A stretch of 64,000 nt of DNA, from NCBI GenBank assembly GCA_029582155.1, contig CM055908.1, forward strand, positions 17,421,352 to 17,485,351, in the 5' to 3' direction. The notes below the pieces were generated by a model. It was not told the DNA's origin, did not search any database, and saw nothing but the letters and a program-made list of their open reading frames with translations. Shown here in pieces: positions 1 through 64,000 of the stretch (position 1 is the stretch's first letter; the number at the start of each line of letters is the position of its first letter). This DNA comes from Panopea generosa. Lineage: Eukaryota; Mollusca; Bivalvia; Adapedonta; Hiatellidae. A program made the translations under genes and the position numbers.

Positions 1-1624
1 TACGTATAGATTAGAAGTTATATGGTAGTTTCAACACCAGTAGAAAGTTCCATTTAACTTCTAACTGACTTAGATGTTGTTTTACATTCTCATTCTTGAG
101 TACCAGTCATGATCTTGTTGCATAATTTTTATTAATATAATTAAACCCATGAAAGACACAAAAATTGATTTACAAACATAAGTGCATGCGCTTCAGAAGT
201 GTTTGTTTCAATTTAAATATTTTGCACGCTCCTCGTAAGTTTTCAGTGGATTGAATGGATTTTGTAGTTTTCAACTTCAAGCATAAGGTCATGTAGTAAA
301 AATATTGTAGCATTGTTTTTGCAGCTTCAGAAGTTGGTTCAAAATAGAACGTTCTATTTTTCGTGGAATGGAAGTTTCTATGTGAAATGTGACGTTCTAT
401 TTTGAAAAATCTGAGCGATTTCATTGGCTGAGAAAATAGGACAACATCTAAAGGTTGTATATGAATATATTATGAAGAAGGATTAGTATTCTTCCACAAG
501 TATCCTCGGTTTCTCACATAACATTTTTGACTAAGCAAGGCTTTAACCTACGACCTCAATGGTGAGAGGCAAGTGGGGTTGAGGAAGTGACTTTTGAAAA
601 ACAAATGACCCAGGAGAAGGAGCTGCAGGATTTTTCAATGTATCAACCAAAAGTGTCTATTTTGGAATTACCATGGATGTGCATATTTTACTAATCTACT
701 CTAATAATCAATTTTGAAACAATTTGTATAATTTTTGCGTACACATGCACACAAGTCATATCATTTTTTTTTTTTATGGTCTGGATAAACTTGTTTCAAT
801 TTTGTCTTAATTGTTGGCAACCACAAGACCCTTCACTGACATTCCAGGATTCTGAGACGAGGGTTAATCCTTTGTTAGATGAGAGAGGAGCATTCCTGGT
901 CATTACAGCATACATGTACATGTATTAAAGAGACCAATTTTGCAATACGGATAAGTGTATGTCACCAGTCTTACAAAACACAATGCATATAATATAGAGG
1001 TGTATCACTAATCTCACACATTACACAGATACATAATTTAGGTGTCACTAATCTTACTGTATACATGCATTTATACTATAAATGTGTATCACTAATCCTC
1101 TCACTTCTCAGTTATGCAACTTTTTTCCCATGGTAATATGATTCTTACTCTTAAAAAAAGGCCTATGTACTTTGGTTATGAAATATTTTCAAAATGGTTC
1201 ATAGTGGTTGTGATTTCTTGCTGCAGATGAGTAGAGCAAAAGTTAACATAGCATATACTGCAATAAGACATCACTGGTGTTAAAAGAGTGACCTTTATAG
1301 AATTTCAACATATGCATGTATTTATGAGCATTTGAGGACTTTTTTTTTCAAAAAATCTCAGGGTGTCACTGCACCCTCTTTTAAAAAAAAACAAGCTGGT
1401 CAACATACCAGTTATTGTGCATTTTTATGTTGGTATACATTCCTGCTATAAAAAAAAATACTTTAAACAAAATTCTATGTGGAATCCTTTTTTTACCATT
1501 GAAATCCTAGACCCTGTTTTATATAGAACAAAGAACACAATTTAATTGTGTAGTGAGACCTTAATAGTCTTACACCACACATGTATGATATTATAACATA
1601 GATGTATATCTTTGTATTATTTAG
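1..1624. other. BNIP1 intron sequence, left flank
   Basis: AT-rich DNA upstream of the first visible BNIP1 exon, presumably intron. I looked for the missing BNIP1 N-terminus (about 60 residues) and saw no matching exon. A short reverse-strand SINE-like fragment (ACCTACGACCTCAATGGTGAG) sits at about 543-575. Confidence 0.6.
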
Positions 1625-1716
1625 GAACTTGAACGTCTGGGCAAAGAACAAGATCGGGATGAAGATAGACAGGTTATTCTTAAAAATGTGGAAAATCATA
1701 AACAGAGAATGACAAG
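1625..1716 (+). CDS. BNIP1: BNIP1 internal exon (first visible)
   Basis: Acceptor TTTAG before 1625 and donor AG|GTTAAT after 1716. It encodes the coiled-coil segment ELERLGKEQDRDEDRQ and ends KQRMT plus two bases of a split Ser codon. It matches the part of human BNIP1 reading LEQLAKEQDKE and on to the ENHK motif. Confidence 0.92.
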
Positions 1717-4700
1717 GTTAATTTAAATTGTATTTCCAGACAGTCTAAAAATATTCTTAATACCACCACAGATACATTTTTTTATATATTAATTCATCAT
1801 TTTTTTTTTTACCATGATTGATTGGTATTAAGACTTAATTTACACCATTTATTTTTTATATCATGTCAATAAGTCATTGTAGATAGTTAGTTCTAATATC
1901 AATGCACAGGAAGTTTTATCTTGGACCAATGTTGAGATAGAAATATCCCACCTAAGTAGTTAGAGGTTAATACACGACAGGGCCTGGCCCTGTGTCTTTA
2001 ATACACATGTTCGGTTGCACCACTCAAAGGGAGTTGCCCAATTACGTTTTTCTCTCACCGGGGCTGTTATCACAACAAGGCATTGCTCATCCATTTTTCA
2101 ACCTCTTTATTGCACGCGCTTCTAAATGATATGTACTTTCTTTATATTTTTACCTATTGTAAGATGAAAGAAAAATAATAATAAAAACAATTTTTTTTTT
2201 AAGAATGTACTGACATGTTGAAAATGCAATGACAATAATGATGTTTTACATGGCCATTGATTTCACACGCATGCGTTTACCGAGCCGATTATGATTATGG
2301 GTTTTTAACTCAGGCTGATAAGTGATAATCAGCACATGAAGGCAATAACCTCCTTAAAACATGCTTTTTTTGTTACTATATATAGTAACATGTGTATTAA
2401 AATAACACATATCCTTATACGGTATGCGAGAATATGTAATATTTTGGTTAAAAAATGTGTTGCCCAGTTTTAGAATATTCTTCCCCCACTCACCTCAACA
2501 ACAACCTATGTATAGTGGTGGTTCATTAGCTACGGCCTTACATAGTCATTAGCTCCGCCTCCTTAAAGTACATGTATATCCAGTAACAGACAGAATGCCA
2601 TTGTATTATATTATCTGATGCCTATTGGTACTTGAGAGTGTGTAGTTGTACTGTAGTAACCAACCTTCTCACTACAACATATAATTAATAAGTTGAATGC
2701 ACGGGACAATAACATTTCATCTGAAAACAGTATTAAGCCTACCGGTATATTAGTAAGGCCATTCTTAAAAAAATATTTGTTTGCTGTGCACCAACCCAGT
2801 ATTTTTCTTGTGGGTAGGTAGGTAGGTAATTTTTTTTTGGCCAAATTTTGATTTTACATGGTCATTTTAAAGAAAAATGGACAGAAATCATAGGGAAAAA
2901 AATTAAACACTTTGAAAGTCAAAAGAAAAGTTCGAGTGAGTAGGTTGGAGCACGGCAAACATTTTATTTTTAAGGCCGGTCTAAACAGCTTACTAATCTG
3001 TTTTGAAGGTTGGTCTCAACCATAATGTAATAACAGTCAGGCATTTGTACAGTTGATGGTAAAACAACATTCTGTTTGCCATTTCAGTAACCAGACATCC
3101 CTGCGGAAGACTAATGTCACAGTGAAACTGGCCATAGATAAGAAGGAGAAAGATGAGCTGATGACAGGAGGGGTCAAAAGAAGGTATAAACAGTTTTCAT
3201 AGTTAAGTGGTTTTATATGAATATCAGACTTGGTTCTCACAAGTTTCTCATTCTGATTTACATATGACACAATAACCAGTCTGTAGCTAGGCCATGCTGC
3301 CTATGGGTCTTGTCATTCTTATCACAATTTGGAACTTTTTCCAAGCTAGAACTGATCTGTTTGTGATCTGTAAGTGTGACACTTTGGTACAATTACAGTA
3401 GAATTTAGTGACTTGAAACAGATAGTTGGAACACCACAGAATACTTGGTCCCAGCCAAATTCCTATTTAATTTCCGATGGCTGGAACAGTCGAACAAGAA
3501 ATTAGTTCCCGCTAACACACTTACCTGTTTTTTTCACACCTTTGGGTTGAATAGATGTTTAATAATAAAGAAAATTGGATGAAGTGTGTCATCTTGTTTA
3601 CAACACATTTTAAGGTGTGAAGTAATTGCTACATGTTTAATATTTACACCTTATTAAAGTTGGAGAAAATTGTTATAATTTACACATTTGCTTTAATTGT
3701 ATACCCCGACAGGACCTTGAAGAGGTACTCTGTGGCCCTGTAGTCTAAGACACCTGTGTCTAACGACCACATACCTCTCACCACTGCGGTTGCGGGTTGA
3801 GCTCAGATTGGTTCAAACACTTTATGCCGGGAAACTTTGACAGTTACAAGTGTAAGGATAGTGATTCTACTCTTGGACATGGTATAACAACTGGACCATA
3901 GCATCTCAACTAACTGGGACATGGCATTTTGACCGTGCATTTTGCATTTTACCCATGCTAAAGTAAGATATTGGTGAGCTGTTATTTTTTCTGCCTGTTT
4001 GTGTACAGAATTGACAGTGATTTTACTCTGTGTTTACTTTCAGAAACATTAATAATAAAGAGACTTTAGCCAAGGCTGCCACAAATATTACAGAAAGTTT
4101 GATGGAATTAAACCAGACTATGGATGCACAAGTGAAGAAGGGAAACTTAACACTTACTGCATTAGGTATTTGTTGTATATAAGCTTATTTTACATCAACA
4201 CCTGTCTCGGAGTATGGTAGATACCCTCCTAAAGAGTGATAGTATTGTAGGTTTGGGGGGGGGGGGGATAGTGCAGGATACATATAGAACCCCACCTAAG
4301 TTTCTTCTAGTTCTTTAGCATGCTCAGTGTAAGCACTGTCAAGGAGTCCCTCGGTTTAAAGTCCCATCCAAATGACTGTTGGTATTTTTAATTAGCCAGC
4401 CCCGGTAATTGAACCCGAGACTAGAAGGGGCTGGTTCATTAGGTACTTGGTTGTATATATACACTTTGTGCTCTCTCTGAGACTAAAATGTGGTGTGTTT
4501 GTGATTTTGTTAAATTATGTGATTTCAATTCATATAGATTTTTGTAATTAAGTTCCAATCTTTGCGAATGCTTCTATACTTATATAATACATTCAGTAAT
4601 GTGTATGTCATTTTCAAATGGGTAGCTCAGATTTGTTTACACTTTAGTCAAAACCCTTTTAAGCCTTTGAGCAGTTTAAATATCTGCAACTGGTATGTAA

Positions 4701-5983
4701 TTTTTATTTTAAGTTTTATTCTGAGAAGCAAGCTAAAATAAAATACTTAGCATATTGAACAAGACACTTAGACGTATGAGAATATTTAGAAATCTTTCCA
4801 AAATGGTATTTTATTTAAGGCTATCCTTTAGAAAATGTTTGTTTGGTGGCATCCGATCCAGTAGTTTGTATTTTTGTAGGTAGGTAGCTATTGTTTTGTG
4901 TTGTTTGGTTTTTTTTTTGCAAGATTTTTATTTTTTTATTGTTATTTTGAACAAAAAATGACAAAATTCATGTCAACATTGCTTTTAAAATCAATAAAAA
5001 CTTTTGAGTAGATGTAGTTGATTAAGTAGGTAGCATGGAAAACACTTTTTAATTAAAGCATCACTAAAATCTGGATATGCCATTTTGTTGTGTTTTGAAA
5101 TTGATGTTAAACCCTATTTAACCTAATAGCATAATACATCAGTGATTCATTTTGAAATTGGAATTAATGAGTCCCTTTAACCCTTTACTCCATAGATACA
5201 TGTTTTCCCGCACCAATCACAGAAGGCCTTTGAAAACAGTGCAGGAAGAGTTCAGATTGCTCGTAACGAGCAATCTGAACACTTCCTGCACTGTTTTCCT
5301 CTCTGTCAGTTAATATAAACATAATTCACCCATTGCTGATACATGTACGTGGTGAATTAATGCTTTCAACATTAGAAGTGTCCAAAGGAGTCTATATGAA
5401 GTAAAGGGTTAACAACAAAATCAGTGTTATTTTTTATCCGTATTCGTTTAAAATTATCATTTTACCTTATCATTCTTGATAGAATTACCAAAGAATATTT
5501 ATTTCTTTTTAAAATATTAATCAAAGAGTCAATTGTATAAATTAACCATAAATAAAAAGTATGATATATATACAATAACAGTTGATGCACTATTGTTTAT
5601 TTTGGCTTATGGTCCAAAGGGTATTGAAACTAAATTCTGATGACATTTGAGGGTGAAAAATATTCTATTGCATTTGCCTTTAAAGGTTAATATCTAAAAA
5701 AATAAGCCAACTGTCACTCCAGGTCAGATCGATTATTCATGTTATTTGTATGAAGTGTAAGTTACCAAATCCACTTTGATATTTCTTCACAGAATCATCA
5801 TCAAAGACGATAGGCGATACCCACGAAGAATTCAAGTCAATGGGCGGTTATATACACAACTCAAAAAAACTTTTAACCAAGTATGGACGGCGTGACATGA
5901 CGGACAAACTTCTCATATTCATTGCTCTAGTATTTTTCTTTGCAACAGTGATATACATTTTGAAGCGTCGTTTATGGAGTTGA
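1625..5983 (+). CDS. BNIP1: BNIP1 / SEC20 vesicle-transport SNARE, 3' part (4 exons, 5' end outside window)
   Basis: Coding exons are 1625-1716, 3088-3183, 4044-4165 and 5793-5983; splice phases agree and the joined frame is 501 nt, giving 166 residues plus stop. Every internal border is AG..GT. BNIP1/Sec20 is known as an ER membrane SNARE acting with syntaxin 18, Use1 and Sec22b and the NRZ tether in Golgi-to-ER transport; it also has a BH3-like segment. Seen here: a coiled-coil start (ELERLGKEQDRDEDRQ), the segment matching the human BH3-like stretch (SLRKTNVTVKLAID), the SNARE region with NITESLMELNQTMDAQV and EEFKSMGG (about visible residues 66-142), and a single C-terminal membrane anchor at about residues 143-160 followed by KRRLWS. 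Human BNIP1 is about 228 residues, so roughly 60 N-terminal residues are missing; I found no matching exon in 1-1624. The gene converges on PACRGL. Confidence 0.95.
2756..2978. mobile_element. MITE with GGCC(A/G)TTCTTAAAAA ends, copy 1 (BNIP1 intron)
   Basis: Imperfect terminal inverted repeats of about 40 bp. The left end starts GGCCATTCTTAAAAAAA and runs into TTTGTTTGCTGTGCACC; the right end reads GGAGCACGGCAAAC and closes TTTTTAAGGCC. A GGTAGGTAGGTA stretch lies just inside the left end. No open frame longer than chance. Two more copies (4818-5060, 24843-25082) and a fragment (~19850) show it is a dispersed family. The superfamily is not determined. Confidence 0.75.
3088..3183 (+). CDS. 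BNIP1: BNIP1 internal exon (BH3-like segment)
   Basis: Acceptor CATTTCAG before 3088 and donor AG|GTATAAA after 3183. It completes a split Ser codon and encodes NQTSLRKTNVTVKLAID, then KDELMTGGVKR. It corresponds to the human region NQASWRKANLTCKIAIDNLE, which carries the BH3-like motif. Confidence 0.93.
3728..3850 (+). mobile_element. tRNA-derived SINE fragment, family B (BNIP1 intron)
   Basis: A pol III-like head: CTCTGTGGCCCTGTAGTCTAAG resembles a box A region, TTGCGGGTTGAGCTC a degenerate box B. It is followed by ATGCCGGGAAACTTTGACAGT, shared with the family B copies at 7475 and 60370. Confidence 0.6.
4044..4165 (+). CDS. BNIP1: BNIP1 internal exon (SNARE region, N half)
   Basis: Acceptor TACTTTCAG before 4044 and donor TTAG|GTATTTG after 4165. 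It encodes KETLAKAATNITESLMELN and then QTMDAQVKKGNLTLTAL, matching the human KESLAQTSS..ITESLMGISRMM stretch. Confidence 0.94.
4255..4267. repeat. Poly-G tract (13 G) in BNIP1 intron
   Basis: Uninterrupted G run in the BNIP1 pre-mRNA sense strand. It could be a sequencing-length artefact or a G-rich intronic element. Confidence 0.8.
4818..5060. mobile_element. MITE with GGCC..TTCTT ends, degenerate copy (BNIP1 intron)
   Basis: Same order of landmarks as the copy at 2756-2978: a degraded left end with TTTGTTTGGTGGCATCC, the GTAGGTAGGTAGC motif, an A/T-rich middle with ATTTTGAACAAAAAATGAC, and a right end with GTAGCATGGAAAACACTTTTT. It is strongly diverged. Confidence 0.55.
5181..5408. mobile_element. 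piggyBac-type MITE with TTAA target duplication (BNIP1 intron)
   Basis: The element is flanked by TTAA on both sides (5177-5180 and 5409-5412). Its ends are inverted repeats, CCCTTTACTCCAT at left and ATGAAGTAAAGGG at right. TTAA duplications and termini beginning CCY are the hallmark of the piggyBac superfamily, so this is read as a short non-autonomous relative. It carries an internal near-perfect palindrome at 5233-5297. A second copy lies at 13845-14041. It is transcribed as part of the last BNIP1 intron. Confidence 0.85.
5233..5297. repeat. Near-perfect 65-nt palindrome / RNA hairpin inside the MITE
   Basis: Two 32-bp arms around a single central base match with one mismatch. The left arm begins AAAACAGTGCAGGAAG and ends GATTGCTCGT; the right arm begins ACGAGCAATC and ends CTTCCTGCACTGTTTT. 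In the BNIP1 pre-mRNA this would fold into one long stem. Confidence 0.9.
5793..5983 (+). CDS. BNIP1: BNIP1 terminal coding exon (SNARE C half and membrane anchor)
   Basis: Acceptor TTCTTCACAG before 5793; stop TGA at 5981-5983. It encodes SSSKTIGDTHEEFKSMGGY, KLLTKYGRRDMTDKLL, a hydrophobic run of about 18 residues and KRRLWS. This is the most conserved part of the family (human EEFKSMSG, LITKYNRRELTDKLLIF). The tail after the anchor is short, as expected of a tail-anchored SNARE, and lacks an HDEL signal such as yeast Sec20 carries. Confidence 0.96.
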
Positions 5984-6200
5984 TACATACATGTTATTTG
6001 TTGTAATTTATTCACGAAGGAAAAAAAATGTTTCAAAAGTGCTTTCATCAATTTATAACTTTGAATATCGGTGTTTGTGTAGCTAAAGGCTTGTGCAATA
6101 TCTGTCTAAAGTAGGGTTGGTGGTATATGTGTAGCTAGCAGTGAAGATGACAAGATATTTAAGCAACTTTGGTATTGGGATACGGTTCAGAAGGAGATTT

Positions 6201-6395
6201 GTGTGTGGTCTAGCGGTAGAGCTTAAACCCAGGATCAGAGAGTCGTGGGTTCAATCCTCAACCACAGCTAGTGTGGTACCCTTGAGCAATTCACTTTATC
6301 TGCTTCTGCTTAGTACTGGTTCTACCAAGGAAGACTTTGAGCATGATTTGCATAGGTCATAAGAACTTGTTTCACAATCAATGTAAAATAAATAA
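6201..6395 (+). mobile_element. tRNA-derived SINE in the BNIP1 3' UTR region
   Basis: The head has a box A-like GTGGTCTAGCGGTAGAGC and a box B-like GGGTTCAATCC, spaced as in a tRNA. A SINE body follows (ACCCTTGAGCAATTCACTTT, then ACCAAGGAAGACTTTGAG) and the tail ends TGTAAAATAAATAAG. It starts about 220 bp after the BNIP1 stop on the same strand. Confidence 0.75.
6387..6392 (+). terminator. BNIP1: Candidate BNIP1 polyadenylation signal AATAAA
   Basis: An AATAAA hexamer about 400 bp after the BNIP1 stop, inside the SINE tail. It is chosen only by position and hexamer; no transcript evidence is available. Confidence 0.35.
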
Positions 6396-7474
6396 GTTTG
6401 AATTAAGGAGATTCGGAAAAAGGTTTTAAATATTTATAATGACTATGGATAGAAAGTATTAAAATAACATTTTCGATACCACTGTGACTTTTGTTTATTA
6501 TTTAATACAAACTATACTTTGATTTAATGTTAATTCAAATTAAAAGGATATATGCTACTAGGCCTGATGTTGCGTTTATTTTTTGTACATGTCAACATTG
6601 TTCTCTCTGGCTGAATGTTTTTAGTCGCCATCTCAAGATCACTCAACTTTTACCACTGAGGTCAGGAGTTCAAGCCCTGGGACTAAATTCATCAATAATT
6701 TGAGTCTGAGAATCAGACTCGGCCTCAAATCTTACATTTTTATAAAATCAAGTTATATTCAATTGTAGATGTTACATGTGATCCTGTAACATTTTCTGTT
6801 ATATAATCATTAAAGCTGCTTGTTCCGGCAAATAAATATAGTAATCTGCTTAGTTAATAAAAGTTACTTAAATCTTAAAAGTTTGACATTTGAGAAAGTT
6901 CGACATTTGAGTCCGAGTCTAAATCTCAGATTCAAATTAGTGATGAATTTAGCTCCAGTTTGATTCAAAAACTTTGTGAGAAAGTTTGCCAATTACTTGC
7001 TGAAACACCATGATTATACTCGGATTTGTGTATGAAGTGGTTTCGAAATTTAAGATAAAAATTGTGTTGAAACCCAATTAGAAAAATATTGCTGTCTGTG
7101 AATTTGACTTAATGCTGGGAAGACAGATGTATCTTAACTTTGTTAAATGGTTCTTATGTTTGTTTGAGATGTCGTGATAAATTATCTTAGCTATTAAGCT
7201 TGTGTTAAGTTTACAATAAGAAAAAAAGTATTGTTTATGATTATAATATTTCAAGAATATTTCTTATAAAACTTGCCTTGTCTACATGTATTTCATTTGT
7301 TTGATAATTTCGTTTACTTGTTCATGTATTTCATATTAGACAGAACTAATACATGTATTTACAACAGTGACTAGTGTGTACAGTTGTCTGTATGTTCCAT
7401 AAAGTAATGTCCATGCATCTATTTCCTATAGAGTTTTCAACGAGTCTGTTGTGACAGATTTACCCGTTGGCGAC

Positions 7475-7640
7475 GGATTGGTCCCCAGGAAATGGCAGAT
7501 CTCATTAGTGGATCCTCTGTGACCAAGTGTTCTAGATACTGTCTCAAGATCACTTGCTTCTCACCACTAAGGTTGTGGCTTTGATCCAAACTCAAGGTTT
7601 TATGCAAGAAGGTTTGCCAGTTACAGTCAAATTGACAGAT
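7475..7640 (+). mobile_element. tRNA-derived SINE, family B
   Basis: The head reads CCTCTGTGACCAAGTGTTCTAG (box A-like), then CTCACCACTAAGGTTGTGGC and TTTGATCC (box B-like). The body CAAGAAGGTTTGCCAGTTAC matches the other family B copies. It abuts a reverse-strand family A SINE. A shorter relative lies at about 6620-6700. Confidence 0.65.
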
Positions 7641-7917
7641 TGATTGAATAGTCAGCGTTATTTTTATGACATCGAGGGCTAACAGACGATCAGTCAATCA
7701 ATTACTGTTTTCTGAAAGGTTAACAAGTACTCAAGCACACTTCATCTCCACAAGTAACTGATAACTTTCCCACTTGAATCAGCAGTGACAGAAAAATGAT
7801 AATGAGACGCAATGTTGTATATCAATCATCATGGAGACTGCTGCCGGACGGGGTTTCAAACTCATGACCCCTGGATTGATAGTCGCATGCGTAACCAACT
7901 GAGCTAATCGGACCCGA
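7640..7917 (-). mobile_element. tRNA-derived SINE, family A
   Basis: Reverse-strand copy of the element at 15019-15311. The - strand head reads CCGATTAGCTCAGTTGGTTA (box A) and carries ATGAGTTTGAAACCCCG (degenerate box B). The body has the family's GTTACTTGTGGAGATGAAGT stretch. Confidence 0.8.
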
Positions 7918-10090
7918 CATGTACTTGTAGTTTCTATTTAATAGATTAATGTTCACAAGTCCTAGATCTTCATCAGCTAATAAAACCAGTTGCCATAGTT
8001 AACCTGTAGTGCATTGACAATTTTGTTAAACCAATTAAAAATCATATACCGGTAACACCTGGATAAAGAAGAAAAGACCTCTGATAATATTTAGATATTT
8101 AATTAAAAACAATATCATACAAGCAACGGTATAACATCTACAAAATTTAGAAGTAATGTAATACATTAATTACTTGTTTCAACAATGACATAAAAAATAC
8201 TCATTACTACAACCACATCTTATTTCACTGTCTTCAGTAGCCACTGAAAGGAAATTGGCAGGAGACTTGAATACAAATGAATTTGATTTCAAACCATGAA
8301 TTTGGAAAATTAAAAAGTGGCTGTGCAAAAGGGGCGACTACTTACAAAGTAAGTTTCAATAAGAAAGATGGATAATAGCATGTTGACTAAAAAAGCTATA
8401 GGTCAGTATCCCATATGATATCCATGTGTTTTTTTCTAAATCAGCCCATCTGACTATTTGTAGCTGTCTACAGACTGTTATGAAGCCAATCTAATATTCC
8501 CTTCATAACTACTTTAAGGAAGTACACTGGGAATTTTCAAAATTTGCAAAAACAAAGATATATACCACGACAATATATACTCATTGACTTGGTATTGCCA
8601 TAAGGATATTTGTTTAAACATGCAATAATAATACATTGAAGAGTGGTTTCCTAACTTGGCCTGCATGCACAGGTTATACTAAAATATATTTCCCACTTTA
8701 AATTGCATCATATTTTGTGACATATAAAATGAGTCCGATGCTTTCATTTTGACTTCATATTGGTTACATATTGTAGAATTCGTTTCATCTTAGAAAGAGC
8801 CCTTATGATGAGATGAATATGGTCAAGCACTTTTTGCATGTACGTGCCATTTATTTTTAGAACGGGGATTTCATTTTAATTTCACAACTCTTATTTTGTC
8901 ACTGGTGGATTTGAAAAACCAAAGTATTTGTATTTAATTAATTAGTGAGTGTGAGGTGCGTTTTTTCCATTTTAAAATAAAAAAAAGTTTATTTTTTATA
9001 CATTGTAACAATTTTTATTCGATATACTGCCTTTAAAGATAATTGTGCCTGTATTAAATATGCACTAGGTATTTATAGGTTACTCATATTCATGTTGAAT
9101 GTGATGAAACAGAAAAGCTAGAATCACACAATGATGCACTTAATTGATGAAATGGCATTTCTATAGTAGTCAACAATTTGAAGGAAATACATATACCCGG
9201 TAGTAAAAGTGGTTTCACAAGACAGACTGTTGGTAATACTCAGTCTGGTAGATGTAAAGTAAATTTGTCTGAAATAAAACATGGACTAGATATAACAAGG
9301 TGCCAACTACAACAGGTTAAGGGTACCAGGCTTCTCCACAGGCCGTTTAAGCACAAGGGCTCCCCAGCACGAAATGGTATTTCCCTAGCACTTGAATTCT
9401 TTAACAAAATTTTGCAAAAGCTTACTTTGCTCTTAATCATTATTTTTCTATGCTTATCTTTTCTCATTTTAATGCCTAAAATGAAACTTACTACATTGTA
9501 AATATGATGACTTTAACTGATTAATACAAGTTTTTATTAGTGAAATATATTTCAATGAGTGCCTTACACAGCGCTTGAAAATGTGTTGAAGGTGTTTACA
9601 TGCTCATACCCCAGTGCTTGCATTCCTTCCTGTGGAGAGCCCTTGAGTACTCAAAGCAAATATACAGGCAACTGTAAGCTTGTACTTTGTATAATAAAAG
9701 TCTTAAAAGATGATTACAATTCAGATATGTGAAAACCAACACTATACAAGTGCTACGAGTTGTATTCCAACATAAGTCAAATGTTTTCATGTAAATGTAT
9801 AATCACATAATAAAGTATTACTGTGCAAGAGTCACTGATTTAACAAATATGTTTTGGGAGACAGATTCACAAAAGCTGTAAGCTTTCTTCTGAATCCCTT
9901 TCATAATTGTATACACATGTGTTAACTAATATGTGATATTTTCAATGTAATTGTATACTATTTGTGAATAAAATATGTTTAAACTAAATATGTTTAGCAG
10001 TTACAGAGTAATGCTAGAACTTTTGGCAAATCCTCATTAATTAATACTTCTGAATTAATACATCTGTCATTAAATGACACTTCTGAATCA
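7918..10090. other. Intergenic AT-rich DNA, no gene recognised
   Basis: No exon-like or RNA-gene structure found. The 107-codon frame at 9178-9501 has no recognisable domain and ends in a low-complexity hydrophobic stretch, so it is not called. Confidence 0.5.
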
Positions 10091-10676
10091 GATATCATTG
10101 CGCAAATACACTGAGAAGTTCCTAGAACATCTTCACCGTAAGATATACTTTCAGTTATCATTGCATATAATACACTGAGAAGTTCCTAGAACATCATCAA
10201 CGTAAGATATACTTTCAGTTATCATTGCATATAATACACTGAGAAGTTCCTAGAACATCAACACCATAAGATATACTTTCAGTTATCCTTGCGTATAATA
10301 CACTGAGAAGTTCCTAGAACATTTTCACCGTAAGATATACTTTCAGTTATCATTGCATATAATACATTGAGAAGTTCCTAGAACATCATCACCGTAAGAT
10401 ATTCTTTAAGTTATCATTGCATATAATACATTTAAAGTTCCTAGAATATCATCACCACAAGATATACTTTCAGTTATCATTGCATATAATTCATTGAATA
10501 TTTCCTAGAACATCATCACGGTAAGATATACTTTCAGTCATCATTACATATAATACATTGAATAGTTCCTAGAACATCTTCACTGTAATATATACTTTCA
10601 GTTATCATTGCAAATAATACACTGAGAAGTTCCTAGAACATCATCACCATAAGATAAACTTTCAGTTATCATTGAT
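10091..10676. repeat. 62-bp tandem repeat array (~9 copies)
   Basis: Units contain ATCATTGCATATAATACACT, then GAGAAGTTCCTAGAACATCA, then CACCGTAAGATATACTTTCAGT. Most are spaced at 62 bp, with point changes such as AATATTTCCTAGAACATC in one unit. TTCCTAGAA is a near-palindrome within each unit. Confidence 0.9.
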
Positions 10677-12084
10677 TGCATGTACCAACATTTTCATTTA
10701 TACAAAATGCAACCATAAAATTTTGAATGTTTCAATGTTGAGGTAAAAATAATTATCTAGTGTATCCGAAAAGTGTTTTTATGAAAAATGTAAAAAATAT
10801 TTATATGATAAAACAACACACAAGTAAATACCAAGAGTCACTTTTAATCACTTCCATTGTTTGTTACGTTTGGCTTTCTTTTAATTCACTGAGCCAAATT
10901 TCTAACTGGTCACCCACCCATCTTGTCAGCATTTCTCAAAAATGAAAATAGTAACATAACGGCTAGAAGTAGACTGTGTGCAAAATTTCATTGCTATTAT
11001 TGTATCGACAATTCATAATATAACACAATAACATAATAAATGAAAAAGTTACATTACTGTAAAGAGCATCGCCCTCAGTTTGAAAAAGTCACTTTTTTAC
11101 ATTGATTTGAATGGGATAAATATGAAGTCATAATATAAAGCTATTTCAATCTCTTAAAACGCAATTAATAAGCACATTAAACAAAAAAGAGTGTGTCCCT
11201 GCCACTCATAAGATATTCTAGTATCCAATAGTTACATGTTTTGTCATTAATTGTCTTAAATTCATCTTTAAAATGAGTTTCTGTCAAATAAAAAGTGTTT
11301 TCTATGGAATTTGAATGGTACTATTAAATTTCAGTTTATTGTAACTTTCATAAAATGTTCACGACGCCTCACTCAAATATTCAAAACATTAATATTTATA
11401 TATTTGTTTGTCAAAATTTCAGGATGATATTCTAAGAAATTCAGGGGACCAATTCGAGTTGGTTAAAAGTATACATATAATTACTTTTCATACTATACAG
11501 AGGTAAATATAATGTATGATCTTGACAGTCAAGGTCATGGAACAACCTGTGGGAAGAAATGCCATACAACAGCCATGGAAGCAAGGTCTTGCAATAACCA
11601 ATTGACCTGATGCAAGAGTGACTATCGTTCCACCCACTACCCATGTGGCGTTATTTGTCCAATGAAATATAATGTAGTGTTTACTTTCAGTCAGTTAGCT
11701 TGTCTAAGGAAAATGGCATATCTGGAAACAATATCGATTACTGATTGGATTATAGACTTGTTTAATTACGGCCCGTGTAGGGTCAATTGGAAGGCAAATC
11801 ATGAGACAAACTTGAAAAAAAAACAACGTCTTGCCCAAACCCAACGGGAAAGCAGCATCTCGTTACAATCTTAACAGTACAACTTATTTTATATTTGATC
11901 ATACAACTGTGAATAAAATCCTATCTTATATTCTCTAAAAGATATGAAATGAATTCCACAACAAATTCAGTGAACATTAAAATCAATATTGTAAATGCTT
12001 TTGGCAGTAATATCTCGGAGGAGCTACAAAATATCTGTCTTTATGCTGCAATTTTGTTTTGCTTGTTTTCCAACAGTATTTCTG

Positions 12085-12310
12085 TTGTTAATGGCAGCTG
12101 TTCCTGGTATCCTCTAGGCAGTTAACCAGTACTGTACCCACCTTATCTCTGTAAGTCACTGACTTCATTCCCAACACACTCAGAGGTGGGAGACTTGTGG
12201 CTGTAGAATGAAGTTCATGACCAGCCATTACAGAGACAGGCAGTGCAGGGATTCGAATTCATGATCTCTGGATTGACAGTCAGTCGCAACCAACTGAGAT
12301 AGACTGGACC
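12085..12310 (-). mobile_element. tRNA-derived SINE, family A (diverged)
   Basis: The - strand head has CTATCTCAGTTGGTTGCGAC (box A region) and ATGAATTCGAATCCCTGC (box B). The body has the family's GTTAACTGCC and ACAAGTCTCCCACCTCTGAG variants. It is diverged from the 15019 copy. Confidence 0.65.
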
Positions 12311-12369
12311 AACAATTTAGACTGGACCAACAATTTAACTTGAAAAGGTTTGATTAAAATGAAATTATG

Positions 12370-13560
12370 GTCAGTCTACTTTTAATTTCCACAAGTCTGA
12401 TGATTTTTCACTTTAATTCAAATACTTCTGAAAAACTAGAGGTTCAGATGGTGGTTATTTATAGATTAAGAAAAAATCCATGTTCAGGACAAAGTCTGCT
12501 TACTTGGCCACAATGGCCCTATCTCCTGTCTTTCAACAAAGCTTTATTAAAGACCTTGCTCATATGGATCATTTTATACCAATATGAACAAATATGGCTT
12601 ATCATTTCTTGAGTAGGAAGATATTTGACAATTCACAATTTAATAACTTTTTAGGCCCAATTGACCTTATGAATATTGAATCCCACTTTAATTAAACCCC
12701 AGTCTCATTTATTAGGACTAAACAATACTCCAGATACAAAGATCTGGAGCATTGTTTAAAAGGAAAGTTCTAAAATACCAGTATATGACAAATACAGAAT
12801 AAACAGTTTTCCAATGGTGTTCACATAGGTGTTCTTATGGAAAAATCAAAGTCCCCTTACTGGGCCACAATGAATTCTTGCTCCCATATTTCAATAAAAT
12901 TGAAACTCACACGGATTATTTATGTCTTAATATCAATATAGAACATTAAATCTATAATTTTCTAAAATAATGAAACCACTCGAATCTTTTCCAAGCAGAG
13001 TGTCATAATAAAATAATAAAAAAAATATTTTTAGAACTTCACAATTTTATCCCTTATCAGCTCCCTGCTGTTCCCTTATGGATATCAAATCCCCTTTAAT
13101 GGAGTCAGTCTCAACTGTTGACGGAACAATGCTCCAGACATTAAGATGATTGAAATAATACCTAATATAGATGAGATAAACAGAATTTCCTGTTTTCCAA
13201 TTGTATTCCTACAATCATGTATGTAAAATTTTAAGTCCTTTTGCTAGGACCCAATCAACCATAGCCCCTTTATTTGAACAAACTTATAATCACAACCCAT
13301 AGAGATATCCCATTTACGAATTTTTGAAATTGGGAAGATAAAAACTGATAAGCCACCAAGATGGAACTAAATTTGAACCCATGGTCATGACTGGAACAAT
13401 TGTATGAGAATTTAATCAAAGAATTCTTCACACCATAAATGGCAGAATTCTGTCACAAAAAGAAGTCATTTAATGAAATTTTTGACTGACAAATAGACAA
13501 AAAACGGACAAAATTAATCAGAATACTTCGCTTGAGCATTAGGCTCCAGTGAAATAAAAA
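12370..13560. mobile_element. Tandem-core repetitive element (pearl/Helentron-associated-like)
   Basis: Three diverged units of roughly 300-400 bp repeat the same landmarks in order: a TGTTC/TTTTCCAAT start, CCCCTTACTGGGCCACAATG or a variant, CCATATTTCAATAAA or a variant, CACAATTTTATCCCTT, and CAGTCTCA followed by GGA, then a CAGA-type end. The right end has GACAAAAAACGGACAAAATT and an imperfect stem, GCTTGAGCATTAGGCTCC. Tandem cores followed by ACGGAC-type repeats and a terminal hairpin are how bivalve pearl/HINE elements are described; the assignment here is by analogy. Confidence 0.5.
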
Positions 13561-13844
13561 TGATGAATTGATTGATAAGCATAAATCAATGGATCCAATT
13601 TTTTGTATTAGAAAACAATCATTATGTATATATTAAAATAACTAACTTGTATTCTAACTCTGTAAGATCAAATTTAAACACTATTCAAAATCTTTCTGGA
13701 AACATAACTTTTAATGTCTTTTTTTATCTAAGTAAATAGCCATTCAATTGTTGAATAAGAGATTTTATGTTTTAGTGTATGAGCTACAGTTTAATTCATT
13801 GGTATAAATACAAAGCCCTGAGCAGAAAGCATGATCTCGCTTAA

Positions 13845-14041
13845 CCCTTTACTCCAAAGATACGCGTTTTCCCGCACCAATCACAGAAGGCCTTTGAAAA
13901 CAGTGCAGGAAGAGTTCAGATTGCTCGTTACACTTCCTGCACTGTTTTCCACTCTGTCAGTTAATATAAACATAATTCACCCAATAATTCAAAAGCCTTC
14001 TATATTAGAGGTGTCCAAAGGCGTCTTTATGAAGTAAAGGG
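13845..14041. mobile_element. piggyBac-type MITE with TTAA target duplication, copy 2
   Basis: TTAA at 13841-13844 and 14042-14045; ends CCCTTTACTCCAAAG and CTTTATGAAGTAAAGGG. It is shorter than the copy at 5181 because the second half of the central palindrome is missing, although the outer stem (CAGTGCAGGAAG with CTTCCTGCACTG) remains. It lies about 200 bp beyond the PACRGL stop and so probably within or near its 3' UTR. Confidence 0.85.
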
Positions 14042-14245
14042 TTAATACAAAGTAAGATATGCCTTGACATACATGTATGCATAATATGTACTACAGACAA
14101 TGGTTATCACAAATGTCTAGCCAATCACAGACTAGTAAACACAATTATAGATTCACACAGACATTGTCGACACTTGACACATCATAATGGACGGATGGAG
14201 TGGCTAAGGATTGTTCTTCTCCTGTACATCGGCCATCTTGAAATT

Positions 14246-21934
<7,689 letters not shown>

Positions 21935-21962
21935 TCTGTAGCCAGGAAGGCTTCACTTTAAC

Positions 21963-22640
21963 CTGCAATAATGAAATATACTGTGAAATCATTCATTTTC
22001 ATTGGAATTAAAATTTGATATTTTTGGTTCATGGACATATTCATGGGGACTTGCTTTCATTGAAAATAAATTTTAGAAAAAAATCATTTTAATGAGAACA
22101 TTTGGCTCATTTGAATCCGAGTATTTCAACAATATAAAAAAATATGATCGCTACCCCTATTATGTATATGATATAAATGACATAATTATTTAATCACTGA
22201 TACAATTATAACATAAAGCAATAGTGGGCCGAAATTATGACAAAATACAAATCCTGTTCATCAATATATTCTGCCATGACAATATAATTATAAGTAGAAG
22301 ACAGCTGCCGCCAGTATTGTTTTTACTGTTGCAGGTGCGTGAAACACCAATCTCGCCGTCATGAGATTGAGAACAATAGGTGTCTACATAATACTGCAAG
22401 AAGCACCTGCTCTCGAGAGTCTCTGTGGAGAACAGCAAATCGAAAAAATGAAAATGAAATATGGTTTAAAAAACATCAAAGCTGTACATATACATTCATT
22501 TAAAACAACAACATTCTAATTTATTAAACAAGACATGTCACTGGTAAGTGTTGCATGCCCCCCAAAAGGTCTGTGAAAATAACAATATATGTTATAATAT
22601 GTAGCGATGTATCCATGAATATCAAGAGTAATGGACTGAC
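21963..22640. other. PACRGL upstream region, no promoter defined
   Basis: This stretch should contain the PACRGL 5' UTR and promoter. It is AT-rich without a TATA box that I would defend, which is common for housekeeping and ciliary genes. No second gene is visible. Confidence 0.4.
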
Positions 22641-24370
22641 GTTTCAGACTAGACATACAATTTCATGTTTTTTAACATTAAAGTGTGACCTTGACCTTTA
22701 TATAACATTGACTTTGACATCTGATGTAACAATCTGGGTATTTCTACAGGTAAATGCAGGTGAATCATCATGACATGCTGATCACTTGTGTCAAGCTATT
22801 TTAAAATCCCTCCATGTAAGACAAAGTTACAGACCAGACATGAAATATCAAACAAACTCAATGTGTGACCTTGAAGAAAGGTTATGGGTATTAACGTGAC
22901 ACATCATCATGTCATGTTGATCAATTGATAAATTGAGCTAAGAGTTTTTGAAATTCATCCATGTATGATAAAGTTAAAGGATGGACTTGAAACCTCAAAC
23001 AAGTGTTGTCATACAAACTCAAAGTGTGACCTTGACTTTAGAGGTACAGGTCTAGGTCTTACGTGTGACACCTCGTCATGTCATCTTGATCAATTGAGTC
23101 AAGCTATAGACAAAGTTACATACCAGACACACAATATCTAACAAACTGAAAGTGTAACCTTGACCTTTGAGGAAAGATTCTGGGTATTACATGCGACACT
23201 TGATTATGTCATGTTGATCAACTGAGCCAAGTGTTTTTGAAATTTATCCATTGGTGACAAAGTTACAGATCAGACACTAAATCCCAGACTGAAATTGTTG
23301 TCAAATAAATTTAAATTGTGACCTTGACCTTTGAAGTTGGAATTTAGGTGTTAAGTGTGACATGTCATGATGTTATGTTGATCATTAACTTTTGTAGTAA
23401 GTATTTATAAAATCCATCTATGCACGACAAAATTACAGGCCAGACAAAAAAACTCACACAGACTCCAAGAGTTGTCAAACGGACTCAGTGTGACCTTGAC
23501 CTTTGATGTATTCATGTGGGTCTTACACCTGACACGTTGTTAAGTCATGCTGATGAATTGAGCCAAGTGTTTATGAAATTCATCCATAGGTGATAAAGTT
23601 ACAGATTGGACACAAAATCTTAATCAGTCTGAAAGTGTCATCAAACAAAGTTTAATTGTGACCTTGACCTTTAAACAGGAAGTCTGGGTGTAATGTGCAA
23701 AAGGTCATCATGTTATGTTGATCATTTGTAGCAAGTATTTACAAAAACCATCTATGCATGACAAAGCTACATGTGGGACACGAAATCTCACACAGACTCA
23801 AAGGGTTGTCAAACAAACACAAAGTGTGACCTTGACCTTTGAGGTATGGGTGTGGGTCTTATACAACTCACATCGTCATGTTATGTTGATCATTTGTAGC
23901 AAATATTTTTAAAATCCATTTATGCATGACAAAGTTACAGGCCAGACACGAGATCTCAATCAGACTGAAAGTGTCATCCAACAAAGTTAAATTGTGACCT
24001 TGACCTTTGAAGTGGGAGTCTGGGTGTAACGCGTGACATGTCCTCATGTTATGTTGATCATTTGTAGAAAGTATTAACAAAATCAATTTATTGGTGACAA
24101 AGCTACAGGCCTGACACGAAATCTCACACAGATTCAGTATTGTCAAACAAACTCAAATTGTAACCTTGACCTTTGAGGTATGGGTGTGGGTCTTACTCGC
24201 GACATGTCATCATGTTATGTTGATCATTTGTAGCAAGTATTAATAAAATCCATCTTTGCATCACAAAATTACAGGCCGGACACAAATACACGGACTCAAA
24301 GTGTTATCAAACAAACTCAGTGTGACCTTGACCTTTGAGGTATGGGTGTGGGTCTAACACGAGGGGGGAA
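22640..24370 (+). repeat. ~168-bp diverged tandem array, 11 units, each with a TGACCTTGACC-type motif
   Basis: TGACCTTGACCT or a close variant begins at 22686, 22866, 23037, 23156, 23329, 23491, 23659, 23827, 23995, 24161 and 24323, so spacing settles at 162-168 bp. Between motifs the units share GACACGTCATCATGTTATGT-like, TTGATCATTTGTAGCAAG and TGACAAAGTTACAGGCCAGA segments. Nine of the eleven contain exact TGACCTTGA. The array ends in two G6 runs at about 24363. Confidence 0.9.
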
Positions 24371-24562
24371 AGGGGGGATAAAAACGTGACTAAAATGTCA
24401 CTGACCAGCTGTAAACTTGTTGAAGCTGATACAGACCTTACTTGGGAGGCTATTCCAGGTTTTGATTGTTCTAGGAGTGCTACTTCTCTACGCACAAAGT
24501 GGTAGCAGTCTTAGAACAATCAAATCTGGAACGAAAAGGCAAACGTGATGTGTGTTATATAT

Positions 24563-24708
24563 ACAGTCAAACCTGCTTAAGACAAGACAGGTTGTTGCTT
24601 AATACAGGTTTATTAACTCTGAAAGCACATAAATGGGAAATAGAAAATATTAGTGCTTACGACAGGTGGCTGCTTAATAGAGGTGACTGCTTACACAGGT
24701 TTGACTGT
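24563..24708. mobile_element. MITE with perfect 13-bp inverted ends ACAGTCAAACCTG
   Basis: The left end ACAGTCAAACCTG (24563-24575) and right end CAGGTTTGACTGT (24696-24708) are exact inverted repeats. The interior repeats GCTTAAT/GCTTAC motifs, making most of the 146-bp element self-complementary. Flanks are TA-rich, so the target duplication is unclear. Confidence 0.85.
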
Positions 24709-24842
24709 TTAATGATTTTGGTGTTTTATTGCACTTATTTCAATCATATTACTTTGTCCTTTGCATAATTTACCAGTAATACGAAAATATCGAAAAATAA
24801 TATAAAAATGCCTACTTAGGGGACTAGAATTTTAATCAATTG

Positions 24843-25082
24843 GGCCGTTCTTAAAAAATACATTGTTTGCCTGTTCCTACCTACTCACTTAAAACTGCAG
24901 CTACCCAAACTATTTTATTGGCTTTCTAAGTATTTAAAAAAAATCATGATTTCTGTCAACTTTTCTTTTAAAATAACTATGCAAAATCAAAATTTGACAA
25001 AATTTTTTTTAAAAATCTAGCTGCCAACCCACATGCAAAATACTGGGTCGGAGCACAGTAAACAAATATTTTTTAAGAATGG
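24843..25082. mobile_element. MITE with GGCC..TTCTT ends, copy 3
   Basis: The left end reads GGCCGTTCTTAAAAAATAC with TTGTTTGCCTGTTCC; the right end reads GGGTCGGAGCACAGTAAAC and closes TTTTTTAAGAATGGA. The interior is A/T-rich. It is inverted relative to the copy at 2756-2978, as shown by the position of the CCAACCCACATGCAAAATAC stretch. Confidence 0.7.
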
Positions 25083-25099
25083 ACTTGTCACGAAACAGT

Positions 25100-27316
25100 A
25101 CGATAGGCTGAACCCCTATCTTTTTCGAAGGCAAATACTGCATAAAAAATTGAACATGCGAAATTAGAACTTCAGCAGAGTGAGCGATATGGGTTAAATA
25201 GGAATAAGAAAGTTTTCTTCTGTCTTCTGATATTTCGTCATGTTTTTGGTTTATATCTTTGTTTATTTCAGAACGTTTTCTCAATGCTAAAGAATAAAAA
25301 CATATCTGAATTGAAAAATTTACAGTGAGAAATATATGGGTTAAAGAGAAATAAGAAAAGAAAACATTCTTCTGTCTTCTGATATGTTTTGTAATTTGTA
25401 ATATTTTATTACCCCCATGTAAACAAATCATTTATTCAATCCTGATTTAAATACATAATAAATCCAAATTAAACACTATTTTCTTTTTCACATTTTTCGC
25501 AACATAAGTTTGATCAGTCAAGCCTAGCCACCCTTCACAGACAAACATTGATAGTTTAATATTTCATGATCTTCGGCAGTTCATCTCATATTTTGCAACG
25601 TTCTATATTAGATACATACATTATAAAGGAATCATGTTGATTCAAGAGATATCAATATTATCTTCTTAGTATAATTTTACTAAGATATCAGTGGTTAATG
25701 TTTTACATCAGCACTATTTAATGAAAATATATGCATTGAAACTATTAAAAGCATCACACGGAGTGTATTGGTTACTTATAAAATGAAAGAGAGGTATCAA
25801 TTAATAAACTTTTGTAAGTGTTTGCTTTCAGACACAGATTTTCTCTTCTATGAGCACAGAGCTGAGATTATCTGTGAAATATTTGCAAAAGTAAACACTC
25901 ACAAGTTAATTAAAATATGGGTGTCGAAAAATAAGAATACAAACGTTACCTATCCTTACTTTGTTTCTCTTTAGATAATGGGTATGTGTCTATTAACAGA
26001 GCTTTTTTACCATATTATACGGAGGTCGAAATTCAGTGGCTTCCAATTCGAAAATCATGTTTTTTCCCCCAACTGAAGCCAAAAAAAAAACACATAATGG
26101 ATTTTTTTAAATTTTTCTTATATAAGGGGATAAAAAAACAACTGGATATGAAGTAATATTGTAATATTTGATAATTACTTGTTAGAACATGATCTTGATA
26201 CTGTTACACTTTATTTTCCAGTTTGCTAAAGCCTAAACAAAAATTCCAATTTCCCCTTAATTGCCCTGTGTTGTTTTTTTTTGGTCTCCAAGACTTGGGC
26301 CTCTTTCCAATTTCCAGAAAAAGTGCACTGATTCTACATGGTGTGTGGGCATATATTGGAGGAAAGGACACACGAATGCATGTAACATTTAGTGTTCCTG
26401 TAAACACGTTGATACTAAAGTTTGTACCTGAATATCCAGATATCCGCCATTTATAATGGGTTGTGATCAACTGTTATAATTTTCAGCAGTTTTCATTATT
26501 TTGAGTAATGGCTGTCTTAACAACATTGCATGGTGATAAGCTCCTGTTGGGGGTATTTATTGTTAAGTATTGAATTTACTGATACCTACTGTATCAACCA
26601 TGCATGTTTTTTTAATGATTCTAACTACTTATTGACAGTATATTAAACTGTTGAAATGAAACTGTCTTTTAAGACACCTTATTCAATCATGTTCAAACTC
26701 CATGAGCTTCATCATAGAGTCACAGGCGCTAGTGATGGCATGTATTTCATATCCCTACATATAGCCATATCAAAGCACATTGTTGAATGATTTAATTTTT
26801 TTTTAGTTGATCATCCTTTACATGTATAGTCCATCCGCTTTTTCATGGGTGGATCTTCCGCACCGATTTCAGTGCGGAAGCCAAAACACTCACTTTTTTA
26901 TTAATTATGTATAAAATTGGCAAAAACACTTATCAATTGTTAAAAATATACTTTATTTATGTCCACAACATAAACATATCAACAAAACTACACATTAAAC
27001 ACTTAGACTTGTTTTTTACACACAATCCTACTTTCTGATCATGTTTGACAGTTATCAAGTGACGTGCACCATTCAAGCGTCATAGTGATTTGAATAGAAA
27101 CACACTGATGGAAGCTCTATGCGGTAAATGGGAAAGGCTTGTGAAGGAAGGCAAATACATATTATATTTTGAGCAAGTAACATTTCATGTGTATTCACTC
27201 CCATGCCGAAAGTTAAGCGTGTTCATCAGTCTTTGGTAATCTGCAATCATAACCGTTAATGTTTAGTCAAAGAGCAAAACTAAATTTTCAGGAGATAACT
27301 ACATGTGTCAATAGTA
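25100..27316. other. AT-rich intergenic DNA with an internal ~150-bp duplication
   Basis: The block around TTTTCTTCTGTCTTCTGATA occurs at about 25210 and again at about 25366 with similar surroundings (GGGTTAAATAGGAATAAG versus GGGTTAAAGAGAAATAAG). The 140-codon - strand frame over 25009-25431 is explained by this duplication plus the neighbouring MITE end. No gene is recognised. Confidence 0.5.
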
Positions 27317-27550
27317 TCCCTTGTATACCTAGTACCGCGATATACCTATTACCGCGAATGCCCATATAATAACAATCTGGGAAGATATGCACAATGCTCC
27401 AACTTCCGTTAATATCGGCATTTGTTTTCATTTCGTATCGGCATATATTTTTTTACTCAGCACACTTAAGTTACCTTATTACGGTTAAGTATTAATGCCA
27501 TTCTTTACATGGTTGAAAATTTTTTAGACTCGCGATAATAGGTATGACCA
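27317..27550 (-). mobile_element. MITE with ATACCTATTACCGCGA ends, copy 2
   Basis: Reverse-oriented copy of 18812-19041. It opens with TCCCTTGTATACCTAGTACC and TATACCTATTACCGCGAATG and closes with GACTCGCGATAATAGGTATG. The interior agrees throughout (for example CAGCACACTTAAGTTAC). Confidence 0.8.
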
Positions 27551-28757
27551 GTATGCACCATGAAATAATATTTACCATATTATGTACAACTTTTAGCCAA
27601 TGTCAAAGACTGTCACTTGATGCCAGTTCCTTGATACATACATGACTATCGAGAATAATCTTGCAGAGAAATGACGGAAAAATAGTTACCAAATGACTGA
27701 AAATAAGTGGTTTCGAAATGACCAGATCCCATCTTGCATAGTACTAATGAATTATGGTCAACAATACACTTATTGGTTCCAAACTTGATACCAATCCATA
27801 TTGCAATTAGAAAAAATATTGCTTTAGTTTTGTCATGTATTTGTGGGTTGAGTAATTCAATGCTTTCAAGAACGGTTCTATAGTTAGAAATTGGATGATA
27901 CATACGTTACACATTGTAATTTATATAAAAATTAATCATCATTAGGCATTTACAATATTTGAAACTTGTTTTACTGTTAGCTTATGGCACTTTCCTTCTC
28001 AAGTAAGGTATACTTTACAATGCTGTGTACATTTTAAATATATAGGCAAACCCTTGTGTGTAAATATTGGAATGATTGTTCGCGAAAACCAATAATATTC
28101 AGAAATTTTCGCACGCAATCCTGAATCATGGATTAATACGCTATTATTTTACAATATGGTCAATATACCGTTTATTGGCTTATCGTGGATGAGAAGACAG
28201 TGCTGCTTCTATGTAAAGTATTTCCAAAATAAAACTTCTTCGAAGGAATTTTGCTTTCATGCGATACGGTGACAAGGTACATTATTACAGGTGAAATTTG
28301 GACAGAGTGCGAGCCACTCTAAACACTGACTTTCATGGCTTATGCCAGCGTGTGGGCTGACCAAATTATGCGAGGAAAACATTGACTAGTCAGAAAACGC
28401 TGATTAGTCAATAATATGCTTATTGTAAACATTTTTTTTATTTAAAGTTATGTTTTATGTCAAATAAGATGTATTTGAATAACATAAATTAAAAAATGAT
28501 AATTAGATGTTTGTTTTAATCAAGGACTTATATGTAGAAGGGTAAGAGACTTGCAGTTCCAGACTAAATGTTGATAAAATAGCACACGAAGAATTAATTA
28601 TTTGGCGAATTAACGATTCATAATTTACAGGCAACGGCTTTCTTTTACATAAAATGTAAATTTTATGTATTCTTAGATTTTTTCACATGTTTCGATCATG
28701 AACATTAAAGATTTTGAGGTTTGAAGTAAAATTTCTTGTGATTTTGTTGTTTTATCT

Positions 28758-28974
28758 GCAGTATAGAAGAAATATACACATCAGAGACTGGAATGCCCTT
28801 CCCCCAAACCTGGTGCTGTCCACATCTGCAGACGAATTCAGTCTTCATCTGCAGAAATACACAGCCTAGACATACAGAGGCTTTATCGTTTTTAAATATA
28901 AATATGCCTAGTGCTTTTAATCTTTTTGATGACGTCACTTGCCCGTGATGCGTCAGCCCTGGGCAGTATCGAAG
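28758..28974 (+). mobile_element. 5'-truncated LINE insertion with probable target-site duplication
   Basis: GCAGTATAGAAG at 28758-28769 and GCAGTATCGAAG at 28963-28974 bracket about 200 bp that are absent from the paralogous segment at 29525-29970. The interior holds the LINE ORF tail, then TGACGTCA (28930-28937). Confidence 0.7.
28762..28869 (+). pseudogene. LINE reverse-transcriptase ORF 3'-end fragment
   Basis: 36 codons including the stop read YRRNIHIRDWNALPPNLVLS then TSADEFSLHLQKYTA. The I(R/K)xWNxLP....(S/A)xxxF...L pattern is the usual C-terminal tail of non-LTR retrotransposon polyproteins. Only this tail and a short 3' tail remain, as expected from 5' truncation during target-primed reverse transcription. 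It sits inside the 28521 duplication copy. Confidence 0.75.
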
Positions 28975-29524
28975 TAGAAGTTTGTAATCAGAAGTACCTC
29001 AACAACTTTAAACACACATTTCTGGGAATTGTATTGTTTTGATTAGAATTTCATTCTGCAATGTGAGAATTTTGATTTATACTGATGAGATGAATGAAAG
29101 TTAAAATAATTGAAAACGAGATATTGCGAGATTTTGCGTAAATACGCGAGCGTTCACAAAATATCAACCATTTGCTTTTCTATATACGCCCTTCTTTTAA
29201 TATAGCTTATTTTTTAGTAAAAAATATGAAGGAAACGCTGACCTAGTTAATAGCTAAGTTATTGTTCACACGATTTATTTAAAAGCTATATTTTTATTAA
29301 AATAAAATGTTATAAACAACATACATAAATATTATTAATCAACATTTTGCTGGTTAGAACCCGTGTTGTTTTTTGAGAGGTATTCGAGTCTGCAATCTAA
29401 CCCTCAACCTTTGGTGTGAGCGGTCAATAATTTATCGTGTACACTATCGCCCTGCTTCAACATGCGAGTGTTCAGTTAACCGCGGAGTTACCACAATTTC
29501 AGTTCCCATAATCTTATATTATAG

Positions 29525-29970
29525 CAAGGACTTGTATAGAAGGATAGGAAACTTGCATCTCCTGACTAAATGTTTTTAAAATAGCACACGGAGGATTAAT
29601 AATTTAACTTCATAACAAAGGCAACTGATTTCGTGTACATAAACTGTAAGTTGTATGTAATCTTAGATGTTTAAACATATTTCAGTCACACAAAATGCTC
29701 TTGAATTAAATATATCGAGGTTTGAAAAAATATTTCTTGTAATTTGTCATTTTTTTAGCTGCAGTATACACATTTTGTAATCAAAAGTACGTCAATAATT
29801 TTAAACTCAAATTTCTGGGAATGTTATTGTTTGATGAGAATGTCATTCTGCAGTGTAAGCATTTTGATTTGTGTACCGGAGATGAATGGAAGTCAAGATA
29901 ACTGAAGACGAGATCTTGTGAGATTTTGCATGAATACACGAGCGTTTACAAACTCTCAATCAATTGTCTT
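29525..29970 (+). repeat. Segmental duplication, copy 2
   Basis: Uninterrupted version of 28521-29175. GCTGCAGTATACACATTTTG runs directly into TAATCAAAAGTACGTCAA, which marks the pre-insertion state. It is diverged by many substitutions, so the duplication is old. Confidence 0.8.
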
Positions 29971-30217
29971 TCCTTCATTATATAATTCCTTGATTATAGC
30001 ATTTGTGATTATAACCTATTTTTTTATTTCTCTTTAATGAATTTGCTTTTTTACTCGAAACTATAAATATATATGCAAACTATAGTATGTTATATCTGTG
30101 TAAGCTCCGGATGTAGGCTTGATTGGGATGTGTGTATTTGCAATCATATGAGTAAATAGTGCTTTATTTGGTCCAAGACTGCCAGTCATGAACTTCAGAG
30201 AACAAAAGTATTTAAAA

Positions 30218-30275
30218 CGGCCCAAAACCAAAACGGCCACAGTCAAAACGACCCCACACCAAAACGGACCCAGCG
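30218..30275. repeat. Short CCAAAACGG-type tandem repeat
   Basis: Three to four units of about 15-18 bp: AAACGGCCCAAAACC, AAAACGGCCACAGTC, AAAACGACCCCACACC, AAAACGGACCCAGC. Confidence 0.75.
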
Positions 30276-30299
30276 GGAACACTGTTAAATTCATTTGTA

Positions 30300-32024
30300 T
30301 TTCCGCTAATTTACCACTATGGCAAATTGCTCCATTAAATAGCCAAAATGAACAAATATACATGATGAAAACATCCTGTATTAACCTATTAATAAGAAAA
30401 AGCTTCATGGTGACATTTTCATCTAATCAGAACAGGCTCAGAAACATAATGTATGCTCTCGCCGCTTGTCGTATTGTCGTAATGGACTCACACCATTATT
30501 ATCTCCCTGGAGCACTCCGGACCAACAGACGGAAGAGGTAGAAATAAAACTTTAGTTCTGTTTTTCTTCTATTTACAGGGCTTTGTACTGCAGTGATTTT
30601 TTCCTAGCATGAGTTAAATGGTCAGTATTTTAGAAATCACCATTGAAAATTCGATGCTGTTACCAGCTTTCTGGACAATTCTGCGTCATTTCAGAATTGT
30701 TGGTTCGAGCCGCATCATATTATAGAAACAAAAGCATTGAATTTAAAAAAAACAACCCTGGTCAATGTTCCTTTCCCCCCTTTATAATTGCATATCTTGA
30801 ACCAGTGAAGAATTTGAGCCCAGATACATGCTGCAGATTTTGTTTTTTTACTTAAAATTGGCAGTATATTCAAGGACTTGTCTCTATACAAAACACGATT
30901 CCTCATCTAGAGAAGACTTGAGCTTAAAGTTATTATGAGATGTTTTGCACAAATTCCAAATACTTAACCTTCAATGTTGAATAAACATTCCCTTAACGTC
31001 TCATACAACACCTAAGTGTGCACTGTATAACATATAGAGAAATGTACTTCTCGAGCACTGGCCACATTGCCAATGGTTCTAAAAGTGCCATTTCCCATTG
31101 ATAGTCCTCTGTTGGTCCAATTATGCAGACAAAATGAGATTTACAAGGTTGCTTTTTCCCAGTTTCGATGGTTTGATGACATCACTTCATGTTTGATAAT
31201 TCTTCCCATTTGTTGCAGTGTACCACTACGTATATTTAAACTATTATAGTTTCATTAAACGGTACCCAGTTAGCCAAACTTGGCAGAAATCATAACATTG
31301 TTCCAATGTTCTCATATGTGCAAAGAAATATGACAGTTTTATGCATTTTCAAAAAAAATATTACCCAGTCAATTTACACAAACTTTACAAAATCTTGCTT
31401 CCGTCATGTAAGGGGGGGAATTCTTTAGTTAGACCTTAAATGAAATGAATGGGCCAGAGGACTCAATTTTATCTCTGTCACAACTATGTAGACACTTCAC
31501 ATAACTTTGAAATTTTCAGAGCTTCAAGACCATTCAATAAGGCGTGGTCTCCATTTATTATTAACATAACATCTCCATCTATTGTGCCAGGTCTGGCTGT
31601 ATTAGTAGTAAATGTATTTGACTGTCATTCCAGGGATCGGTACGTTAGATCCAAGCTCGGCTGTAATCTCTGTGATTAAAGTACAAGAATTTTGTTTTGC
31701 AACTTTAAATCTTCCACTTCTGAATATGTGGGGAAGTACTCAGTGACATAAGGAACCTTGTTAACTACCTACTGGATCCAATAAATGATGATAAGTGAAT
31801 TACTTTTGAAAAGCAAGTGGGAAAAACACGACTATATACTTATCGTATTTGTTATAATGGTCTGTTAATAAAATTTTATTGCTGTATGGTGTTTAGAGTC
31901 GCTTCCAACAATTTTTCAGTTATATGACGATGGTGTCTAAGCACTGCCACACTGGATTATCTTGCCACGCATGGTATAAAACCCCGACCCGTCACATCAT
32001 ACTGACAACGGGCCAACCAGAACT
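30300..32024. other. Intergenic DNA, no gene recognised
   Basis: AT-rich with scattered short frames only. No splice-bounded conserved coding segment or RNA gene found. Confidence 0.5.
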
Positions 32025-33935
32025 AGAACAAGTAACTACCAAACCACCACCCGCCCACAAGTAACTGTCGAACCACCAACCGCCCACAAGTAAATACTAA
32101 ACAACCACCTGCCCACAAGTAACTGTCAATCCACAACCCGCCCACAAGTAACTACCAAACCACCACCCGCCCACAAGTAACTGTCAAAACACCACCCGCA
32201 TAAAAGTAATTACCAAACCACCACCCGCCCACAATAGCTGTCAAACCACCACCCGCGAACCAGTAACTGTCAAACCCCCACCCGCCCACAAGTAACTGCC
32301 AAACCCCGCCCCCCCACAAGTAACTGCCAAACCCCATACGCCCACAAGTAACTGTCAACCCCCGCCCACCTACAAGTAAATATCAAACCACCACCCGCCC
32401 ACAAGTAACTGTCAAAACACCACCCGCATAATAGTATTCACCAAACCACCACCCGCCCACAAATAACTGTCAAACCACCACCCGCGAACCAGTAACTGTC
32501 AACCCCCACCCGCCCACAAGTAATTGTCAACCCCCCGCCTATACACAAGTAACTGCCAAACCACCACCCGCCAACAAGTAACTGTCAAACCACCACCACC
32601 TACCCACAAGTAAATACCAAACCACCACCCACCAAAAAGTAACTGTCAAACCACCACCGACCACAAGTAACGGTCAAACCCACACCCGCCCACAAGTAAC
32701 TACCGAACCACCACCCACCCACCCACCCACAAGTAACAACTAAACCACCACCCGCCCAAAATTCACTGCCGACCCCCCATCCGCCCACATGTAATTGTCA
32801 AAACACCACTCGCATACAAGTAATTACCAACGCACTACCCGCCCACAAATAACTGTCAACCCCCATCCGCCCACAAGTAACTGTCAAAAAAACAACACCC
32901 GCATACACGTAACTACCAAACCACCGCCGCCCACAAGTAACTGTCAAACTACCACCGCCATCAAGTAACTACCAAACCACCACTCGCCCACAAGTAACTG
33001 TCAAACTACCACCCGCCCACAAGTAACTGTCAAACTACCACCCGCCCTCAAGTAACTGTCAAACCACCACTCGCCCACAAGTAACTGTCAAACTACCACC
33101 CGCCCTCAAGTAACTGTCAAACTACCACCCGCCCACAAGTAACTGTCAAACTACCACCGCCAACAAGTAACTGTCAAACCCCCATACGCCCACAAGTAAC
33201 TGCCAAACCACCACCCGCCCACAAGTAACTGCCAAACTACCATCTGCCCACACGTATCGGCCAAACCACCACCCGTTATCAAGTAACTACCAAACCACCA
33301 CCCGCCCACAAGTAACTGTCAAACCACCACCCGCCATCAAGTAACTGCCAAACCATCACTTGCCCACAAGTAACTGTCAAACTACCACCCGCCCTCAAGT
33401 AACTGCCAAACCACCACCCGCCCACAAGTAACTGTCAAACTACCATCCGCCCACACGTATCTGCCAAACTACCACCCGCCCTCAAGTAACTACCAAACCA
33501 CCACCCGCCCACAATCAACTGCCAAACTACCACCCGCCCTCAAGTAACTACCAAACCACCACCCGCCCACAATCAACTGCCAAACAACCACCCGTCCACA
33601 AGTAACTGTCAAACCAACCCAGCCCACAAGTAACTGACAAACCACCATCCGCCCACAAGTAACTGTCAAACCACCACCCGCCATCAAGTAACTACCAAAC
33701 CACCCACCCTCATCAAGAAACTACCAAACCACCACCCGCCCACAAGTAACTGTCAAACCACCACCCGCCATCAAGTAACTACCAAACCACCACCTGCCCA
33801 CAAGTAACTGTCAAACTACCACCCGCCCTCAAGTAACTGCCAAACCATCACTCGCCCACAGTCAACTGCCAAACAACCACCCGTCCACAAATAACTGCCA
33901 AACCACCAGCCGCTCATAAGTTACTGCCAAATTAA
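32025..33935. repeat. ~29-bp C-rich minisatellite, roughly 65 units
   Basis: The consensus is CCACCACCCGCCCACAAG followed by TAACTGTCAAA. Variants alternate TAACTGTC/TAACTACC/TAACTGCC and CCCACAAG/CCCTCAAG/CATCAAG. Blocks of two variants alternate between about 33000 and 33800, suggesting a higher-order pattern. The + strand is almost free of G; the - strand has GGGCGGGTGGTGG in most units. Open frames across it (for example 33490-33687 on -) are periodic by-products of the near-multiple-of-three unit. Confidence 0.95.
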
Positions 33936-35900
33936 TGTTTAACTCTCCTCTATAATCCACACTGTAATTTAAAAATAGTAAACGTTTAAGTAAAAACCCC
34001 GCCTTGCCTCTCAACTTTCCTCATTAAACCAGGGTGTCTCTTTTTAACAACTCATAGTTTTTAATTAATTTTTTTTTTGCCAAAAACACGGGAATAAGAT
34101 GTTATAAACAATATCAGAAAAACAATTCATATCATTTTCACCGGAAGTCAGTTTATCCGATAAATCGTCAAACATGTATTTTTTAATTTAAACAACTTAA
34201 AAAAACTGTATGCATTGTCGGTATTCCATATAATTTTATCTGTTGTTTGTACACACTTATTCACGCTCATTTTCATATTACATTTCAAAGAACGTGTTAT
34301 CGAAATGTTATCCGAACACTTTGTCATATCAAATATATGAACATTACATAGACTCAAAATTGTTCAAATATATTATCAAATAATAAACAGTACGAAACAT
34401 TGGCCTGTTTCTACATGTATATAGACCGTGGTATGTGCACTGACCAGGCGTTATTCGGCCTTTACAAAGAGCAATTGCGGACCTACTCTTTAAAAAATCT
34501 TAAAATCTCATTTTTTTTTTAAAATTCACTATATTTCTACTAAAAGACATATATATATATATATGTATGCTATTTCAGATTTTGTGTTGCGCCCACTAAG
34601 TACGTCCCCTCTATACTGAAATGCTTGGTCCGCCCCTGTAATAATTCATGCTCAAATGAATTCACCTGTGGATCATTATTTGCACGGGTTTGTTTGTCAG
34701 TCTGTACTACACAATTCATTGCACGGAATATCCACACAACAGCCCTTAGTGTATAATTATCTACAAAGTCGGACAATTGACCTGCGCGAGTATTAGCTAT
34801 AGTGTCGTATATCATTACTAATGTGTTTGAAAATCATATTCAACTAAACTGGACTCCATGTTATTTTATATAAAGTGGATTCTTCACCTGGAATTTAACA
34901 CATGCAGAAGTAGGCATTATTTTTCGGTATGTTTTTAACTCTTTATTTCCTATTGAGAAACAACCAAAACCACTAAGCATAACATATAGAGTACGCATGA
35001 AATAAATATAAACAAAACTGTCAGCAAGTAAGAATTGTTATGAATATGGAGCACGACATAATAGCATGACATTTAACTATGACATGAGTTGAATATGTAA
35101 CTTTACACGACAATGAAACCTGAACTATATAGGTATGAAGTAATACATTATTTAACTCTGACATGTCATGTTATGATGCTGATGGTCTTATATAATAATA
35201 AGCTTGACATATTGCATTATCTTTTACATAGCTAGCTGTTGGGCAGCTTTCAAGTGTTAGTGGTTTTTTTTAATTAAAACCAATCATTATTATTTAAAGT
35301 AACCAGTGACTTATTTACACCAAGTGGCACCTTTAGTATTTCTTTAATAACTCTTTGAATCTTTATCTGAATTTAATAATTTTAGTATCGAAGTAAAGCT
35401 GATAAATATGATGACTATTTTCAACTATCATTTATTTGATGTTTTTCTTTTGAATTTAAGTTATTACGGGTTGAAAAACGTTGGATTATATACGAAATTT
35501 TTTTTTTTAAACAAAAAAAGGTAGTGTTATTGATTTAATGAAAACATTTTAACAACACATCATAGAAAAAGACATTTTATGTAGAAATATGAAAAGTTAA
35601 GTTCTCCATCGGTGGTGAACATTTCATATAGATATTTGTTAGAAGTTTTTTTCTTATTTTTTACTTTATAAATGGTCTAAAATTGAGAAAAATTATCACA
35701 AAAAAAATAACTGTAACGCTTTTCTTTTTAATTTCTTTAAATCTCAAAAAGAAAAGTTCACCACCCAAAGTACAGTCAATTCCCTTCTTTTGATACCAAA
35801 TTTAGAATAATATGTTGGTTGGTTCAGGACAAAATGTGTTTCCAAGATTAAAAATCGCCAAATGTGCCACCTGAAATTTAGATAAGTGTATTCAGATGTC
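33936..35900. other. AT-rich intergenic DNA, no gene recognised
   Basis: It contains homopolymer T/A runs and a short (TA)n near 34550. No feature is supported. Confidence 0.5.
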
Positions 35901-35904
35901 CATC

Positions 35905-36075
35905 TGTGACAACGTTAAATGTCGCACTAACGCTAAAGTCGCACCCAACCAGCGTTATACATGTATGTCGCAAGAGTGACGTTAAATGTCGCAACCGGGC
36001 AACGTTATATGTCGCAATATCCTCTGCCGCTAACCGGTATATGTCACAACTTCAACGCTAAATGTCGCACTGTTT
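35905..36075. repeat. Cluster of ACGTTAAATGTCGCA-like repeats
   Basis: Six imperfect occurrences of (C/A)AACG(T/C)TA(A/T)ATGTCGCA with irregular 25-35 bp spacing, for example AACGTTAAATGTCGCAC, GACGTTAAATGTCGCAAC, AACGTTATATGTCGCAA and AACGCTAAATGTCGCAC. It is notably CpG-rich for this neighbourhood. Confidence 0.8.
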
Positions 36076-36270
36076 TATAAGTGCAAAAATATAGTAAAAT
36101 TGCATCAATTGTTATATTCGTATCATCTAAAATATAGTTTAGAAGATATATTATTTTGATATTTTGAGCTTGCCATCTGATATTGTGTAGTCTGGTGTGG
36201 TACGGTGTGATGCGGCCTGACTGTCTGTCTAACCTATACTGTATCTTTGTTCTGATAAAATCCAACATAT

Positions 36271-36453
36271 ACAGTCAAACCTGTGCAAGCGGTCACCTCT
36301 ATTGAGCAGACACTTGTTTTAAGCAGCGACATTTGGTATTTCCCATTATGTGCATTCAGAGCGTATTCGCCTGTATTAAGCAATAACATATTTTAAAGGG
36401 CCATTTTTGCTCCATCTCTTGACTTGCTGCTTAAGACAGGTTAAATTTTTTGT
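36271..36453. mobile_element. MITE of the CAGTCAAACCTG family, copy 2
   Basis: The left end is ACAGTCAAACCTGTGCAAGC, followed by GGTCACCTCTATTGAGCAG; the right end is GCTGCTTAAGACAGGTTAAA. Spacing and internal landmarks are as in 24563-24708, but the right end has decayed. Confidence 0.75.
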
Positions 36454-36764
36454 ACTTTGACAATACAAATCCCGATACTGATGACAGAATTCAATATATA
36501 TTCTTATAATTATATAATAATAATATGAAAAATATGTGTAACTCAACTTGCATTTTAACGACGATTCAAATATTAATTAAAAAATATGTCGAAGAACATG
36601 CGTCCAAACGTAATTGGTTTGTGGGTTAAGTTAAAGATTCAACAATTTTCAAAATTCTCTATTCAGTAATTTAACATATTACATTTGTCATTATATACAA
36701 ATTGGAATAATAAATATAACACATGGCACGCAAATAATGTCATAGAGAGATTTTGTTAATAATT

Positions 36765-37445
36765 GCTACAAATGATCAATATAACATGACGACGTGTCGC
36801 GCCTTAACCGAGCCTCCCACTTCAAAGGTCAAGGTCACAGTTTAACTTTGTTTGACGACACTCTCAGTCTGTGTGAGATCTCGTGTCTGATCTGTTACTT
36901 TGTCACCTATGGATGAATTTCAAAAACACTTGGCTCAAATACATCAGCATGACACGATGACGTGTCGGGCGTAAGACCCACACCCGTACCTCAAAGGTCA
37001 AGGTCCACTTTGAGTTTGTTTGACAACAATTTGAGTCTATGCGAGATTTCATGTCTTGTTCTTAACTTTGTCATACATGGATGGATTTCAAAAACATTTG
37101 ACTAAGTTGATAAACATGACATGATAAAGTGTCGCGTGTAAGACCCAGATCCTTTTCTCAAAGGTCAAGGCTATACTATCAATTAATTTGATATTTCTTG
37201 TCTGGCCTGTAGCTTTGTCTTTAACTTGGCTTAATTGAGCAAGATGACATGACGATGTGTCGCACGTAAGACCCAGACCCGTACCTAAAAGGTCAAGGTC
37301 ACACTATGAATTTGTTTGACCAACACTTTTGAGTCTGCTTGAGATTTCTGTAACTTTATCATACATGGATTGATTTCAAAAACACTTGTCTCAATTGATC
37401 CATTGATAAACATGACATGGTGATGTGTTACGTGCAAGACCCGCG
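36765..37445 (-). repeat. ~168-bp repeat array, four to five units, opposite orientation to the 22.6-kb array
   Basis: GGTCAAGGTCA or GGTCAAGGCT-type motifs lie at about 36827, 36996, 37163 and 37291. They are separated by GTTTGACGACACT, CACCTATGGATGAATTTCAA and AACATGACATGATAAAG-like segments, the reverse complements of the 22.6-kb array units. Confidence 0.85.
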
Positions 37446-37556
37446 TTTTTAAATAGTAGTTCACATTAACATTTCACTACAATTGAGGAAACAGTAAATT
37501 GATTAGGAAATTTTAGTACGAATGAACACATTAAACAGAAAACAAAGTATGGGGCA

Positions 37557-37560
<4 letters not shown>

Positions 37561-37592
<32 letters not shown>
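37561..37592. repeat. (AG)16 microsatellite
   Basis: Perfect dinucleotide run of 32 bp preceded by CAGCTG. Confidence 0.97.
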
Positions 37593-37594
<2 letters not shown>

Positions 37595-38859
37595 TAAATA
37601 TTTTATTTGTTTCACTTAAATAAATAGTTTAGCTGAAATAATATAACATATTTAGTTTCAGGCTTATGCATTTCGTAGACAGTTAGATACTAACGTTTCA
37701 TTTAACTAATATTTTATTAACCCCTGTGTTTCCCCTCTACCTGTTAAACTCTTTTGTTATTTAAATTATGTAACGTGTGAATCGATTGGTCAGGACACTT
37801 TATAACTCACCATCGCATATGACCGTTGTAGCCAAGAATTATTAATTGATAAACATATAAATAAACATTTAAACAACTATACTGATTATAACAGGTAAGA
37901 CTCACTATAAGATCAATTATGATATCTATATCTTCATAATGTAGTTTAAATCATCGTTCAATATTGTTTGATAAGGGTGTATTTTTTTGATAATTGTATA
38001 AACATATTCCATTTGAGTACCGGCGGCCATCTTTTATTTTATATTTGATTATGTGATGACCATCGTATATGACCATTGTAACAATGAATTGTTCATTCAT
38101 AAACTTATTAATACAATATCCATAGATAACCCAGTAAACAACCGGCAACACGAAGCTGTGGCGGTGGGGATCGAATATACCGGGGTCCAATGCTTTAAAT
38201 ACATCATATCATGCGATACACAATTACGTTCCTGTAGTGCGTGTTTTATTTCATATTTTCTGAAAAAAAACTTGATTTCTCCTTAAAATGAAATCATTTA
38301 TTTTATGTGCTATTGGATACTTTGTTTCGGCCCTGTTGTCTTGTATGCATTCAAGCATACGTTAGTAAATAGATGATCGACTTGTTAATATTTGTTAGTT
38401 CAACAATACCTCAGAATAGTTATCATATACATACAGAGTAAAAATTATTTACTGTTTGCGCTATTACATATTTTTGTGTTGATACGCCGTAAAACCCCAC
38501 ATCCATTCATTGTACGATTGACACTGATTAAAATACCCGTATTCATTGATCAAACGGGACCTGTCATGTTTAAGTTTTTTTTACCTTTTCGCGTTGAATT
38601 GGTCATTTTGGCGAGCAGTAACGGTACATAATTACCACATAATTATTCTTTTTAATGTTTCGAAACGTGTACCTATTGACGTTGCTCTATTTCGCACCTG
38701 CGTTTAATTTCTCTCGCACTTTTTCGTAAGCATACGAACAATACAAATCCGAACGACATGGCCAGAGTGAGCTGTTGTCAAGATTTCGATATACATATAA
38801 TCATAAGTTACTTGAACATACTATACTAATTTGGTGGATCTCTACAACTAGAATCACCA

Positions 38860-38960
38860 TGGTGCTATCTGCTGCTCGGTTCATCGTGGATGTGATGAAA
38901 GATGTGGCTGCTACTGGTACTGCTACTACTGTTGTGGTTGCTGCTGCTGTCTCCACGCGG
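38860..38960. repeat. GCT/ACT/GTT trinucleotide-rich stretch
   Basis: Degenerate triplet run (GTGGCTGCTACTGGTACTGC, then TACTACTGTTGTGG, then TTGCTGCTGCTGTC). A strong donor-like GAG|GTGAGT follows at about 39035, so a non-coding or 5' exon is conceivable, but no coding frame is convincing. Confidence 0.6.
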
Positions 38961-39108
38961 GACGTTTGATGGACGGTTTTGGTCGTCTTGTGGAGTTTGT
39001 GGTTTCCTGGTAACGCCCAGCAGAACTGCTTCTGAGGTGAGTTAAAACATGTTTAAATCATTTTTTTCATAATTGTTATGATAAATTAGCAATATTACAT
39101 TACCCGGA

Positions 39109-39308
39109 AGCCGGGCCCGGTAAGCTATCAGTCAAGGGGTCGAGAGTTCGAATCCCCGCCCGGCCATAGTTTCTGTGGTGATTTACTTGGGAAATTCAGT
39201 AGTTACTTGCGAAGGTGCGCGTGCTTGACTACTTGTTAATCTTCCAGACTCACAGGACAACGTTGTTAGGTTGACTGTATGGATTAGTCGTTGGATGGAT
39301 GGATTGAA
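39109..39308 (+). mobile_element. tRNA-derived SINE, family A, partly deleted head
   Basis: It has GGGCCCGGTAAGCTATCAGT, GGGGTCGAGAGTTCGAATCC (box B) and GCCCGGCC, then GTTACTTGCGAAGGTGCG and GTTAGGTTGACTGTATGG. The tail is (ATGG)n. Box A is largely deleted. Confidence 0.75.
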
Positions 39309-40470
39309 GGGCGAGCTTGCTTCCTGTTGAACGGACGAACGGATGTAATTCCATGTGAACGGTGGTACAGGCGGGTGGGCGGACGCACGGACAGAATATA
39401 CATTTTCAAGTGCATGTTTGTAATAGCATTAGGCATTTTATTTGACCTGTATTTATAGGCGTAGCATAGTTTCAGTTAACGGGGGAGGGGCAACCTGAGG
39501 AGTGGGAGATGGTGAGGGAGTTGGCCTCTCCATAAAATGTCGATATTTTGAACACCAAAGGCTGCGTCTTAGTGAGTGTTTATGATAAATTATGATTGAT
39601 ATTTCTCCGCAATATTTTGTGAGTTTTAAACGTTTTTAGCTCGACTATTCGTACTCGCCCCGGCGTCGGCATCGGTTTTTCCGGTTAAAGTTTACTAGCA
39701 GGAGCATTTTTCACCAACCTGTCATTGAATATATATGAATATATGAAATTTTATATTTGTGTTCAACATTATTAATGGAACGGACAGAGATAAGAACCAT
39801 AGCTCTGGGTTGCCTGTTGGCAGAATTATCGATAATTTGGTTAAAGTTTCGAGCAGGTGTATATTTCATCAAGCTATCATTGAATACGAATGAAACTTCA
39901 CATGTGTGTTCAACTCTTGTTAATTTGTATGCATTTCATTTAAATTCAAGATGTTTCATATAAAATCGTAATGTAGCAGGATTTTGCTTTCTACTATATC
40001 TAATCAACACGTTAATATGCACATTTTATATACTCGTTTGTGGCTGGGGAGTGCTAGGATTCGTTTTCAATTCAATGTCATTCTGAAATAGTTTTTGTTC
40101 AGTTTCATTTTAATGACAGTTTATATTTATACGATTCCAAATAGAATTCATTCCTTTATAATTTATCAGAAAACATTGTAGATTTTCATTTTAGAATAAG
40201 CAAATCTGCCGTGTGTAAATGAAACGACAATTTATCACAAAGTTAAAAACAGTTAGTCCTATTCAATATTCAAAGTCTAAAAATTCAATATTTTCTTAAA
40301 AAATACAAATATAAACTCGGTTGTTTACCTCCATATATGTGCCCATCTAGAAAATACGGGTTATCCTATATAAATTATAATGTAAAATTTAAAAACACAC
40401 TGACATTCAATGTTTATGTTAGCGAAATGCTACGTGTCTTATGACGTTGGTACTTTGACCTGGATTTTCT

Positions 40471-40504
40471 TGACGTCATACATGTCCTCATAGGTCTATA
40501 TAAG
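40471..40504 (+). promoter_or_regulatory. Candidate core promoter: CRE palindrome plus TATA box
   Basis: A perfect TGACGTCA (40471-40478) lies 18 bp before TATATAAG (40497-40504), with TTTGACCTGG shortly upstream and a GC-richer stretch after it. The spacing suits a TATA-driven start near 40530. No downstream coding sequence is recognised, so the transcript, if any, is unknown. Confidence 0.4.
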
Positions 40505-41514
40505 ACGGTCGAACTTACCTCCCCTTAGTGGCGGTAGCAAGATTATTGCGCCCAAGGAATTAGAGCTTCGTAAATCGGTTGGGCATTATTTTTGTTGAAA
40601 ATGCCTTAATGGTCATATTATTTTGTACATGATTATGAAAACATTGGAACATTTTCACGAGTTTTGCCAAGTTTAGATGGCATTGGGTACTCTTTGGTGA
40701 AAACATAACAGTTTAAAGATGCGTAGTAATACACTGCAACACATGGGCAGATTTTCAAAAATGAAAAGATGTCACCAAAACATCGAAATTGTAAAAAAAA
40801 AATCTGGTCAACCGCATGTATTTCCCTGCATATTAGGTCTAACAAAGGAAAATATATGGAAACAATACACTTGAAAACCATTGTAATCACTGTACCAGAA
40901 GTGCATGTCTCTGTACGTATATAACAGTACAAAATTAATTGGTGTATCAGACATCCAAATAGAACAAAAAACATGATTTCCCTGATAATTTCTGATCAAA
41001 CAATCCCACTGTTTATAATTCAAACAAAATTAAATGCTTTTTAACACATTGATATAACTTATATTCTCCAATTTATTTTTATGTTTTTGGAGTGATTTGG
41101 AGGTGTGTTTTTTTCAATTGGCCCACAAAAAGCGCATACAATCTTATCACGGGTGAGATATCACAATGGGTACCCTTTGTGACATCTGCTGCATATGATT
41201 TGAGCCAATGACATCACCAAGAGCTACACAGTGGGAAGAGAGTGACCTCAGCACTCGAGAGGTCATATTATTCTGCAAAAGTAGGTCTTTGTCTTTATGC
41301 GGATATCGGCTATTATTTCTACATTACTTTTCATCCAATGCTTATGTTCAAGTTTTATTTCAAGCATCAGGAGGACAATTATTTAGAGGTGATCCGGCAG
41401 CTTTGGTTCATTCAGCGTGTGAGTATGATGACAGCGACGGTAGGAAGACGGGGGCGAGGTGCGGGTACGTCGTCCATATTTTTGCCATATTGCATTTTCA
41501 AACACAAGGTGGAC

Positions 41515-41578
41515 GCGCAATGCATTGTCTTTTGTCGCGTTGTTTAATTGTTTAATTGTTTATTGTAACAATCTACTT
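41515..41578 (+). repeat. Diverged fragment related to the 776-bp satellite
   Basis: GCAATGCATTGTCTTTTGTC then GCGTTGTTTAATTG and TTATTGTAACAATCTACT align with the satellite's TCAATGCATTGTCTTTCGTC, GCCGTAATTG and TTCTTGTAACATTCTGCACT. It lies about 350 bp before the array. Confidence 0.6.
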
Positions 41579-41925
41579 TTTGGGAAGCTCACGGAAAGTG
41601 TGTCAATGGAGGGGGCCGTCGTTTTTGTTTGCTTGTTTTCATGAAGGCTGTCATTCGTACAATAAGCTCCAACAATTTGATATACATACACAAGGCCCAG
41701 TGTATCTCGTACATGTGCGCCTCTGAACGCAAGCGCACAATTCATACTTAAGGTGTCTTTGAGTATAATAGTTAGGACAGGGTCAAATACTGGGCCGTGT
41801 TGAACCTGTCATGATTATCACACCTCCTGTTTAAAGTCGTCTTCTGCACCGCTGACGGCGTCCGCAATTCCAGTATTTAAGTAATACAGACGTTACAACG
41901 TTATGGGAGCACAGAATCAAGATGA

Positions 41926-44900
41926 ATGTCTCTCCATTTCTGTTCATATGTACGTATCACACCTGTGTACGTATCGCACCTGATAAGGATCGCAGCAGGC
42001 AGAGCTAGGCCGGCAGTTGTGGCCCTTGGATTTAGTGTTTGACGTTGTGTGGATCTCAAGTAGATATGTTGCAATCGCGTTTCGCATTCTATCGTGTGTT
42101 GTTTATTTAAAACATGTATGTATAATTGTGTAACACTACTTCTCCGTGTATTGTGTTCTTTATATTTACATGTTCGAGACGATCAGTCGACGAGCCGAGC
42201 CGCGGTGGATTGGTGGAGAAGCAGAGAGCGACTTGGTCTGTTTCCGGAGCAGAGGGTTTCGTGATTGTAAAGAAACAGGTCCGTATTCTATCTCTTTACA
42301 AGTATCGCGCTTTAAGTCGACATTGCATGATTGCAAAGTCAATGCATTGTCTTTCGTCGCCGTAATTGTTTCTTGTAACATTCTGCACTTAGTGATGATC
42401 CCACAGCGAGCGTGATTGATGGAGAATGTGACCTAGCGCCTGCTTGCCCCTATGACGGTGAAGTTCCCCATACTGGTACTGTAGGTTCTGTAGATTTTCG
42501 AGTCATAATGTAACGCACAGTTGATGTTAAGGGCGGTGTACGTGTAATCCTTTGGGCCAGGATTGTGCGTGTGTCGATTAGTTGCCACTAGTTGGTAGTT
42601 CTGCCAACTAGTTTCATTTCATTTCATTTCATTTCATTTCATTTCATTTCATGTTCATTAGGGGAGCGCTTAAGAGTAGTAGCTAGATTTGTGCGTTACG
42701 TATGTCTCTCCATTTCTGTTCATATGTACGTATCACACCTGTGTACGTATCGCACCTGATAAGGATCGCAGCAGGCAGAGCTAGGCCGGCAGTTGTGGCC
42801 CTTGGATTTAGTGTTTGACGTTGTGTGGATCTCAAGTAGATATGTTGCAATCGCGTTTCGCATTCTATCGTGTGTTGTTTATTTAAAACATGTATGTATA
42901 ATTGTGTAACACTACTTCTCCGTGTATTGTGTTCTTTATATTTACATGTTCGAGACGATCAGTCGACGAGCCGAGCCGCGGTGGATTGGTGGAGAAGCAG
43001 AGAGCGACTTGGTCTGTTTCCGGAGCAGAGGGTTTCGTGATTGTAAAGAAACAGGTCCGTATTCTATCTCTTTACAAGTATCGCGCTTTAAGTCGACATT
43101 GCATGATTGCAAAGTCAATGCATTGTCTTTCGTCGCCGTAATTGTTTCTTGTAACATTCTGCACTTAGTGATGATCCCACAGCGAGCGTGATTGATGGAG
43201 AATGTGACCTAGCGCCTGCTTGCCCCTATGACGGTGAAGTTCCCCATACTGGTACTGTAGGTTCTGTAGATTTTCGAGTCATAATGTAACGCACAGTTGA
43301 TGTTAAGGGCGGTGTACGTGTAATCCTTTGGGCCAGGATTGTGCGTGTGTCGATTAGTTGCCACTAGTTGGTAGTTCTGCCAACTAGTTTCATTTCATTT
43401 CATTTCATTTCATTTCATTTCATTTCATGTTCATTAGGGGAGCGCTTAAGAGTAGTAGCTAGATTTGTGCGTTACGTATGTCTCTCCATTTCTGTTCATA
43501 TGTACGTATCACACCTGTGTACGTATCGCACCTGATAAGGATCGCAGCAGGCAGAGCTAGGCCGGCAGTTGTGGCCCTTGGATTTAGTGTTTGACGTTGT
43601 GTGGATCTCAAGTAGATATGTTGCAATCGCGTTTCGCATTCTATCGTGTGTTGTTTATTTAAAACATGTATGTATAATTGTGTAACACTACTTCTCCGTG
43701 TATTGTGTTCTTTATATTTACATGTTCGAGACGATCAGTCGACGAGCCGAGCCGCGGTGGATTGGTGGAGAAGCAGAGAGCGACTTGGTCTGTTTCCGGA
43801 GCAGAGGGTTTCGTGATTGTAAAGAAACAGGTCCGTATTCTATCTCTTTACAAGTATCGCGCTTTAAGTCGACATTGCATGATTGCAAAGTCAATGCATT
43901 GTCTTTCGTCGCCGTAATTGTTTCTTGTAACATTCTGCACTTAGTGATGATCCCACAGCGAGCGTGATTGATGGAGAATGTGACCTAGCGCCTGCTTGCC
44001 CCTATGACGGTGAAGTTCCCCATACTGGTACTGTAGGTTCTGTAGATTTTCGAGTCATAATGTAACGCACAGTTGATGTTAAGGGCGGTGTACGTGTAAT
44101 CCTTTGGGCCAGGATTGTGCGTGTGTCGATTAGTTGCCACTAGTTGGTAGTTCTGCCAACTAGTTTCATTTCATTTCATTTCATTTCATTTCATTTCATT
44201 TCATGTTCATTAGGGGAGCGCTTAAGAGTAGTAGCTAGATTTGTGCGTTACGTATGTCTCTCCATTTCTGTTCATATGTACGTATCACACCTGTGTACGT
44301 ATCGCACCTGATAAGGATCGCAGCAGGCAGAGCTAGGCCGGCAGTTGTGGCCCTTGGATTTAGTGTTTGACGTTGTGTGGATCTCAAGTAGATATGTTGC
44401 AATCGCGTTTCGCATTCTATCGTGTGTTGTTTATTTAAAACATGTATGTATAATTGTGTAACACTACTTCTCCGTGTATTGTGTTCTTTATATTTACATG
44501 TTCGAGACGATCAGTCGACGAGCCGAGCCGCGGTGGATTGGTGGAGAAGCAGAGAGCGACTTGGTCTGTTTCCGGAGCAGAGGGTTTCGTGATTGTAAAG
44601 AAACAGGTCCGTATTCTATCTCTTTACAAGTATCGCGCTTTAAGTCGACATTGCATGATTGCAAAGTCAATGCATTGTCTTTCGTCGCCGTAATTGTTTC
44701 TTGTAACATTCTGCACTTAGTGATGATCCCACAGCGAGCGTGATTGATGGAGAATGTGACCTAGCGCCTGCTTGCCCCTATGACGGTGAAGTTCCCCATA
44801 CTGGTACTGTAGGTTCTGTAGATTTTCGAGTCATAATGTAACGCACAGTTGATGTTAAGGGCGGTGTACGTGTAATCCTTTGGGCCAGGATTGTGCGTGT

Positions 44901-47900
44901 GTCGATTAGTTGCCACTAGTTGGTAGTTCTGCCAACTAGTTTCATTTCATTTCATTTCATTTCATTTCATTTCATTTCATGTTCATTAGGGGAGCGCTTA
45001 AGAGTAGTAGCTAGATTTGTGCGTTACGTATGTCTCTCCATTTCTGTTCATATGTACGTATCACACCTGTGTACGTATCGCACCTGATAAGGATCGCAGC
45101 AGGCAGAGCTAGGCCGGCAGTTGTGGCCCTTGGATTTAGTGTTTGACGTTGTGTGGATCTCAAGTAGATATGTTGCAATCGCGTTTCGCATTCTATCGTG
45201 TGTTGTTTATTTAAAACATGTATGTATAATTGTGTAACACTACTTCTCCGTGTATTGTGTTCTTTATATTTACATGTTCGAGACGATCAGTCGACGAGCC
45301 GAGCCGCGGTGGATTGGTGGAGAAGCAGAGAGCGACTTGGTCTGTTTCCGGAGCAGAGGGTTTCGTGATTGTAAAGAAACAGGTCCGTATTCTATCTCTT
45401 TACAAGTATCGCGCTTTAAGTCGACATTGCATGATTGCAAAGTCAATGCATTGTCTTTCGTCGCCGTAATTGTTTCTTGTAACATTCTGCACTTAGTGAT
45501 GATCCCACAGCGAGCGTGATTGATGGAGAATGTGACCTAGCGCCTGCTTGCCCCTATGACGGTGAAGTTCCCCATACTGGTACTGTAGGTTCTGTAGATT
45601 TTCGAGTCATAATGTAACGCACAGTTGATGTTAAGGGCGGTGTACGTGTAATCCTTTGGGCCAGGATTGTGCGTGTGTCGATTAGTTGCCACTAGTTGGT
45701 AGTTCTGCCAACTAGTTTCATTTCATTTCATTTCATTTCATTTCATTTCATTTCATGTTCATTAGGGGAGCGCTTAAGAGTAGTAGCTAGATTTGTGCGT
45801 TACGTATGTCTCTCCATTTCTGTTCATATGTACGTATCACACCTGTGTACGTATCGCACCTGATAAGGATCGCAGCAGGCAGAGCTAGGCCGGCAGTTGT
45901 GGCCCTTGGATTTAGTGTTTGACGTTGTGTGGATCTCAAGTAGATATGTTGCAATCGCGTTTCGCATTCTATCGTGTGTTGTTTATTTAAAACATGTATG
46001 TATAATTGTGTAACACTACTTCTCCGTGTATTGTGTTCTTTATATTTACATGTTCGAGACGATCAGTCGACGAGCCGAGCCGCGGTGGATTGGTGGAGAA
46101 GCAGAGAGCGACTTGGTCTGTTTCCGGAGCAGAGGGTTTCGTGATTGTAAAGAAACAGGTCCGTATTCTATCTCTTTACAAGTATCGCGCTTTAAGTCGA
46201 CATTGCATGATTGCAAAGTCAATGCATTGTCTTTCGTCGCCGTAATTGTTTCTTGTAACATTCTGCACTTAGTGATGATCCCACAGCGAGCGTGATTGAT
46301 GGAGAATGTGACCTAGCGCCTGCTTGCCCCTATGACGGTGAAGTTCCCCATACTGGTACTGTAGGTTCTGTAGATTTTCGAGTCATAATGTAACGCACAG
46401 TTGATGTTAAGGGCGGTGTACGTGTAATCCTTTGGGCCAGGATTGTGCGTGTGTCGATTAGTTGCCACTAGTTGGTAGTTCTGCCAACTAGTTTCATTTC
46501 ATTTCATTTCATTTCATTTCATTTCATTTCATGTTCATTAGGGGAGCGCTTAAGAGTAGTAGCTAGATTTGTGCGTTACGTATGTCTCTCCATTTCTGTT
46601 CATATGTACGTATCACACCTGTGTACGTATCGCACCTGATAAGGATCGCAGCAGGCAGAGCTAGGCCGGCAGTTGTGGCCCTTGGATTTAGTGTTTGACG
46701 TTGTGTGGATCTCAAGTAGATATGTTGCAATCGCGTTTCGCATTCTATCGTGTGTTGTTTATTTAAAACATGTATGTATAATTGTGTAACACTACTTCTC
46801 CGTGTATTGTGTTCTTTATATTTACATGTTCGAGACGATCAGTCGACGAGCCGAGCCGCGGTGGATTGGTGGAGAAGCAGAGAGCGACTTGGTCTGTTTC
46901 CGGAGCAGAGGGTTTCGTGATTGTAAAGAAACAGGTCCGTATTCTATCTCTTTACAAGTATCGCGCTTTAAGTCGACATTGCATGATTGCAAAGTCAATG
47001 CATTGTCTTTCGTCGCCGTAATTGTTTCTTGTAACATTCTGCACTTAGTGATGATCCCACAGCGAGCGTGATTGATGGAGAATGTGACCTAGCGCCTGCT
47101 TGCCCCTATGACGGTGAAGTTCCCCATACTGGTACTGTAGGTTCTGTAGATTTTCGAGTCATAATGTAACGCACAGTTGATGTTAAGGGCGGTGTACGTG
47201 TAATCCTTTGGGCCAGGATTGTGCGTGTGTCGATTAGTTGCCACTAGTTGGTAGTTCTGCCAACTAGTTTCATTTCATTTCATTTCATTTCATTTCATTT
47301 CATTTCATGTTCATTAGGGGAGCGCTTAAGAGTAGTAGCTAGATTTGTGCGTTACGTATGTCTCTCCATTTCTGTTCATATGTACGTATCACACCTGTGT
47401 ACGTATCGCACCTGATAAGGATCGCAGCAGGCAGAGCTAGGCCGGCAGTTGTGGCCCTTGGATTTAGTGTTTGACGTTGTGTGGATCTCAAGTAGATATG
47501 TTGCAATCGCGTTTCGCATTCTATCGTGTGTTGTTTATTTAAAACATGTATGTATAATTGTGTAACACTACTTCTCCGTGTATTGTGTTCTTTATATTTA
47601 CATGTTCGAGACGATCAGTCGACGAGCCGAGCCGCGGTGGATTGGTGGAGAAGCAGAGAGCGACTTGGTCTGTTTCCGGAGCAGAGGGTTTCGTGATTGT
47701 AAAGAAACAGGTCCGTATTCTATCTCTTTACAAGTATCGCGCTTTAAGTCGACATTGCATGATTGCAAAGTCAATGCATTGTCTTTCGTCGCCGTAATTG
47801 TTTCTTGTAACATTCTGCACTTAGTGATGATCCCACAGCGAGCGTGATTGATGGAGAATGTGACCTAGCGCCTGCTTGCCCCTATGACGGTGAAGTTCCC

Positions 47901-50900
47901 CATACTGGTACTGTAGGTTCTGTAGATTTTCGAGTCATAATGTAACGCACAGTTGATGTTAAGGGCGGTGTACGTGTAATCCTTTGGGCCAGGATTGTGC
48001 GTGTGTCGATTAGTTGCCACTAGTTGGTAGTTCTGCCAACTAGTTTCATTTCATTTCATTTCATTTCATTTCATTTCATTTCATGTTCATTAGGGGAGCG
48101 CTTAAGAGTAGTAGCTAGATTTGTGCGTTACGTATGTCTCTCCATTTCTGTTCATATGTACGTATCACACCTGTGTACGTATCGCACCTGATAAGGATCG
48201 CAGCAGGCAGAGCTAGGCCGGCAGTTGTGGCCCTTGGATTTAGTGTTTGACGTTGTGTGGATCTCAAGTAGATATGTTGCAATCGCGTTTCGCATTCTAT
48301 CGTGTGTTGTTTATTTAAAACATGTATGTATAATTGTGTAACACTACTTCTCCGTGTATTGTGTTCTTTATATTTACATGTTCGAGACGATCAGTCGACG
48401 AGCCGAGCCGCGGTGGATTGGTGGAGAAGCAGAGAGCGACTTGGTCTGTTTCCGGAGCAGAGGGTTTCGTGATTGTAAAGAAACAGGTCCGTATTCTATC
48501 TCTTTACAAGTATCGCGCTTTAAGTCGACATTGCATGATTGCAAAGTCAATGCATTGTCTTTCGTCGCCGTAATTGTTTCTTGTAACATTCTGCACTTAG
48601 TGATGATCCCACAGCGAGCGTGATTGATGGAGAATGTGACCTAGCGCCTGCTTGCCCCTATGACGGTGAAGTTCCCCATACTGGTACTGTAGGTTCTGTA
48701 GATTTTCGAGTCATAATGTAACGCACAGTTGATGTTAAGGGCGGTGTACGTGTAATCCTTTGGGCCAGGATTGTGCGTGTGTCGATTAGTTGCCACTAGT
48801 TGGTAGTTCTGCCAACTAGTTTCATTTCATTTCATTTCATTTCATTTCATTTCATTTCATGTTCATTAGGGGAGCGCTTAAGAGTAGTAGCTAGATTTGT
48901 GCGTTACGTATGTCTCTCCATTTCTGTTCATATGTACGTATCACACCTGTGTACGTATCGCACCTGATAAGGATCGCAGCAGGCAGAGCTAGGCCGGCAG
49001 TTGTGGCCCTTGGATTTAGTGTTTGACGTTGTGTGGATCTCAAGTAGATATGTTGCAATCGCGTTTCGCATTCTATCGTGTGTTGTTTATTTAAAACATG
49101 TATGTATAATTGTGTAACACTACTTCTCCGTGTATTGTGTTCTTTATATTTACATGTTCGAGACGATCAGTCGACGAGCCGAGCCGCGGTGGATTGGTGG
49201 AGAAGCAGAGAGCGACTTGGTCTGTTTCCGGAGCAGAGGGTTTCGTGATTGTAAAGAAACAGGTCCGTATTCTATCTCTTTACAAGTATCGCGCTTTAAG
49301 TCGACATTGCATGATTGCAAAGTCAATGCATTGTCTTTCGTCGCCGTAATTGTTTCTTGTAACATTCTGCACTTAGTGATGATCCCACAGCGAGCGTGAT
49401 TGATGGAGAATGTGACCTAGCGCCTGCTTGCCCCTATGACGGTGAAGTTCCCCATACTGGTACTGTAGGTTCTGTAGATTTTCGAGTCATAATGTAACGC
49501 ACAGTTGATGTTAAGGGCGGTGTACGTGTAATCCTTTGGGCCAGGATTGTGCGTGTGTCGATTAGTTGCCACTAGTTGGTAGTTCTGCCAACTAGTTTCA
49601 TTTCATTTCATTTCATTTCATTTCATTTCATTTCATGTTCATTAGGGGAGCGCTTAAGAGTAGTAGCTAGATTTGTGCGTTACGTATGTCTCTCCATTTC
49701 TGTTCATATGTACGTATCACACCTGTGTACGTATCGCACCTGATAAGGATCGCAGCAGGCAGAGCTAGGCCGGCAGTTGTGGCCCTTGGATTTAGTGTTT
49801 GACGTTGTGTGGATCTCAAGTAGATATGTTGCAATCGCGTTTCGCATTCTATCGTGTGTTGTTTATTTAAAACATGTATGTATAATTGTGTAACACTACT
49901 TCTCCGTGTATTGTGTTCTTTATATTTACATGTTCGAGACGATCAGTCGACGAGCCGAGCCGCGGTGGATTGGTGGAGAAGCAGAGAGCGACTTGGTCTG
50001 TTTCCGGAGCAGAGGGTTTCGTGATTGTAAAGAAACAGGTCCGTATTCTATCTCTTTACAAGTATCGCGCTTTAAGTCGACATTGCATGATTGCAAAGTC
50101 AATGCATTGTCTTTCGTCGCCGTAATTGTTTCTTGTAACATTCTGCACTTAGTGATGATCCCACAGCGAGCGTGATTGATGGAGAATGTGACCTAGCGCC
50201 TGCTTGCCCCTATGACGGTGAAGTTCCCCATACTGGTACTGTAGGTTCTGTAGATTTTCGAGTCATAATGTAACGCACAGTTGATGTTAAGGGCGGTGTA
50301 CGTGTAATCCTTTGGGCCAGGATTGTGCGTGTGTCGATTAGTTGCCACTAGTTGGTAGTTCTGCCAACTAGTTTCATTTCATTTCATTTCATTTCATTTC
50401 ATTTCATTTCATGTTCATTAGGGGAGCGCTTAAGAGTAGTAGCTAGATTTGTGCGTTACGTATGTCTCTCCATTTCTGTTCATATGTACGTATCACACCT
50501 GTGTACGTATCGCACCTGATAAGGATCGCAGCAGGCAGAGCTAGGCCGGCAGTTGTGGCCCTTGGATTTAGTGTTTGACGTTGTGTGGATCTCAAGTAGA
50601 TATGTTGCAATCGCGTTTCGCATTCTATCGTGTGTTGTTTATTTAAAACATGTATGTATAATTGTGTAACACTACTTCTCCGTGTATTGTGTTCTTTATA
50701 TTTACATGTTCGAGACGATCAGTCGACGAGCCGAGCCGCGGTGGATTGGTGGAGAAGCAGAGAGCGACTTGGTCTGTTTCCGGAGCAGAGGGTTTCGTGA
50801 TTGTAAAGAAACAGGTCCGTATTCTATCTCTTTACAAGTATCGCGCTTTAAGTCGACATTGCATGATTGCAAAGTCAATGCATTGTCTTTCGTCGCCGTA

Positions 50901-51237
50901 ATTGTTTCTTGTAACATTCTGCACTTAGTGATGATCCCACAGCGAGCGTGATTGATGGAGAATGTGACCTAGCGCCTGCTTGCCCCTATGACGGTGAAGT
51001 TCCCCATACTGGTACTGTAGGTTCTGTAGATTTTCGAGTCATAATGTAACGCACAGTTGATGTTAAGGGCGGTGTACGTGTAATCCTTTGGGCCAGGATT
51101 GTGCGTGTGTCGATTAGTTGCCACTAGTTGGTAGTTCTGCCAACTAGTTTCATTTCATTTCATTTCATTTCATTTCATTTCATTTCATGTTCATTAGGGG
51201 AGCGCTTAAGAGTAGTAGCTAGATTTGTGCGTTACGT
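41926..51237 (+). repeat. Satellite subfamily A: 12 units reading as identical
   Basis: Twelve consecutive 776-bp units show no difference that I can find by reading. Diagnostic states are CGGCAGTTGTGGCC, GCGACTTGGTCTG, ATGTGACCTAGCG, TTCCCCATACTGG and CATTAGGGGAGCG, with eight TTTCA copies. Confidence 0.9.
42587..42652 (+). repeat. Hairpin and (TTTCA)8 module of the satellite, first unit
   Basis: The 9-bp stem ACTAGTTGG (42587-42595) pairs with CCAACTAGT (42604-42612) across the loop TAGTTCTG, immediately followed by eight TTTCA copies. It recurs once per unit. Confidence 0.9.
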
Positions 51238-54200
51238 ATGTCTCTCCATTTCTGTTCATATGTACGTATCACACCTGTGTACGTATCGCACCTGATAAGG
51301 ATCGCAGCAGGCAGAGCTAGGCCGGCAGATTGTGGCCCTTGGATTTAGTGTTTGACGTTGTGTGGATCTCAAGTAGATATGTTGCAATCGCGTTTCGCAT
51401 TCTATCGTGTGTTGTTTATTTAAAACATGTATGTATAATTGTGTAACACTACTTCTCCGTGTATTGTGTTCTTTATATTTACATGTTCGAGACGATCAGT
51501 CGACGAGCCGAGCCGCGGTGGATTGGTGGAGAAGCAGAGAGCGACTTCGGTCTGTTTCCGGAGCAGAGGGTTTCGTGATTGTAAAGAAACAGGTCCGTAT
51601 TCTATCTCTTTACAAGTATCGCGCTTTAAGTCGACATTGCATGATTGCAAAGTCAATGCATTGTCTTTCGTCGCCGTAATTGTTTCTTGTAACATTCTGC
51701 ACTTAGTGATGATCCCACAGCGAGCGTGATTGATGGAGAATGTGACCTAGCGCCTGCTTGCCCCTATGACGGTGAAGTTCCCCATACTGGTACTGTAGGT
51801 TCTGTAGATTTTCGAGTCATAATGTAACGCACAGTTGATGTTAAGGGCGGTGTACGTGTAATCCTTTGGGCCAGGATTGTGCGTGTGTCGATTAGTTGCC
51901 ACTAGTTGGTAGTTCTGCCAACTAGTTTCATTTCATTTCATTTCATTTCATTTCATTTCATTTCATGTTCATTATGGGAGCGCTTAAGAGTAGTAGCTAG
52001 ATTTGTGCGTTACGTATGTCTCTCCATTTCTGTTCATATGTACGTATCACACCTGTGTACGTATCGCACCTGATAAGGATCGCAGCAGGCAGAGCTAGGC
52101 CGGCAGATTGTGGCCCTTGGATTTAGTGTTTGACGTTGTGTGGATCTCAAGTAGATATGTTGCAATCGCGTTTCGCATTCTATCGTGTGTTGTTTATTTA
52201 AAACATGTATGTATAATTGTGTAACACTACTTCTCCGTGTATTGTGTTCTTTATATTTACATGTTCGAGACGATCAGTCGACGAGCCGAGCCGCGGTGGA
52301 TTGGTGGATAAGCAGAGAGCGACTTCGTCTGTTTCCGGAGCAGAGGGTGTCGTGATTGTAAAGAAACAGGTCCGTATTCTATCTCTTTAAAAGTATCGCG
52401 CTTTAAGTCGACATTGCATGATTGCAAAGTCAATGCATTGTCTTTCGTCGCCGTAATTGTTTCTTGTAACATTCTGCACTTAGTGATGATCCCACAGCAG
52501 CGTGATTGATGGAGAATGTGGCCTAGCGCCTGCTTGCTCCTATGACGGTGAAGTTCCCATTCTGGTACTGTAGGTTCTGTAGATTTTCGAGTCATAATGT
52601 AAACGCACAGTTGATGTTAAGGGCGGTGTACGTGTAATCCTTTGGGCCAGGATTGTGCGTGTGTCGATTAGTTGCCACTAGTTGGTAGTTCTGCCAACTA
52701 TTTTTTCATTTCATTTCATTTCATTTCATTTCATTTCATGTTCATTATGGGAGCGCTTAAGAGTAGTAGCTAGATTTGTGCGTTACGTATGTCTCTCCAT
52801 TTCTGTTCATATGTACGTATCACACCTGTGTACGTATCGCACCTGATAAGGATCGCAGCAGGCAGAGCTAGGCCGGCAGATGTGGCCCTTGGATTTAGTG
52901 TTTGACGTTGTGTGGATCTCAAGTAGATATGTTGCAATCGCGTTTCGCATTCTATCGTGTGTTGTTTATTTAAAACATGTATGTATAATTGTGTAACACT
53001 ACTTCTCCGTGTATTGTGTTCTTTATATTTACATGTTCGAGACGATCAGTCGACGAGCCGAGCCGCGGTGGATTGGTGGAGAAGCAGAGAGCGACTTCGT
53101 CTGTTTCCGGAGCAGAGGGTTTCGTGATTGTAAAGAAACAGGTCCGTATTCTATCTCTTTACAAGTATCGCGCTTTAAGTCGACATTGCATGATTGCAAA
53201 GTCAATGCATTGTCTTTCGTCGCCGTAATTGTTTCTTGTAACATTCTGCACTTAGTGATGATCCCACAGCGAGCGTGATTGATGGAGAATGTGGCCTAGC
53301 GCCTGCTTGCCCCTATGACGGTGAAGTTCCCATTACTGGTACTGTAGGTTCTGTAGATTTTCGAGTCATAATGTAACGCACAGTTGATGTTAAGGGCGGT
53401 GTACGTGTAATCCTTTGGGCCAGGATTGTGCGTGTGTCGATTAGTTGCCACTAGTTGGTAGTTCTGCCAACTATTTTTCATTTCATTCATTTCATTTCAT
53501 TTCATTTCATTTCATGTTCATTATGGGAGCGCTTAAGAGTAGTAGCTAGATTTGTGCGTTACGTATGTCTCTCCATTTCTGTTCATATGTACGTATCACA
53601 CCTGTGTACGTATCGCACCTGATAAGGATCGCAGCAGGCAGAGCTAGGCCGGCAGATGTGGCCCTTGGATTTAGTGTTTGACGTTGTGTGGATCTCAAGT
53701 AGATATGTTGCAATCGCGTTTCGCATTCTATCGTGTGTTGTTTATTTAAAACATGTATGTATAATTGTGTAACACTACTTCTCCGTGTATTGTGTTCTTT
53801 ATATTTACATGTTCGAGACGATCAGTCGACGAGCCGAGCCGCGGTGGATTGGTGGAGAAGCAGAGAGCGACTTCGTCTGTTTCCGGAGCAGAGGGTTTCG
53901 TGATTGTAAAGAAACAGGTCCGTATTCTATCTCTTTACAAGTATCGCGCTTTAAGTCGACATTGCATGATTGCAAAGTCAATGCATTGTCTTTCGTCGCC
54001 GTAATTGTTTCTTGTAACATTCTGCACTTAGTGATGATCCCACAGCGAGCGTGATTGATGGAGAATGTGGCCTAGCGCCTGCTTGCCCCTATGACGGTGA
54101 AGTTCCCATTACTGGTACTGTAGGTTCTGTAGATTTTCGAGTCATAATGTAACGCACAGTTGATGTTAAGGGCGGTGTACGTGTAATCCTTTGGGCCAGG

Positions 54201-57200
54201 ATTGTGCGTGTGTCGATTAGTTGCCACTAGTTGGTAGTTCTGCCAACTATTTTTTTTCCATTTCATTTCATTTCATTTCATTTCATTTCATGTTCATTAT
54301 GGGAGCGCTTAAGAGTAGTAGCTAGATTTGTGCGTTACGTATGTCTCTCCATTTCTGTTCATATGTACGTATCACACCTGTGTACGTATCGCACCTGATA
54401 AGGATCGCAGCAGGCAGAGCTAGGCCGGCAGATGTGGCCCTTGGATTTAGTGTTTGACGTTGTGTGGATCTCAAGTAGATATGTTGCAATCGCGTTTCGC
54501 ATTCTATCGTGTGTTGTTTATTTAAAACATGTATGTATAATTGTGTAACACTACTTCTCCGTGTATTGTGTTCTTTATATTTACATGTTCGAGACGATCA
54601 GTCGACGAGCCGAGCCGCGGTGGATTGGTGGAGAAGCAGAGAGCGACTTCGTCTGTTTCCGGAGCAGAGGGTTTCGTGATTGTAAAGAAACAGGTCCGTA
54701 TTCTATCTCTTTACAAGTATCGCGCTTTAAGTCGACATTGCATGATTGCAAAGTCAATGCATTGTCTTTCGTCGCCGTAATTGTTTCTTGTAACATTCTG
54801 CACTTAGTGATGATCCCACAGCGAGCGTGATTGATGGAGAATGTGGCCTAGCGCCTGCTTGCCCCTATGACGGTGAAGCTTCCCATTACTGGTACTGTAG
54901 GTTCTGTAGATTTTCGAGTCATAATGTAACGCACAGTTGATGTTAAGGGCGGTGTACGTGTAATCCTTTGGGCCAGGATTGTGCGTGTGTCGATTAGTTG
55001 CCTACTAGTTGGTAGCTTCTGCCAACTATTTTTTTTCCATTTCATTTCATTTCATTTCATTTCATTTCATGTTCATTATGGGAGCGCTTAAGAGTAGTAG
55101 CTAGATTTGTGCGTTACGTATGTCTCTCCATTTCTGTTCATATGTACGTATCACACCTGTGTACGTATCGCACCTGATAAGGATCGCAGCAGGCAGAGCT
55201 AGGCCGGCAGATGTGGCCCTTGGATTTAGTGTTTGACGTTGTGTGGATCTCAAGTAGATATGTTGCAATCGCGTTTCGCATTCTATCGTGTGTTGTTTAT
55301 TTAAAACATGTATGTATAATTGTGTAACACTACTTCTCCGTGTATTGTGTTCTTTATATTTACATGTTCGAGACGATCAGTCGACGAGCCGAGCCGCGGT
55401 GGATTGGTGGAGAAGCAGAGAGCGACTTCGTCTGTTTCCGGAGCAGAGGGTTTCGTGATTGTAAAGAAACAGGTCCGTATTCTATCTCTTTACAAGTATC
55501 GCGCTTTAAGTCGACATTGCATGATTGCAAAGTCAATGCATTGTCTTTCGTCGCCGTAATTGTTTCTTGTAACATTCTGCACTTAGTGATGATCCCACAG
55601 CGAGCGTGATTGATGGAGAATGTGGCCTAGCGCCTGCTTGCCCCTATGACGGTGAAGCTCCCATTACTGGTACTGTAGGTTCTGTAGATTTTCGAGTCAT
55701 AATGTAACGCACAGTTGATGTTAAGGGCGGTGTACGTGTAATCCTTTGGGCCAGGATTGTGCGTGTGTCGATTAGTTGCCTACTAGTTGGTAGCTCTGCC
55801 AACTAATTTTTTTTTCCATTTCATTTCATTTCATTTCATTTCATGTTCATTATGGGAGCGCTTAAGAGTAGTAGCTAGATTTGTGCGTTACGTATGTCTC
55901 TCCATTTCTGTTCATATGTACGTATCACACCTGTGTACGTATCGCACCTGATAAGGATCGCAGCAGGCAGAGCTAGGCCGGCAGATGTGGCCCTTGGATT
56001 TAGTGTTTGACGTTGTGTGGATCTCAAGTAGATATGTTGCAATCGCGTTTCGCATTCTATCGTGTGTTGTTTATTTAAAACATGTATGTATAATTGTGTA
56101 ACACTACTTCTCCGTGTATTGTGTTCTTTATATTTACATGTTCGAGACGATCAGTCGACGAGCCGAGCCGCGGTGGATTGGTGGAGAAGCAGAGAGCGAC
56201 TTCGTCTGTTTCCGGAGCAGAGGGTTTCGTGATTGTAAAGAAACAGGTCCGTATTCTATCTCTTTACAAGTATCGCGCTTTAAGTCGACATTGCATGATT
56301 GCAAAGTCAATGCATTGTCTTTCGTCGCCGTAATTGTTTCTTGTAACATTCTGCACTTAGTGATGATCCCACAGCGAGCGTGATTGATGGAGAATGTGGC
56401 CTAGCGCCTGCTTGCCCCTATGACGGTGAAGCTCCCATTACTGGTACTGTAGGTTCTGTAGATTTTCGAGTCATAATGTAACGCACAGTTGATGTTAAGG
56501 GCGGTGTACGTGTAATCCTTTGGGCCAGGATTGTGCGTGTGTCGATTAGTTGCCTCTAGTTGGTAGCTCTGCCAACTAATTTTTTTTCCATTTCATTTCA
56601 TTTCATTTCATTTCATTTCATGTTCATTATGGGAGCGCTTAAGAGTAGTAGCTAGATTTGTGCGTTACGTATGTCTCTCCATTTCTGTTCATATGTACGT
56701 ATCACACCTGTGTACGTATCGCACCTGATAAGGATCGCAGCAGGCAGAGCTAGGCCGGCAGATGTGGCCCTTGGATTTAGTGTTTGACGTTGTGTGGATC
56801 TCAAGTAGATATGTTGCAATCGCGTTTCGCATTCTATCGTGTGTTGTTTATTTAAAACATGTATGTATAATTGTGTAACACTACTTCTCCGTGTATTGTG
56901 TTCTTTATATTTACATGTTCGAGACGATCAGTCGACGAGCCGAGCCGCGGTGGATTGGTGGAGAAGCAGAGAGCGACTTCGTCTGTTTCCGGAGCAGAGG
57001 GTTTCGTGATTGTAAAGAAACAGGTCCGTATTCTATCTCTTTACAAGTATCGCGCTTTAAGTCGACATTGCATGATTGCAAAGTCAATGCATTGTCTTTC
57101 GTCGCCGTAATTGTTTCTTGTAACATTCTGCACTTAGTGATGATCCCACAGCGAGCGTGATTGATGGAGAATGTGGCCTAGCGCCTGCTTGCCCCTATGA

Positions 57201-58554
57201 CGGTGAAGCTCCCATTACTGGTACTGTAGGTTCTGTAGATTTTCGAGTCATAATGTAACGCACAGTTGATGTTAAGGGCGGTGTACGTGTAATCCTTTGG
57301 GCCAGGATTGTGCGTGTGTCGATTAGTTGCCTCTAGTTGGTAGCTCTGCCAACTATTTTTTTTTCCATTTCATTTCATTTCATTTCATTTCATGTTCATT
57401 ATGGGAGCGCTTAAGAGTAGTAGCTAGATTTGTGCGTTACGTATGTCTCTCCATTTCTGTTCATATGTACGTATCACACCTGTGTACGTATCGCACCTGA
57501 TAAGGATCGCAGCAGGCAGAGCTAGGCCGGCAGATGTGGCCCTTGGATTTAGTGTTTGACGTTGTGTGGATCTCAAGTAGATATGTTGCAATCGCGTTTC
57601 GCATTCTATCGTGTGTTGTTTATTTAAAACATGTATGTATAATTGTGTAACACTACTTCTCCGTGTATTGTGTTCTTTATATTTACATGTTCGAGACGAT
57701 CAGTCGACGAGCCGAGCCGCGGTGGATTGGTGGAGAAGCAGAGAGCGACTTCGTCTGTTTCCGGAGCAGAGGGTTTCGTGATTGTAAAGAAACAGGTCCG
57801 TATTCTATCTCTTTACAAGTATCGCGCTTTAAGTCGACATTGCATGATTGCAAAGTCAATGCATTGTCTTTCGTCGCCGTAATTGTTTCTTGTAACATTC
57901 TGCACTTAGTGATGATCCCACAGCGAGCGTGATTGATGGAGAATGTGGCCTAGCGCCTGCTTGCCCCTATGACGGTGAAGCTCCCATACTGGTACTGTAG
58001 GTTCTGTAGATTTTCGAGTCATAATGTAACGCACAGTTGATGTTAAGGGCGGTGTACGTGTAATCCTTTGGGCCAGGATTGTGCGTGTGTCGATTAGTTG
58101 CCTCTAGTTGGTAGCTCTGCCAACTATTTTTTTTTCCATTTCATTTCATTTCATTTCATTTCATGTTCATTATGGGAGCGCTTAAGAGTAGTAGCTAGAT
58201 TTGTGCGTTACGTATGTCTCTCCATTTCTGTTCATATGTGCGTATCACACCTGTGTACGTATCGCACCTGATAAGGATCGCAGCAGGCAGAGCTAGGCCG
58301 GCAGATGTGGCCCTTGGATTTAGTGTTTGACGTTGTGTGGATCTCAAGTAGATATGTTGCAATCGCGTTTCGCATTCTATCGTGTGTTGTTTATTTAAAA
58401 CATGTATGTATAATTGTGTAACACTACTTCTCCGTGTATTGTGTTCTTTATATTTACATGTTCGAGACGATCAGTCGACGAGCCGAGCCGCTGTGGATTG
58501 GTGGAGAAGCAGAGAGCGACTTCGTCTGTTTCCGAAGCAGAGGGTTCGTGATGT
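51238..58554 (+). repeat. Satellite subfamily B: diverged units (772-779 bp)
   Basis: Changes accumulate stepwise from the 13th unit: CGGCAGATTGTGGCC (units 13-14) then CGGCAGATGTGGCC; ACTTCGGTCTG then ACTTCGTCTG; ATGTGGCCTAGCG; TTCCCATTACTGG then GCTCCCATTACTGG; CATTATGGGAGCG. A poly-T run precedes a shortened TTTCA tract. The hairpin keeps its 7-bp core (TAGTTGG/CCAACTA) while outer pairs are lost. Confidence 0.9.
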
Positions 58555-59054
58555 NNNNNNNNNNNNNNNNNNNNNNNNNNNNNNNNNNNNNNNNNNNNNN
58601 NNNNNNNNNNNNNNNNNNNNNNNNNNNNNNNNNNNNNNNNNNNNNNNNNNNNNNNNNNNNNNNNNNNNNNNNNNNNNNNNNNNNNNNNNNNNNNNNNNNN
58701 NNNNNNNNNNNNNNNNNNNNNNNNNNNNNNNNNNNNNNNNNNNNNNNNNNNNNNNNNNNNNNNNNNNNNNNNNNNNNNNNNNNNNNNNNNNNNNNNNNNN
58801 NNNNNNNNNNNNNNNNNNNNNNNNNNNNNNNNNNNNNNNNNNNNNNNNNNNNNNNNNNNNNNNNNNNNNNNNNNNNNNNNNNNNNNNNNNNNNNNNNNNN
58901 NNNNNNNNNNNNNNNNNNNNNNNNNNNNNNNNNNNNNNNNNNNNNNNNNNNNNNNNNNNNNNNNNNNNNNNNNNNNNNNNNNNNNNNNNNNNNNNNNNNN
59001 NNNNNNNNNNNNNNNNNNNNNNNNNNNNNNNNNNNNNNNNNNNNNNNNNNNNNN
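58555..59054. other. Assembly gap of exactly 500 N
   Basis: The round length marks a placeholder of unknown true size. It interrupts the satellite array at 341 bp into a unit. Any reading frame crossing it is an artefact. Confidence 0.99.
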
Positions 59055-59362
59055 TGTTATGGTTATATAACTTCTGTGTAAGTTTGGAGAGAATCAAATG
59101 AAAAATGCGGGTGCTAGAGTGCACACATAGTCAAAAAGTGCATTTTTTAATGTTTCAAGGGCCATTACTCCGACACTTATAATCTGATTTGTCCAATTCA
59201 ACAACTTGTCCAAGATATTATGGTTATATAACTACTACATAAGTTTAATTAAGATCCAACAAAAAATGCGGGTGCTAGAGCGAACACAACAAAAAACTTC
59301 ACGGACAGACGATGGACAACAGGCGATCAAATAGCTCACCTTGAGTTCAGGTGAGCTAAAAA
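59055..59362 (+). mobile_element. 3' end of a tandem-core element (pearl/Helentron-associated-like)
   Basis: Two diverged ~150-bp core units share TATGGTTATATAACT, AATGAAAAATGCGGGTGC or CAACAAAAAATGCGGGTGC, and TAGAG(T/C)G(C/A)ACACA. The end has CACGGACAGACGATGGACAA and then a hairpin, AGCTCACCT paired with AGGTGAGCT, running into CTAAAA. Bivalve pearl/HINE elements are described with core tandem repeats, ACGGAC-type microsatellites and terminal hairpins; assignment is by analogy. The 5' part is lost in the gap. Confidence 0.6.
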
Positions 59363-59929
59363 AAACAAGGTCTTATATAAAGATGGTATACTGTGTAAAA
59401 ACTAACCAACTACAACCTAAATGTTGGGCTCATCTATATAACTATCTAGTCTAAAAAACACTTTTTTGGTACAATATGTGCAACTCTGGAGATTACATCC
59501 ACATCAAATCATTAACACATGTATTGAAATACATTTAATTAGAGGCATCATACTCTTATTTAAATCTCAAATTTCAAATGATATAAAATTGTGGATATTT
59601 TTGATTTCTCAAATTTTTTCTAGCAAGAAAATAAACTACAATTTGACTGTACAATCCAATGAATACAGGAAAATTATAAAAAAAAATAACAATACCAGAC
59701 TTTTCATACGTTTATTAAATCACAAAAACATACAATTGCACTTAGGAGGAACATTAAGAGATGGGGTATAAAAGCCACATTGTCGTACAGATACAGAAAT
59801 CAACTCATTAATCACAACCATAATACTTCTAATGATTTATCAAATTGAATACTTAATTACATAATTATATACTATGAGTAAATAAGTGTTTTATACATGG
59901 TATAGGTAATGTCATATAACATACAGTTT
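59363..59929. other. AT-rich intergenic DNA, no gene recognised
   Basis: A 101-codon frame at 59466-59771 is dominated by Ile, Asn, Lys and Leu codons expected of AT-rich DNA and shows no domain, so it is not called. Confidence 0.5.
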
Positions 59930-60150
59930 TACAGATGGAGAAACTCTTTACACGTTACATATGGCATTCAGCTTTCTTGGTGGAGGAAGATTTCAGAATG
60001 ATTCTGAGTAGAACTTCTAACCTTTCTGCAAGTAACTGACAAACTATCTCACATAAGAGTTTTTAGATAAAGCTAGGCTTGAACCCACATCAGTGGAGAA
60101 AGTAGATCTAGGGACAGTGCCTTAGACCACTAGACCAAGGAGGACCATAA
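59930..60150 (-). mobile_element. tRNA-derived SINE, family B, well-preserved copy
   Basis: On the - strand the head reads TCCTTGGTCTAGTGGTCTAA (box A-like) and GATGTGGGTTCAAGCC (box B). The body includes TTTGTCAGTTACTTGCAG and AAATCTTCCTCCACCAAG, and it ends CTGAATGCCATATGTAACG. Confidence 0.75.
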
Positions 60151-60369
60151 TGACAGAGTGACACATCAGACTGATAAAGGCAACACTAAAAATAGCCACT
60201 GTTTTTCAGCACGCTGTTGACAAATTTTCTTACAACTACTCTCAGGACCGAGCTGTGTTGGAACGTATAACCTCAAAAGGTGATCGGTAAGTGATCTCAA
60301 GAGAGCACCATGATTACAGAGGATGTTGAAACAATGCCACTACAATTTTGTATTAGAATGTTGTATTTA

Positions 60370-60545
60370 TTTAAATGGAGGTCATAAGTTCAAGTCCCAC
60401 TCGCTCCAAGATCTTAATGTGAGAAAGTTTGCCAGTAATTTACGGAAGGATGCCCATTCTACTTAGATTCATTTTGAAGTCTTCCTCCAACAATAAAATT
60501 GGATATGCCTTACATGACCTGTCACGTGTTAGAAATGGCATTACA
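60370..60545 (+). mobile_element. tRNA-derived SINE, family B, head-truncated
   Basis: Starts within the box B region (GGTCATAAGTTCAAGTCCC) and continues GAGAAAGTTTGCCAGTAATT, GAAGTCTTCCTCCAACAATA and TTGGATATGCC. A further fragment of the family lies reversed at 61355-61475. Confidence 0.65.
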
Positions 60546-62220
60546 CTCCATAAAAAATGAAAATATTTAAAAAAATACTTGTTAATAATTTTCTCTTAGC
60601 GAGTTGATTCAACTTTCAATTCTATGAATCTATGAAGAGTATTAATGAAATGGATTACTTTTCATAAAAAATGTCATGGAATATATATCAAAAGTTTTGA
60701 CACATTTGGACCGTGGCTTAATTTTGGTAGATTCTTTAGTTAAATTTGAAAAAAAAAGATCTGCTAAATTTATCTTAGATAAAGATACTGAAACACCACC
60801 CTGTGACTTTTTTTCCGAATTGTAAATAGATGGAATTTTCTGAAGGAATAAAATATCAAAAAGCAATTCTAATGAACAAATAATAAATGGAATTTCACTA
60901 CCTTATCTTCAAGGTCATTTATAAAGTATACACAATCAGGTAAAATATGTCCATATTGATAAACAGACAATTATCATGTAAGATACATACAAATATATTC
61001 TAATTGTCTTGTACTAGTGTTACAACAATACATATCCCATTTGGAGTAAATATACATTCACTTGACTTCATAATTACGATTTATAACTCTCCTCAAATAC
61101 ATTATACAATTGTACAACAACAAAACAATTACAACATTACAATATTAAGCAAAATATTCAACTTTTTTTTTTCTTAAAAAGAATGGTACAAAATTAACAT
61201 GAACATCACATTTTGACACAAATAAATATATCTTTATAACAAAAATAATGTTTGAGGAAAAGCATTTTATAAAACAAATTTCACATTGTATGTTCCAAGC
61301 AAGCATTGGGACAAAAATAGGGTTTAAACACCACTTTTTTTACACATTTCAGGTTATACACATGTATATAGCATCCAGTTTCATTGGCGGAAGAACACCT
61401 AAGAGTTGATCCATGTAGAACCCCCTCTGGCAAGCTACCAGCAAACTTTCTTACATAAGTTTACATACAGTTTGATTCCTTTTCTTCATACACAGCCAAT
61501 AAATAATTTCTAAATTTCATTTACCCTTAACTTGTTAATATAACTGAGCAATATTTTTACCTCATCCTTAGGGTCTCGCAGCCTGGTGAAATTACACATT
61601 CTTTACTATTCAGTATGAGAGAAATGTACATAAATGATAAATAATTAATATTGTTAGACTGCACTGTGTGTAAAAATGAGACACTAAGTTGATACTAACC
61701 CTTTTACCCATAAGTTACTTGAATGGTGCAACCTTTGCTTTGTTTTAAAACACCATATACTGGTCTGTAGGGATGAAAGCGTTAAGTAAATATGTACTAT
61801 AGAGTATCAAGAATTGCTTTTTTAGTAATTTTTGACAGTCCAGAAATAAAGAAATGCTCCCTTCGTAATAAAGAAATGCTTCCAAAAACACAGAAGCAAT
61901 TGACAAGAGTCTAGAAGACTTGTTAATTATAACATTGTCCAATCAATTCCAACTGACTTGACACAGACTTCTGTACTTTCTACAATAAAGGCAACTGGTG
62001 AAGATTTTCACATTCCAACACAAACTAGTGCACTCACATATCAACAAATACCCTGTGTAAATAATGTATATACCACACACAAATAACACCGACATTCAAA
62101 TTTCAATGTATGTGAACAAACTGAACACTTGAGGAAAAAATATATAAAAAACACACACAATAATAATAGTTATTACCAGTATTTGGTGTTAACAACGGCG
62201 ATATGTATAATAAGATAATA
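60546..62220. other. AT-rich DNA, possibly downstream of the third gene
   Basis: No exon or RNA gene found, apart from a reversed family B SINE fragment at 61355-61475. Confidence 0.45.
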
Positions 62221-62225
62221 TGATA

Positions 62226-62312
62226 TGTAAAATATTATTTGGTTCCTTAAAAGTAGTATATCAGGAATATTTAAAATATTATTTGGTTCCTTAAAGGTAG
62301 TATATCAGGAAA
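62226..62312. repeat. Tandem duplication of a ~45-bp segment
   Basis: TAAAATATTATTTGGTTCCT then TAAAAGTAGTATATCAGGAA is repeated immediately with one change (AAAGG for AAAAG). Confidence 0.9.
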
Positions 62313-62394
62313 AACCTCTGAATGTCTAAGAAAATAAATATTTTAAATACAAAGTATCTCATTATCCTTTATAAATAAAATACAAATGATTTGG

Positions 62395-62670
62395 TTTTTC
62401 ACACAAAACATGATGAAAAGCGATTATTTAATTGGAGTGGTGAAATTGTTATTAAATCCCCAAGCTAAAAATAGGGAGCAGTAAAAATACTGCTTGACCT
62501 CATTGTTCTCTTTTTACTAAGAAACAAATTCAACAATATTTAACCAATACGATGGATAAATGAAATCATGTGACTAATTTATACATCATAAATACATTTC
62601 GACTTTAGGTGGAAAATTGATTTATTTCTAACCTGGGCACGTAGGCCAAGCTAGGCAATCCCATTTCAAT
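62395..62670 (+). repeat. Dispersed ~280-bp repeat, copy 1
   Basis: It aligns in order with 63430-63735: GAGTGGTGAAATTG, TCCCCAAGCTAAAAATAG, ATTCAACAATATTTAACCAA, then GGGCACGTAGGCCAAGCTAG. No coding frame. Confidence 0.65.
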
Positions 62671-63190
62671 GTATTTTTTTTACATCTTTAGATAGATATG
62701 CTTATTGCAATGTGGAACAGTGAGTACATGACTTATTAGGATTTTTTTTTGTCATATAAAATTTACAAATTTCCTAATATACTCCCTTTAAATGTGTTTG
62801 GAGCTTTTCATTACTCACTATGTGATGAAAGATATTTTGAGCCTCTCAACCAAAAAAACAACAACAAAAACAAGCAAAGAACCTAACATATCTTAAAATC
62901 CATCTTACGATATACGGTCAGATCCATACACTGATTGGATATCAAACAACTTATTTCTTTGATATGAAATATATACTTAATAAGTACAATGATGAACATT
63001 TTGCAAGTTACTCTCATACTTAAGATTAATTCAAGCCAAGACAGTATAGGGACCGTGTATATAAAAATCAAATGACATCCCAAATTGTTTCTATGAAAAG
63101 AGATTCAAGCTGTATGGATGAGACAGTTTTTAAATAATTATCACAAGATTATATGTAATAAATTATATCACATTAATACATTAATAATAA

Positions 63191-63319
63191 CTACTGGACA
63201 AAGAATGTAAGATCTGACGAGTCATATCCCGCAACACAAAATCCTTTTCCACCATCGTGTATAAACTTTGCGCCAACTAACTGTTGATCTGTCACATTTT
63301 CACTGAATTTATACTCAAT
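63191..63319 (-). CDS. Terminal coding exon of an unidentified gene
   Basis: On the - strand an acceptor GATATTTCAG is followed by 43 codons open in phase 0 up to TAG at 63193-63191. The translation begins IEYKFSENVTDQQLVGAKFI and continues HDGGKGFCVAGYDSSDLTFF then VQ. The clean acceptor, balanced codon use and globular composition, in very AT-rich repeat DNA, argue for a genuine last exon whose upstream exons lie right of the window. I do not recognise the family: the GYDSSDLTFFV ending suggests a final beta-strand, but no function is claimed. The reading could also be a chance frame. Confidence 0.6.
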   Translation of the reverse strand: MEYKFSENVTDQQLVGAKFIHDGGKGFCVAGYDSSDLTFFVQ

Positions 63320-63429
63320 CTGAAATATCAAATTTTAACAAAATAAAAATATATACTAATAATCAATTTGACAACATTTAAGGCAATTTTAAATTACAAC
63401 AAAGCCTCTCACTACGATTGATGAATGAA

Positions 63430-63735
63430 ATAAGAATCATTTGATTTAGTTCAAGTCTGAAATTTGACAAAAAATGATAATTAATCAGAGTGGTGAACCT
63501 GAGGCAAAATCCCTATTCTAAAAATGAATATCATGCACATAAGCTTGATGATCTTAAACTCATCATTTGAGCTCTTGCGCAGAGGAAACAAGTGCAACAA
63601 TATATAACCAACATAATGCATCAAATCAAAATGAAAATAAAACTCATTTACTATGTCACAAAATATGCAATTTTAAGCTGAAAATCTATTTTAGTGTAAC
63701 TTGGATGCTTGTGCCAAGTTAGGAAACCCGTTCCA
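63430..63735 (+). repeat. Dispersed ~300-bp repeat, copy 2
   Basis: Landmarks are GAGTGGTGAACCTG, TCCCTATTCTAAAAATGA, GTGCAACAATATATAACCAA and GGATGCTTGTGCCAAGTTAG, matching 62395-62670 in order and strand. It lies directly upstream, in gene sense, of the exon at 63191-63319, so presumably in its intron. Confidence 0.65.
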
Positions 63736-64000
63736 TAAAGGTCATACTCCGATTATAATTATCTGGCTTAGAGAGTTCAAGAACTATATTATAGTAGGAT
63801 TATATAGTTTAATTAAAATCAAATGAAAACTGTGAGTTCTAAAGTGCAAACAACATCAGCTAATGCAATTTTTTGAAGATTCAAGGGTCATAACTCAAAC
63901 ATTAATTACCTGATTTTGTCAATTTAAGAAATTTAAGAAATACTACTGTGTATATTTGGTGAGTATCCAATGAAAAATATGGATGATATATTATTATCAA
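63735..64000 (+). mobile_element. Diverged core units of the same element, running off the window
   Basis: It contains AATCAAATGAAAACTGTGAG, TTCTAAAGTGCAAACAACAT, GATTCAAGGGTCATAACTC and ATCCAATGAAAAATATGGAT, the same landmarks as in 59055-59290. The end is not in view. Confidence 0.6.

Follow-up and report, generated by a model that had tools for sequence, protein, structure and literature searches.

In the geoduck Panopea generosa (1.47-Gb genome, 39 contigs) a 64,000-nucleotide stretch, C15:17421352-17485351, hereafter called the window, contains a head-to-tail array in which a run of letter-identical 776-bp units passes by small steps into a second type of unit. This raises the question of whether the gradient records the history of a satellite or was generated by the assembly of its reads. 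The array occupies 41926-58554 and consists of 21 complete units plus a fragment of 342 bp, 21.4 units in all. It and its left flank are made up of the following features, in which a union denotes both bases of a variable site standing side by side:

39200..41463, + strand: body common to seven other array loci, which are 95-100% identical to the window per 300-bp bin at 39.5 kb and beyond
41464..41925, + strand: 'unit 0', related to the unit but diverged, with 77-83% identity to 788-bp tandem units at C12:30.57-30.58 Mb
41926..51236, + strand: units 1-12, 776 bp each, letter-identical, the first base of unit 1 being that of the flank
43363..43388, + strand: stem-loop of unit 2 with a perfect 9-bp stem, ACTAGTTGG...CCAACTAGT, abutting a (TTTCA)n microsatellite
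51237..52787, + strand: units 13-14, 'intermediate', with the union AT at site 93 in both and CG at site 311 in unit 13
52788..58212, + strand: units 15-21, second type (A93, C311, T737), with unions at sites 540 (unit 17), 663 (units 17 and 18) and 675 (unit 17)
58213..58554, + strand: unit 22, 342 bp, cut by the gap
58555..59054, no strand: 500-N scaffold gap, beyond which lies the right end of the array

At a lag of 776 the letters match without exception over 41926-50552 and so repeat unchanged from 41926 to 51328, a point inside unit 13. The initial annotation had described units 1-12 as identical at 776 bp, with substitutions and short indels accumulating stepwise from unit 13, and both descriptions hold: the steps are present, and units 13-21 span 771-779 bp (778, 773, 776, 776, 779, 774, 777, 772 and 771 bp, respectively). 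The gap on the right, the unions at five of the steps and the relatives at other genomic loci are additions to that description. The microsatellite is 48 bp long throughout units 1-12 and varies in length in later ones, and the stem-loop site is present in all other whole units, with base changes beginning at unit 14. The fragment at the gap carries three private substitutions and, relative to the other units, two 1-base homopolymer losses in its final bases, which would fit a poor contig end. The longest period admitted by TRF was 500, and hence it reported for the array only short internal repeats. An internal 194-bp sub-repeat (776 = 4 x 194) was considered and was not supported, as lag counts peak at the microsatellite alone; alignments between quarters that retained the microsatellite reached a score of 123, compared with at most 118 among 60 single-base shuffles.

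Coding by the unit was rejected, as two of its frames matched no family in a Pfam scan; the longest N-free stop-to-stop frame within the array is 119 aa, and the satellite unit shows no sign of coding. A known RNA gene was likewise rejected, since Rfam at the gathering score and a tRNA scan returned 0 matches and 0 tRNAs in the window (the best weak Rfam match to the unit has an E of 2.1), in agreement with the earlier remark that the unit resembles no rDNA, snRNA or tRNA repeat. The same absence of an Rfam match, together with fold z-scores of -1.68 and -1.35 (20 shuffles each), makes it very improbable that the unit encodes, as a tandem gene, a structured RNA of a new kind, for which one might cite its CpG observed/expected ratio (1.11, versus 0.54 in the remainder of the window, where G+C is 34% versus 44% in the unit), a core that it has in common with unit 0, and an AT strand skew reached by 5 of 115 other windows. 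The promoter and terminator scan used bacterial consensus sequences and is uninformative here. A plasmid or phage origin was rejected, the unit having no match among plasmid or phage sequences, and an exact core pattern, one for each collection, was absent from viral_contigs and genome_contigs. A 776-bp satellite was not found in the literature among the matches listed.

Searching the genome with the unit gave at least 30 matches, in a search that scored 4 of 62 candidates and from whose list the window's own array was absent. Unit relatives were fetched from eight other loci on four other contigs (C5, C9, C12 and C14):

C9:61.55 Mb (C9a): units fetched
C9:71.61 Mb (C9b): gapless array with non-array sequence on either side
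C12:23.52 Mb (C12): array that likewise stops at 500 N
C5:61.03 Mb (C5): units fetched
C14:67.82 Mb (C14): fetched in part
C9:57.71 Mb (C9c): fetched in part
C12:13.04 Mb (C12e): fetched in part
C5:60.92 Mb (C5e): fetched in part

These arrays are homogeneous to differing degrees. The 11 full units of C9b comprise 6 identical ones, 3 with a single substitution and 2 with changes at four or five positions, and at C14 all three full units are identical; relative to an own-locus reference unit, the other four full units of C9a differ at 4-6 positions, two units of C9c at 4 and 10, and one unit of C12 at 5. The mean distance is 0.42% within loci (132 pairs) and 1.59% between them (609 pairs), a contrast equalled in 0 of 1000 label shuffles, although this count comes from 39 complete or almost complete units (including 11 of the 21 in the window) that are related to one another and is not a strict probability. 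The within-locus distance is itself uneven, reaching 0.79% in C9a, and in the window units 1-12 stand 1.02% apart from units 15-21. The first type lies 0.87% from C9c and 1.66% from C9b, the second 0.81% and 0.88%, respectively, and in a tree units 18-21 cluster with C9b with modest support. As the two types are separated by at least the distance to some other loci, the window does not hold one homogenised array, and its second type may derive from elsewhere. The local homogenisation suggested in the initial annotation is nonetheless real, though uneven: it is clearest at C9b, also seen at C14 and weaker at C9a and C9c, and units are on average nearer to those of their own locus. A run of 12 identical units is credible for this satellite family, if not proven.

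The array is head-to-tail and non-coding, its units are more alike within arrays than between them, and it recurs at several genomic loci, so the locus is a new instance of an ordinary dispersed satellite with a long unit. Monomers of comparable length are among those described for the oyster satellitome, such as CgiSat05 (811 bp), CgiSat18 (731 bp) and CgiSat22 (743 bp) (PMC8268682). Going by published descriptions, the oyster satellites are similar in unit length, in moderate copy number and in scattered or local arrays, and one array of CgiSat01 also contains an assembly gap, whereas the 44% G+C of the window's unit is above that of most satellites listed there (PMC8268682).

The gradient itself can be resolved into individual sites. 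Outside the microsatellite seven single-base sites change state along the array (93, 311, 507, 540, 663, 675 and 737); a two-base difference at 545-546 also steps, with a partial reversion in unit 21. Five of these seven steps pass through a unit, or two, in which both bases stand side by side, with a gain of 1 bp:

Site 93: T, then AT in units 13 and 14, then A
Site 311: G, then CG in unit 13, then C
Site 540: T, then CT in unit 17, then C
Site 663: A, then TA in units 17 and 18, then T
Site 675: T, then CT in unit 17, then C

The steps at 507 and 737 are clean, with no union. Unit 17 differs from unit 20, outside the microsatellite, solely by three extra bases. One-base insertions occur at six sites, with unit positions 686-735 (the microsatellite and its edge) set aside, and five of the six are unions, the sixth, in unit 14, being an additional A at 587; when insertions are modelled crudely as random, with events entered by hand and mutation bias ignored, at least five such coincidences have a probability of about 5e-12. 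The string CGGCAGATTGTGG, which had been reported for units 13-14, is present there as described.

None of the five union strings occurs in the 37 whole or partial units from the eight other loci, not every one of which covers every site, or in any of 39 fetched loci, some of them overlapping. Elsewhere site 93 is A in all 36 covering units, site 311 is C in 34 of 34 and site 540 is C in 33 of 33; site 737 is T in all covering units except C9c_2, which has G, and sites 507, 663 and 675 are variable among loci. T93 and G311 of units 1-12 are thus private among the fetched loci, and G737 is not. Two oddities of unit 14 recur at other loci, T294 in both units of C5e and the additional A at 587 in six units.

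Taken together, these observations lead us to propose that the locus is probably one array of a dispersed satellite of about 776 bp, present in two types, and that its graded units represent a blended consensus. Unequal exchange or gene conversion among neighbours would keep such arrays more or less homogeneous, a mechanism suggested by the observed pattern of distances. The first type (T93, G311) fills units 1-12; to its right comes the second, which resembles more closely the state of other loci and the array at C9:71.6 Mb, and the assembly halts at the gap while still inside the array. Noisy reads of both types, possibly of other arrays too, may have piled onto the same units, and the consensus would then have kept both bases at several of the differing sites, giving rise to units 13, 14, 17 and 18. 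We read the graded units in this way because alleles with both bases stand at the steps and are absent from the fetched units of other loci. Our confidence is lowered by the finding that G737 is not private and that the distance between the window's two types matches that between some loci; also weighing against blending are the union at 663 and the missing one at 737 (both taken up below), the clean steps at 507 and 737, and the real variants in unit 14.

The same evidence bears on a wholly biological history, in which recent amplification of one unit made 12 identical copies and units 13-18 arose as genuine intermediates, whether by evolution or by recombination. Other arrays do show identical or near-identical runs, and variants of unit 14 are found at other loci; however, such a history needs both alleles to have become adjacent at five sites, each at a step and in no fetched unit elsewhere, which makes it decidedly unlikely. 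The claim that units 13-14 are evolutionary intermediates finds no support: they carry both alleles adjacent, as units 17-18 do at three further sites, and no unit from another locus does so. Side-by-side alleles at step sites could serve as a cheap sign, available from an assembly alone, of a blended 'gradient' between satellite subfamilies.

Blending was also simulated in simplified form, with noisy reads of both unit types mixed and a consensus taken by column vote. With a first-type backbone and indel-only alignment unions arose at 93, 311, 540, 675 and 737, for the most part when 70-85% of the reads were of the second type. When mismatches were allowed in the alignment there were 0 unions at any site, and with a second-type backbone hardly any arose (1 of 30, at site 507 under one setting), many of the outcomes being unclassified sequences of other kinds. 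The simulation agrees with the array at 93, 311, 540 and 675, and at 507, where neither has a union, and so reproduces four of the five observed unions; it disagrees at 663, where a union is observed yet unpredicted, and at 737, where one is predicted yet absent. Canu, which may not be the program used here, corrects reads by Myers O(ND) alignments and a path through a DAG (PMC5411767). A comparable difficulty is documented for the human X, where the near-identical units of DXZ1 and other large repeats caused ambiguous read placement and lowered polishing quality (PMC7484160); there unique markers corrected the array, whereas the window retains two adjacent alleles.

A stronger form of the assembly argument would make the 12 identical units themselves a consensus repeated by the assembler, the real domain of the first type being shorter or longer and the second type perhaps a misjoined array. 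The absence of any difference over 9.3 kb, microsatellite included, the gap that cuts the array, and the likely blended consensus in the adjoining units all favour such a view, as does the second type being closer to C9b (0.88%) and C9c (0.81%) than the 1.02% that parts it from the first. Against it, the 3 of 3 identical units at C14 and the 6 of 11 in the gapless C9b array indicate that near-identity is usual in parts of the family, and C9b retains single-base variants too. The initial annotation had named an assembly product as its alternative; for the graded part the union alleles make this likely, and for the 12 identical units we regard it as possible but doubtful.

Returning to the preferred reading of a dispersed satellite, we find that the unit has a diverged relative at the left edge of the array. 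Unit 0 matches successive units of the 788-bp array on C12. Its 21-base core (41518-41538) shares 20 of its 21 bases with the 776-bp unit, and the wider core, 41518-41578, aligns to unit positions 416-466 with a score of 53, against 33 for the largest of 300 shuffles. Full-length collinearity of flank and unit beyond the core does not reach significance alone (z about 1.1 on either side) and is supported solely through the tandem relatives of unit 0 elsewhere, the sister 788-bp unit aligning with the 776-bp unit at a score of 109 against 31 for the largest of 100 shuffles. The sister satellite (L034, C12:30574000-30578600) has units of 788 bp with 49% G+C, an internal CGATACG and 13-bp repeats; among four units compared two are identical, a third departs from them by 1 and the fourth by 7-8. 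At 41925/41926 the window's junction is short of about 114 bp that C12, C14 and C9c possess, and C12e, C5e, C9a and C9b have array junctions of other kinds. As the junctions differ among loci, the array edge appears to have been repeatedly rearranged.

The body to the left of unit 0 is present at C9a (from 40541 only), C9b, C12, C14, C9c, C12e and C5e (fetched from about 39970), with an identity of 93-100% per 300-bp bin in all locus pairs from 39.5 kb on. Eight loci, window included, thus carry it upstream of their array, and a body copy of 83% identity stands upstream of the C12 sister array with about 4 kb between them. Its segment 40541-41379 is dispersed, with at least 42 matches on many contigs (40 of 3122 first-look candidates scored). 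This raises the possibility that body and tandem units make up a mobile element, with the array as one end, which has spread copies of itself through the genome, reminiscent of the arrays borne by Helentrons in bivalves. Like those of Cg_HINE, the array stands beside a common left module and is associated with a microsatellite and, adjoining it, a palindrome; in the description of Cg_HINE, however, the palindrome belongs to a conserved right module and the microsatellite to the left flank (PMC7492417), and the monomers there measure 160-180 bp rather than 776 bp. In the window both palindrome and microsatellite are within the units. The common left module is present except at C5, where the units occur without the body, and comparison of the right flanks of C9a, C9b and C5 (the right ends of C12 and the window lie behind gaps) revealed no common module, with or without a palindrome, directly beside the array. 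Further, the homology of C12, C14, C9c and C12e extends, with breaks, to the fetched ends about 7 kb upstream, which would fit segmental duplication too, and Pfam, at its cut-offs, recognised neither a transposase nor a replicase domain in the 13 ORFs scanned. The mobile-element reading accordingly deserves serious attention, but we lean against it.

In the same right flanks, the one sequence common to C5 and C9a is a tandem repeat of about 170 bp that lies over 1.7 kb from the array, and a few collinear matches link C12 beyond its gap with C9b about 18 kb beyond its array. An open frame of 136 aa at L039:1711-2118 (minus strand), which we take by eye to resemble a fragment of a Tc1/mariner transposase, has no Pfam match at cut-off.

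The dispersed satellite and its left flank may also have moved together. Over 37.7-39.2 kb the identity of the window to C12, C14, C9c and C12e is 84-91% per 300-bp bin, and these four are 95-100% like each other throughout from 37.7 kb. A paralogue at C9b (C9:71.57-71.61 Mb) covers most of 1-41925 and reaches the array on both contigs; most of the left 42 kb is in common at about 95% (87-98% per 1.5-kb bin), identity rises to 98.6% beside the array, and 37315-39106 is missing in C9b. It is conceivable, though rather unlikely, that arrays exchange between chromosomes with their left flank and not their right, in a manner akin to break-induced replication, with the window as recipient: a broken end would invade the homologous left flank and then copy through the array. 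The role of recipient is suggested by the jump in the window's identity from 84-91% to 95-100% between 39.5 kb and the array, and likewise by the rise towards the array in the comparison with C9b. The nine array loci, eight of them with the common left flank, the sister array and the identity step near 39.2 kb together constitute a natural test of how homogenisation acts within a locus and between chromosomes.

Several other features were observed in the window. At 39108-39170 there is a tRNA-like head with A- and B-box-like motifs discerned by eye, in which ARAGORN finds no tRNA and which is probably the head of a SINE; 15054-15112 is 85% like 39125-39183, and about 100-130 bp around the head are missing from C14 and C9c. 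The region 37901-39700 is not depleted of CpG (observed/expected 1.1-1.8 in five of six 300-bp bins and 0.64 in the other), has a GTGAGT donor-like site, identified by eye, near 39037, and is perhaps a transcribed unit. Tandem repeats of about 168 bp at 22765-24361 and 36741-37442 belong to one family in opposite orientation, which recurs near C9a. A 64-bp minisatellite occupies 10088-10674 (9.2 copies; a 319-bp period was detected as well), and a 29-bp minisatellite of 65.6 copies at 32028-33931 shows extreme strand bias, with a GC skew of -0.63 at 32-34 kb.
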